Virus record (IMG/VR): IMGVR_UViG_3300045141_000018
Span: 1 to 42,542 of that record
Direction: 5' to 3' (one strand)
DNA: 42,542 bases
DNA from: a virus
The notes beneath the pieces are model-generated. The model searched no databases. It had not been told where the DNA came from and was given only the letters and a program-made list of their open reading frames with translations. Made by a program: the position numbers and the translations under genes. This document shows, piece by piece, positions 1-42,542 of this stretch. Each line of letters opens with the position of its first letter. Position 1 is the first letter of the stretch.

Positions 1-77
1 CTCCCGGATATTCCCCCGGTGGAATTTTTGAAAAAAACAATGTCCTTTTTGTCCCGGTTTATACCTTTAGGGATTCT

Positions 78-260
78 ATGGAGGTCTTTAGGAGATCTGT
101 AGCCTTTCTAGTGGGTGTTTACATCGTAGCGATAGGTCTGACAGATACTTGTCCTCGGGTAGGCGATGTGATTATCGGCTTATTGTTAATGGGAATTATT
201 ACGATCCCAGAAGCATTCCGAATATTTTCTCTCGGTAAGGAGGGAAAGGATGAGCCATAG
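78..260 (+). CDS. Small membrane protein (60 aa), unknown function
   Basis: A 60-residue protein starting at ATG with no strong ribosome binding site. It has two hydrophobic stretches, roughly residues 8-22 and 30-46, separated by a short polar segment containing a Cys (DTCPRVGD), and ends in a charged tail (GKEGKDEP). Two short membrane spans with both ends on the same side are plausible. Its last 11 bases overlap the next tiny membrane peptide, suggesting translational coupling. A holin-like role is conceivable from size and topology, but the lysin lies at the other end of the window, so this is not claimed. Confidence 0.55.
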   Translation: MEVFRRSVAFLVGVYIVAIGLTDTCPRVGDVIIGLLLMGIITIPEAFRIFSLGKEGKDEP

Positions 261-339
261 TCAAAGCCTAGTTCTATTAGTCGAGGTCGGGGTTATAGCC
301 GGAGTACAGCTATTAGCCTGGCTCGGTATTCATCGGTGA
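250..339 (+). CDS. Tiny membrane peptide (29 aa)
   Basis: A 29-codon ATG frame with the purine-rich stretch GGAGGGAAAGG just upstream. It overlaps the preceding gene by 11 bases and the following GTG start by 4 bases. Residues 7-26 are almost entirely hydrophobic with one Glu, so the product would be a single-span membrane peptide. The tight overlap on both sides is the main argument that it is translated; composition alone would not prove it. Confidence 0.4.
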   Translation: MSHSQSLVLLVEVGVIAGVQLLAWLGIHR

Positions 340-512
340 CAGCAGAAAGAAAGTACACAACTCGTCAGGTTTCCGAAAAACTTGGAGTTCGTACTTCAAC
401 TGTTCGCCGTTGGATCAGGCAAGGAAAGCTTCCTGCAATTGGTGATCAACAACACAGACGTATAAGAGCTAGCGACCTAGAGAAAATCATGGCGGAGTTG
501 GCCGACGATTAA
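336..512 (+). CDS. Excisionase/MerR-like helix-turn-helix DNA-binding protein (58 aa)
   Basis: GTG start overlapping the previous stop. The protein begins MTAERKYTTRQVSEKLGV and continues RTSTVRRWIRQGKLPAIG, the classic layout of small MerR-N-terminal/excisionase helix-turn-helix proteins (helix-turn-helix_17 type): Thr-Thr-Arg-Gln start of helix 1, recognition helix STVRRWIRQGKLP, then a wing with RRIRASDLEKIM. The length matches the family. Such proteins bind DNA as excision factors or regulators. With no integrase in the window, a regulator of nearby genes is more likely than an excisionase. It lies directly upstream of the fibre genes. Confidence 0.8.
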   Translation: MTAERKYTTRQVSEKLGVRTSTVRRWIRQGKLPAIGDQQHRRIRASDLEKIMAELADD

Positions 513-523
513 CGGAGAGGTCA

Positions 524-844
524 ATGAGCAACGAAGTCATTGTTCATAAAGGCAGAACTAACACAGTTCGAGTAAATCTTGGAATCGATGTTTCTGCTGA
601 CGATATTACCAGCGAGATTCGATCCGAGCCAGATGTAGAAGCTCCTTTGATCGCAACGTGGGTTGTGAGTTTTGTCAATGATGGTACTGATGGACAGTTG
701 CTCTTGACTCTCGACGACATCGACACCGTATCCATCAAAGAAAATAGTGGATACATGGATCTTAAGAGAATTACAAACGGAGAGCCGGTCCCAGTCTTTG
801 ACAAGCCTTTGGAGGTTCAGTTCAGAGCGACGGTGACAGAATGA
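524..844 (+). CDS. Probable virion-associated beta-rich protein (106 aa)
   Basis: ATG start preceded by GGAGAGG. The 106-residue protein is rich in alternating hydrophobic/polar stretches (VIVHKGRTNTVRVNLGIDVS, then SEIRSEPDVEAPLIATW), as in the N-terminal beta domains of phage baseplate or fibre proteins (BppU-like), where a leading V-x-V-x-x-G segment and an S-x-I-R segment are common. It overlaps the first collagen-like fibre gene by 4 bases (ATGA), so it probably works with those fibres, for example as an attachment or cap subunit. No catalytic motif is visible. Family assignment is inference. Confidence 0.5.
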   Translation: MSNEVIVHKGRTNTVRVNLGIDVSADDITSEIRSEPDVEAPLIATWVVSFVNDGTDGQLLLTLDDIDTVSIKENSGYMDLKRITNGEPVPVFDKPLEVQFRATVTE

Positions 845-1476
845 GCGACGAGATCAATGTTATCAATCGATCACAAACTATATTCGTCGAACCAGCGTCC
901 TCAGCCGTCTCTGTCGTTGCAGGAGGTCCTCCTGGATCTCCGGGACCGCAAGGTCTTCCGGGTCCTCAAGGGCCCCAAGGCATTCAAGGGCCTGCTGGAA
1001 CTCCGGGCGGTGGCACAGCTACTCCACGAGGAGTAAGTGCGACAGGAATTCAAGTAGCTACACCAGCGGTTAATAGTTTACTTAATTTGTCCTCAATTCT
1101 TAGCGGTCCCGCTTCTTGGTTAGCAGCTAATACTATAACAATCCCAGTTGGGGCAGCCGGTCTATATCTGATTGAATGTGATCTCGCATATAGATCAGAT
1201 AATGTTGTTGGGATTATCTGGGAAGTAGCTAATGCTGCAGGAGCGTCACACTCTCCAATGGACATGCGGACCTCCATTTCTCATACAATTTCTACCGTAG
1301 GGTGTCGATACCAGTCATCATGGCTTAGGCAATGTGCGGTTGGAGATGGTTTTCAAGTTCGAACACGTGGAAACGCCATGGCTGCTCCTGGATACATGCA
1401 AGTAATTCGTCTTTCGCTAGTTCGACTAGGCGATGGATTTTCCGCCACGAAAGATTTGGAGGCGGATGAAGCATGA
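841..1476 (+). CDS. Collagen-like fibre protein with C1q-like C-terminal domain (211 aa)
   Basis: Three parts. Residues 1-26 form a short N-terminal segment ([18 protein letters not shown]) nearly repeated in the next gene. Residues 27-58 are Gly-X-Y repeats ([19 protein letters not shown]). Residues about 65-205 form a beta-rich domain containing [28 protein letters not shown] and a final hydrophobic strand ([11 protein letters not shown]), resembling C1q/TNF-type trimeric jelly-roll heads that cap collagen stalks in phage fibres. The same domain recurs in the tail protein at 12870-13709. The collagen part would trimerise and the head would bind host surfaces. Stop and next start overlap (ATGA). 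Confidence 0.75.
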
Positions 1477-2951
1477 CCGGAGAAATCAATGTCCTATCTC
1501 GTTACCAAACCATTGTTGTTGAACCGTCTTCATCAACTGTTTCAGTGATTGCTGGCGGCCCTCCTGGACCTCCCGGGCCTGCTGGTGGTCCAACGGGTCC
1601 TGAAGGTCCTGTGGGTCCCCCCGGTCCTGCGGGTCCAGAAGGTGCTACTGGTCCTGCGGGCCCAGAAGGTCCAGAAGGTCCAGCCGGTCCGGCAGGTGGC
1701 CCAGAAGGCCCAGCCGGTCCAGCGGGTCCCGAAGGTCCTGCGGGCCCAGCAGGTCCGGAAGGCCCAGAAGGTCCGTCAGGCGCTGATTCAACTGTACCCG
1801 GTCCACAAGGTCCGAAAGGAGATCCTGGTGCAACAGGAGCCGCTTCAACAGTGCCTGGACCCCAGGGCCCTCAGGGTCCTCCGGGCAACACAGGTGCGCA
1901 AGGTTCGCCAGGCCCAGCGGGTGCTGACTCCACGGTTCCAGGTCCTCAGGGCCCAAAAGGTGACCCCGGATCTACTGGCCCGGCTGGCGCAGATTCCACC
2001 GTGCCCGGACCACAGGGACCTAAGGGAGATCCCGGAGCTACCGGATCCACTGGTCTAACCGGTGCTCAAGGTCCGAAGGGTGATCCAGGAACTGCTGGTG
2101 CTACGGGGCCTAAAGGCGATCCGGGTACTGCGGGAGCAACCGGTCCCCAAGGACCCCAAGGCGTGCAAGGTCCTCAGGGCATTCAGGGCCCGCAAGGGGT
2201 AGGTAATCCATTAACAGCACGATGGACGTATAACGGCGCTGGAGTAACGCCCGGTTCAGGAAACTTTACGTGGGCTACTAATCCTACAGTAGGTAATCCA
2301 ACGAATTTACGTATTCACGCTACTGATGCGGATGGTGTGGATCGTACTAAATTCTTTAATTCCGGTATATTTATGATGGACGAAGTTGTTATCGGATGGT
2401 CAACTGGAGATTACAGTGTTCATCAGATACAAAGTGCCATTCTTTTATCAAGCGGTTTTTATTCTTTCCAAGTTTCTATGCCGGTTGCGATTGCTCCGGC
2501 ATTAGGAACTCCGGCTTCTATTACGTTACTTCCCACAGGTTTGTGGTCGACATCATGGGGTTTGGTTGTTCCTCCTGCAATGATTACAGCCAACACAACA
2601 CCAACCGCAGGTCAATACAACGTTCCTGGGTTGTCAATTACATACACAGTTATCGCCGGTCGTCGTTATAGGATTACAGCGTTTGTTAGAAACATTGTTA
2701 CCTCAGCCTCAGCTTCTGTAGACTGGGGTGTCGGTAAAGCCAACGTGTTAATTGGGTACGTTCTTATTGGAACACCCGCAATGGCAGCAGGAAACTATGG
2801 TGCTGGATCGGGAATTGCATTTGATGCTCCTACAGTAACTGCTGCGGCTACTTATACTGGACGTATTTCAGCGAGTGCGGGAAACACTAACTTGGTTGCC
2901 ACTGCAGCAGCGCCTGCATGGCTTACGCTTGAAGACATGGGTCCACAATAG
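1473..2951 (+). CDS. Long collagen-like fibre protein (492 aa)
   Basis: The N-terminus ([18 protein letters not shown]) is a close copy of the preceding fibre protein and probably the virion-anchoring segment. Residues 28-243 are nearly uninterrupted Gly-X-Y triplets with about four copies of an internal module around [14 protein letters not shown]. Residues 244-492 are a globular, Gly/Ala/Thr-rich beta region with no similarity to the C1q-like domain of its neighbour, ending in LTLEDMGPQ; a terminal L-E-D-x-G-P is common at the ends of phage fibre and lysin proteins. Expected role: trimeric collagen stalk displaying a receptor-binding tip, attached to head or tail. GTG or TTG alternatives are not needed; ATG overlaps the previous stop. 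Confidence 0.8.
1554..2204 (+). repeat. Collagen Gly-X-Y coding repeat
   Basis: About 650 bases of degenerate 9-base units coding Gly-X-Y, dominated by GGTCC and GGCCC with Pro, Glu, Ala, Gln and Lys at X and Y. Synonymous codons vary strongly between units, so the repeat is conserved in protein more than in DNA. The opposite and shifted frames stay open across this stretch purely because of the repeat. Confidence 0.85.
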
Positions 2952-2967
2952 CACCAAAGGAGAGTTC

Positions 2968-3102
2968 ATGGAACGTCCCGGAGATGAAGTAGAAGAGACT
3001 CACATCTCAGAGTCCGAGCGTGTTGAAAAGGAACGTGAGCTGAAAGATCTGCAGGATGCAGAAGACGAAACCGAAGACGACGAACTCGAGGAACGGGAAT
3101 AG
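2968..3102 (+). CDS. Small highly acidic protein (44 aa)
   Basis: ATG preceded by AAAGGAGAG at good spacing. The product is mostly Glu, Asp and Arg with no hydrophobic core (ERVEKERELKDLQDAEDETE), predicted to be helical or disordered. It sits between the fibre genes and the small terminase candidate. Acidic mini-proteins in this position may be chaperones or DNA mimics, but nothing here supports a specific role. Confidence 0.5.
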   Translation: MERPGDEVEETHISESERVEKERELKDLQDAEDETEDDELEERE

Positions 3103-3131
3103 TTCCTATATTTCAATAGAAAGGGGGATTA

Positions 3132-3458
3132 ATGGCTGGTAGGCGTAAAACGCATCGACGTCCGGCTATGACGGAAGAGAATCGTGAGAACCAGTTAGTC
3201 TCCCTTGCTATAGATTTGGCCGAGCGACAATTAGCTGAGGGAATTGCGTCCTCACAAGTCATAACCCATTATCTAAAGCTCGGATCTACCCGTGAAAAGC
3301 TTGAGCAAGAACGACTTCAGCGAGAGAACGAACTTCTCAACTCCAAAGTCGAAATGATGGCTTCTGCTAAGCGAATTGAAGAGCTGTACGAACAGGCTCT
3401 GAATGCCATGCGTTCATATGCGGGGCGTGACATGGGTGAGGATGATGTCGAAATCTAG
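3132..3458 (+). CDS. Putative small terminase subunit / conserved packaging-region protein (108 aa)
   Basis: Strong AAAGGGGG ribosome binding site. The protein starts with a basic segment (MAGRRKTHRRPAMTEENREN), followed by helical regions and a conserved core containing ASSQVITHYLKLGSTREKLE, then a coiled-coil-like stretch and RIEELYEQALNAMRSY. I recognise this as a widespread phage family found next to terminase and HNH genes; it is often annotated as a terminase small subunit or DNA-binding protein. The basic start could bind DNA and the coiled coil could drive ring assembly. Gene order (before HNH and TerL) supports a packaging role; biochemical function is inferred. Confidence 0.55.
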   Translation: MAGRRKTHRRPAMTEENRENQLVSLAIDLAERQLAEGIASSQVITHYLKLGSTREKLEQERLQRENELLNSKVEMMASAKRIEELYEQALNAMRSYAGRDMGEDDVEI

Positions 3459-3858
3459 ATCATATTCAGAGTTAAACAAATTGCTCTTTTTCGAGGAAAG
3501 ATTCGAATATTTGAGACTTGAGGGAGCCGTAGGTCGTTCTACGTTTGGTTATGATCGGTATATTAACCAAGCGTTTTACACTTCTATGGAGTGGCGAAGA
3601 GCTAGAAGAGACGTAATTCTTAGGGATAATGGTTGTGATTTAGGGGTTGTGGGTTACGAGATATTTGGAGAATTGGTCATTCATCACGTGAATCCGATGG
3701 TTGTTGAGGACATTATCCATGGAGAAGAGTGGATAATCGATCCTGAATTCTTGATAACAACCACTCCAAAGACTCATAATGCAATACATTTCGGGGTTAA
3801 TAGCCTCGTTCCGCAAGTTGTTACGACACGTACACCAAAAGATACAAAGTTGTGGTAG
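3442..3858 (+). CDS. HNH endonuclease (138 aa)
   Basis: Starts at ATG ATG overlapping the previous gene, with GGTGAGG just upstream. The HNH site is visible at the C-terminus: His81-His82 in VIHHVNP, Asp100-Pro101 in IIDPEFLI, then Thr-His112-Asn113 and His116 in THNAIHFG. This fits the phage HNH type IHH.NP...EDII...DPE.LI...THNAIH. In many HK97-like phages an HNH protein beside the terminase is needed for efficient genome cleavage during packaging, and this location fits that role. Upstream residues contain a basic patch (WRRARRDVILRDNG) seen in the family. Confidence 0.85.
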   Translation: MMSKSRSYSELNKLLFFEERFEYLRLEGAVGRSTFGYDRYINQAFYTSMEWRRARRDVILRDNGCDLGVVGYEIFGELVIHHVNPMVVEDIIHGEEWIIDPEFLITTTPKTHNAIHFGVNSLVPQVVTTRTPKDTKLW

Positions 3859-3874
3859 TTTAGGAGGTGAAAAC

Positions 3875-4267
3875 ATGGAAGAAAGCATTCTAACGAGCAC
3901 CAAGAAGATTCTGGGTCTTGACCAAGACTATACAGCATTCGATTTGGACATTATCACACACATCAATGCTGCTTTCACCATTCTCAACCAACTCGGGGTT
4001 GGTCCAGAAGAGGGCTTTTATATCCAGGATGAGGATGATCTATGGAGCGAGTTTCTTGTTCCATCAAACCAACTTCAGCTAGTAAAAACATACGTTTTCT
4101 TGAAAGTCCGAATTCTGTTCGATCCTCCTGCCACTTCTTTCTTGATTCAAGCGGCTACAGATCAAATCAGGGAATACGAATGGAGACTCAACGTCTTCCG
4201 AGAGGTTGAACTTCCTCCTACAATTGCGTACATTCCACTTCCTGAGCCTAAGGAGGAGGCTTCGTGA
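3875..4267 (+). CDS. Head-tail connector-like conserved phage protein (130 aa)
   Basis: Start chosen at ATG after an excellent AGGAGGTGA site. The sequence runs ILTSTKKILGLDQDYTAFD, DIITHINAAFTILNQLGVG, then VKTYVFLKVRILFDPP and QIREYEWRLNVFRE. This is a well-known all-helical phage family related to head-tail connector (gp6-like) proteins that dock under the portal. It normally sits in the head module, here unusually before the large terminase. The last 4 bases overlap the next GTG start. Family recognised from motif pattern; connector role is probable, not proven. Confidence 0.65.
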   Translation: MEESILTSTKKILGLDQDYTAFDLDIITHINAAFTILNQLGVGPEEGFYIQDEDDLWSEFLVPSNQLQLVKTYVFLKVRILFDPPATSFLIQAATDQIREYEWRLNVFREVELPPTIAYIPLPEPKEEAS

Positions 4268-4650
4268 TTAATGTCGACGGTTTTGATGTAAATGAATTCG
4301 TCGAACATCATGGCATTAAAGGAATGCACTGGGGAATTAGAAATCCAGAAAGTCGAGTTCGGCTTGCAAGACGAAACAAGCCAAAACCAAGTAGTGATTT
4401 CAAGAAGAGTGCTCCGCATAGAGGTAAGCCAGCTCATACGTTGACCAACAAGCAACTGAAAGCGGTCAACGAACGTATGAATTTGGAACAAAACTATCGA
4501 CGGATGAATCCAAGTACTATGAAAAAAGGAAGCATGGCGGTCGGTGCTATCATAGGTGCTGCTACTACAGCAACTACTATATACAATATGTATAACAGTC
4601 CGGCCGGAAAAGCGGCTATTGCTGCTGGTAAGAAAGCACTTCACAAATAG
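4264..4650 (+). CDS. Head-module protein with HHGIKG-WG N-terminal motif (128 aa)
   Basis: GTG start in the end of the previous gene, with CTAAGGAGGAGG upstream. Near the N-terminus is VEHHGIKGMHWGIR, a motif found at the start of many phage head-module proteins of unknown function. The middle is basic (RLARRNKPKPSSDFKKS), and residues about 95-115 form an Ala/Gly-rich hydrophobic segment (MAVGAIIGAATTATTIY) that could span a membrane or pack in the virion interior. A second protein with the same motif lies at 6405-6782. Possible roles: internal virion protein or assembly helper. Confidence 0.6.
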   Translation: MINVDGFDVNEFVEHHGIKGMHWGIRNPESRVRLARRNKPKPSSDFKKSAPHRGKPAHTLTNKQLKAVNERMNLEQNYRRMNPSTMKKGSMAVGAIIGAATTATTIYNMYNSPAGKAAIAAGKKALHK

Positions 4651-4662
4651 TAAGGAGGAGGA

Positions 4663-6408
4663 TTGACTCTATCTAATACTGCTACTCCTTATTACTATGG
4701 ACAATTTCGTGCGTCAGTCCTTGCTGGAGAAATTCCAGTTAATCGAGAAATTTCTATGGAGATGAATCGTATCGATGAACTCATTGCCAATCCTAACATC
4801 TACTACGATGACGGGGCTGTGCTTGGGTTCATTCATTATTGTGAATTCGAACTTACTCTTACTGATGGTAGCGATTTACATCTTCTAGATACATTCAAAC
4901 TTTGGGCAGAGCAAATCTTTGGTTGGTACTTCTTCGTTGAACGAAGCGTTTATCAACCGAACGAGGGAGCTGCCGGAGGACACTACGTAAAGAAGCTTAT
5001 CAAGAAACGACTCACCACAAAGCAATACCTCATCGTAGCCAGAGGGTCGGCCAAGTCGATGTATGCGCAATGCATTCAAGCATACTTCTTAAATGTGGAT
5101 ACCGCAACGACTCATCAAATCACAACGGCCCCAACGATGAAACAAGCCGAAGAAGTAATGTCTCCGTTCAGAACCGCTATCACAAGAGCCAGAGGCCCAC
5201 TCTTCAAGTTCTTAACCGAGGGTTCCTTGCAGAACACCACGGGATCAAGAGCACAAAGAGTAAAGTTGGCCTCGACCAAGAAGGGCATAGAGAACTTCTT
5301 GACTGGTTCGTTGCTCGAAGTACGTCCTATGACGATCAACAAGCTTCAAGGTCTTCGACCTAAGGTGTCTACCATCGACGAATGGTTGTCAGGAGACATC
5401 AGAGAAGATGTTGTCGGTGCAATCGAGCAAGGTGCTTCGAAGATGGAAGACTATTTGATCGTTGCTATTAGTTCGGAAGGAACAGTTCGGAATGGTTCTG
5501 GTGACACCGTCAAAATGGAACTTGCCAGCATTCTGAAGGGTGAGTATCAAGCACCACACATTTCCATTTGGCATTACAAACTGGATGACATTGAAGAAGT
5601 TGCCGATCCTTCGACGTGGTTGAAGGCAAATCCAAATCTTGGTAAGACAGTTACCTATGATGTCTACCATTTGGATGTTGAAAGAGCAGAAAAGGCTCCC
5701 GCTGTTAGGAACGACATCCTCGCAAAGAGGTTTGGAATTCCTATGGAGGGATACACCTACTTCTTTACTTACGAAGAGACGCTTCCTCATCGTGCAAGAG
5801 AGTTTTGGGGAATGCCGTGTGCGCTTGGTGCTGACCTTTCACAGGGTGATGACTTCTGCGCCTTTACTCTTCTCTTTCCTTTCCAGAATTATTCGTTTGG
5901 GGTCAAGACACGAAGCTACATAACGTCTTTGACACTCATGAAACTTCCTGGTGCTATGCGTGCCAAGTACGAAGAGTTTGTTCGTGAAGGCAGTCTACAC
6001 GTTCTTGACGGAACTGTCTTGGACATGATGGAAGTTTATGATGATTTAGACGCATTTATAAGACAAAACGAATACGACGTTCGTTGTTTTGGATTCGACC
6101 CTTATAACGCCAAAGAATTCGTTACAAGATGGGAAATTGAGAATGGTTCGTTTGGAATTGAGAAAGTAATTCAAGGTTCAAGAACTGAATCGGTTCCTCT
6201 AGGTGAATTGAAGATCTTGGCTGAGGAACGCAAGCTGATTTTCGATCAAGAATTGATGTCATTTGCTATGGGCAACGCAGTTACTTTGGAAGACACAAAC
6301 GGAAACCGAAAACTTCTAAAGAAACGTGCTGAAGAAAAGATCGACAACGTCTCTGCGATGATGGATGCATACGTTGCCTATAAAGCTAACAAGGAGGCGT
6401 TTGAGTGA
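4663..6408 (+). CDS. terL: Terminase large subunit (581 aa)
   Basis: TTG start after AAGGAGGAGG. ATP-powered DNA packaging motor and nuclease. Walker A-type loop VARGSAKS with Lys131 (Ser-Ala replaces the usual Gly before Lys-Ser); Walker B VSTIDEW with Asp239-Glu240. The C-terminal RNase H-like nuclease shows Asp391 in GADLSQGDD, Asp479 in GFDPYN and Asp568 in MMDAYVAYK, matching the three metal-binding acidic residues. Length is typical of HK97-type TerL. It lies between two HHG-motif proteins and overlaps the downstream GTG start by 4 bases. The portal and capsid genes follow, so the order is canonical. Confidence 0.93.
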   Translation: MTLSNTATPYYYGQFRASVLAGEIPVNREISMEMNRIDELIANPNIYYDDGAVLGFIHYCEFELTLTDGSDLHLLDTFKLWAEQIFGWYFFVERSVYQPNEGAAGGHYVKKLIKKRLTTKQYLIVARGSAKSMYAQCIQAYFLNVDTATTHQITTAPTMKQAEEVMSPFRTAITRARGPLFKFLTEGSLQNTTGSRAQRVKLASTKKGIENFLTGSLLEVRPMTINKLQGLRPKVSTIDEWLSGDIREDVVGAIEQGASKMEDYLIVAISSEGTVRNGSGDTVKMELASILKGEYQAPHISIWHYKLDDIEEVADPSTWLKANPNLGKTVTYDVYHLDVERAEKAPAVRNDILAKRFGIPMEGYTYFFTYEETLPHRAREFWGMPCALGADLSQGDDFCAFTLLFPFQNYSFGVKTRSYITSLTLMKLPGAMRAKYEEFVREGSLHVLDGTVLDMMEVYDDLDAFIRQNEYDVRCFGFDPYNAKEFVTRWEIENGSFGIEKVIQGSRTESVPLGELKILAEERKLIFDQELMSFAMGNAVTLEDTNGNRKLLKKRAEEKIDNVSAMMDAYVAYKANKEAFE

Positions 6409-6782
6409 TCTTAGAGGGTGATCCAATTGTAGATTTCCTCGAACATCACGGTGTTAAAGGACAAAAATGGGGTGTTCGAAGAAAACAAAATCGTATTGCT
6501 AGACAAGTAAAGAGACAACAAGGCGGTATTGATAGATATCGTCGGGTTGCCAAAGGAAAAGGCAGTCTCGGAGATAAGTTAACGGTTGGTTTGAACACTT
6601 CTCTGTATGAACGATTGAGAGAAGGATCGCTTCAAAACGTCGCTAAGTCAGATCTTGAGACGCAAAGAAGAATTCAAAAAGATATTCTAAACGGAAAACG
6701 AAAGACAAGAGCATTACTACTTAAGTCGGCCGGAGTTCATATTAGTGAGCTCAAATACAACTATAGAACTTATAAGGGGTGA
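6405..6782 (+). CDS. Head-module protein with HHGVKG-WG N-terminal motif (125 aa)
   Basis: GTG start overlapping the terL stop, with AAGGAGG upstream. Residues 12-26 read FLEHHGVKGQKWGVRR, the same motif as in the 4264-4650 protein. The rest is strongly basic and helical (QVKRQQGGIDRYRR; NGKRKTRALLLKS), suggesting nucleic-acid or capsid-interior contact. Located between terminase and portal. The two proteins share little beyond the motif, so the motif looks like a portable targeting or processing tag. Confidence 0.6.
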   Translation: MILEGDPIVDFLEHHGVKGQKWGVRRKQNRIARQVKRQQGGIDRYRRVAKGKGSLGDKLTVGLNTSLYERLREGSLQNVAKSDLETQRRIQKDILNGKRKTRALLLKSAGVHISELKYNYRTYKG

Positions 6783-6788
6783 TTCCAT

Positions 6789-8057
6789 TTGCCTATTCTA
6801 GATCGAGTTAGAAAAGCATGGAACGCCTTCCGTAACACAAACGAAATTAATGATCAATATTTAGAATACACGACTAGTGGTAATTACGGAGTGTCTCCTT
6901 CTAGATCAAGGCTACAAATTTATACCGAACGTTCAATTATTTCGTCTGTTTATGCGAGACTAAGTGTTGATGTAGCAGGTCTAATTATCAAACATACTAA
7001 ATTAGACAAAGAAGGCCGATACAAAGAAGATGTTCAAAGTTCTTTGAATGATTGTCTTACCTTAGAGCCAAATCTGGATCAAGGACCAAGAGCTTTCAGG
7101 CAAGACATAGCGTTAACGTTGTTCGATAAGGGCGTGGCAGTTCTTGTTCCTGTTGATACATCAAGAAATCCACAAACAAACGAAATATTTGAAATTTACA
7201 CTTTGCGTGTTGGCGAAGTTGTTACTTGGTATCCAAAACATGTTAAGCTAAGCGTTTACAACGAGAACTCAGGTAAACGAGAAGAAATTACCTTAGAGAA
7301 AAGGTTTGTTGCAATTATTGAGAATCCTTTGTATGCAGTTATGAACGAACCTAACTCAACGTTGCAACGCTTGATAAGAAAACTTGGGCTTCTTGATGCA
7401 GTCGATGAACAATCTAGTTCTGGTAGACTTGACATCATTATTCAGCTTCCTTATGTTATCAAATCGGAAGCAAGGCGACAACAAGCCGAAGCCCGTCGAG
7501 AAGACATCGAATTTCAATTGAGGGGAAGCCAATACGGCATTGCCTACATCGATGGCACCGAGAAGGTTACCCAACTCAACAGACCCGCTGAGAACAACCT
7601 CTTAAAACAAGTTGAGTATCTTACAAATCTGCTTTATAACCAGCTTGGTCTTACCGAGGAAGTAATGAACGGTACTGCAAAAGAAGAGGCTATTCTTAAT
7701 TACTTTAATCGTACCATCGAACCTATTATCGATGCAATAGTCGAAGCTATGCAGAGAGCGTTCCTTGGGCCCCAGGGTACGCAGAATGACGAGCGGATTA
7801 AATACTTCCGGGATCCATTCAAACTTGTTCCTGTTAGTCAGATTGCTGAGATTGCTGATAAGTTTACTCGTAATGAGATTCTTTCTTCTAATGAAATCAG
7901 GAGTTTCTTGGGTATTCCGCCATCTAGCGATCCTAAAGCAGACAAACTCATTAACAGTAACATGCCCCAAGCAGACACTGGAGTTCCAGCATCAAACGGT
8001 AAAGCTCCAAGTCCAAACGGTAATGGACACAAGCCGGTAGTAACTTCAGGGGCCTAA
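6789..8057 (+). CDS. Portal protein (422 aa)
   Basis: TTG start after AAGGGGTGAT. The dodecameric portal forms the DNA entry channel at one capsid vertex. Features: RSIISSVYARLSVDVAGL near the N-terminus (the crown/wing region of HK97-type portals), the middle QLNRPAENNLLKQVEYL and LGLTEEVMNGTA (clip/stem region), and a C-terminal low-complexity tail rich in Pro, Asn and Gly (NGKAPSPNGNGHKP) that is probably flexible. Position directly between terL and the capsid fusion gene supports the assignment. Length is typical. Confidence 0.88.
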   Translation: MPILDRVRKAWNAFRNTNEINDQYLEYTTSGNYGVSPSRSRLQIYTERSIISSVYARLSVDVAGLIIKHTKLDKEGRYKEDVQSSLNDCLTLEPNLDQGPRAFRQDIALTLFDKGVAVLVPVDTSRNPQTNEIFEIYTLRVGEVVTWYPKHVKLSVYNENSGKREEITLEKRFVAIIENPLYAVMNEPNSTLQRLIRKLGLLDAVDEQSSSGRLDIIIQLPYVIKSEARRQQAEARREDIEFQLRGSQYGIAYIDGTEKVTQLNRPAENNLLKQVEYLTNLLYNQLGLTEEVMNGTAKEEAILNYFNRTIEPIIDAIVEAMQRAFLGPQGTQNDERIKYFRDPFKLVPVSQIAEIADKFTRNEILSSNEIRSFLGIPPSSDPKADKLINSNMPQADTGVPASNGKAPSPNGNGHKPVVTSGA

Positions 8058-8080
8058 CTCTTTTGAAAGGAACTGTCAAA

Positions 8081-9955
8081 ATGGAAGCAGATTTCAGCGG
8101 ATACGCGACCAAAGCCGGGCTTAAGTGCACCGACGGTCGTACTATCATGCCTGGCGCATTCAAACATCAGGATCAGATGAAAGTTCCTCTTGTTTGGCAG
8201 CATGGTCATACTGACCCCGAGAATGTTCTTGGTCATGCCATCCTCGAAAATCGAGACGATGGGGTTTATGCTTACGGATTTTTCAATACCTCCGCAAAAG
8301 CGGCTCATGCAAAGGGCCTAGTTGAGCACAAAGACATCAACATGTTGTCTATCTGGGCGAATGAGCTGGTCGAGCGGGCAGGAAGAGTTCTTCACGGAGC
8401 TATCCGTGAGGTAAGTCTTGTTCTTTCGGGTGCCAACCCAGGCGCTCTCATTGAAAACGTCACTATTCGTCACTCAGATGGTGACGAAGAAATGATCGAC
8501 GACGAAGCCATTATTTACACGGGTCTCGAACTTGAACTTGAACACGCTGACAATACTTCTAATTCGGATAACACTGATAATCAAAACTCCGGCGATGGCC
8601 CGACCATCCAAGACGTTTATGATTCAATGACTCCTGAACAGCAGGACGTTCTTCATTACATGGTTGGTCAGGCACTTTCAGAAGGTTCTGATGGTGGAAC
8701 TGCACAGCAAGACAATCTTGATGACGATTCCAATGATTCCGATAAGGAAGGCAGTGAGATGACCCGAAATGTTTTCGAGAAAGATGACAAAGGTGAAGAG
8801 TCGTCAGTTCTTTCTCATGCTGATGTTCAAGGTATTGTTGCTGATGCAACCAAGACGGGCTCACTCAAGCAAGCCGTCGAGAACTACGCTCTTGCGCACG
8901 GTATTAACCAAATCGATACTCTCTTTCCGGAAGCTACAGCACTTACTACTTCCCCGGAATTCTACACTCGTCGCACAGAATGGGTGAACTCGGTTCTTAA
9001 CGGAGCTCGTAAGACGCCATTCAGCCGGGTCAAGACTCACTGGGCAGACCTCACGTACGACGACGCTCGTGCAAAGGGTTACATCACCGGTAATGAGAAG
9101 CAAGAAGAGTTCTATGCAACGGCTCGTCGTGAGACAAACCCTCAGACGATTTACAAGAAGCAGAAACTTGATCGTGACGACATCATCGACATCACCGACT
9201 TCGACGTCGTGGCGTGGATGAAGGGTGAAATGCGCATCATGCTCGACGAGGAGCTCGCAAGAGCAATTCTCGTTGGAGACGGTCGTACGGCTCCCGATCC
9301 CGATCAGATTTTGCACGATCGTATTCGTCCCATCGCCACAGACGACCCGATCTTCACCATTCAAGTCAAGGCTGACATTACCACGGCAGGAACGGATATT
9401 TCACATCTCGTCGATGCGATTATTCAGTATCGTGCACAGTATCGTGGTACTGGAATGCCTACAATGTACACGAGCGAAGCTCTTATCTCTCAATTCATGC
9501 TATTGAAGGACACGCTTGGTCGTCGTATTTACAGCTCCTTGGACCAGGTTGCCTCAGAGCTTCGAGTTGCGGCAATTATTCCGGTGGATATTTTCGATCC
9601 GGCCGCAGGTAACCCATTGGCACTTATTGTCAACATGAATGACTACGTTATTGGTGCGGATAAGGGTGGCGCAGTTAGCTTGTTCGACGATTTCGACATC
9701 GACTACAACCAGTACAAGTACCTTATCGAAACTCGTTGTTCAGGTGCTTTGGTTAAGTTGAAGTCTGCAATTTGTGTTACGCAAGGTACATTCGTTCCTC
9801 CGCCTGCTGGTACTGCTCACATTATCGTTCCTGAGCCGCCGAACGAACGTCAGAGTGTTCCTCCGCAACACGGATCACTCCCTGACGCTGGTGGAACAAC
9901 GACAGAAGCACAGTCTGCACAACGTGAAGGGCGTCGTACTCCTCCTGAAGAGTAA
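8081..9955 (+). CDS. Prohead protease fused to major capsid protein (624 aa)
   Basis: ATG at 8081 chosen over an in-frame TTG at 8063 because AAAGGA lies 9 bases upstream. Residues 1-135 are a Peptidase_S78-type prohead protease: His41 in WQHGHTD and Ser90 in NMLSIWAN are the expected catalytic residues, followed by AIREVSLVLSGANPGA. Residues 136-245 are a very acidic, Asn/Asp/Gln-rich linker that may act as scaffold. From about residue 250 the sequence is an HK97-fold capsid protein (ATARRETNPQTIYKKQKLDR, MYTSEALISQFM, CSGALVKLKSAI). The C-terminal about 45 residues are Pro-rich and polar. Self-cleavage should release mature capsid subunits. No separate protease, scaffold or capsid gene is present. 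Confidence 0.88.
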   Translation: MEADFSGYATKAGLKCTDGRTIMPGAFKHQDQMKVPLVWQHGHTDPENVLGHAILENRDDGVYAYGFFNTSAKAAHAKGLVEHKDINMLSIWANELVERAGRVLHGAIREVSLVLSGANPGALIENVTIRHSDGDEEMIDDEAIIYTGLELELEHADNTSNSDNTDNQNSGDGPTIQDVYDSMTPEQQDVLHYMVGQALSEGSDGGTAQQDNLDDDSNDSDKEGSEMTRNVFEKDDKGEESSVLSHADVQGIVADATKTGSLKQAVENYALAHGINQIDTLFPEATALTTSPEFYTRRTEWVNSVLNGARKTPFSRVKTHWADLTYDDARAKGYITGNEKQEEFYATARRETNPQTIYKKQKLDRDDIIDITDFDVVAWMKGEMRIMLDEELARAILVGDGRTAPDPDQILHDRIRPIATDDPIFTIQVKADITTAGTDISHLVDAIIQYRAQYRGTGMPTMYTSEALISQFMLLKDTLGRRIYSSLDQVASELRVAAIIPVDIFDPAAGNPLALIVNMNDYVIGADKGGAVSLFDDFDIDYNQYKYLIETRCSGALVKLKSAICVTQGTFVPPPAGTAHIIVPEPPNERQSVPPQHGSLPDAGGTTTEAQSAQREGRRTPPEE

Positions 9956-9973
9956 TGTTTAAAAGGAGTTAAG

Positions 9974-10303
9974 ATGGCAAGGTTCTTTGGAGAAGTTGGT
10001 TATGCTGATTCCGTAGAAACTCCATCTGACTCAGGTGTTTGGATCGATGTTATTACCGAATCAGAGTATTACGGTGATGTGGTTCGAAATACACGAAAGT
10101 TAGACCCTGGAGAAGGAGTAAACGAGGATATTTCAGTCGGCAATTCAATAAGCATTGTTGCCGATGAGTATGCGAATAAACACTTCTTTAAGATCAAATA
10201 CGTGCGATGGGAAGGGGTTCTTTGGACTGTCACAAATGTGGAAGTCAAAGCTCCCCGTCTCATCCTTAGTTTGGGGAGTGTTTACAATGGCCCAACGCCT
10301 TGA
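9974..10303 (+). CDS. Putative head-closure / head-tail joining protein (109 aa)
   Basis: AAAGGAG precedes the ATG. A 109-residue beta-rich protein (FFGEVGYADSVETPSDSGVW, then SISIVADEYANKHFF and YVRWEGVLWTVTNVEV). The size, composition and place immediately after the capsid gene match head-closure (stopper/adaptor) proteins that seal the portal after packaging. The Y-x-x-W-x-x-V-x-W-T-V pattern is typical of such phage proteins. Function is inferred mainly from order. Its last 17 bases overlap the next gene. Confidence 0.55.
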   Translation: MARFFGEVGYADSVETPSDSGVWIDVITESEYYGDVVRNTRKLDPGEGVNEDISVGNSISIVADEYANKHFFKIKYVRWEGVLWTVTNVEVKAPRLILSLGSVYNGPTP

Positions 10304-10592
10304 TCTTCAAAAAATCTTCGTTGATATTCTTCAAACTGATCATGTGTATTTCCAACCACCACCAACTGTAATTATGACTTATCCTTGCATTGTTTATAGA
10401 AGAGATTATGAATTAACTAGATTTGCGGACGATAAGCCATATTCTCGTAAAAAGCGGTATCAAGTAACGGTCATTGATCGAGATCCGGATAGTGGTATAC
10501 CTGACAAGATTGCTGAGTTACCACTATGCGTGTATGAGCGGTTTTACACAGCCGATAATCTTAATCATGACGTTTTCAAACTTTTCTTTTAG
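10287..10592 (+). CDS. Putative tail terminator / tail-completion protein (101 aa)
   Basis: ATG at 10287 within the end of the previous gene, with TTGGGGAGTG upstream. The protein (LDLQKIFVDILQTDHVYFQP, VYRRDYELTRFADDKPY, KKRYQVTVIDRDPDSGIPD) has the size and beta-alpha pattern of minor tail/tail-terminator proteins that cap the tail tube and join it to the head: an N-terminal helix, a conserved YPCIVY strand and a strand with VTVIDRDPDS. Located just before the major tail protein, as expected. Ends in FKLFF, ten bases before the next ribosome binding site. Confidence 0.6.
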   Translation: MAQRLDLQKIFVDILQTDHVYFQPPPTVIMTYPCIVYRRDYELTRFADDKPYSRKKRYQVTVIDRDPDSGIPDKIAELPLCVYERFYTADNLNHDVFKLFF

Positions 10593-10604
10593 GAGGAATT
10601 TTCA

Positions 10605-11486
10605 ATGCCTGAACTCGTTTGGGATAAGATCGGCGAACGGTTTTATGAAACGGGAGTTGATCACGGAGTCCTTTACATTCCGGATGCGCAGGGAGTTTAT
10701 GCAACCGGAGTTGCTTGGAACGGTCTTACGACGGTGACAGAGTCTCCTAGTGGGGCTGAGTCAACGGCACAGTATGCCGACAACATCAAGTACCTCAACC
10801 TCATTTCGGCTGAGGAGTTCGGAGCAACCATCGAAGCATTCACATTCCCTGAAGAGTTTACTCAGTTTGATGGTCTTGCCGTTCCTTCAGACGGTGTCAC
10901 TGTTGGACAACAGCCTCGTAAGACGTTTGGTTTGTCCTACAGGACTCGTTTGGGTAACGATCTCGAGCACGAGAACTTTGGATACAAACTCCATCTCGTG
11001 TACGGGTGTGTGGCAAGTCCTTCGGAGAAAGCCTACAACACCATCAACGACTCACCAGAGGCCATTACATTCAGCTGGGCAGTAACTACAACACCAGCTC
11101 CTGTGACTGGTCTTAATCCTACGTCTCTCATTGTCGTAGATTCCTCGCTTGTAGACGATGCGGCTTTGAAAGCACTCGAGGCCGCTTTGTACGGTGATGC
11201 CACAGTTGGTATTGCTCATCTTCCTACTCCGGATGAGGTTATTGCAATTTTCGGAGCAGGCGGAGGATCAGCACAAGCAACTGGAGCATCTGCAGGAGCT
11301 CCTGGAACGTGGACTCCAGGCGGTTCAACCCCACCGGCTGATGTACCAACTTTGCAAAGTTCTGGGGTTGTTGCAAGTCCCGGAACTGCCTGGACTACTG
11401 GAGAGTATGTACAGACAGGAACCGCTGGTACTGCTGGTGAAGCTCACTGGGACGGAAGCGCTTGGGTAGCGGGGATGGCTCCCTAA
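10605..11486 (+). CDS. Major tail (tube) protein, paralogue 1 (293 aa)
   Basis: TAGGAGGAAT ribosome binding site, ATG start. Residues 1-200 contain LVWDKIGERFYETGVDHGVL, AWNGLTTVTESPSGAE and PEEFTQFDG, hallmark segments of a phage tail-tube family; FGLSYRTRLG and TFSWAVTTTP follow. It polymerises into the tail tube through which DNA is delivered. Residues about 205-293 are a Gly/Ala/Thr/Pro-rich extension (TPGGSTPPADVPT; WTTGEYVQTGTAGTAG), possibly a surface-exposed decoration domain. A second, clearly homologous protein lies at 12058-12882, the two flanking the chaperone gene. Confidence 0.85.
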   Translation: MPELVWDKIGERFYETGVDHGVLYIPDAQGVYATGVAWNGLTTVTESPSGAESTAQYADNIKYLNLISAEEFGATIEAFTFPEEFTQFDGLAVPSDGVTVGQQPRKTFGLSYRTRLGNDLEHENFGYKLHLVYGCVASPSEKAYNTINDSPEAITFSWAVTTTPAPVTGLNPTSLIVVDSSLVDDAALKALEAALYGDATVGIAHLPTPDEVIAIFGAGGGSAQATGASAGAPGTWTPGGSTPPADVPTLQSSGVVASPGTAWTTGEYVQTGTAGTAGEAHWDGSAWVAGMAP

Positions 11487-11503
11487 TGATAGGAGATTGA
11501 AGA

Positions 11504-12046
11504 ATGCTTAAAATAGTTGTTCTAGGAAGTGAGTATTTCAATGAAGAGACAGAAACGTTTGAAACTGTCGGCGACATTGAATTAGAGCTAGAGCATTCTT
11601 TGGTCTCACTGTCAAAATGGGAGTCGAAATTTCAAAAGCCCTTTTTGACTGAAAATCACAAAACGCCGGAAGAAGTATTAAAGTACATAGAATCGATGAT
11701 TATCTCTCCACTTTACTCTTCCGATGTTTTGAATAGGCTGTCTCAAGAGAATTTCAATCAAATCAATGATTACATCGAGTCATCAGAGTCAGCAACTACT
11801 TTTGGGTCTATGCCTGAACGTAAGGGAAAAGGTGAAGTAATCACATCCGAGTTGATTTACTATTGGATGGTTGCTTTCACCATTCCGTTTGAATGCGAGT
11901 ACTGGCATTTAAATAGGTTGTTTGCTTTGATTCGTATTTGTAACATTAAGAATTCACCGCCTAAGAAGATGTCAAGGCATGAGATTACGAGTCGAAACCG
12001 TGAGCTTAATGCCATAAGGAAGGCTCAATACAACACGAGTGGTTGA
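11504..12046 (+). CDS. Tail assembly chaperone-like protein (180 aa)
   Basis: AGGAGATTG site before ATG. Contains DIELELEHSLVSLSKWESKF, KPFLTENHKTPEEVL, VITSELIYYWMVAFTIPFEC and WHLNRLFALIRICN, a conserved family between tail tube and tape measure genes in Gram-positive phages, usually called tail assembly chaperone. It should bind the tape measure protein and help tube polymerisation. I see no second chaperone frame or obvious slippery frameshift site at its end; the next gene is the second tube protein. The C-terminus is basic (RHEITSRNRELNAIRKA). Confidence 0.65.
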   Translation: MLKIVVLGSEYFNEETETFETVGDIELELEHSLVSLSKWESKFQKPFLTENHKTPEEVLKYIESMIISPLYSSDVLNRLSQENFNQINDYIESSESATTFGSMPERKGKGEVITSELIYYWMVAFTIPFECEYWHLNRLFALIRICNIKNSPPKKMSRHEITSRNRELNAIRKAQYNTSG

Positions 12047-12057
12047 GAGGAGGCTAA

Positions 12058-12882
12058 ATGGCCGTACTTGTTTGGGATCAAGTCGGCGAGCATTTATTTG
12101 AAACTGGAGTAAGTAAAGGCGTTCTCTATCAAACAGATGGAGCCGGTGTTCCTTGGAATGGACTTACTTCAATCGAAGAAAGTGTTTCCAATTCTTCCCA
12201 ACCTGTCCACTTCGATGGTGTTAAATTCAATGACATCGTAACTCTTGGTGATTTCAGTGCTGTAATGCGGGCATTTACCTACCCCGAAGAATTTCTGCAT
12301 TATGAGGGAACCGAAGAAGAACAAGAAGGTTTCTTCGTTCTAAATCAGCCCCAACACAAATTTGGTTTGTCTTATCAGACTTTGATTGGTGATGATGTAG
12401 TTGGTTTGGCAGCTGGATACAAAATCCACATTCTCTATAACCTGACGGCTCTCCCATCGCAAAGACAATACCAAACTTTAGGATCAGAAGTTACTCCACT
12501 GGAATTCGAATGGACAATCACCGCAATTCCTGAAGACATCGACAATTATCGTCCAACGGCTCATGTTATATTTGATAGTACGAAAATGGATCCAAATTTG
12601 CTTCAGGACCTTGAGTCGATTCTTTATGGGGACGAAGACACCGATGCGCATCTCCCGTCACTCAAGGGTCTAGCCGCTTTCATCAGGAAATGGGATCGTC
12701 TTATCATTACCGAGCATGCCAATGGTATATGGACTGCCGATTCTAAAGAAGAAGGCGTCATCACAATGCTCGATGCAACTACGTTTCAGATTGTGTCTGA
12801 TACAGTGGTATATTTGGACGCAGACACCTATGAAATTAGTAGTAGTGATAAGAATGAGGAGGATGTCGAATGGGGACCGTAA
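12058..12882 (+). CDS. Major tail protein paralogue 2 (274 aa)
   Basis: GAGGAGG site before ATG. It aligns along residues 1-200 with the 10605-11486 protein: LVWDQVGEHLFETGVSKGVL, PWNGLTSIEESVSNSS, AFTYPEEFLHYEG and FGLSYQTLIGDD correspond position by position. The C-terminal 70 residues differ completely (HANGIWTADSKEEGVITM, TFQIVSDTVVYLDAD). It may form part of a mixed tube, a tube tip or a decoration ring. Its end overlaps the next ATG by 13 bases. High confidence in homology; role of the second copy is unknown. Confidence 0.8.
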   Translation: MAVLVWDQVGEHLFETGVSKGVLYQTDGAGVPWNGLTSIEESVSNSSQPVHFDGVKFNDIVTLGDFSAVMRAFTYPEEFLHYEGTEEEQEGFFVLNQPQHKFGLSYQTLIGDDVVGLAAGYKIHILYNLTALPSQRQYQTLGSEVTPLEFEWTITAIPEDIDNYRPTAHVIFDSTKMDPNLLQDLESILYGDEDTDAHLPSLKGLAAFIRKWDRLIITEHANGIWTADSKEEGVITMLDATTFQIVSDTVVYLDADTYEISSSDKNEEDVEWGP

Positions 12883-13709
12883 CTGGTTTAACCGCTGAAC
12901 GAATGATTGCAATGGAAAACGCCACTGTCATTGATGGTGATGTTGTTGCTGATGAACTTATTTTGAAAACCAGAGATGGAACTCCAATCAATGCTGGAAA
13001 TGTTCGTGGTCCAGTTGGTCCTTCTGGAGCTAATGGTTCTGGATACATTGTTTGTACTAGTACAACTCGTCCATCACTTCTACCTTCTGACGAAGGCAAG
13101 GCTATTTACGAAACTGACACAGATCTTGTTCGAACATGGACAGGAACTCGTTGGAAACTTCAAGAATACATTATTTGTACTAGCACAACTCGTCCAGCAG
13201 GTCTAGTGGCTCAGGACGAGGGTGTCAAGATTTACGAAGTTGACACCAAGAAAGAGTTTTTGTGGACGGGTAGTGACTGGCAGAAGTATCCAAGCCAAAT
13301 TTCGACAGGAATCATTGTCAGCGGACCTACGCTTAATGGTCCTACAGCGGGCGCTACTTTACCTTTGAACCGTGTTGTGAACGGCCCTGCTTCATGGCTA
13401 AATTCGAACGTTATTACTATTCCAGTTGGCGCTGGTGGGATTTATCGCATTAGTTACGATGTTGCGGCCGTTTCTGGATCGGCCATCATGATTTCTGCTG
13501 AAATTAGAAACGCTGCTAATGCAGCCAAAGGAATGAATACTACACTCGGTGTTGCACAAAACGGTACTTGGACTCAACATTTGCATGGTATGTGGGTAGT
13601 TCCAGTTGCTGATGGAGATACATTTAAAATCGTTGCTATGAATGCAAATCAAGCACAAGCAGTCAATAATTTTAGTTTGATTCGGGAATCTGATTCGCTA
13701 GGCGGTTAG
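12870..13709 (+). CDS. Tail protein with tandem repeat and C1q-like domain (279 aa)
   Basis: ATG preceded by GAGGAGG inside the end of the previous gene. Residues 1-45 are a tail-fibre-like start (VTGLTAERMIAMENATVIDG, DELILKTRDGTPINAG) ending in a single short collagen-like stretch (RGPVGPSGANGSG). Two tandem repeats follow, each with the sequence Y-I-V/I-C-T-S-T-T-R-P and ending in a W-T-G-x-x-W strand. The C-terminal about 130 residues match the fibre protein at 841-1476 (NGPASWLNSNVITIPVGAGG). Likely an adhesin on the tail, though its position before the tape measure is unusual. Confidence 0.7.
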   Translation: MGTVTGLTAERMIAMENATVIDGDVVADELILKTRDGTPINAGNVRGPVGPSGANGSGYIVCTSTTRPSLLPSDEGKAIYETDTDLVRTWTGTRWKLQEYIICTSTTRPAGLVAQDEGVKIYEVDTKKEFLWTGSDWQKYPSQISTGIIVSGPTLNGPTAGATLPLNRVVNGPASWLNSNVITIPVGAGGIYRISYDVAAVSGSAIMISAEIRNAANAAKGMNTTLGVAQNGTWTQHLHGMWVVPVADGDTFKIVAMNANQAQAVNNFSLIRESDSLGG

Positions 13710-13710
13710 A

Positions 13711-14094
13711 ATGCGGATATTTAATATCGCTTCTACTGGCGATTTTAAGAAAACCGAACGATTTTTGAAATATTTAGAGAGTGGCGACATGTATAACGAT
13801 CTTGATCACTATGGTCGTATGGGAGTTGACGCACTCTCAAGAGCCACACCCATAGATACCGGGGAAACGGCACATGATTGGGGTTATCAAGTAGAGATTA
13901 CAAAAGAACGTGCTTCTATTAGTTGGTATAACATACACACTAATGAAGGCGTCAATATTGCTGTCATCATTCAATATGGTCATGGTACTGGAACCGGTGG
14001 TTACGTAGCAGGAAGAGATTATATTAATCCAGCAATGCAGCCGTTGTTTGACAAGATTGTCGAGGATGTTTGGAGGCAGGTGAGAAATGCCTAG
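13711..14094 (+). CDS. HK97 gp10-like tail completion / head-tail joining protein (127 aa)
   Basis: ATG one base after the previous stop. The core SRATPIDTGETAHDWGYQVE followed by VIIQYGHGTGTGGYVAGRDY and INPAMQPLFDKIVEDVW is the HK97 gp10/minor neck type: a small domain with the signature T-P-x-D-T-G and a late Y-G-x-G-x-G turn. Members link connector and tail. It normally lies before the tail tube genes; here it lies between tail proteins and tape measure. Its end overlaps the tape measure start by 8 bases. Confidence 0.7.
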   Translation: MRIFNIASTGDFKKTERFLKYLESGDMYNDLDHYGRMGVDALSRATPIDTGETAHDWGYQVEITKERASISWYNIHTNEGVNIAVIIQYGHGTGTGGYVAGRDYINPAMQPLFDKIVEDVWRQVRNA

Positions 14095-17000
14095 TGTAGA
14101 CGATCGAATTGTACGGATGGAGTTCGATAACGCTTCGTTCGAAAGAAGGATAGGCTCTACGCTTGCCAGCCTCGACAAGCTGGACAAAGCGCTGCAATTC
14201 AAGGATGCTGGTAAAGGCTTCGACGATATTTCAAAGTCGGCGGGTCGGTTCGATATTTCTCACATTGCCTCGGCAGTAGAACACATCGCCAGTAAGTTCT
14301 CGATCTTGGGTGCGGTTGGATTCAGCGCAATTCAATCCATCACACAAGCCGCACTCGGTATGGCCAAGAAAATTGGCGGGGATATTCTTGGTCCGATAAT
14401 CACAGGTGGTACTGCTAGAGCAAAGAACATTGAACAAGCCAAGTTCATGTTCCAGGGCCTTGGAATCGACGTCGAAAAGGGTATGGATAGTGCCCTGGCG
14501 GCGGTTAAAGGCACTGCTTTCGGACTAGACGAAGCAGCTAAGGCGGCCGCACAATTCGGAGCGTCCGGAATTAAGGTTGGCGACGAGATGACTGGTGCGC
14601 TCAAGGGCGTGGCCGGTGCCGCCGCTATGACAGGATCTTCCTTTACCGAGATGGCGGATATTTTCGCTGGTTCTGCAGGTACAGGCAAAGTAACAAACAT
14701 GGACCTCATGCAATTCGCTACAAGAGGTCTAAACGCTGCCGCAGCCATCGGTAAGGTTCTCGGTAAGACAGAGGCTCAAGTTCACGCAATGGCTACCGCA
14801 GGAACGCTTGATTTCAAGACGTTTGCCGGTGCTATGAACGAAGCTTTTGGTGCACATGCAACCGAAGCCAACAAGACCTATACCGGTGCATTGTCCAACT
14901 TGCATGCTGCTATGTCAAGGCTCGGCGAGGCTTTCATCGGTCCTCGACTTACTCAACAAAGAGATTTGTTCAATTCGCTGAGTCCAGCGGTTGATAAAGT
15001 TACCAAAGCTTTGAAACCTCTCTTTAATACCATTCACGGTATTATGGGGATGATGAACAAGACACTTATCAACAACATTAATAGTTTGGATTTCAGTCCT
15101 TTGCGAAAGGCTGTTCCGTTTATTCAAAAGGGATTGCTGAACATTTTCGATGCTTTCGGGAGAATTCTCAACGTAGGTAAGAAAGCGTTTCGGGATATTT
15201 TCCCAGCGTCGTTCGGATCCGTCTTAGTAACGGTTTCGGCTTTGTTCGCTAAGTTCACAGAACATTTGCTGGCGAGTGGGCAAACACTTAGCAAGATTCG
15301 ACGGATATTTGATGGCTTCTTTGCAGTTCTATCCATTGGATGGACGATTCTCAAAGAGGGCGCCAAATTTATAGCTCAATTGGTTACTTCGCTAACCGGA
15401 CTTGGCTCCGGGGGAATTCTCGAGTTTGCAGCCACAATTGGCGACTTCTTTACGCAGCTTCAGAACGTGCTGGTAAAGGGTGGCGGGATCAAAGATTTCT
15501 TCAAGAATCTCACGAAGTGGATCAAGGATCCTATTCCATATTTGAAGGACGCCGCAAAGTTCATTGGACAACTGTTTACCGGATTTGATCCTGCAGTATC
15601 CGACAAGATCGCTGCAAGCATGGGTCGTCTTGGGGATCGTTTCTCGAGCTTGAAACGAATCTTCGATAGAGTTGGGGATATTTGGCGACCTTTCCAAACG
15701 GCCATGGAAAAGATTTTCAATGTTCTCGATACGATTTGGGGCGGTATCAGGGACTGGTTTGCACAACTCGGTCACAAGATTGCCGCTGTATTGGGCAAAG
15801 GCGAGTTCAATGATGTCTTGGATGCCATAAACGTCGGCCTGCTCGGTGGAATTGCGGCACTTATCGCCAAGTGGATGCATAGTGGTATTAACGTCGACCT
15901 AACTGGCGGCGTTATGAAGAGTCTGACAGGTACTTTCAATCAGTTGACGAATACTTTGAAGACAATGCAGCTGCAGATCAAGGCCGATGCAATCATGAAG
16001 ATTGCAGAAGCCATCGCTGTGTTGGTTGCTTCAATGTTGGTGCTGTCTCTGATTGACTCTGCTGCCTTGACCAAGGCTTTGACTGCCATGGCGTTTGGTT
16101 TCGGCGAGCTCATGGCGTCGTTTGCCATCCTTAACAAGATGGATGCAGGTATCAAGAGCGGAGCACAGTTCGATCTCATTGCCGGAGGAATGATAGCTCT
16201 TTCTACAGCACTTGTCATAATGTCAGGCGCTGTTGCCATTCTTGGTCGTATGAAGCCAGGAGATCTCTTCAAAGGTCTAGCGGCCATAGGAGTCATGCTC
16301 GGAGGTTTGATTGCAGCGTCTAAGGGCCTCGAGAAGGCCGCTCCTGGTTTGATCCTATCCGGAACTGGGCTAATTGCGCTTGCTACTGGTTTGACAATCC
16401 TTGCTGGTGCTGTGGCGCTATTCGGAACGATGAATTGGAAGACACTAATCAAGGGCATCATCGGCATTACAGCGGCTTTGGCTGGTATAGCTTTGGCCAT
16501 GAACATGATGCCAGCAAATCTTCCGTTGACAGGCGCAGGACTTATATTAGTAGCTACAGCTTTGAATATTCTTGCTGGGGCTATGAAGATATTTGGAACT
16601 ATCAATTACAGCGAAATGCTCCGGGGGTTTGTTGGTATAGGGGGAGCGCTTGTCATTATCGGTGTAGCTATGCATGCGATGCCGATTACACTCCCGATTA
16701 CCGCAGCAGGACTCGTTCTCGTAAGTCTTGCTCTCGTTCAAATCGCTGGTGCAATGAAGATAATGGGCAGTATGTCGTGGGGAGAGATTGGTAAGGGTCT
16801 CGCTACGCTTGCGGCATCTATGCTGATTCTCGTAGTGGCTACGAACGCAATGACAGGCGCAATTGGCGGAGCTATCGCCATAGGTATCGTCTCAGCTTCG
16901 CTTCTGCTCCTCGCAGGAGCCCTTTCAGCGTTCGCAGACCTCAGTTGGGGCGATTTGCTGCACGGGCTCGTCGGGGTCGCAGCGGCCCTTGCGTTGCTCG

Positions 17001-18769
17001 GTGTAGCTGCTCTGGCATTGTCTCCGGTTATTCCAGAAATGCTTGCTCTTGGCGCAGCATTGACTCTGCTTGGAATCGGATTCGCTTTGATCGGCGTTGG
17101 AGCGTTTGCGGTCGCTAAGGCGTTCGAAACGATTGCCAAAGCCGGTAAAGCTGGCGCCGAAGCTATTGGTGGTGCTCTATATGCCATCGGAGAAGCGATT
17201 CCGAAACTTCTCCAGGGAGTAGCCCAAGGTCTCGTTGACTTCATCATGATTATCGGTAAAGCATTGCCTCCTTTGATGAAGATTCTAGGAGCTTTCCTAG
17301 GTCACCTTGCCGACACTCTCATCATGCTCGTCCCGAAGCTTATCAGAATTATTGGGATGCTCATTGATGGCATTATCAGATTGATGGTGGAGAAAGGTCC
17401 AGAATTCATAGCAGCAGGACTCGGACTTCTTATCAATTTGCTTACAGGTATTCGAGACAATATTGATCAGATTACAACACTTGTCATTGAGATTTATCTG
17501 GCTTTCATGAAAGCTCTCGAAGACAACATGGATCAGATTGTCGGAGCTGGTGTAAATCTCCTCGTTTCATTCTTGTTGGGGATATCTAACAACCTTACAA
17601 AGATTGTCGATACTGTAGCTAAGATTATTGAGAAATTCATTGCAGAAATTGCAGCTAAGTATGTTGAAATCGGTACAGCGGGAGTTAATGCACTGATCGC
17701 ATTTCTCAAAGGAATTACAGACAATCTTATTAAGGTAACAAATGCCGTTGGTAGAATGATTACAACATTCATTACTGCGGTAAGCAATAATGCAACTCGT
17801 ATTGCCAATTCTGCAACAAACTTAGTAATCACGTTCATTACTTCTATCGGTAACAACGGTTTTCGAATCGGCGCAGCAGCTGCAGAAGCCATTGTTAAAT
17901 TCATTAACGGAATCAGTGCAAATATTCAGAAGATTATAAATGCAGGTACTAATCTTCTTGTTCAATTCATCGGTGGTATCGGAAAGAACATCACTCGAGT
18001 AATCGACAAAGGCACTGAAGTTGTTGGTAAATTCATTGAAGGTCTTGGAAAGAATGCAGTTAAGCTTGCTAACAAAGCTGGGGATGTTCTTGTTCAATTT
18101 CTGAATGGTTTGGCTGACGCCATTGATACTCATATGCCTGAAATCGAGGGTGCTGGTAGACGTCTTGCTGGAGCTATTGTTAATGGTATGACTCTTGGAC
18201 TTGCGGGTAAAGCTGCCGATATGGCACATTCAGTAACCGATGCGGTTGGGGGAGCTGTTTCTGCTGGTAAGAAGAAACTAAGAGTTGTCGGCGATCCATA
18301 TTCTCTAGTGTTTATGGGAATTGGTGAAGCCATGATGAACGGTATGACGATGGCTCTAGATGCTGATACTACAGTTGAAGATAGTTCAGCGGGAGTGGTT
18401 GGTAGAGCTACTGATGTATTCAGGAATTCTCTCACAGCTATCACAGATAGTCTTGGGGACATAACTGAATTCAACCCAACGATCACACCGGTCCTTGATC
18501 TGACAAAGGTACAAGCGGATGCAGCGAAGATTAGCGATTATATTCAGGGTGGACCTGCGTTGACACCTTCGTTCTCAACCGCTCAGGCACGCACAATTGC
18601 TTCTGACGCCCAAATAGTGCCAGACACAACAACCTCTCCGACGGCTACAACTGGTGAGGTAAAGTTCGAACAGAACATATACGCTCCCGAACAGTTGTCT
18701 ACGGCGGATATTTACAAACAAACTCGTAATCAGATCACGTTGGCCAAGGAGGAGTTGAGTATTCCATGA
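14087..18769 (+). CDS. Tape measure protein (1560 aa)
   Basis: Longest gene of the tail module; sets tail length and is ejected with DNA. Residues 1-320 are the conserved N-terminal tape measure domain (NIEQAKFMFQGLGIDVEKGM; AAQFGASGIKVGDEMTGAL; SAGTGKVTNMDLMQFATRGL). Residues about 585-1040 are very hydrophobic, with about five units of 56-60 residues, each starting like A-G-A-x-x-x-x-G and ending A-x-x-x-L. Residues 1110-1351 are eleven consecutive 22-residue repeats. The C-terminus is polar. No lysozyme or peptidase motif is visible. A tail of about 1500 residues times 1.5 angstrom predicts roughly 230 nm, using the usual rule. Confidence 0.93.
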   Translation: MPSVDDRIVRMEFDNASFERRIGSTLASLDKLDKALQFKDAGKGFDDISKSAGRFDISHIASAVEHIASKFSILGAVGFSAIQSITQAALGMAKKIGGDILGPIITGGTARAKNIEQAKFMFQGLGIDVEKGMDSALAAVKGTAFGLDEAAKAAAQFGASGIKVGDEMTGALKGVAGAAAMTGSSFTEMADIFAGSAGTGKVTNMDLMQFATRGLNAAAAIGKVLGKTEAQVHAMATAGTLDFKTFAGAMNEAFGAHATEANKTYTGALSNLHAAMSRLGEAFIGPRLTQQRDLFNSLSPAVDKVTKALKPLFNTIHGIMGMMNKTLINNINSLDFSPLRKAVPFIQKGLLNIFDAFGRILNVGKKAFRDIFPASFGSVLVTVSALFAKFTEHLLASGQTLSKIRRIFDGFFAVLSIGWTILKEGAKFIAQLVTSLTGLGSGGILEFAATIGDFFTQLQNVLVKGGGIKDFFKNLTKWIKDPIPYLKDAAKFIGQLFTGFDPAVSDKIAASMGRLGDRFSSLKRIFDRVGDIWRPFQTAMEKIFNVLDTIWGGIRDWFAQLGHKIAAVLGKGEFNDVLDAINVGLLGGIAALIAKWMHSGINVDLTGGVMKSLTGTFNQLTNTLKTMQLQIKADAIMKIAEAIAVLVASMLVLSLIDSAALTKALTAMAFGFGELMASFAILNKMDAGIKSGAQFDLIAGGMIALSTALVIMSGAVAILGRMKPGDLFKGLAAIGVMLGGLIAASKGLEKAAPGLILSGTGLIALATGLTILAGAVALFGTMNWKTLIKGIIGITAALAGIALAMNMMPANLPLTGAGLILVATALNILAGAMKIFGTINYSEMLRGFVGIGGALVIIGVAMHAMPITLPITAAGLVLVSLALVQIAGAMKIMGSMSWGEIGKGLATLAASMLILVVATNAMTGAIGGAIAIGIVSASLLLLAGALSAFADLSWGDLLHGLVGVAAALALLGVAALALSPVIPEMLALGAALTLLGIGFALIGVGAFAVAKAFETIAKAGKAGAEAIGGALYAIGEAIPKLLQGVAQGLVDFIMIIGKALPPLMKILGAFLGHLADTLIMLVPKLIRIIGMLIDGIIRLMVEKGPEFIAAGLGLLINLLTGIRDNIDQITTLVIEIYLAFMKALEDNMDQIVGAGVNLLVSFLLGISNNLTKIVDTVAKIIEKFIAEIAAKYVEIGTAGVNALIAFLKGITDNLIKVTNAVGRMITTFITAVSNNATRIANSATNLVITFITSIGNNGFRIGAAAAEAIVKFINGISANIQKIINAGTNLLVQFIGGIGKNITRVIDKGTEVVGKFIEGLGKNAVKLANKAGDVLVQFLNGLADAIDTHMPEIEGAGRRLAGAIVNGMTLGLAGKAADMAHSVTDAVGGAVSAGKKKLRVVGDPYSLVFMGIGEAMMNGMTMALDADTTVEDSSAGVVGRATDVFRNSLTAITDSLGDITEFNPTITPVLDLTKVQADAAKISDYIQGGPALTPSFSTAQARTIASDAQIVPDTTTSPTATTGEVKFEQNIYAPEQLSTADIYKQTRNQITLAKEELSIP
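17414..18139 (+). repeat. Eleven 22-residue repeats in the tape measure gene
   Basis: Codes for eleven in-register units of exactly 22 residues without an insertion or deletion. Each has a hydrophobic core, an F/L near position 9, G or A near 12, N/D near 15-16 and a helix-ending I/V near 20, for example AGTNLLVQFIGGIGKN. DNA identity between units is low, so the repeat is old or strongly selected at protein level. Confidence 0.85.
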
Positions 18770-19614
18770 GACTTACCAGCGTAGATCTATATTCTCCTAA
18801 CTTCTCTGAAACCGTTACTTTCAGCCTACGAGACGTTGATTCCTCGGACAAGTATCAAGTTCGAGCGATCGTAGGCCTCGATGCAGAAGACATTATCCCG
18901 AAATTCTATGGATTCGGGTTGAACAGCAACTCGAGATTCTATAACTTCGGTTTGAAAGCGAGAGAAATCGCCATTCGTGCGGTATTGAACCCACATTTCA
19001 ATATTGGTGAATCATATTCTGACATCAGAGATACCTTGTACAAGGCCATCTCCGCTACAAGAACCGGTATGGTGGCATTGCATTTCAAGTCAGGTACTAC
19101 GATCGTCGCCAGAATTATGGGATTCGTGACCAAGTTCGAAGTTCCATATTTCAGCGAGATTTCGGAAGTTCAGCTGACGGTTCGCTGTGATGATCCAATG
19201 TTCCGTGGTATCAATCCGGTTCATTACACTGCACAAGAGATGCGCACTGCTAATCCTATCCTGATCCCAGACAGTCTATCAACGGCTCCTCACGGATTCA
19301 CCGCTCAGCTCACGTTTACCGCTGCGACGCCTTCATTCACGGTTCAGGATGATCCTAACGACCCTGAATGGCAATTCATAGTGGTTCCGAACGGTGGGTT
19401 CCTTGCGGGAGACGTTTTATATTTCTCGAGCGACTTCTCGAACAAGTATCTCTATATGATGCGTGGAAGTACCAAAATTCCTTTGGTTGACAGAATTCAA
19501 CCGTCGTCTGTGTGGCCGATCGTGTTTCCAGGGGCCAATCTCTTGTATTTCATGGACATTGCTCATTTCAACTGGAACGAACTCGAATACTATGCGGCAT
19601 ATTGGGGGGTGTAA
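18766..19614 (+). CDS. Distal tail protein, Dit-like (282 aa)
   Basis: ATG overlaps the tape measure stop by 4 bases, with AAGGAGGAG upstream. The N-terminal half (VDLYSPNFSETVTFSLRDVD, FYNFGLKAREIAIRAVLNP, VALHFKSGTTIVARIMGFV, EVQLTVRCDDPMFRG) has the tail-tube-like fold pattern of Dit proteins, which form the hub ring at the tail tip. The R-C-D-D-P-x-F motif is typical at the end of the first domain. Residues about 165-282 form a second, beta-rich domain. It sits in the canonical place between tape measure and tail-associated protein. Confidence 0.8.
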   Translation: MRLTSVDLYSPNFSETVTFSLRDVDSSDKYQVRAIVGLDAEDIIPKFYGFGLNSNSRFYNFGLKAREIAIRAVLNPHFNIGESYSDIRDTLYKAISATRTGMVALHFKSGTTIVARIMGFVTKFEVPYFSEISEVQLTVRCDDPMFRGINPVHYTAQEMRTANPILIPDSLSTAPHGFTAQLTFTAATPSFTVQDDPNDPEWQFIVVPNGGFLAGDVLYFSSDFSNKYLYMMRGSTKIPLVDRIQPSSVWPIVFPGANLLYFMDIAHFNWNELEYYAAYWGV

Positions 19615-20693
19615 TGGATCTGTTTAAATTCACAGAGGTAACGGATCCTACCGTCCTCGAGCGTGGAGATTTCATTAATAACACCACAAGTATCATGTGG
19701 ACGGAAAGATACGCCGAACCCGGTGAATTCGAGATAGTTGGTCAACTGAGTACTGGTCTCAGAGAGTTTCTTCCTCTCGGGACTCTTATATCTCATGTGG
19801 ATACGATGGAAGTGATGATCGTAGAGAATCATGAGATCAAAGAGAAGACCAGCGAAGATCCTGCGGTGATAGTGACAGGAAGAACCCTTGATAGTTTCCT
19901 CGATCATCGAATGATCGGGGTAACTGTGGCAAATGGATCATCTCTCGTAGCGGAGTATATTCTGGCAGCCGGTTTATCCTGGAACCAAGCCGTAAAACTG
20001 ATAAATGACCATCTCCTCCTCAATAACGTCATAGCGCAGACGAACGCAACGGGCACTGGGACAAATGAGCTCCGGACAATCAACCGAGGGAGCGCTCTCG
20101 GTGCTTTGTTGGATATTTTGGCTATCGACGATTTGGGAATCAAGACGATTCGAGTGAATACGTTCGGATTCCCTGGTGGAAGTAATACACAAACTATACT
20201 TCTTGTCCACAGAGGCGTAAATCGAGCTAATAGTGTTATATTCTCGTGGAAGGGCGGAGATCTCGAAACCGCTGACTATTTGTTTACTGATAAGAAGCGG
20301 AAAACGGCTGCATTGGTCGTAGGGCGTTATATTTTCGTCGTAGAGAGCTCAGGACCCACCAATTACGATCGACGAGAAATGATCGTAGATGCAAGCGATA
20401 TTGATGGGCATCTGAATGCTGCTCCGACTGGATCTGCGCTTACAACGGTTATTAACAAGATGCACACCAGGGGCCGTCAAGCCCTTGCAAAGCAGAATCG
20501 AGTTACGATCAGTAGAGCGGATATTTCAAAATTGACCAATTATCAATATAGAAGAGACTTTAACGTAGGTGATTTGGTCTCGCTGGACGGTAACTTCGGT
20601 CAGATCGCTACTATGCGGGTTGTAGAGTACGTAGAGATTGAGGACGAAAACGGGGAAAGTGGTCATCCGACATTAGCTATTCCAGGAGCTTAA
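19614..20693 (+). CDS. ReqiPepy6 Gp37-like tail protein (359 aa)
   Basis: ATG at 19614 overlaps the previous stop by one base. Contains MDLFKFTEVTDPTVLERGDF and TSIMWTERYAEPGEFEIVGQ, the recognisable start of the Siphovirus ReqiPepy6 Gp37-like family, followed by LSHRMIG-like and DYLFTDKKRKTAALVVGRY segments and a C-terminal beta region (DFNVGDLVSLDGNFGQIATM). These act as the tail-tip hub/Tal protein after Dit. No peptidase or glycosidase motif is apparent, so it is probably structural. An upstream in-frame ATG exists within the Dit gene but would need a 102-base overlap. Confidence 0.85.
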   Translation: MDLFKFTEVTDPTVLERGDFINNTTSIMWTERYAEPGEFEIVGQLSTGLREFLPLGTLISHVDTMEVMIVENHEIKEKTSEDPAVIVTGRTLDSFLDHRMIGVTVANGSSLVAEYILAAGLSWNQAVKLINDHLLLNNVIAQTNATGTGTNELRTINRGSALGALLDILAIDDLGIKTIRVNTFGFPGGSNTQTILLVHRGVNRANSVIFSWKGGDLETADYLFTDKKRKTAALVVGRYIFVVESSGPTNYDRREMIVDASDIDGHLNAAPTGSALTTVINKMHTRGRQALAKQNRVTISRADISKLTNYQYRRDFNVGDLVSLDGNFGQIATMRVVEYVEIEDENGESGHPTLAIPGA

Positions 20694-20694
20694 A

Positions 20695-20937
20695 GTGGCT
20701 GAAGTAATCTTTGTTTTCGTTTTGCTTATGGTCGCTTTTTCAGGATGGGGAGTTTTCATCATATTTGTATTGAATAAGCATTATGATGGAGAGGTGGTTA
20801 TCTCCACTACCGAAGAAGGAAAGACTATATTTGGTTTAGAACTTGAGATAGATCCTGATGAGATCAAAAACATGTCTAGTCTCTTGTTCAAAGTACGTGG
20901 AGAACGGACTATGTGGAACGGCGGCATCGACGAATAA
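20695..20937 (+). CDS. Single-span membrane protein at end of tail module (80 aa)
   Basis: GTG start two bases after the previous stop. Residues 3-28 form one strongly hydrophobic span (VIFVFVLLMVAFSGWGVFII). The remaining 50 residues are acidic and probably cytoplasmic or external (VISTTEEGKTIFGLELEID). It is the last gene before the first copy of the repeated promoter-like element, so it is probably transcribed with the tail genes. Could be a holin or a lysis regulator, but topology with a long soluble C-terminus is not typical; function unknown. Confidence 0.65.
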   Translation: MAEVIFVFVLLMVAFSGWGVFIIFVLNKHYDGEVVISTTEEGKTIFGLELEIDPDEIKNMSSLLFKVRGERTMWNGGIDE

Positions 20938-20938
20938 T

Positions 20939-20968
20939 TTCGCAGCATAAACATCTACTATAATGAGC
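20939..20968 (+). promoter_or_regulatory. Repeated promoter-like element, copy 1
   Basis: TTCGCA (20939-20944), 14-base spacer with ACAT at positions 7-10, TATAAT (20959-20964), GAG. Directly follows the last tail gene and lies 22 bases before the next GTG, so it probably starts the accessory region. Confidence 0.75.
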
Positions 20969-20985
20969 TAGAGAAAGGATGTTTA

Positions 20986-21282
20986 GTGCTGAAGAAATTC
21001 GTAAGGAAAGAATCTTCAATACTCGACAAGCCAATCAACGATGTTATACGTCAGTTGAAGATAACAAATGTGGATGATGAGAAGTATCCAGCGTTGGTGA
21101 ACCATCTTGAAACGATGATGAAGCTGAGGTCAGAAGAGACCAGAAGCAAAGTCAGTCCGGACACGATGGCCGTCGTCGTTGGAAATCTGCTCGGAATCCT
21201 GATTATTGTCGGATACGAGCGTGGACACGTGATGGTTTCAAGAGGATTGGGATTCGTTCTGAGAACGAAGCATTCGCCATAA
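20986..21282 (+). CDS. Small membrane protein (98 aa)
   Basis: GTG start after AGAAAGGATG, just downstream of promoter-like copy 1. Residues 1-58 are charged and helical (LKKFVRKESSILDKPINDVI; ETMMKLRSEETRSKV); residues 60-78 form a membrane span (MAVVVGNLLGILIIVGYERG); the tail is short and basic. The arrangement soluble N-terminus / span / G-Y-E-R-G-H-V-M resembles a conserved hypothetical protein family of Gram-positive phages. Function unknown. Confidence 0.65.
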   Translation: MLKKFVRKESSILDKPINDVIRQLKITNVDDEKYPALVNHLETMMKLRSEETRSKVSPDTMAVVVGNLLGILIIVGYERGHVMVSRGLGFVLRTKHSP

Positions 21283-21559
21283 AGTCCAGCAATAGCGAAA
21301 GCACATGAGTCGTGTGAGATTTGAAAGAGTCTTACATGTCTCATGTGTTTTCGCTTGTTATACACCTTATATATTTTTTGTCCGTATTTCTGCCGGATAT
21401 TTTGCCGGTTTCTGTATCGTTCTGAGCCGTCTGACAGTACTAGATGGATATTTGTCCCAGGATGGGGGCCCAGAGCCTTAGAACACAATCTAGGGGGTTC
21501 TGGAGCGATTTCCATATTCGAAACTCGAAAAAAGCCCGGGGGAAACTTTCCAAAAACAA
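21283..21559 (+). other. Non-coding stretch with large hairpin and weak local structure
   Basis: No gene fits here. After the hairpin at 21294-21355 the sequence is mixed, with short inverted repeats (CTAGAT with ATCTAG around 21431-21496; AGAAC with GTTCT) and two copies of the GGATATTT octamer. I cannot assign a function. It ends at promoter-like copy 2. Confidence 0.4.
21294..21355 (+). terminator. Long hairpin, possible terminator
   Basis: Arms 21294-21309 and 21340-21355 pair over 16 bases with one G-U; an inner TGTGAG/CTTACA stem is possible. The first T-run (TTTTTT) comes about 20 bases later, so termination is plausible but the element could also be a structured RNA. Confidence 0.5.
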
Positions 21560-21589
21560 TTCGCAAGAAATACATCCTTTGTAATGAGA
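21560..21589 (+). promoter_or_regulatory. Repeated promoter-like element, copy 2
   Basis: TTCGCA (21560-21565), spacer with ACAT at positions 7-10, TGTAAT (21580-21585), GAGA. No protein gene follows before the next copy; it heads the short non-coding segment at 21586-21660. Confidence 0.75.
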
Positions 21590-21660
21590 GGGTAATTCGA
21601 AAGAATTAAACACAATCCCCGGAATTACCGGAGGACAACCCTCTCCTTTAATTTTGTTTT
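21586..21660 (+). ncRNA. Candidate small RNA 1 (closed 5'-3' stem)
   Basis: GAGAGGG (21586-21592), immediately after the -10-like hexamer, pairs with CCCTCTC (21639-21645), followed by a T-rich tail. Inside are AATTC-GAAA-GAATT (21594-21607) and CCGG-AATTA-CCGG. The segment lies between two promoter-like copies and holds no frame. Alternatively it is only an early terminator. The exact transcription start is unknown. Confidence 0.5.
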
Positions 21661-21689
21661 TCGCAAGCCACACATGGTCTATAACGAGA
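21660..21689 (+). promoter_or_regulatory. Repeated promoter-like element, copy 3 (variant)
   Basis: TTCGCA (21660-21665), 14-base spacer with ACAT at positions 7-10, TATAAC (21680-21685), GAGA. The last hexamer base is C instead of T, the only such change among the copies. Precedes the gene at 21729. Confidence 0.7.
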
Positions 21690-21728
21690 GATGACCGATT
21701 TAACAACACTATATGAAAGGACCATGAA

Positions 21729-22196
21729 ATGAACGTAAATGTAGAAATTGAAGGACTATTCAAAGAGAAAGTTGAGAGAATTAAGAATCACATCAAAGAA
21801 CACAAAGAAAAGTACATAATCGGAGCTACCTGTGTTATAGCAGGATTGGCTACGGGATACGTCGTTGGAAAACGTCGAGGATCTGCGTTGGGTGAAGCGG
21901 TTCAAGCTACAACCCCAGTTATGAGTTTGGATCGATGCAAAATCAAAGACAGTTCGTTTCTGCAGCAGACGATTTCGATCTACGGAAACGTAATCGGACG
22001 TCCTGGAAATGAGATAATAGATTTGACAACCGGAAAGGTGTTCGGTAGTCAAACGTTAGCAGCGCAAGATGCTGGAGTAAGTAATAACAGAATGTGGAAA
22101 CATTTGTCCGGAGAAGGCGGAGATTTGAATGGAAGAAACTTCGCTCGGATAAGAGATATGCATGCAATAATGCCCGATTTCAGCGACGATCTGTAA
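21729..22196 (+). CDS. Membrane-anchored protein with NUMOD1-like DNA-binding domain (155 aa)
   Basis: ATG after GAAAGGACC. Residues 1-27 are charged and helical (FKEKVERIKNHIKEHKEK); residues 28-47 form a membrane span (YIIGATCVIAGLATGYVVG) followed by a basic KRRG stop-transfer. Residues about 90-145 read GNEIIDLTTGKVFGSQTLAA, QDAGVSNNRMWKHLSGE and NGRNFARI, the pattern of NUMOD1-type helix-turn-helix modules usually attached to homing nucleases. No nuclease domain is present. A membrane-tethered DNA-binding protein is unusual. It forms its own promoter-gene-terminator unit. Confidence 0.65.
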   Translation: MNVNVEIEGLFKEKVERIKNHIKEHKEKYIIGATCVIAGLATGYVVGKRRGSALGEAVQATTPVMSLDRCKIKDSSFLQQTISIYGNVIGRPGNEIIDLTTGKVFGSQTLAAQDAGVSNNRMWKHLSGEGGDLNGRNFARIRDMHAIMPDFSDDL

Positions 22197-22198
22197 TA

Positions 22199-22235
22199 GA
22201 AAGGAGGGTTCACAAACGTGGGCTCTCCTTTTTGT
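22199..22235 (+). terminator. Rho-independent terminator
   Basis: AAAGGAG and CTCCTTT form a stem around a loop of about 18 bases, followed by TTTTT. It lies four bases after the stop of the 21729-22196 gene and just before promoter-like copy 4. Confidence 0.75.
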
Positions 22236-22237
22236 AA

Positions 22238-22267
22238 TTCGCAAGATATTCATGTGTTATAATGAGA
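22238..22267 (+). promoter_or_regulatory. Repeated promoter-like element, copy 4
   Basis: TTCGCA (22238-22243), 14-base spacer with TCAT at positions 7-10, TATAAT (22258-22263), GAGA. Heads the structured non-coding segment at 22264-22390. Confidence 0.78.
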
Positions 22268-22390
22268 GATCTAAGTTAGTGCAAAAGCTTGCGTTTGCAG
22301 GCACACTACGGTGCAAAAGTTTGCGTTCGCAAACCCACCTAACCCAGCAAGCACTGGGCAATGTTAGATCTCTCATTTTACTTTTTGTCA
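22264..22390 (+). ncRNA. Candidate small RNA 2, multi-branched
   Basis: GAGAGATCTAA (22264-22274) pairs perfectly with TTAGATCTCTC (22364-22374), then ATTTTACTTTTT. Between these arms lie three hairpins: GTGC/GCAC (22279-22304), GTTTGC-GTTC-GCAAAC (22319-22334) and CCCAG/CTGGG (22343-22358). GTGCAAAAG occurs twice inside (22279 and 22311). No convincing frame. It is either a discrete small RNA or an attenuator for the lipoprotein gene that follows. It is not a tRNA: no anticodon arm or T-loop consensus fits. Confidence 0.6.
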
Positions 22391-22414
22391 TATTGGCCCA
22401 CCTATGGGGGATAG

Positions 22415-22879
22415 ATGCGACTAGTTATAGCGTTGTTGATACTTGTATGCGTAGGCTGTTCTTCTTCTGGGAGAAAGGTCAATTCGGAGAACATCTCTTT
22501 TCAAGATAAGAGACCTCCTACACATGTGGTCACTACTACGACGACCACGAGTACAAGTACCACAACTACTACAACTACACCACCTACGACCACTAGTACA
22601 AGCAGTACTACGATCACAACCATTGCTCCGGTCATCTACGGATCGGGGAAATGTGGAGGAGACTTACCGCCTTGTTGGATTATGAACCGAGAGTCTCGAG
22701 GAATCATCACTGCGCAGAATCCAGAATCCTCCGCTTCAGGTAAGTGGCAGATTCTTGATTCTACTTGGGGAGGTTATGGAGGTTATACTCACGCCAAGGA
22801 TGCGCCTGAGTGGGTTCAGGACGCCAAAGCTCGTTCGATGGCTCTTTGTAATTGGCAACCGCCGAATTACTGTGCGTGA
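22415..22879 (+). CDS. Secreted transglycosylase-like (Rpf/lysozyme-type) lipoprotein (154 aa)
   Basis: ATG after GGGGGATAG. Residues 1-14 are a hydrophobic signal sequence ending in CVG-Cys15, a near-lipobox, so membrane anchoring is likely. Residues 38-70 are a Thr/Ser-rich linker. Residues 78-154 are a small transglycosylase-like domain: WIMNRESRG with the candidate catalytic Glu92, AQNPESSASGKWQILDSTW, then GGYTHAKDAPEWVQDAKA and a Cys-rich end. It should cleave peptidoglycan outside the cell. The position, far from the endolysin, fits superinfection, wall remodelling or exit. The Thr-rich linker is typical of actinobacterial exported proteins. Confidence 0.8.
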   Translation: MRLVIALLILVCVGCSSSGRKVNSENISFQDKRPPTHVVTTTTTTSTSTTTTTTTPPTTTSTSSTTITTIAPVIYGSGKCGGDLPPCWIMNRESRGIITAQNPESSASGKWQILDSTWGGYGGYTHAKDAPEWVQDAKARSMALCNWQPPNYCA

Positions 22880-22909
22880 TTCGCATATTTTACACACACT
22901 ATAATGAGA
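22880..22909 (+). promoter_or_regulatory. Repeated promoter-like element, copy 5
   Basis: TTCGCA (22880-22885), 14-base spacer with ACAC in place of WCAT, TATAAT (22900-22905), GAGA. The first base overlaps the stop codon region of the lipoprotein gene. Precedes the gene at 22929. Confidence 0.75.
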
Positions 22910-22928
22910 CCCTACAAAGGAGATTAAA

Positions 22929-23096
22929 ATGTGGAAAGACAAGCTGAAGAAGGCATGGGACGAAAATCCGCTTGCAGTCGTCGCTATCGGAGCACTCGCA
23001 ATTACAGCAACTGCGAAGCTAATCGATTCGATGAGTGCAGCGCAAGGTCGTCGTGCCTATGCTCGGCAGGTTGAATACCGCATTCACGCCAAGTAG
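22929..23096 (+). CDS. Small single-span membrane protein (55 aa)
   Basis: ATG after AAAGGAGATT, in a one-gene unit between promoter-like copy 5 and a terminator. A charged N-terminus (MWKDKLKKAWDENP) is followed by one span (LAVVAIGALAITATAKLI) and a basic C-terminus (GRRAYARQVEYRIHAK). The size and layout match the small proteins at 24193, 33926 and 34231. Function unknown. Confidence 0.7.
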   Translation: MWKDKLKKAWDENPLAVVAIGALAITATAKLIDSMSAAQGRRAYARQVEYRIHAK

Positions 23097-23101
23097 TAAT
23101 C

Positions 23102-23137
23102 GAAGGGAAGTCTGTTAACGCAGGCTTTCCTTTTGCC
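23102..23137 (+). terminator. Rho-independent terminator
   Basis: AAGGGAAGTCTG pairs with CAGGCTTTCCTT allowing G-U pairs, loop TTAACG, then a TTTT tail. Sits six bases after the stop and abuts promoter-like copy 6. Confidence 0.75.
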
Positions 23138-23138
23138 T

Positions 23139-23168
23139 TTCGCAAGAAAATCATCCATTGTAATGAGA
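23139..23168 (+). promoter_or_regulatory. Repeated promoter-like element, copy 6
   Basis: TTCGCA (23139-23144), 14-base spacer with TCAT at positions 7-10, TGTAAT (23159-23164), GAGA. Heads the segment 23165-23235. Confidence 0.78.
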
Positions 23169-23236
23169 GGAAGATAAGACTTTAGATGGAGTTAGGCAAC
23201 TAGCTAACCTGTTTAAAGATCCTCTCATTTTTGTTT
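23165..23236 (+). ncRNA. Candidate small RNA 3 / attenuator
   Basis: GAGAGGA (23165-23171) pairs with TCCTCTC (23220-23226), followed by ATTTTTGTTTT. Including the preceding AAT the complementarity reaches 10 bases. Inner stems: GTTAG/CTAAC and CTTTA/TAAAG. The next gene starts 27 bases after the stem, so it could be an attenuator rather than a free RNA. Confidence 0.5.
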
Positions 23237-23252
23237 TGTCTAAGGAGGTGTC

Positions 23253-23393
23253 ATGAGTTGTTCGTGCCATGGACCGTGTAATTGTCAACCACGTTATGGA
23301 TTCTTTAAATTCTGTGGGGATGTCTTCATGACGATCTTCACATGCGGGTTCTGGCTAATCTGGATATTTGTGAGGGAGATGCGTAAACGATGA
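23253..23393 (+). CDS. Cys-rich small membrane protein (46 aa)
   Basis: Excellent TAAGGAGGTGTC site before ATG. Begins MSCSCHGPCNCQPRYGFF, with four Cys and a His in the first eleven residues, a possible metal-binding knot, then one membrane span (VFMTIFTCGFWLIWIFV) and a basic end (REMRKR). It overlaps the next ATG by 4 bases (ATGA). Function unknown. Confidence 0.7.
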   Translation: MSCSCHGPCNCQPRYGFFKFCGDVFMTIFTCGFWLIWIFVREMRKR

Positions 23394-24142
23394 ACCTGGG
23401 ACAAGTTGGTAACATAATCAGAAGGAATGCGAAGCATCATTCACCACTTATTCTGTCCGCTTTCGCAGGTGTCGGTACGATAATGACAGCATATTTGGCA
23501 GCTAAGGCAACTGTCGAAGCTGTGGATCTGCTGGATGAATACGAAGAGCTTAATGGTATTAGCGACGATCCCAAAGAGCGTCTAATGGAGCGTACCAAAG
23601 TTGTCTGGACACTTTATATCCCAGCAGCGGTTTCTGCGACTTCTACAATCATTTGCATCGTCAGTGCGAATCGAGTTCAAGCCAGTAAGACCCTCGCTGC
23701 CCAAACTGCATTCACTGTATCCCAGCAACTATATTCTGAGTATCGAGATAAAGTCGTTGAAGAGTTCGGTGCACGTAAAGATCAATCCATTAGAGATAGT
23801 GTTGCTCAAGAACGAGTACTGAAAGAGCCACCCCCGTCTCCGGATATTTTAGTGAGCGGTCCAGGGAACGTCTTGTGTTGTGAATTGTTCACTGGGCGAT
23901 ATTTCACAAGTGACATGGAGACGTTAAGAAGAGCTCAGAACGATTTGAATTCGAGACTGTTGTCGCAGGATTATGCAACGCTGTACGATTTCTATTACAT
24001 GATAGGGCTGTCGGCGACATCATATTCTGAGCAACTCGGTTGGAAGTCTGACAAGCTGATGGATTTGCAGTTCTCCACAGTGTTGACGGACGATGGAAGA
24101 CCATGTCTTTCGTTTGACTACAACTATACGACTACGTTGTAA
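23390..24142 (+). CDS. Conserved phage membrane protein, DUF6353-like (250 aa)
   Basis: ATG overlaps the previous stop. Two spans: about residues 18-38 (PLILSAFAGVGTIMTAYLAA) and 73-92 (LYIPAAVSATSTIICIVSAN). A charged helical region (EYRDKVVEEFGARKD) follows, and the end contains TLYDFYYMIGLSATSYSEQL and GW, a small conserved C-terminal unit also seen in the proteins at 24882 and 25531. The overall layout matches a conserved phage membrane family I associate with DUF6353. Role unknown; possibly a membrane platform for phage functions. Confidence 0.65.
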   Translation: MNLGQVGNIIRRNAKHHSPLILSAFAGVGTIMTAYLAAKATVEAVDLLDEYEELNGISDDPKERLMERTKVVWTLYIPAAVSATSTIICIVSANRVQASKTLAAQTAFTVSQQLYSEYRDKVVEEFGARKDQSIRDSVAQERVLKEPPPSPDILVSGPGNVLCCELFTGRYFTSDMETLRRAQNDLNSRLLSQDYATLYDFYYMIGLSATSYSEQLGWKSDKLMDLQFSTVLTDDGRPCLSFDYNYTTTL

Positions 24143-24172
24143 TTCGCAAGTAAATCATGCGTTATAATGAGA
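24143..24172 (+). promoter_or_regulatory. Repeated promoter-like element, copy 7
   Basis: TTCGCA (24143-24148), 14-base spacer with TCAT at positions 7-10, TATAAT (24163-24168), GAGA. Begins right after the previous stop; next ATG is at 24193. Confidence 0.78.
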
Positions 24173-24192
24173 GATCAAACGAAAGGATTGAA

Positions 24193-24363
24193 ATGTCTGA
24201 GGAAATTGTGGTCGTGGAAGTCGATGATCTGCCGACGATTCACAAGTTCGGGAAGTATGCGTTGGGCTGTTTAGTAGCCTTCGCAGCTACCCAGCTTGCG
24301 GATAAGTTGTATGACATGGCGTACACGATGTACAAAGCACAGAAGGCAAGTTCCGGACGTTGA
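24193..24363 (+). CDS. Small membrane protein (56 aa)
   Basis: ATG at 24193 chosen over one at 24157, which lies inside the promoter-like element, because GAAAGGATTG precedes it. Acidic start (SEEIVVVEVDDLPTIHKF), one weakly hydrophobic span (YALGCLVAFAATQLADKLY) and a short basic end. A terminator hairpin follows immediately, making another one-gene unit. Function unknown. Confidence 0.65.
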   Translation: MSEEIVVVEVDDLPTIHKFGKYALGCLVAFAATQLADKLYDMAYTMYKAQKASSGR

Positions 24364-24365
24364 TT

Positions 24366-24402
24366 AAAGGAGGAGAGGCCCTAACACGGCTTCTCCTTTT
24401 TT
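24366..24402 (+). terminator. Rho-independent terminator
   Basis: AGGAGAGGCC (24371-24380) and GGCTTCTCCT (24388-24397) pair with one G-U, loop CTAACAC, tail TTTTTT. Located three bases after the stop of the small membrane protein. The following gene must be reached by read-through, because no promoter-like copy lies between. Confidence 0.8.
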
Positions 24403-24422
24403 CTCACAGAGAAGGACGAAGA

Positions 24423-24872
24423 GTGCTTAAGCGTGATATCACTTACGAAGATTTTAATGGGGAGACGGTCACCGAGACATTCTATTTCAATCTTACAAAG
24501 ACCGAAATCATCGAGCTGGAAGTCCAGTACAAGACTGGATTGGAAGAAACAATCAAAGCAATCATCAAAGCAGAAGACAACAAGTCTCTTATCGCTGAGT
24601 TCAAGAAGATCGTTCTTCTCGCATACGGTGTGAAATCTGATGATGGAAGACGATTCATCAAGAACGAAACGCTTCGTGAAGAGTTTGCTCAGAGTGCTGC
24701 GTATGATGCGTTGTTCATGGAGATGGCATCAAACGAGGCAGTGGCTGCTGAGTTCATCATGGGAGTCATTCCAAAAGATTTGACAATCGATCAGGATAAG
24801 CCAGACGGTCCTCCACGTCCTCGAGGGCTTGTGGACGTGCCACTTCCGCCTGTTCCGCCGGGCGTAACTTAA
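24423..24872 (+). CDS. Conserved phage protein of unknown function (149 aa)
   Basis: The frame is open from TTG 24360, but that start would translate through the terminator; GTG at 24423, with GAAGGACGAAG upstream, is preferred. Sequence LKRDITYEDFNGETVTETFY, NLTKTEIIELEVQYKTGLEE, ALFMEMASNEAVAAEFI and a Pro-rich tail (PPRPRGLVDVPLPPVPPG). I recognise a conserved phage family with an F-N-G-E...F-Y-F-N-L-T-K start. The family resembles small tail-assembly chaperones in length and composition, but its position away from the tail genes argues against that. Function unknown. Confidence 0.7.
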   Translation: MLKRDITYEDFNGETVTETFYFNLTKTEIIELEVQYKTGLEETIKAIIKAEDNKSLIAEFKKIVLLAYGVKSDDGRRFIKNETLREEFAQSAAYDALFMEMASNEAVAAEFIMGVIPKDLTIDQDKPDGPPRPRGLVDVPLPPVPPGVT

Positions 24873-24881
24873 GGAGTAATC

Positions 24882-25502
24882 TTGGATTATCAAGGTAATG
24901 CGAAGAAACAACGCGAACCAAAGCCTGATCAACCGGAAAAGGTAGTTGTCAAGGTAGTAACCGGTGATGTAGTTCAGAAGCCGAAATCACTTGGTAGCAA
25001 GTTCAAGGATATTTTCTTTGGTGGAGATTTTACTCTCGCCATGAAATTTGTCTCAGCAGAAGTGCTTCTGCCAGCGATGAGAAATCTGATCGTTGATTCT
25101 GTCACAAAGGGCGCTGAGCGTCTGGTATACGGAGATTCGACTTATCGTCGACCGAATTATGATCCTCGTCCTAGGGTCCAATACAATAATCCTCTAATGC
25201 GTCGTGACCCGAGGATGGCGAATATTCCAGAGCAAGGTCCTCGTAGCTATCGACAGAATCCAAGACGTCAGATGAATGAGATCATTCTGACATCGAGAGA
25301 AGAAGCGGAGCTTGTGGTCGAAAGACTTCTTGACATTATCGACAAGTATGATGTGGCTTCGTTAGCAGACTTGTACGATCTTCTCGGGTTGGAAACTTCT
25401 CACGTCGACAACAAGTGGGGATGGTCATATTTGAATAATGTAGAGATTCGCCAAGTGCGTAATGGATACGTGATCGATCTTCCTTCGTTGGAGGAAATTT
25501 AA
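24882..25502 (+). CDS. Conserved phage protein with LYDLLGL C-terminal unit (206 aa)
   Basis: TTG start after AAGGAGTAAT. An N-terminal basic and Pro-rich tail is followed by KFKDIFFGGDFTLAMKFVSA and VLLPAMRNLIVDSVTKGAE, a conserved core of a phage family. A disordered Arg/Pro/Asn/Tyr-rich middle comes next, then IILTSREEAELVVERLLDII and SLADLYDLLGLETSHVDNKW-GW. No membrane span is clear. The C-terminal unit is shared with both flanking membrane proteins, suggesting they interact or share ancestry. Function unknown. Confidence 0.7.
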   Translation: MDYQGNAKKQREPKPDQPEKVVVKVVTGDVVQKPKSLGSKFKDIFFGGDFTLAMKFVSAEVLLPAMRNLIVDSVTKGAERLVYGDSTYRRPNYDPRPRVQYNNPLMRRDPRMANIPEQGPRSYRQNPRRQMNEIILTSREEAELVVERLLDIIDKYDVASLADLYDLLGLETSHVDNKWGWSYLNNVEIRQVRNGYVIDLPSLEEI

Positions 25503-25530
25503 ATGTGTGTAGGTCGTGAGAGGAGTAAGA

Positions 25531-26418
25531 ATGGACATTAATTCAATAACAAGAAGATTTAATCGATCTATATTAGTAAGTAAGAAGCAATCCCCGCATA
25601 TTTTCTTTGCTGCTGGTGTAATCGGTGCGGTGACAAGCACAGTGCTCGCATGTCGAGCGACATTGAAGCTCTCAGAGAGCCTCGACAAGATCAAGACTGA
25701 TGTCGATAACGTACATGCGTTGAATCCAGAGAAGCAAGAATCTGACACGGACATCGTCAGGTATCCGACCGATCAGTATCGTAAGGATCTGGGTTATGTG
25801 TACGGAAAAGCAGCATTGGAGATCACAAAGCTGTATGGTCCGTCAATTGTTATCGGTGTGGCATCAATCGGTGCGTTAACTGGTTCGCATGTTCAGTTGA
25901 CACGCCGTAATAGTGCTTTGATGGCAGCTTACGCAGCCGTTCAGCAAGCATATTTGGAATACCGTGAACGTGTTAAGCAAGAGCTAGGTCCGGAAAGGGA
26001 ACTGGATATTTATCATGCTGCCAGTTTCGAAGTGGTTGAGAACGCAGACGGTAAGAAAGAAGAAGTAAAGGTTGTAGATCCGAACAAGTATTCTCCTTAC
26101 GCAAGGTTCTTTGATGAGTATTCACAGCATTGGGAGAAGGATCCGGAACTGAATCGGCTCTACATTCAATGCCAGCAGAACTATGCCAACAATTTGCTGC
26201 AAGCAAGAGGGCATCTGTTTCTAAATGAAGTGTATGACATGCTGGGTGTCGATCGATCCAAAGCAGGGGCAGTGGTCGGTTGGGTAATCAGCGACGTAGG
26301 TGACAACTATGTCGACTTCGGAATCTACGAAGCCTATAACGGAAGGTTCGTAAACGGTTTCGAACGCTCAATCCTGCTTGATTTCAATGTCGATGGTGTC
26401 ATCTACGACAAGATTTAA
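25531..26418 (+). CDS. Conserved phage membrane protein, DUF6353-like (295 aa)
   Basis: ATG at 25531 after GAGAGGAGTAAG; an upstream ATG lacks a good site. Spans at about residues 25-43 (IFFAAGVIGAVTSTVLACRA) and 95-115 (SIVIGVASIGALTGSHVQL). Then AYAAVQQAYLEYRERVKQEL, a long charged region, and GHLFLNEVYDMLGVDRSKAG-AVVGW, the family hallmark. Paralogue of the 23390-24142 protein: same spacing of two spans, EYR motif, and final Y-D-x-x-x-x-x-G...GW. Function unknown. Confidence 0.75.
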   Translation: MDINSITRRFNRSILVSKKQSPHIFFAAGVIGAVTSTVLACRATLKLSESLDKIKTDVDNVHALNPEKQESDTDIVRYPTDQYRKDLGYVYGKAALEITKLYGPSIVIGVASIGALTGSHVQLTRRNSALMAAYAAVQQAYLEYRERVKQELGPERELDIYHAASFEVVENADGKKEEVKVVDPNKYSPYARFFDEYSQHWEKDPELNRLYIQCQQNYANNLLQARGHLFLNEVYDMLGVDRSKAGAVVGWVISDVGDNYVDFGIYEAYNGRFVNGFERSILLDFNVDGVIYDKI

Positions 26419-26427
26419 AGGGGGATC

Positions 26428-27195
26428 ATGCGTCTAAAGAAAGAGTGGGTCACTCCGATACTTGTCGGTGCTGGCTCATTCTCAATTGGAATAGGACTTG
26501 GTTTTATTCTGGGACAACGAAGAAAGTGGGTTGAATTAGATACAATCGAAGTTGAAGAAGATCCTGAAGATCATAATTTTCAACTTCAATTCGAGTTTGA
26601 CGAACGTACGAAAGTTTTTAATCGTATGATTCAAGAAGCGTCTAGTGTTGTCGAACGATTTAATGATGATGGTAAAAGTTTTTTAGATCGAAGAGCCGAG
26701 GAGATGCACGCTTCAATGGCGGCTCATCCGGCGTTCAAGGATCGAGACATTAACGAAGCTGATTACGAAGCAACCAAAACAAAAGTAGTTATTCCAGATA
26801 CAATCTTCAAAGATATTGGTGACGAAAACTGGGACTATGAAGCAGAACTCGAAGGTCGTGGGCCTGAGTTTCCGTACATTATTCACAGAGACGAGTTCTT
26901 CAACAAAGAAATGGACTGTACCCAAACCACGCTCACATACTACAAAGGAGATGATATTCTTTGTGATGAGCATGATGTTCCGATCTACAACTACGGATTG
27001 ATCGTCGGTGAGTTGAAATTTGGTCACGGTTCAGAAGACTCGAGTATTGTGTATGTTCGAAACGAAAACTTGGGTGCTGAATACGAAGTGATTCTGGATC
27101 ACGGATATTTTCAAGTGCAAGTATTGGGTACGCAGCTCGAAGATGATCTTGACAAAGATGTCAAACATTCCGTTCGAAAGTTTAAACGGGACTGA
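26428..27195 (+). CDS. Conserved phage membrane-anchored protein (255 aa)
   Basis: AAAGGGGG site before ATG. One N-terminal span (PILVGAGSFSIGIGLGFILG) followed by an acidic soluble part. The C-terminal half, PYIIHRDEFFNKEMDCTQTT, LTYYKGDDILCDEHDVPIYN and FGHGSEDSSIVYVRNENLGA, EYEVILDHG, is a conserved phage domain that often follows DUF6353-like proteins. Probably acts on the cytoplasmic side of the membrane with its neighbours. Function unknown. Confidence 0.7.
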   Translation: MRLKKEWVTPILVGAGSFSIGIGLGFILGQRRKWVELDTIEVEEDPEDHNFQLQFEFDERTKVFNRMIQEASSVVERFNDDGKSFLDRRAEEMHASMAAHPAFKDRDINEADYEATKTKVVIPDTIFKDIGDENWDYEAELEGRGPEFPYIIHRDEFFNKEMDCTQTTLTYYKGDDILCDEHDVPIYNYGLIVGELKFGHGSEDSSIVYVRNENLGAEYEVILDHGYFQVQVLGTQLEDDLDKDVKHSVRKFKRD

Positions 27196-27197
27196 TT

Positions 27198-27731
27198 ATG
27201 GGCGAGCCGCTTGAAAATCTATATTTCAATTGGCTCTGTGCAAAAGTTGTCGATAGTAAAGTCACAAGTCCAAGTTTGACTTATTGGGAACTGCTCAGGA
27301 CATTGCACCGAACTGAGTTCGTATGGCTTTTATCGGGTGATGATAACAGAGCCGAAGACGGAAAAGAGCTCCGGAGAGAATTTATCATTGCGGCAGATCT
27401 TCCTGATGATCCATCGTGGCGCATGGACATAGGATGTTCTGTCCTTGAAATGTTGATAGCATTCTCCAAACGAGCCGCATACATGACAGACGGAAACGCA
27501 TATGATTGGTTCTGGATATTCCTTCATAACCTCGGTTTGACGGAATTTACGGACGATCATGCGAATCTAAATGCAATTAACGAAATACTCGAAACTTTTA
27601 TTTGGAGAATGTACGAAGACGACGGCAATGGTGGTATGTTTCCAATGAATACGTATCGAGAAGACGAAAGAACGGTTGAACTATGGTTCCAGCTCTGTGA
27701 GTATCTTGTAGACCACGACCTGCTCGACTGA
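27198..27731 (+). CDS. Conserved phage protein, unknown function (177 aa)
   Basis: Starts two bases after the previous stop. All-helical and aromatic: LENLYFNWLCAKVVDSKV, SLTYWELLRTLHRTEFVWLL, FWIFLHNLGLTEFTDDHANL, AINEILETFIWRMYEDDGNG and FPMNTYREDERTVELWFQL. I recognise a widely distributed phage family that travels with the three preceding genes. No catalytic motif seen. It is the last gene before the polymerase. Confidence 0.7.
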   Translation: MGEPLENLYFNWLCAKVVDSKVTSPSLTYWELLRTLHRTEFVWLLSGDDNRAEDGKELRREFIIAADLPDDPSWRMDIGCSVLEMLIAFSKRAAYMTDGNAYDWFWIFLHNLGLTEFTDDHANLNAINEILETFIWRMYEDDGNGGMFPMNTYREDERTVELWFQLCEYLVDHDLLD

Positions 27732-27742
27732 AGGGAGGGTAT

Positions 27743-30700
27743 GTGGATTTCTATAAGATAAGAGTAAAAGAAACTAAAGGATTTCCTCAAGCATACCCTG
27801 ACTGGGTCGTTGATCATTTTGATGACTTGATGGTTAGAGGCGGCTCATTCTATGCCGTTTGGGATGAGCAACGTGGTATGTGGTCTACAAACGAGTTGGA
27901 TGTGCAGAGGATTGTAGACGCCGATTTGCAGGCCTTCGTCGATGAAGCTGAGCGAAAAGGACAGATTATTGAACCTTTGCTCACCAGAAATTTTAGTACC
28001 GGTAGTTGGGAACGATTCAACAAGTATATTCGAAATCTTCCTGACAAGGGTAACTATCATCCTTTGGATGAGAACATAACCTTTGCTAATACAGAAGTCA
28101 CGAAGAAAGATTACGTCAGTAAGAAACTTCCATATTCTCTCGTCGAGGGACGAACGGACGCTTGGGAAGAGTTGCTCAGCGTTCTATATTCTCCTGAAGA
28201 GAGAGACAAAATCGAGTGGACTATTGGTGCTATTATTTCTGGGGATTCAAAGTGGATTCAAAAGTTCCTCGTGTTTTATGGACCCCCTGCCAGTGGTAAA
28301 TCGACAGTTATCAGTATCATGGAGAAGCTCTTCACCGGATATTTGACAACGTTCGAAGCGAAGGCACTGACAAGTAGCAACGGTACGTTTGCAATGGAAT
28401 CGTTTGAATACAATCCGTTAGTTGCTATTCAACACGATGGTGATTTGTCAAGGATAGAAGACAACACCAGATTGAATTCCATTGTTGGTCACGACTCGAT
28501 GAACATCAACGTCAAGTATCGATCGTCGTTTACCATCCGACCGAATGCGTTTCTGGTCATGGGTACAAACAAGCCTGTGAAGATTACGGATGCAAAAGCT
28601 GGTAACACTCGACGATTGATCGACGTTCATCCAACGAATGTAAGAATTGAAGTAGGGCGATACCATATTCTGGTTGAGAACATCAACTATGAACTTGGAG
28701 CTATTGCTCATAAATGTCTCAGTCGTTATCGAGACATGGGGAAATTCTATTACGATAATTACATTCCGACGAAGATGATGATGTTGACAGACAGCTTCTA
28801 CAACTTTGTGGAGGCTCACTTCGATATTTTCAAAGCTGAAGATGGCATACAACTAAAACGTGTTTGGGAGCTTTACAAGATCTATTGTGAAGAAGCAAAC
28901 ATTTTGAAACGTCGTCAGTATCATGAAGTTAGAGACGAACTGTCAAGCTATTTCGAAGATTTCAAAGATCGATATTTCATCGGAGATAAGGAGTACCGTA
29001 GTGTTTACATCGGATTCAAAGGACTCCCGGAGCAAGGGCCGGTTCCGTTCGTTCCTGACCGGACATACGTTATTGAGCTGGATGATTATAATCCCGCTGA
29101 TCGCCCTTCTGCCTTTAATAATTCGTGCGCTTCGCAACCGGCGCAAAGAGCTAACTCTAACGGACTACCGACCCAAAAGTGGGAAAACGTCATCACAACC
29201 TTGGGAGAGCTCGATCCCACAAGACTCCACTTTGTAAAGGTTCCTGAGAACCACATCGTCATTGACTTCGATTTGGTGGATGAGAAAGGAGAGAAAAGTC
29301 TTGAACGCAATATTGAGGCTGCATCCAAATTCCCACCAACGTATACAGAAGTCAGTCAAAGTGGCGAAGGTTTGCATCTGCATTACACTTATAGCGACGA
29401 TGTTAGTGAGCTCGTTAGCGTACTGGAACCCGGAGTAGAGATTAAAACGCTTCTTGGTGATAGTTCGCTCCGGCGGAAACTTACCAAGTGCAATAATTTA
29501 GATATAATGAGTTTCAGTGGAGGCCTACCGAGAAAAGAGAAGAAGATGCTCAAGGCTAAGAACATTCAAAGTGAAAAAGGTCTCCGAGAACTCATAGAAC
29601 GCAACCTCAGGAAAGAAATTCATCCAGGAACGAAGCCATCAATCGACTTCATTCATCATATTCTTGAGGATGCATACGACAACGGTCTCAGTTACGACGT
29701 CACTGATCTGCGACCAAAGATCCTGACCTTTGCAACTAATAGTACTCATCAATCCTTGGCATGTATCAAAATCGTGCAGACGATGCGGTTTGTCGGTAAG
29801 AACGAGATGCCAGAAGAAACAAATTTCGAAGACAAGCCTTTAGTCTTCTTCGATGTGGAGGTATATCCTAATCTCTTCATCGTGTGTTGGAAGGTTCAAG
29901 ACTCTGATCAAGTCGTCCGCATGATCAATCCATGCATGCTGGACATAGAACCGTTGTTCCAACAGAAACTTGTGGGCTTCAACAATCGTCGATACGACAA
30001 CCATATTCTGTACGCTCGTTATCTCGGTTACTCCCTCGAGGAATTGTTTCTGCTGAGTCAGAAGATTATCTACAACGAGAAGACAAATAACAGCGCATTG
30101 TTCGGTGAGGCTTACAATCTGTCTTATGCGGATATTTACGACTTTAGTTCTAAGAAGCAGGGGTTGAAGAAGTTTCAGATCGATCTCGGTATACATCACC
30201 AAGAGCTTGATCTACCATGGGATCAACCAGTCCCAGAAGGACAGTGGTCAAAGGTAGAAGACTACTGTGTCAACGATGTCATATCCACGGAAGCTGTCTT
30301 CAACGATCGTGAACAGGACTTCGTGGCACGAAAGATTCTCTCCGAGCTGTCAGGACTTTCTGTCAACCATACGACACAACAGCACACCGCTAGGATCATA
30401 TTTGGCGAGGACAAACATCCTCAGAGACAATTTATATACACAGATTTGAGTGAGGAGTTCCCAGGCTATGTCTTCGATGGAAAGCAAAGTACGTATGGTG
30501 AAGAGGTTACGGGTGAAGGTGGCTACGTATATTCTGAACCGGGTTATTATACCGATGTTGCAGTCTTAGACATCGTCTCTATGCATCCTACGAGCATAAG
30601 GATGCTTAATCTCTTCGGGCCTTATACGAAGAAGTACAACGAACTCATAGATGCTCGAATCGCCATTAAACGTAAGGATTATGATGCAGCGTCGGAGATG

Positions 30701-31510
30701 TTCGACGGTAGATTGCGTCAGTTCTTAATAGATCGTGAAGAAGTGTATGACATTGAAGCAGCTAACGATTTGGCATACGCTCTAAAGATCGTAATCAACA
30801 TTGTATACGGATTGACCAGCGCTCGATTCGAGAACATGTTTCGGGATAATCGTAACAAGGATAATATAGTCGCCAAACGTGGCGCATTATTTATGATTGA
30901 CCTGAAGCATGCTGTCCAAGAGCAGGGTTATACCGTAGCCCACATCAAAACCGATTCCATCAAGATTCCTAATGCAGACTCACAGATTATTCAATTTATC
31001 ATTGATTTCGGACAGGAGTATGGTTATGAGTTCGAGCACGAATGCACCTACGACAAGCTATGCCTCGTCAACGATGCAGTATACGTTGCTAGTAGCTCTG
31101 ATGGCTGGACTGCTGTGGGAGCACAATTCCAGCATCCGTATGTTTTCAAGGAACTGTTTTCACATGCTCCGTTGGAATTTGACGATCTTTGTGAAGTCAA
31201 GAGCGTTAAGCAAGGACGTATCTACCTTGACATCCCAGGAAACGGAATCTTCGACGAGATGAGACTTGTCGGGACGACAGGAGCGTTCATGCCTGTTGAG
31301 AACGGCGGTGGAATCTTGTGGAGGGTCAAGGACGAGAAGAATCATCGAGTCACTGGCACAACCGGTTATTTGTGGATCGAACGTGAGGTTGCTGCTTATC
31401 GAGAATCCCTTGGCGAGCTCCATACTGACATGTCATATTTCGATAAGTTGAAGAACGACGCTATTGCAGCGATTGAAAAGTTTGTTCCGTACGAGGAGCT
31501 CGTATCGTAA
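27743..31510 (+). CDS. SF3 helicase / primase-like / family B DNA polymerase fusion (1255 aa)
   Basis: GTG start after AAGGGAGGG. Four modules can be seen. (1) Residues about 120-330, superfamily 3 (D5/P4-type) helicase: Walker A GPPASGKST with Lys186, Walker B LVAIQHDGD around 226-234, motif C FLVMGTNKP with Asn276, Arg fingers 290-291. (2) Residues about 440-640, resembling archaeo-eukaryotic primase: Asp508-x-Asp510 in VIDFDLVD and SGEGLHLHY at 540-548. (3) 3'-5' exonuclease: Asp704/Glu706 in FFDVEVYPN, Asp752 in NNRRYDNH, Asp845 in YCVNDV. (4) Polymerase: motif A Asp943 in DIVSMHP, motif B Lys1015 to Gly1023 in KIVINIVYG, motif C IKTDSI at 1068-1073. It should replicate the phage genome; one chain would supply unwinding, possibly priming, proofreading and synthesis. 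Confidence 0.88.
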   Translation: MDFYKIRVKETKGFPQAYPDWVVDHFDDLMVRGGSFYAVWDEQRGMWSTNELDVQRIVDADLQAFVDEAERKGQIIEPLLTRNFSTGSWERFNKYIRNLPDKGNYHPLDENITFANTEVTKKDYVSKKLPYSLVEGRTDAWEELLSVLYSPEERDKIEWTIGAIISGDSKWIQKFLVFYGPPASGKSTVISIMEKLFTGYLTTFEAKALTSSNGTFAMESFEYNPLVAIQHDGDLSRIEDNTRLNSIVGHDSMNINVKYRSSFTIRPNAFLVMGTNKPVKITDAKAGNTRRLIDVHPTNVRIEVGRYHILVENINYELGAIAHKCLSRYRDMGKFYYDNYIPTKMMMLTDSFYNFVEAHFDIFKAEDGIQLKRVWELYKIYCEEANILKRRQYHEVRDELSSYFEDFKDRYFIGDKEYRSVYIGFKGLPEQGPVPFVPDRTYVIELDDYNPADRPSAFNNSCASQPAQRANSNGLPTQKWENVITTLGELDPTRLHFVKVPENHIVIDFDLVDEKGEKSLERNIEAASKFPPTYTEVSQSGEGLHLHYTYSDDVSELVSVLEPGVEIKTLLGDSSLRRKLTKCNNLDIMSFSGGLPRKEKKMLKAKNIQSEKGLRELIERNLRKEIHPGTKPSIDFIHHILEDAYDNGLSYDVTDLRPKILTFATNSTHQSLACIKIVQTMRFVGKNEMPEETNFEDKPLVFFDVEVYPNLFIVCWKVQDSDQVVRMINPCMLDIEPLFQQKLVGFNNRRYDNHILYARYLGYSLEELFLLSQKIIYNEKTNNSALFGEAYNLSYADIYDFSSKKQGLKKFQIDLGIHHQELDLPWDQPVPEGQWSKVEDYCVNDVISTEAVFNDREQDFVARKILSELSGLSVNHTTQQHTARIIFGEDKHPQRQFIYTDLSEEFPGYVFDGKQSTYGEEVTGEGGYVYSEPGYYTDVAVLDIVSMHPTSIRMLNLFGPYTKKYNELIDARIAIKRKDYDAASEMFDGRLRQFLIDREEVYDIEAANDLAYALKIVINIVYGLTSARFENMFRDNRNKDNIVAKRGALFMIDLKHAVQEQGYTVAHIKTDSIKIPNADSQIIQFIIDFGQEYGYEFEHECTYDKLCLVNDAVYVASSSDGWTAVGAQFQHPYVFKELFSHAPLEFDDLCEVKSVKQGRIYLDIPGNGIFDEMRLVGTTGAFMPVENGGGILWRVKDEKNHRVTGTTGYLWIEREVAAYRESLGELHTDMSYFDKLKNDAIAAIEKFVPYEELVS

Positions 31511-31701
31511 TGTATGAAAACGACAGGAGAGCAAGATTGATGGATGAACAGAAAGCTGCTTATAATGTACCACAATCAAGACGTCTTGTTCGACACGAAG
31601 AAGAGTTGGAATCATTAAGAGAACGTGTCAGTCGTCTTGAAGCTTGGATTGCAGAGCTTCTCCAACTTGATACAGAAACAGCGGTGATGCGACATGAGTG
31701 A
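31510..31701 (+). CDS. Small coiled-coil protein (63 aa)
   Basis: ATG overlaps the polymerase stop by one base. Polar, with a heptad-like stretch EEELESLRERVSRLEAWIAE likely to form a dimeric or trimeric coiled coil. Overlaps the next gene by 8 bases. Between polymerase and ssDNA-binding candidate, it could be an accessory replication factor; no direct evidence. Confidence 0.6.
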   Translation: MYENDRRARLMDEQKAAYNVPQSRRLVRHEEELESLRERVSRLEAWIAELLQLDTETAVMRHE

Positions 31702-32173
31702 TTCGGCTAAAACTTTCATGGTGGAAGACGCACCGATCATATTCCGTAATTTCTCAGGAAAAGAAGGCCAATACAATCGAGAAGGCGATCGTAACTTCGC
31801 AGTCATCCTACCTCCGGACGTCGCTGTACAGATGCTCGAGGATGGATGGAATGTACGATACTTGGAATCGAGAGAGGAAGGAGAACCGGACACACCTTAT
31901 ATTTCTGTAGCAGTGAATTTCAATAATCGACCGCCTCGTGTTGTGTTGTTGACGACCACGACACGTACGCAGCTCGACGAGAGTTCGGTTGATGTATTGG
32001 ATTGGGCTGATATCAAAACAGCCGATCTAATTGCACGAGGGTATGACTGGAGTGTTAATGGTAAAACAGGAACTAAAGCTTATCTCCAGTCTCTCTTCGT
32101 AACTATTGAAGAGGATGCACTAGAACGTAAATATTCGATTAACGAGAATCCTCCGGGTAATCATGCTGACTAA
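31694..32173 (+). CDS. Probable single-stranded DNA-binding protein (159 aa)
   Basis: ATG start. Core IIFRNFSGKEGQYNREGDRN, FAVILPPDVAVQMLEDGWNV, PYISVAVNFNNRPPRVVLLT, DWADIKTADLIARGYDW, VNGKTGTKAYLQSLFVTIEE. This is a highly conserved phage family directly behind polymerase/primase genes; the five-strand barrel pattern and position suggest an OB-fold ssDNA-binding protein. The acidic C-terminal tip of host SSBs is absent. I am confident of the family and moderately confident of the function. Confidence 0.7.
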   Translation: MSDSAKTFMVEDAPIIFRNFSGKEGQYNREGDRNFAVILPPDVAVQMLEDGWNVRYLESREEGEPDTPYISVAVNFNNRPPRVVLLTTTTRTQLDESSVDVLDWADIKTADLIARGYDWSVNGKTGTKAYLQSLFVTIEEDALERKYSINENPPGNHAD

Positions 32174-32210
32174 AATCAGAGGCCGTTCGAAAAATGGACA
32201 AGGATTACAT

Positions 32211-32510
32211 ATGGAGTTTAAGAGTTTCGTTCGTAAGCCTTTCGTTGTCCAGGCTGTAGAAGTTACTGTCGAGAACATCAACGAGGTTGCTAAGTATGTC
32301 GGGGACGTTCGTGAGCGGGAAGACGGTACGAAGTATATTCTTGTCGACCGTCGCTTGGTCCCAAACGTTTTCCGGGTGTACCCAGGCTTCTACATGACGA
32401 AGATGGGTGAGAACGTTCGTTGCTACTCACGGAAGATCTTCAGAGAGCAGTTCGTCGAGGAAGACGAGAACATTCGACCTTGGGTTGAATTCATGGAGAA
32501 GCAAGCCTAG
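32211..32510 (+). CDS. Conserved phage protein in replication block (99 aa)
   Basis: ATG at 32211 (MEFKSFVRKPFVVQAVEVT) chosen over ATG 32163 because it matches the start of related phage proteins and ACAAGGA precedes it. Beta-rich: ENINEVAKYVGDVREREDGT, LVDRRLVPNVFRVYPGFYMT, CYSRKIFREQFVEED. Known as a conserved protein beside phage replication genes, of no proven function. Confidence 0.7.
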   Translation: MEFKSFVRKPFVVQAVEVTVENINEVAKYVGDVREREDGTKYILVDRRLVPNVFRVYPGFYMTKMGENVRCYSRKIFREQFVEEDENIRPWVEFMEKQA

Positions 32511-32516
32511 GAGGTG

Positions 32517-32675
32517 ATGATGCCTTACTCAGCTAAGAAGTCGGGTAAGGGATACAGCATCGTCAACAAGAACACCGGCAAAGTTGTAGGGCATTCAAAG
32601 ACGAAATCAAATGCTCAGAAATCAATCAATGCTCGAAACGCCGGAGCCCACGGATGGAAGGGTAACAAGAAGTAG
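32517..32675 (+). CDS. Small basic protein (52 aa)
   Basis: Tandem ATG ATG after TAGGAGGTG; the second ATG (32520) gives a better distance and 51 residues. MPYSAKKSGKGYSIVNKNTG, then KVVGHSKTKSNAQKSINARN and a basic end. It resembles small phage proteins with the core K-x-G-K-G-Y-x-V-x-N-K-x-T-G-K, likely one beta hairpin plus helix, possibly binding nucleic acid. Last protein gene before a structured non-coding stretch. Confidence 0.7.
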   Translation: MMPYSAKKSGKGYSIVNKNTGKVVGHSKTKSNAQKSINARNAGAHGWKGNKK

Positions 32676-32820
32676 TTGTGCGGGGGCACAGAGGGGTGCT
32701 AAGGCGGGTAGATTCCCGACTCTGCAGTTAGAAATCTACTCGAGCCTTACTGTCTGCGAATGCGGTGCCTGCTTGTTCCATCCAGCGATAGCCGCATAGT
32801 CAGGCCACCTCTCACGTTCG
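32676..32820 (+). ncRNA. Structured non-coding segment, possible RNA element
   Basis: No convincing gene. TGTGC-GGGG-GCACA starts the region. GTAGATT/AATCTAC (7 pairs, around 32708-32738) is enclosed by AAGGC/GCCTT. Then ATGCGG pairs with CCGCAT and, interleaved with it, TGCCTG can pair with CAGGCCA (around 32760-32817). The sequence ends just before promoter-like copy 8. It may be the 3' end of the replication transcript, or an RNA of its own. Not a tRNA: no T-loop consensus. Confidence 0.45.
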
Positions 32821-32826
32821 CAAATA

Positions 32827-32856
32827 GACGCAAAATATACATACATTATAATGAGA
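32827..32856 (+). promoter_or_regulatory. Repeated promoter-like element, copy 8
   Basis: GACGCA (32827-32832) replaces TTCGCA, 14-base spacer with ACAT at positions 7-10, TATAAT (32847-32852), GAGA. Another TTCGCA starts nine bases earlier but at the wrong spacing. Confidence 0.72.
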
Positions 32857-32998
32857 GGAAAAGGATAAGAAATTATCAATTCCAAAGGATAAGAAACTTA
32901 AGATGCACTCGGGCGTACAAACCCGACCAGCGTAAGTACAAGCTTCCGGAGGTTGATTGATGATACAAGCTTCCTAATCCTCTCTTAATTTTTCTTTT
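32853..32998 (+). ncRNA. Candidate small RNA 4 / leader
   Basis: GAGAGGA (32853-32859) pairs with TCCTCTC (32978-32984), followed by TTAATTTTTCTTTTT. Inside: a 13-base direct repeat AAAGGATAAGAAA at 32860 and 32884, hairpin TCGGG/CCCGA (32909-32926), and ACAAGCTTCC at two places. A strong GGAGG is followed by a five-codon frame (MIQAS) at 32960-32977. This could be a small RNA, or an attenuator with leader peptide ahead of the gene at 33055. Confidence 0.5.
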
Positions 32999-33000
32999 TG

Positions 33001-33045
33001 CCAGATTGACAAAATACTATTGATGGGAAATGCCCGTCAGTCTGG
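33001..33045 (+). promoter_or_regulatory. Hairpin touching a ribosome binding site
   Basis: CCAGATTGAC (33001-33010) pairs with GTCAGTCTGG (33036-33045) over 10 bases with one G-U; an inner GGG/CCC is possible. The 3' arm runs directly into the GGAGG that serves the ATG at 33055, so folding may limit or pace translation. Confidence 0.55.
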
Positions 33046-33054
33046 AGGCTTCCT

Positions 33055-33324
33055 ATGTGGAAGTGGACATGCCCAAAAAGTCCAGGAGTAAACGAACACC
33101 ACTCTCTTAAGCAGTTGAATGAAACGTTGACTGCTCATGAAAGAGGAGTAAACGTTCGTAGGGGACTTGAGGTTCCTGGGTTTCGTAGGATCAAAGCATG
33201 CAAGGAGATCCACGATTACTGGGACGACGGAAGGCCTTGCGAGTTTCAGAAGTTTACGGGGAAGCGGTGCACATTCACCTACATTCCTGATCCGAACGGG
33301 CCGGACGTTGATTTCGTCGACTGA
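33055..33324 (+). CDS. Small protein of unknown function (89 aa)
   Basis: ATG after CTGGAGGCTTCC. Begins MWKWTCPKSPGVNEHHSLKQ, then a helix (LNETLTAHERGVNVRRGL) and a Cys/aromatic-rich end (KACKEIHDYWDDGRPCEFQK, GKRCTFTYIPDPNGP). Four Cys and several His might bind metal. The domain was not recognised. It lies between two structured RNA candidates. Confidence 0.6.
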   Translation: MWKWTCPKSPGVNEHHSLKQLNETLTAHERGVNVRRGLEVPGFRRIKACKEIHDYWDDGRPCEFQKFTGKRCTFTYIPDPNGPDVDFVD

Positions 33325-33622
33325 GCGACGTTAAACGACCTTAGGCTCAGAGCGCCGTCGTGAGACGGGTGGACTGTGAAGGATAACACAGAGCGCATTG
33401 GGAAATAGGGGGTAGCTGCCCACCCGATGTTCAGGTAAACAAAAAACCGGATTCCGTTTCTTTATCCCGTGAGGGGCTGAGCAAGGGAGCGCTTGCATGT
33501 TCCTGGAAAGCCGTGTCGTACTGATGCAAGTCCACGGCTACGGAATCGACGGAGGGTGGGTTAAGTTCCTCAGAAGGGAACCGCTGGCCCACTCTCCCCT
33601 TTAAAATTTGACGGAGGGGAAA
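33325..33622 (+). promoter_or_regulatory. Long structured leader with interleaved stems (riboswitch-like)
   Basis: No gene fits here. Visible stems: CTGAGC/GCTCAG (33321-33350); CCGTC-GTGA-GACGG (33355-33368); CTGTG/CACAG (33374-33391); an outer GATTCCGT/ACGGAATC (33450-33457 with 33540-33547) enclosing CTTGCAT/ATGCAAG (33492-33498, 33524-33530) and AGCCGTG/CACGGCT (33509-33515, 33533-33539), which cross each other; a 10-pair stem 33551-33560/33588-33597. TCCCCT (33595-33600) can instead pair with AGGGGA (33615-33620), which contains the ribosome binding site of the gene at 33623. Confidence 0.5.
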
Positions 33623-33862
33623 TTGGACAAGCACAAAGTGATTTACCGGCCGTTGGCGGACGTCATACCTACACACGGTCTTACTTTTAATCAGCAAACG
33701 TACCGCCAGGAAGAGCGGGAAATTCTTCAGCCACGCTTGGAGCACATCGGCTACACGCAAGTATATTGGCAGGACGGGGATAGAGACTCTTTTGGCCCCC
33801 TCACAAGAGTTTGTAGTGCTATAGATCCTTATGGAGACCGTGTTTACTTCGTTTATGGGTGA
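33623..33862 (+). CDS. Small protein of unknown function (79 aa)
   Basis: TTG at 33623 chosen because GGAGGGG lies 4-10 bases upstream; an in-frame TTG at 33608 lacks a site. Sequence LDKHKVIYRPLADVIPTHGL, then ILQPRLEHIGYTQVYWQDGD and a final strand YGDRVYFVYG. A small alpha/beta protein; not recognised. Its long structured leader is the unusual part. Confidence 0.55.
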   Translation: MDKHKVIYRPLADVIPTHGLTFNQQTYRQEEREILQPRLEHIGYTQVYWQDGDRDSFGPLTRVCSAIDPYGDRVYFVYG

Positions 33863-33866
33863 AAGT

Positions 33867-33896
33867 CTCGCACAAAATACATACAATATAATGAGA
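33867..33896 (+). promoter_or_regulatory. Repeated promoter-like element, copy 9
   Basis: CTCGCA (33867-33872), 14-base spacer with ACAT at positions 7-10, TATAAT (33887-33892), GAGA. Precedes the small membrane protein gene at 33926. Confidence 0.75.
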
Positions 33897-33925
33897 TTAA
33901 AAACCTACTAAAAGGAGAAATCACA

Positions 33926-34132
33926 ATGGAGAACAAGACTTCAGAAGCTGATTTGGACGCCACTGAGAAGAGTGCGAGCGTTGTTGCTTGGGTACTGGTT
34001 GGATTCGCCGCTTTCGGCGCATTCACAGCAGTCACCAAGGCCAACAAGGTGCTCAAGGCTCGGATCGAGAAGCGTGCCATCAAGCGGTTTCAGAAGGATC
34101 TGGAACTTCAGAGCGAACTCAAAAGTAAGTAA
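33926..34132 (+). CDS. Small single-span membrane protein (68 aa)
   Basis: AAAGGAG site before ATG, in a one-gene promoter-terminator unit. Acidic N-terminus (MENKTSEADLDATEKSA), span (VVAWVLVGFAAFGAFTAVT), then a long basic helix (KANKVLKARIEKRAIKRFQK). By the positive-inside rule the C-terminus is cytoplasmic. Shares this plan, not obvious sequence, with the next gene. Function unknown. Confidence 0.7.
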   Translation: MENKTSEADLDATEKSASVVAWVLVGFAAFGAFTAVTKANKVLKARIEKRAIKRFQKDLELQSELKSK

Positions 34133-34137
34133 CTCAT

Positions 34138-34172
34138 AAAGGAGGTATCAGGAAACTGGTACTTCCTTTTTG
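34138..34172 (+). terminator. Rho-independent terminator with GAAA loop
   Basis: AAGGAGGTATCAG pairs with CTGGTACTTCCTT (13 pairs with two G-U) around a GAAA tetraloop, followed by TTTTT. Six bases after the stop. Confidence 0.85.
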
Positions 34173-34181
34173 CTTTTTCTC

Positions 34182-34211
34182 TTCGTAGGAATTACATACA
34201 TTGTAATGAGA
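34182..34211 (+). promoter_or_regulatory. Repeated promoter-like element, copy 10
   Basis: TTCGTA (34182-34187), 14-base spacer with ACAT at positions 7-10, TGTAAT (34202-34207), GAGA. Begins ten bases after the preceding terminator. Confidence 0.78.
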
Positions 34212-34230
34212 CCCTACACAGGAGAAACTA

Positions 34231-34503
34231 ATGAACGAGAACGGAAAGCAAACCGCAGCAATCGTTGTTGGAGCTATCGCCGCTGTTGGAGTACTCGCTG
34301 TCAAATGCACCAAAACAGTGCGTGCAGGACGTAAGGAACGCAAAGAGATCAAGGCCAATGAGGCCAAAGACATCGAAGCGATGCGTACGGCCGCGCTGCT
34401 TGTTAAGGAGCGTTTGGTCAGCGGTACATACAGAGGCCAGAGCTTGAAAACGATTATGTCGGACCTAGAGTTCGAGACAATGGTCGCTCGTGAGGAATGG
34501 TAA
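34231..34503 (+). CDS. Small single-span membrane protein (90 aa)
   Basis: ATG after ACAGGAGAAAC. N-terminal span (AAIVVGAIAAVGVLAVKCT), basic linker (RAGRKERKEIKANEAKD) and a helical C-terminus with SGTYRGQSLKTIMSDLEFET. A one-gene unit like its neighbours. Function unknown; may be a membrane-active host-modifying protein. Confidence 0.7.
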   Translation: MNENGKQTAAIVVGAIAAVGVLAVKCTKTVRAGRKERKEIKANEAKDIEAMRTAALLVKERLVSGTYRGQSLKTIMSDLEFETMVAREEW

Positions 34504-34544
34504 TCAAAAGAGGAGGTATCTGTAACAGGATACTTCCTTTTTGC
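34501..34544 (+). terminator. Terminator, identical copy A
   Basis: AGGAGGTATC (34511-34520) pairs with GATACTTCCT (34529-34538), loop TGTAACAG, then TTTTT. The whole 44-base segment from the stop codon TAA on is repeated identically at 34765-34808. Confidence 0.85.
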
Positions 34545-34545
34545 C

Positions 34546-34575
34546 TTCGTAGGATTTACATGCATTGTAATGAGA
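34546..34575 (+). promoter_or_regulatory. Repeated promoter-like element, copy 11
   Basis: TTCGTA (34546-34551), 14-base spacer with ACAT at positions 7-10, TGTAAT (34566-34571), GAGA. Nearly identical to copy 10; precedes the gene at 34594. Confidence 0.78.
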
Positions 34576-34593
34576 ACCTACGAGAGGAATAAG

Positions 34594-34767
34594 ATGAACC
34601 AGCATGTACGCAACATTCTTGATGATTCGATGACGGTTGAGTCAGAAGTTAAAAGACTTCTAAGTAAGCAAGAGCTTACGTTGGGAGACTTTGACAACCT
34701 GATCAAAAACTGTGATCAAATCAAAGAAGCGGCGACAGTTGCTAGACAACTTGTTTACGGAAAGTAA
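34594..34767 (+). CDS. Small helical soluble protein (57 aa)
   Basis: ATG at 34594 chosen because CGAGAGGAATAAG precedes it; an ATG at 34570 falls in the promoter-like element. Sequence MNQHVRNILDDSMTVESEVK, then LLSKQELTLGDFDNLIKNCD and a helix (QIKEAATVARQLVYGK). Unlike the neighbouring cassettes it has no membrane span. Function unknown. Confidence 0.65.
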   Translation: MNQHVRNILDDSMTVESEVKRLLSKQELTLGDFDNLIKNCDQIKEAATVARQLVYGK

Positions 34768-34808
34768 TCAAAAGAGGAGGTATCTGTAACAGGATACTTC
34801 CTTTTTGC
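34765..34808 (+). terminator. Terminator, identical copy B
   Basis: Same 44 bases as 34501-34544, starting at the TAA stop codon. Stem 34775-34784 with 34793-34802, then TTTTT. Suggests recent duplication or recombination between cassettes. Confidence 0.85.
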
Positions 34809-34840
34809 TTTTGATATATTTTTTTAACTAAGGAGAAACA

Positions 34841-35029
34841 ATGCCTTTGTGGTCTTGTAGAATTGGTGAAGTTGAAGAAGATACGTTGGTTCTTGGGGCA
34901 GATGCTCCCATGCGGGAAGCGGTTCGAAAAGCCTACGTCGAATTGACTGGGCAAGAGCCCAAATTCATATTCAGCGGCTGGGGTGAAGAGTTGAGTGATG
35001 TCGAGCGTGACGTAGTGGAAGGGAGATAG
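34841..35029 (+). CDS. Small acidic protein (62 aa)
   Basis: TAAGGAGAAACA site before ATG; no copy of the repeated promoter element precedes it. Sequence MPLWSCRIGEVEEDTLVLGA, DAPMREAVRKAYVELTGQEP, KFIFSGWGEELSDVERDVVE: a compact alpha/beta protein with a C-terminal G-W-G-E-E. Its stop abuts the next ATG, so it forms an operon with the next three genes, ending in the helicase. Not recognised. Confidence 0.65.
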   Translation: MPLWSCRIGEVEEDTLVLGADAPMREAVRKAYVELTGQEPKFIFSGWGEELSDVERDVVEGR

Positions 35030-35416
35030 ATGCCGGATGAAGATTTTTCGATCGACGACCCGAGATTCAATGCTGCCTTGGACATGATCGGTCGTACGGG
35101 CGCACAAAGCATGCAGATACGTTTTCAAGACGACGAAGAACCCACGGTGTGGATCGCAGTAGCTCAGTATGGTGTGGACGAAAACCACGTGCCGCAACCC
35201 GAAGGCGGAGAAATCACATACAAAATCGGAGCGGCGTTACATCCGGTTCATGCATTGATGGAGCTCTTGAATCAGGCCGTGGATGGTGGAGAATGCACAT
35301 ATTGTCATAGGGGGACGGCTATTACTTTGCATGTTGGACCCATGCCGTTTGATCAAGACGTGTGTTGGTATCAGTATGACCCAGAATTACGGACGTTTCG
35401 GAGGGGATGTGAATGA
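35030..35416 (+). CDS. Protein with C-x-x-C motif (128 aa)
   Basis: ATG directly after the previous stop with GGAAGGGAGAT upstream. Acidic start (MPDEDFSIDDPRFNAALDMI), beta strands (TVWIAVAQYGVDENHVPQ) and VDGGECTYCHRGTAITLH with Cys-Thr-Tyr-Cys, plus further Cys near the end (DVCWYQYDP; RRGCE). A zinc-binding fold is possible. The last 4 bases overlap the next gene. Function unknown. Confidence 0.65.
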   Translation: MPDEDFSIDDPRFNAALDMIGRTGAQSMQIRFQDDEEPTVWIAVAQYGVDENHVPQPEGGEITYKIGAALHPVHALMELLNQAVDGGECTYCHRGTAITLHVGPMPFDQDVCWYQYDPELRTFRRGCE

Positions 35417-35607
35417 CATATCTAAGCGAATTCGTTAATGACAAATTAGCCCAGTCAGACACCAAAGATCTCCCGGTGGTCGTGGATGCAGTTATCGAGT
35501 GGCTTAATCGGGCTGGGTATTTGAAGAACGAAGACGTCAAGATTATTGCTCATAAAGACGCTGAGTTGAAGCCCCGGAGGCCTAATCCACCGCTGTCGAG
35601 GCGATAA
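35413..35607 (+). CDS. Small protein of helicase operon (64 aa)
   Basis: ATG overlaps the previous stop (ATGA). Helical MTYLSEFVNDKLAQSDTKDL, VVVDAVIEWLNRAGYLKNED and a Pro/Arg-rich tail (KPRRPNPPLSRR). Overlaps the helicase ATG by one base. It may be a helicase partner; no evidence beyond coupling. Confidence 0.6.
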   Translation: MTYLSEFVNDKLAQSDTKDLPVVVDAVIEWLNRAGYLKNEDVKIIAHKDAELKPRRPNPPLSRR

Positions 35608-36818
35608 TGGAATCGTGTCTTGAGGAACGCCCTCGGGCTATTGAGCTAATGCCGCATCAGGAAGAAGCGTTGCAATTTCTTGATAACGGAAAGATTCTCT
35701 ATGGGGGCGTCGGTTCTGGAAAGTCGGCCGTAGCCATAGCGTACTACATGAAGAAAGAGGCTCCTCGTGAGCTTATCGTCATTACAACGGCTAAGAAAAG
35801 AGATAGCCTGGATTGGGAGGGAGAGGCCGCTAGAGCTGGCATTAGTACTCGGGATGAGTTTACTAATGCTGGGATTCTTACTGTTGATTCTTGGAATAAT
35901 CTCGGTAAGTACCTAGATGTTCAGGATGCGTTCTTCATCTTCGATGAGCAGAGGCTGGTTGGACACGGCGCATGGGTAAAGAACTTCCTGAAGATAGTGA
36001 AGAGCAATCGTTGGATTCTCCTGAGTGCTACCCCTGGGGATACATGGTTGGATTATGGCCCGGTGTTCATTGCGAACGGGTGGTACAAGAACATAACGGA
36101 CTTCAAACGTCAGCACGTCTTGTATGCTCCGTATGTACGCTTTCCACAGGTTGTTGGCTATCTTGGAGAGGCAACGCTCGAGAGGTATCGGAATCAGATT
36201 CTCGTGGAGATGCCTTACCTGAGGCACACTGAGCGAATTCTGAATTTCATGAATGTGGGGTATGATAAGGAGTTGATTAAGGCCGTTCAGAGGAATCGCT
36301 GGAACGTTTTCGAGGATCGGCCGATCAGAGATATTGCCGAACTTTGGCGAGTTATGCGACGAATTATCAACTCTGATCCGAGCCGTCTGGAGGCGGTTAG
36401 GTTCCTGATGAAGTTTCATCCTCGGTTGATAATCTTCTACAATTTTGATTACGAACTTGAAATTCTTAGGGGCCTTGGGGAAGAAGTTGTCTTGTGTGAA
36501 TGGAACGGACACCGCAAGCAACCTATACCAAACACGGACAATTGGGTATATCTCGTCCAGTACATATCGGGTGGCGAAGGTTGGAATTGCACGGAAACTG
36601 ATGCGATGATTTTGTATTCTCTGACGTATTCTTACAAGAATTACATACAAAGCCAGGGTAGAATAGACCGGTTGAATACAGAGTATACTGATTTGTACTA
36701 CTACATACTTACTTCGTCAGCGTATGTCGATATTGCGGTGATGAAGGCTTTGGCGAATAAAAGATCGTTTAATGAAAAAAGCGAATTAAAAACCGGCGAA
36801 TTTGTAGCTCAAAATTGA
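35607..36818 (+). CDS. Superfamily 2 (SNF2-like) DNA helicase (403 aa)
   Basis: ATG overlaps the previous stop. Motif I GGVGSGKS with Lys39; motif Ia LIVITTAKKRDSLDW; motif II FIFDEQR with Asp113-Glu114 (DEQR instead of DEAH/DEAD); motif III LLSATPGD at 138-145; motifs IV-V (PRLIIFYNFDYELEIL, VQYISGGEGWN); motif VI QSQGRIDR at 348-355 with both arginines. All RecA-domain motifs are intact, so it should be an active ATPase. Family members act in recombination-dependent replication, repair or fork remodelling. Short, with no extra domains. Confidence 0.9.
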   Translation: MESCLEERPRAIELMPHQEEALQFLDNGKILYGGVGSGKSAVAIAYYMKKEAPRELIVITTAKKRDSLDWEGEAARAGISTRDEFTNAGILTVDSWNNLGKYLDVQDAFFIFDEQRLVGHGAWVKNFLKIVKSNRWILLSATPGDTWLDYGPVFIANGWYKNITDFKRQHVLYAPYVRFPQVVGYLGEATLERYRNQILVEMPYLRHTERILNFMNVGYDKELIKAVQRNRWNVFEDRPIRDIAELWRVMRRIINSDPSRLEAVRFLMKFHPRLIIFYNFDYELEILRGLGEEVVLCEWNGHRKQPIPNTDNWVYLVQYISGGEGWNCTETDAMILYSLTYSYKNYIQSQGRIDRLNTEYTDLYYYILTSSAYVDIAVMKALANKRSFNEKSELKTGEFVAQN

Positions 36819-37036
36819 GTGTTTCGACAATTTGTCGGTAGGGTTGCCGGGAGTTTGCAGGTACTCTGACGTGGGAGAACGTGGTTATATGTACACTTGG
36901 CAAATACTCTTCTATTAGTTTATATAAAAGTGGGTATGTATATAAACGCAAATACTATATATTAACCCCCTATTTCTATAGACTTTTTAAAAGGGTCGTT
37001 ATTTGCCGAATGCCGGGCGCCATAAAAAGGAGAGAA
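36819..37036 (+). other. AT-rich non-coding stretch with a small palindrome
   Basis: No gene is convincing. It begins with the 13-base palindrome CGACAATTTGTCG (36825-36837), and further on is very AT-rich with alternating TATA runs (36884-36970). It could hold an operator, a host-type promoter for the following gene, or an origin, but no iterons are visible. The repeated promoter-like element is absent here. Confidence 0.35.
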
Positions 37037-37558
37037 ATGATTGATTATACAGACGTCGAGGTAAGGCGTCCAATTATTGGATTCCCGAACTACGAAGTTA
37101 GCAATTATGGACGAGTGTATAACGTTCGTACCGGAAGACAGATGAAACATTCGCCAACCTATTACGATATTCCAACAGTAGGTCTCGTGTATGAGGGTCA
37201 ACAGTACAGACGTTCTGTGAAGGTATTGGTGGCTCGAGCGTTTGTCCCAGGGGAGACGGAGGTTTTCAATACCCCCATCCAACTAGACGGTAACCGATCC
37301 AACCTACATGAGTCAAACATCGTTTGGCGTCCGAGATGGTTTGCGTGGGCTTACACAAGACAATTTGAAAGTGTTCCTGGTTGGGCATTCCACGGTCCTG
37401 TTCTTGATGTTACACATAACGTTCGATACAAGAACATATTCAAAGCGGCTATTGCAAACGGAAGTTTGTGTGAAGATATTCATCATTCCATCATCTCAGG
37501 CACTAGAGTTTTCCCAACTGGAGAGCAGTATACTTTTACAAGAAACCGAAAAACCTGA
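37037..37558 (+). CDS. NUMOD4/HNH-like protein, possibly degenerate homing nuclease (173 aa)
   Basis: ATG at 37037 with AAAAAGGAGAGAA upstream; the frame is open further upstream but lacks sites. NUMOD4 module IIGFPNYEVSNYGRVYNV; HNH-like part TPIQLDGNRSNLHESNIVW followed by RPRWFAWAYTRQF; end with GTRVFPTGEQYTF. The first His of the usual H-x-D-G-N-x-x-N is Gln here, so catalysis is doubtful. Freestanding relatives are common in phages. It is an insertion-type gene between helicase and lysis modules. Confidence 0.75.
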   Translation: MIDYTDVEVRRPIIGFPNYEVSNYGRVYNVRTGRQMKHSPTYYDIPTVGLVYEGQQYRRSVKVLVARAFVPGETEVFNTPIQLDGNRSNLHESNIVWRPRWFAWAYTRQFESVPGWAFHGPVLDVTHNVRYKNIFKAAIANGSLCEDIHHSIISGTRVFPTGEQYTFTRNRKT

Positions 37559-37570
37559 CCTATATACAAT

Positions 37571-37600
37571 CCTGCAGCTCACACATATATTGTAATGAGG
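37571..37600 (+). promoter_or_regulatory. Repeated promoter-like element, copy 12
   Basis: CCTGCA (37571-37576), 14-base spacer with ACAT at positions 7-10, TGTAAT (37591-37596), GAGG. The weakest match in the upstream hexamer. Lies before the small acidic gene and endolysin. Confidence 0.68.
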
Positions 37601-37654
37601 GGATAACGGTCTCGCACTTTTATCGTCGTTTTTGTCTAACCGGGAGGAATCCAT

Positions 37655-37777
37655 ATGGGGCCAAACGAAGAAGAAACAGATGGTCCGCAGCCACCGCCAA
37701 CGCCCGAGGAAGAGGCTGCATCACGGCAACCCGAGAGGGAAAACCGTGACCACGATCGTCATCCGGATGAGCGATGA
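37655..37777 (+). CDS. Small Pro/Glu/Arg-rich protein (40 aa)
   Basis: ATG after CCGGGAGGAATCC. Composition is highly polar (MGPNEEETDGPQPPPTPEEE; PERENRDHDRHPDER) and predicted disordered. It overlaps the endolysin ATG by 4 bases, so translation may set endolysin expression. The strong ribosome binding site suggests it is really made. Confidence 0.55.
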   Translation: MGPNEEETDGPQPPPTPEEEAASRQPERENRDHDRHPDER

Positions 37778-38568
37778 CGGTTTCTCGTGTCACAATCCAT
37801 CATCAGGGCGGTGGAGCACCGACTGATAATTCGAGCGGGTACTCATACGGCGGTTACACGTATGGCATCGGAGTCACAAAGTGGGAGCGGTTCCGTTCTG
37901 TGGCCGATTCGTTTGGAACATACAACTACAACGGTGACTCAGTGGACGTGTGTCTATCCGGGGATCGCCATACTGGATACCCGGTAACTGACAAAGATAT
38001 TGAGTTGATTCAAGGCGCATTGGCTGATTGCCGAGCTCGTGGTGAAGTTGTCAATGTCCCTACTGTATGCGATCACTCCAAATCACCGGGTAGTGCGACA
38101 GCATGCTCTGGGAACAAAACTCGAGAGCGGTGGAACGAGATTGTTGCCGCCTGTACAGTCGGTGGAGCAGCACCGGCCCCTCCGACTAAGAAAGGTGGAG
38201 CGATGGAGATTCAACGGACTAAGAGTGGACGTGGATACTATGTTGTCGGAGCAGACGGTGGTATCTTCTGTTACGGCGATGCTAAATTCCATGGTTCAAT
38301 GGGTGGTCAGCATCTAAATGCGCCTATTGTTGGAATGGCGTTGCGACCACAGGATGACGGTTATCTTCTCGTAGGTTCAGATGGTGGAATCTTCGCATTC
38401 GGCAAGGCTCCGTTCCACGGAAGTATGGGCGGCCAGAAGCTGAACAAGCCGATCGTGGATATCGAGTTTGATGCTGAGGGTGATGGCTATTGGTGCTTGG
38501 CCGAAGACGGTGGAATTTTCACGTTTGGTAAGACCGCCTTCTATGGGGCCCCAACTGGTAAAGTATAA
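37774..38568 (+). CDS. Endolysin: amidase with C-terminal DGGIF repeats (264 aa)
   Basis: ATG overlaps the previous stop (ATGA). Residues 1-130 match N-acetylmuramoyl-L-alanine amidase (PGRP/amidase_2-like): VTIHHQGGG with zinc-ligand candidate His9 or His10, GYTYGIGVTKWERFR, GDRHTGYPVTDKDIELIQGA and late HSKSPGSATACSG. Residues 146-264 hold three repeats, each around G-Y-x-x-x-x-x-D-G-G-I-F-x-F-G-x-A-x-F, as in wall-binding or surface proteins of Actinobacteria. It should cut the peptide-glycan bond at lysis. A holin candidate follows at 39393. Confidence 0.88.
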   Translation: MTVSRVTIHHQGGGAPTDNSSGYSYGGYTYGIGVTKWERFRSVADSFGTYNYNGDSVDVCLSGDRHTGYPVTDKDIELIQGALADCRARGEVVNVPTVCDHSKSPGSATACSGNKTRERWNEIVAACTVGGAAPAPPTKKGGAMEIQRTKSGRGYYVVGADGGIFCYGDAKFHGSMGGQHLNAPIVGMALRPQDDGYLLVGSDGGIFAFGKAPFHGSMGGQKLNKPIVDIEFDAEGDGYWCLAEDGGIFTFGKTAFYGAPTGKV

Positions 38569-38885
38569 TGAGTTTGAACGAGCGACACTACCAACTAAAA
38601 CTTGTTAGGAAGTTAGAGCAATTACTTCCGGGGTGTGTCATCATTAAAAACGACCCCCGTGGTATTCAAGGTATGCCCGACATTTTGATCTTGTATTTGA
38701 ACACGTGGGCAGCGCTTGAGATCAAGATGGCTGGTAATTCTGCTGTGCAGCCAAATCAAGAGTATTACATCGATTTGCTTGATGATATGTCTTTTGCCTC
38801 ATTTATAAATCCAGAAAATGAGGAGGAAGTATTAGGTGATCTTCAACACGCATTCGGAGTTATACGAGAAACACGCATTTCTTAG
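38568..38885 (+). CDS. VRR-NUC-like PD-(D/E)xK nuclease (105 aa)
   Basis: ATG overlaps the lysin stop by one base. Compact nuclease: KNDPRGIQGMPDILILYLNT has Pro37-Asp38, and ALEIKMAG has Glu51-x-Lys53, giving the P-D...E-x-K site; a conserved Q-P-N-Q-E-Y follows (VQPNQEYYIDLL). VRR-NUC proteins resolve branched DNA in phages. Typical length. Overlaps the next nuclease gene by 50 bases in another frame. Confidence 0.82.
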   Translation: MSLNERHYQLKLVRKLEQLLPGCVIIKNDPRGIQGMPDILILYLNTWAALEIKMAGNSAVQPNQEYYIDLLDDMSFASFINPENEEEVLGDLQHAFGVIRETRIS

Positions 38886-39396
38886 TCCGAGCAACTATCA
38901 TTGGCTTAATTACAACGATGAAAAGTTGGAGGCTCGTTTTGTTGCTTCTATGGCAGCTAGACGAGGCACAGATTTGCATAATCTAGCACATGAAGCGATT
39001 CGACTTGGTGTTAAGTTGTCCAAAACTAATAGGGCGTTGTCTACTTATGTTAATGACGCCATTGGTTTCAAAATGAATTGTGAACAACCACTATTTTATT
39101 CTGTGAATTGTTTTGGCACAGCGGACACGATTTCGTTTCGAAGAGGTAAGCTGCGAATTCATGATTTAAAGACGGGTGCCACTCGTACGTCAGAGCATCA
39201 GCTAGAAGTATATGCTGCTCTGTTCTGTTTGGAGTATAGTATCAGTCCGTTTGACATAGACATTGAGCTTCGCATCTATCAAAGAGATGAAATCAAAATC
39301 TTCGAGCCGTTTGCTGAAACAATATCAGAGATTATGGATAAGATCATTCAGTTTGATCTTCAAATTGAGCAAATGAAAGCGTCTGATAGATTTTGA
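38836..39396 (+). CDS. RecB/Cas4-like PD-(D/E)xK exonuclease (186 aa)
   Basis: GTG start with GAGGAGGAAG upstream inside the previous gene. N-terminal SPSNYHWLNYNDEKLEARFV and RRGTDLHNLAHEAIRLG (His48), then the nuclease core: Asp97 in GTADTISF, Asp110 and Lys112 in HDLKTGATR, and His121-Gln122-Leu123 in SEHQLEVYAAL. This is the RecB-family pattern G.D......DLKTG...Q...Y. Probably digests DNA ends in recombination or host degradation, working with the VRR-NUC. No Cys cluster, so no iron-sulfur cluster as in Cas4. Confidence 0.85.
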   Translation: MIFNTHSELYEKHAFLSPSNYHWLNYNDEKLEARFVASMAARRGTDLHNLAHEAIRLGVKLSKTNRALSTYVNDAIGFKMNCEQPLFYSVNCFGTADTISFRRGKLRIHDLKTGATRTSEHQLEVYAALFCLEYSISPFDIDIELRIYQRDEIKIFEPFAETISEIMDKIIQFDLQIEQMKASDRF

Positions 39397-39533
39397 GCAA
39401 ATGGACGGGCAGAATGTGGAAGATCTTTGGCACGTTGTCTAAATTAAGCTTTTTAATGATTGTATCAATAGTAATTTGGTCTTTTATTCTTTGTGGAAGT
39501 CTTGTGATCTTTCAATTGGCAACCCATCGATGA
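39393..39533 (+). CDS. Small membrane protein, possible holin (46 aa)
   Basis: TTG start overlapping the previous stop (TTGA); an ATG at codon 8 is the alternative. Basic N-terminus (MSKWTGRMWKIFGTLSKL) and one span (SFLMIVSIVIWSFILCGSLV) ending LATHR. Located after the lysin and nuclease genes, it is the best holin candidate by position and size, though single-span and short. Confidence 0.5.
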   Translation: MSKWTGRMWKIFGTLSKLSFLMIVSIVIWSFILCGSLVIFQLATHR

Positions 39534-39539
39534 AAGGGG

Positions 39540-42215
39540 GTGATGCTCGTGCTAATAGAAGAGGCCGACCTTCTCCATTATGGCATTATTCGTAGATCAG
39601 GGCGTTACCCGTGGGGTTCTGGCGGTAATGTAGACGGTGTTAGTGAAGATCAGCACAACAAAATTCTGTTAGATTATATTGCTGAGTTAAGAAGCAAAGG
39701 TCTTAGCGAAGGAGAAATTGCCAAAGGCCTTGGCATGAGTATGAATGAGCTTCGTGCCGAGAAGACCATTGCTAGAAATCAGCAAAAGCAATCTCAAATT
39801 GTCCTGGCCCAGCGTTTGAAGGATAAGGGGTACGGTCCGACCGCAATTGGACAGAGAATGAACATTCCTGAGTCTACTGTTCGAACGTTGCTTGCTCCTG
39901 GTGCCAAGGACAAAGCTGATCAACTTGAAACCACCGCAAACATGCTCATGCAACAAGTCGATGAGAAGAAGATGGTACAAGTAGGTAGTGGTGTTGAGAA
40001 TTATATTGGAGTTCCAAGATCACGACTTGATGTAGCCATTCAGATGGCAAAGATGCATGGGTATGAACTTCACACAGTGGGCGAGCGTCAAGTTGCAACA
40101 GGCGAAACCACCCGAATCAAGGTTCTTTGCACTCCTGGGATGACTCAAAAAGAAGCATGGATGAATAGAGCCAACATTCAGCTTCTCCAATCATATTCTG
40201 AAACCGGTGGAAGATCATTTTCGAAGTTGCACGAGCCCCTCAAATTGGATCCAAAGCGTGTGGCAGTTGTTTATGGATCCGAAGGGGGCGACAAAGCAGA
40301 CGGAATGATCTACGTTCGTCCCGGTGTTAAAGATGTTGAGTTGGGTGCAAATAACTACGCACAAGTTCGTGTTGCTGTGGGAAATGATCATTACCTCAAA
40401 GGTATGGCAACCTATAAGAAGGACATGCCGGAAGGTGTGGATGTTCAATTCTATACAGCTAAAGAAAGTAGTGGTAACAAGCTAGATGCAATGAAGAAGA
40501 ATGTAGAAGAAGGTTATGGTCCCAACGGAGAGCACCCTCTTCTAAGATCTACCCGTCGTCAGATCTTAGAAAATTCTGGCACACCAGATGAGCGTGTAAC
40601 GTCGGCTATGAATCTTGTTAATGAAGAAGGCAATTGGGAAGATTGGTCCAAGAACCTATCCTCCCAGTTCCTTTCAAAACAAAGCCGTGCTCTGGCTAAA
40701 TCACAGCTTGACATGACCTATGAACGTCGACAGTTTCAATTGGAAGACATCAACAAGCTTACGAATGCTGTGGTTCGTAAGAAGCTTCTTAAGAATTTCT
40801 ATGAAGCAACCGATTCTGCAGTAGTTCATCTCAAGGCAGCCGCTTTACCACGTATGGGCAACCATGTAATTTTACCAATACCAAGCATGAAGATAAATGA
40901 AATCTATGCCCCTCGTTTTGCTAGTGGAGAAACCGTTGTCCTGATTCGTCATCCACACGGGGGGCCTTTTGAAATTCCTAGGCTTACTGTTAACAACAAA
41001 CATGCTGAAGCAAAGCGGTTGCTCGGAGATGCGAGAGATGCGGTTGGTATTAATCATCTAGTCGCTAAGAGACTATCTGGTGCAGATTTCGATGGTGATA
41101 CGGTTCTTGTAATACCGGATGATCGAACACAAATTAGAGATGACCCCGCTTTGGAGGGTCTCAAAGATTTCAATCCTCAATCAGCATACCCTGGTTATCC
41201 AGGAATGAAGATAATGTCAAATACGCAATCGGAGATGGGTAAGATTTCTAATCTTATTACTGACATGTCTTTGGCTGGTGCACCATCATCAGAAATGGTG
41301 AGGGCTGTTAAACATTCAATGGTTGTCATTGATGCAGAGAAGCATGGTTTAGATCATAAGCTATCTGAAAATGATAACAACATCAAGCAGCTTAAGAAGA
41401 AGTATCAATCAGGAGGTGGTGGATCAACCATCATCTCAAGGGCTAGAGCAAGAATAGATGTGCCATATAGAATAGATCGGCCTGCTTCTGAAGGTGGGCC
41501 CATCAATAAGACTACTGGTGAACGTGAGTACAAGTACCTAGATAAGACGAGCTATAAGACGGGTAAGCCTAGGACTATAAAGAGTAAGAAGTTAGCAGAG
41601 GTTAGGGATGCATTTGATCTTGTGCAGGGCCACCCTATGGAGATCATTTATGCAAACCATGCTAACAAACTAAAGGCCTTAGCTAACCGTGCCCGCCTTG
41701 ACTATGTTAATACCCCCACCCCCAAGCAGTCGCCCTCTGCAAAGAAGGCGTATGCAAAAGAAGTGGCCTCCCTTGATGCTAAGTTAGACCTCGCCCTTAG
41801 GAACCGGCCTCTTGAACGGCAGGCCCAACTCCTAGCCAATGTCAACATCAAGGCAAGACATAACGCTAATCCAGGAATGGATTCTGATACACGAAAGAAG
41901 ATTGAATACCAGGCACTACAAGAAGCCCGTGTTCGTGTAGGTGCAAGAAAGAATGACATAGAGTTTACTGATTCTGAATGGGACGCTATTCAAGCAGGCG
42001 CAGTTAGTACCAACAAACTAACACAGATGCTTGACAAAGCTAACATGGAAGACGTGTATAAGCACGCTACTCCAAAGGATCAGATACTAATGACACCAGC
42101 TAAGACAGCTCGAGCTACAGCCATGTTGGCTTCTGGTTATGATAGAGCTCAAGTCGCAGCACATCTTGGTGTATCACTCAGTACATTGGACAAAGGTATT
42201 AAGGAAGGTGGATGA
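39540..42215 (+). CDS. Single-chain RNA polymerase-like protein with HTH domains (891 aa)
   Basis: GTG 39540, ATG 39543 or GTG 39549 are possible starts; AAAGGGGGTG favours 39549. Residues 11-29 hold a tag-like LLHYGIIRRSGRYPWGSGG. Residues 40-120 look like two helix-turn-helix units (GLSEGEIAKGLGMSMNEL; GYGPTAIGQRMNIPESTVR). Residues about 230-305 fit a first double-psi barrel: GMIYVRPGVKDVELGANN and KGMATYKKDMPEGVDVQF, like the beta-subunit catalytic region. Residues 465-522 fit a second: LIRHPHGGPFEIP and RLSGADFDGDTVLVIP with Asp516, 518 and 520, the metal-binding triad of multisubunit, YonO-like and crAss-like polymerases. A last HTH ends the chain. It could transcribe phage genes. Confidence 0.8.
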   Translation: MMLVLIEEADLLHYGIIRRSGRYPWGSGGNVDGVSEDQHNKILLDYIAELRSKGLSEGEIAKGLGMSMNELRAEKTIARNQQKQSQIVLAQRLKDKGYGPTAIGQRMNIPESTVRTLLAPGAKDKADQLETTANMLMQQVDEKKMVQVGSGVENYIGVPRSRLDVAIQMAKMHGYELHTVGERQVATGETTRIKVLCTPGMTQKEAWMNRANIQLLQSYSETGGRSFSKLHEPLKLDPKRVAVVYGSEGGDKADGMIYVRPGVKDVELGANNYAQVRVAVGNDHYLKGMATYKKDMPEGVDVQFYTAKESSGNKLDAMKKNVEEGYGPNGEHPLLRSTRRQILENSGTPDERVTSAMNLVNEEGNWEDWSKNLSSQFLSKQSRALAKSQLDMTYERRQFQLEDINKLTNAVVRKKLLKNFYEATDSAVVHLKAAALPRMGNHVILPIPSMKINEIYAPRFASGETVVLIRHPHGGPFEIPRLTVNNKHAEAKRLLGDARDAVGINHLVAKRLSGADFDGDTVLVIPDDRTQIRDDPALEGLKDFNPQSAYPGYPGMKIMSNTQSEMGKISNLITDMSLAGAPSSEMVRAVKHSMVVIDAEKHGLDHKLSENDNNIKQLKKKYQSGGGGSTIISRARARIDVPYRIDRPASEGGPINKTTGEREYKYLDKTSYKTGKPRTIKSKKLAEVRDAFDLVQGHPMEIIYANHANKLKALANRARLDYVNTPTPKQSPSAKKAYAKEVASLDAKLDLALRNRPLERQAQLLANVNIKARHNANPGMDSDTRKKIEYQALQEARVRVGARKNDIEFTDSEWDAIQAGAVSTNKLTQMLDKANMEDVYKHATPKDQILMTPAKTARATAMLASGYDRAQVAAHLGVSLSTLDKGIKEGG

Positions 42216-42449
42216 ATGAGGACAATGCTAAGTACTATTGATAACCCTCACTCTCCTTTCGATGACTTCGGTGCATGGTATGCGTATGACATTGCATCAG
42301 GCTACCAAACTGTTTCATTCCTTGGTCGAATACTTGTTGATTCAGATCAATTGTCAGATTCAGATCTTGAGTTGGCTATCGAGCAAGCAATAGATGAAAT
42401 AGTTTTAGAAAATGTTTCTGGAATTTATATAAAAGTTCAAAAAGAATAG
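42216..42449 (+). CDS. Conserved phage protein (77 aa)
   Basis: ATG starts right after the previous stop, with GAAGGTGGATGA upstream. MRTMLSTIDNPHSPFDDFGA, WYAYDIASGYQTVSFLGRI, SDSDLELAIEQAIDEIV and a final ISG-like strand (GIYIKVQKE). I recognise this acidic family from many phages, often near terminase genes. It probably pairs with the RNA polymerase-like gene, to which it is translationally coupled. Function unknown. Confidence 0.7.
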   Translation: MRTMLSTIDNPHSPFDDFGAWYAYDIASGYQTVSFLGRILVDSDQLSDSDLELAIEQAIDEIVLENVSGIYIKVQKE

Positions 42450-42542
42450 GTAAACACATTTAATTAAAAATTTGGAAAAGAGAGGGGAAATATTTTTTCA
42501 GACCGGGGGGAGGGGTCTAAAAAATCTCACCCCACCCCGCAT
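42450..42542 (+). other. Right-end non-coding segment, G- and C-rich
   Basis: After the last stop the sequence is AT-rich, then AGACC/GGTCT (42500-42504 with 42514-42518) encloses a G-run. A C-run (about 42529-42539) near the end could pair with that G-run imperfectly. The left end of the window is also C/G-rich. This fits proximity to a packaging or cohesive-end site, but no termini are proven. Confidence 0.3.

Follow-up and report, generated by a model that had tools for sequence, protein, structure and literature searches.

The window analysed here comprises the whole of a 42,542-base virus record, whose gene order and content match those of Streptomyces phage Bilo and Arthrobacter phage GantcherGoblin. 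As in both of these phages, the penultimate gene encodes a predicted single-chain two-barrel RNA polymerase (RNAP). Its open reading frame of 891 amino acids occupies positions 39540–42215, as given in a preliminary description of this DNA, and starts with GTG, the next ATG following at 39543; it lies on the plus strand, like the tagged proteins, the capsid fusion and the promoter-like elements located below. The gene adjoins replication and nuclease genes and is away from the head cluster. Elsewhere, the window holds two adjacent genes for collagen-like Gly-x-x repeat proteins with a similar N-terminal segment in both (841–2951), a gene for a Phage_TAC_17 protein, of a tail assembly chaperone family, that lies in the early/middle region and apart from the tail genes (24360–24872), and a gene for a 1255-amino-acid DNA polymerase to which a primase-like region is joined (27743–31510; phrog_4210).

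The RNAP family is not new, as it is already catalogued as phrog_4291, the profile of which matches the protein over its full length (residues 6–889, 1131.7 bits); the phrog_4291 records belong to the same family, full length and at 35–52% identity. A protein search of a phage collection found at least 250 phage records with a homologue of about 35–52% identity (Arthrobacter 95, Gordonia 55, Streptomyces 54, Lactococcus 13 and others), the carriers infecting Actinobacteria, Lactococcus and Faecalibacterium, and IMG/VR holds at least 505 further homologues. The phage tallies are lower bounds: tblastn missed the RNAP of MT835495 (L319, 2408–5500, 39.5% identical). No relatives emerged from a plasmid search. 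A phosphoribosyltransferase-like match from NCBIfam to residues 41–183 was discarded, as it was sub-threshold and far below the cut-off. Homologues are annotated either as 'RNA-dependent RNA polymerase' or as 'helix-turn-helix DNA-binding protein', and the papers searched offered nothing on the function of the phrog_4291 RNAP beyond its name, with the tag, virion location and promoter treated below being undescribed in them.

Fold, catalytic motifs and helix-turn-helix domains

The AlphaFold model of the RNAP, built with 80 relatives from the window and from contigs that were collected by active-site patterns only, has a pLDDT of 85 and a pTM of 0.75. Structure comparison by Foldseek and VIA-align placed QDE-1 (Z 18.2), maize RDR2 (Z 18.1), P74 gp62 (Z 14.1) and P32 gp64 (Z 13.9) at the top, followed by RNA polymerase II at a Z near 10. 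The aligned range with these four top matches, residues 231–723 (40230–41708), constitutes the catalytic core and includes both barrels. The β-like barrel (DPBB-B; residues 273–305, 40356–40454) carries HYLKGMATYKKDMP and is modelled as strands 273–280, 284–292 and 302–305; from residue 287 onwards runs KGMATYKKDMPEGVDVQF, in which the lysine K287 as well as G288 and P297 are invariant across the 80 sequences. On the same chain, the β′-like barrel (DPBB-A; residues 440–526, 40857–41117) contains LIRHPHGG, within the stretch LIRHPHGGPFEIP that begins at residue 468 and holds the invariant R470, P472 and H473, and the catalytic DFDGD (residues 516–520, 41085–41099). The latter provides the D-x-D-G-D metal site as D516-F-D518-G-D520, and all its columns (D516-F517-D518-G519-D520) are likewise invariant.

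The preliminary description had picked out DFDGD, a β′-like segment upstream of it and a region resembling the β-subunit, and had proposed two double-psi barrels on one chain. All of these now have a place in a model that matches single-chain RNAPs over residues 231–723, and the structure prediction suggested there as a check returned two-barrel matches. Because the model matches both QDE-1 and the Thermus-phage RNAPs, the modelled product is, by fold and motifs, a two-barrel RNA polymerase, for which we predict polymerase activity. Sequence searches with phmmer and hmmsearch against PDB sequences returned only helix-turn-helix (HTH) and designed proteins. A sequence match to the tape-measure RNAP of P23-45 (8h2n) was dismissed as not significant (12.5 bits), and hhalign against YonO, with one single sequence on the YonO side, gave no core match. 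The virion RNAP of crAss-like phage phi14:2, gp66 (6VR4), is absent among the structure-search matches listed by Foldseek and VIA; it is likewise a single-chain two-barrel RNAP, and we know of no HTH fusion or comparable tag for crAss-like virion RNAPs.

According to its database name, the enzyme would be an RNA-dependent RNA polymerase that copies RNA. This would agree with QDE-1 as the best structural match (the nearest solved fold among eukaryotic RdRPs, with a Z of 18 at about 14% identity) and with a match to PF05183 (eukaryotic-type RdRP) of 17.9 bits. However, the PF05183 match stays below the gathering threshold of 23.8 bits, QDE-1 uses DNA templates too, judging by the titles of its structure entries, and HTH DNA-binding domains combined with a DNA promoter element suit DNA templates, so that we consider this reading very improbable. 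QDE-1 is also an RNA-silencing enzyme, unlike a phage RNAP.

Two N-terminal HTHs and one C-terminal HTH had been proposed from the sequence, and the models place them at both ends of the chain. The tandem N-terminal HTH (residues about 42–118, 39663–39893) is recognized by PF13384 (HTH_23) above its gathering score (26.6 versus 24.6 bits, residues 90–116). At the C terminus (residues 853–888, 42096–42203; 853–890 in the models), the AlphaFold model is accompanied by sub-threshold matches to HTH_7 and HTH_8, with the resolvase and Fis HTH models covering residues 856–885 below cut-off. When the HTH domain alone was searched, Foldseek found no match below an E of 0.29 and VIA gave Z values of 6.7 or less; as modelled folds these HTHs are generic, and therefore no sigma origin is claimed for them. 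With HTH domains at both ends, the protein might also be a DNA-binding regulator without catalytic activity, in line with the annotation 'HTH DNA-binding protein'. However, no change is seen across 80 divergent sequences in the DFDGD triad, at K287 or at R470, and we give this possibility hardly any credence.

Among phage enzymes, the RNAPs of Thermus phages P23-45 and P74-26 are also single-chain two-barrel proteins, with a Z of about 14 to gp62 and gp64. These two are the nvRNAPs of their phages, and gp96 is a virion RNAP fused to the tape measure that transcribes pre-early genes (PMC10770324); in contrast to gp96, the RNAP described here is without a tape-measure fusion and has a short peptide tag and HTH domains instead. 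YonO of SPβ is likewise a single-chain phage RNAP with an aspartate triad; it is DNA-dependent and transcribes late genes, from a promoter that was not identified in that study (PMC5467207).

An N-terminal tag and its head-linked relatives

Residues 11–28 of the RNAP (39570–39623) form the peptide LLHYGIIRRSGRYPWGSG, with the general form L-x-H-Y-G-..-SGRYPWGSG, within a stretch (residues 1–41) that is modelled at a pLDDT below 50; the peptide is predicted to be disordered. It is nevertheless present in 80 of the 80 relatives, which were gathered without reference to it (74 by the strict regular expression and six with an altered last residue). In a set that includes sequences found through the tag, block conservation is 0.84, versus 0.26 before and 0.42 after the block. 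What had been described as a tag-like start is thus a real tag, conserved like the active site at an N terminus that is otherwise poorly conserved.

Two further tagged proteins are encoded in the head region of the window: one of 128 amino acids just upstream of the terminase gene (4264–4650; FVEHHGIKGMHWGIR, start HHGIKGMHWGIR) and one of 125 amino acids between the terminase and portal genes (6405–6782; FLEHHGVKGQKWGVR, start HHGVKGQKWGVR). Tagged proteins flank the terminase gene in every related phage for which a head region was examined. We collected this head-linked form, tag A, by a blind pattern scan for HYG[VI]KGMKWG, and a head marker is present in 113 of the resulting 118 loci; in loci with such a marker, 303 of 310 tag-A genes lie no more than 3 kb from TerL, portal or MCP. 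The protein bodies, once the tag is removed, fall into 86 clusters at an E of 1e-4 and 120 at 1e-10, with GNAT acetyltransferases and a papain-fold glutamine deamidase among them. DUF7211 (PF23847), listed in Pfam as of unknown function, matches 119 of the 120 tag-A representatives.

The RNAP gives no match to PF23847 up to an E of 10. A common tag core, [LIVFM]-x-H-x-G-x(2,6)-G-x(1,3)-W-G near the N terminus, is found in 195 of 209 RNAP ORFs and in 357 of 361 tag-A ORFs; the same expression matches 21 of 15,064 other ORFs, each of them a truncated RNAP or another tag, and no shuffled protein. Intermediates between the RNAP and head-linked forms occur in L219 and L223, and in contig L112 the RNAP form (tag B) heads three non-RNAP, GNAT-like proteins. 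At the sequence level, the RNAP tag is hence a variant of the DUF7211 peptide that heads many unrelated head-linked proteins. The strings KGMKWG and KWGVRR yielded no mention in the literature searched. In T4, the capsid-targeting sequence is an N-terminal peptide that sends diverse internal proteins into the prohead; it is unrelated in sequence, and the cargo here includes an RNA polymerase.

The tagged cargo sets vary greatly among phages, with seven DUF7211-type copies in 9 kb of L249 (the Rhodococcus phage ReqiPepy6 region) and six in L214. Part of the cargo adopts folds that are typical of effector enzymes, such as papain-fold glutamine deamidase and GNAT acetyltransferase, and among isolated phages some tagged genes are annotated as RNA ligase or amidase. 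Three tagged acetyltransferase-type proteins (L005 2095–3168, L237 1629–2705 and L270 5998–7104) carry a further tag in their interior, as though each consisted of two joined cargo units that might be cut apart.

Virion record and co-inheritance with the capsid gene

In Lactococcus phage 1706, reportedly described by Garneau and colleagues in 2008, the homologue is orf75, which is 33% identical over 1002 columns and bears the tag LQHYGTKRHSGRYPWGSG. In the depositors' record (EU081845), orf75 is labelled 'structural protein', and so is orf7, which bears two tags and is the sole further tagged ORF detected in this phage. Structural labels are given to 11 of its 76 ORFs, counting one 'major structural', and the chance of both tagged ORFs being among them is about 0.02. 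Since orf75 has no morphogenesis homology and is far from the head genes, its label most likely stems from virion proteomics. By deposited label, one member of the family is therefore a virion protein, and the RNAP of the window is very probably packaged as well. Packaging is well supported, and the tag would then be the part that brings the polymerase into the particle.

Alternatively, a genuine two-barrel RNAP could be made only after infection and act outside the virion, with the tag serving, for example, cell localisation and the detection in 1706 virions reflecting carry-over. There is precedent for non-virion enzymes in YonO (PMC5467207) and P23-45 gp64 (PMC10770324), and the gene sits beside replication and nuclease genes, outside the head cluster. 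Yet this leaves aside the structural labels of both tagged 1706 proteins and the association of the tag elsewhere with head genes, and we regard it as unlikely.

If the polymerase is loaded through its tag, a possible receptor is the head protease–major capsid fusion (8063–9955; phrog_3270 and phrog_10), whose phylogenetic profile coincides with that of the RNAP. A single gene encodes both protease and major capsid protein here, an arrangement kept throughout the RNAP-carrying lineage. Tag A, RNAP and the fusion have identical genus tallies among 50,697 phages, and an apparent exception, a tagged fecal phage seemingly without RNAP (MT835495, the one checked), does encode it at 39.5% identity. 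As far as gene content can tell, this shows tag A, RNAP and the protease–capsid fusion to be a linked module, whose co-occurrence comes in part from common descent because all members belong to one phage lineage.

A repeated promoter-like element and its proposed use

A search for repeats in the record revealed TTCGCA-N7-CAT-N4-TRTAATGAG, also written as TCGCA-N6-ACAT-N4-TRTAATGAGA, in 12 copies, versus 0.06 expected from shuffled windows. The copies lie at 20939–20967, 21560–21588, 21660–21688, 22238–22266, 22880–22908, 23139–23167, 24143–24171, 32827–32855, 33867–33895, 34182–34210, 34546–34574 and 37571–37599, the last being the weakest with three mismatches. All 12 share the coding strand and fall within 20.9–37.6 kb, before early/middle genes and none among structural genes, several of them about 20–40 bases ahead of start codons, and they score 28 bits or more against the element matrix versus 13.3 for the next best site. 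The same element is found in Bilo (Streptomyces), GantcherGoblin (Arthrobacter) and 1706 (Lactococcus), where it reads TCGCATGTTTTACATATACTATAGTAGA and stands 17–18 bases ahead of several annotated starts, only in the early/middle region. At 34129–34811, three 48-nt copies of another stretch (GTAAtc-AAGAGGAGGTATC...TTCCTTTTTGC, up to 98% alike) precede small genes, the first two directly ahead of the tenth and eleventh elements. The early/middle region also encodes two DUF6353 paralogues (phrog_2152; 23390–24142 and 25516–26418), conserved in Bilo and GantcherGoblin and weakly in 1706.

A blind scan for the element across 2.9 million IMG/VR contigs gave 40 contigs that were tested for the RNAP, which is present in 30, including every one of the 21 that reach 41 kb; the other 10 are fragments under 37 kb. 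Conversely, the element occurs in 26 of 38 RNAP contigs, always on the strand of the RNAP, and in none of the 38 in a reversed control. The remaining 12, mostly with divergent Firmicutes-type RNAPs, are without this form of the element, as is FP_oengus; a motif search in element-less contigs (G060, G062 and G067–G070) and FP_oengus yielded chiefly ribosome-binding-site words and nothing that could convincingly replace it. Among the 25 genes common to four phages, the RNAP is the sole recognizable transcription protein, and we infer that it is the RNAP that recognizes the element. Of the earlier suggestion of a true promoter-recognising polymerase, the promoter side has thus gained a lineage-specific candidate, and recognition by the enzyme is a prediction.

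In sigma-70 promoters, a −35 hexamer lies about 17 nt upstream of TATAAT. Here, the conserved blocks TTCGCA and ACAT lie 14 nt and 4 nt, respectively, from TRTAAT, which is followed by an invariant GAG, and this spacing does not fit a promoter of the sigma-70 type. Host RNAP could still read the element with a host or phage factor, the phage RNAP being otherwise as described: TATAAT equals the bacterial −10 consensus, and factors could be sought among the core proteins of unknown function (the DUF6353 pair, phrog_4079, phrog_4678 and phrog_4303). Besides the 14-nt gap and the GAG, however, the element differs little between hosts as dissimilar as Streptomyces and Lactococcus, and no other shared core protein resembles a transcription factor; we hold reading by the host enzyme to be conceivable, if doubtful.

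The explanation that we favour, and consider likely, is that of a virion-borne, DNA-dependent single-chain two-barrel RNAP, packaged through its tag and starting early/middle transcription at a dedicated promoter. The enzyme would be synthesised late in infection and addressed by its disordered N-terminal tag to the growing head, perhaps being loaded via the protease–capsid fusion, while the DUF7211 tag would likewise direct further cargo, whose genes neighbour those of terminase, portal and this fusion. Injected into the cell along with the DNA, it would recognize TCGCA-N6-ACAT-N4-TRTAATGAGA through its fused HTHs and core, initiate without a host sigma factor and transcribe the early/middle genes. 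If the RNAP starts early transcription at the repeated promoter, as it probably does, host transcription machinery would therefore not be needed at first. We also lean, with more modest conviction, towards extending this to a whole lineage over actinobacterial and Firmicutes hosts, with a sigma-independent RNAP that is packaged by a modular DUF7211-superfamily peptide shared with injected effectors and reads its own promoter via its HTHs.

Two-barrel phage RNAPs, virion RNAPs and the name phrog_4291 are already known. The novelty that the preliminary description had seen in joining HTHs to a tag does not extend to the family as such; it holds for the joint presence, in siphophages that infect Gram-positive bacteria, of a DUF7211-type cargo tag, fused HTHs and a predicted cognate promoter, of which we found no account in the open literature searched. 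If our reading is correct, about 250 isolated phages, many of which teaching laboratories can obtain, and hundreds of metagenomic ones carry an overlooked virion RNA polymerase, and a peptide tag would constitute a third route of polymerase loading, besides tape-measure fusion and the N4/crAss routes. A predicted promoter would be at hand for a single-chain two-barrel RNAP, which is not so for YonO, and DUF7211 would gain a function, making the injected cargo of these phages predictable from sequence alone. The compact enzyme–promoter pair could, furthermore, be an orthogonal expression tool in Streptomyces and its relatives.
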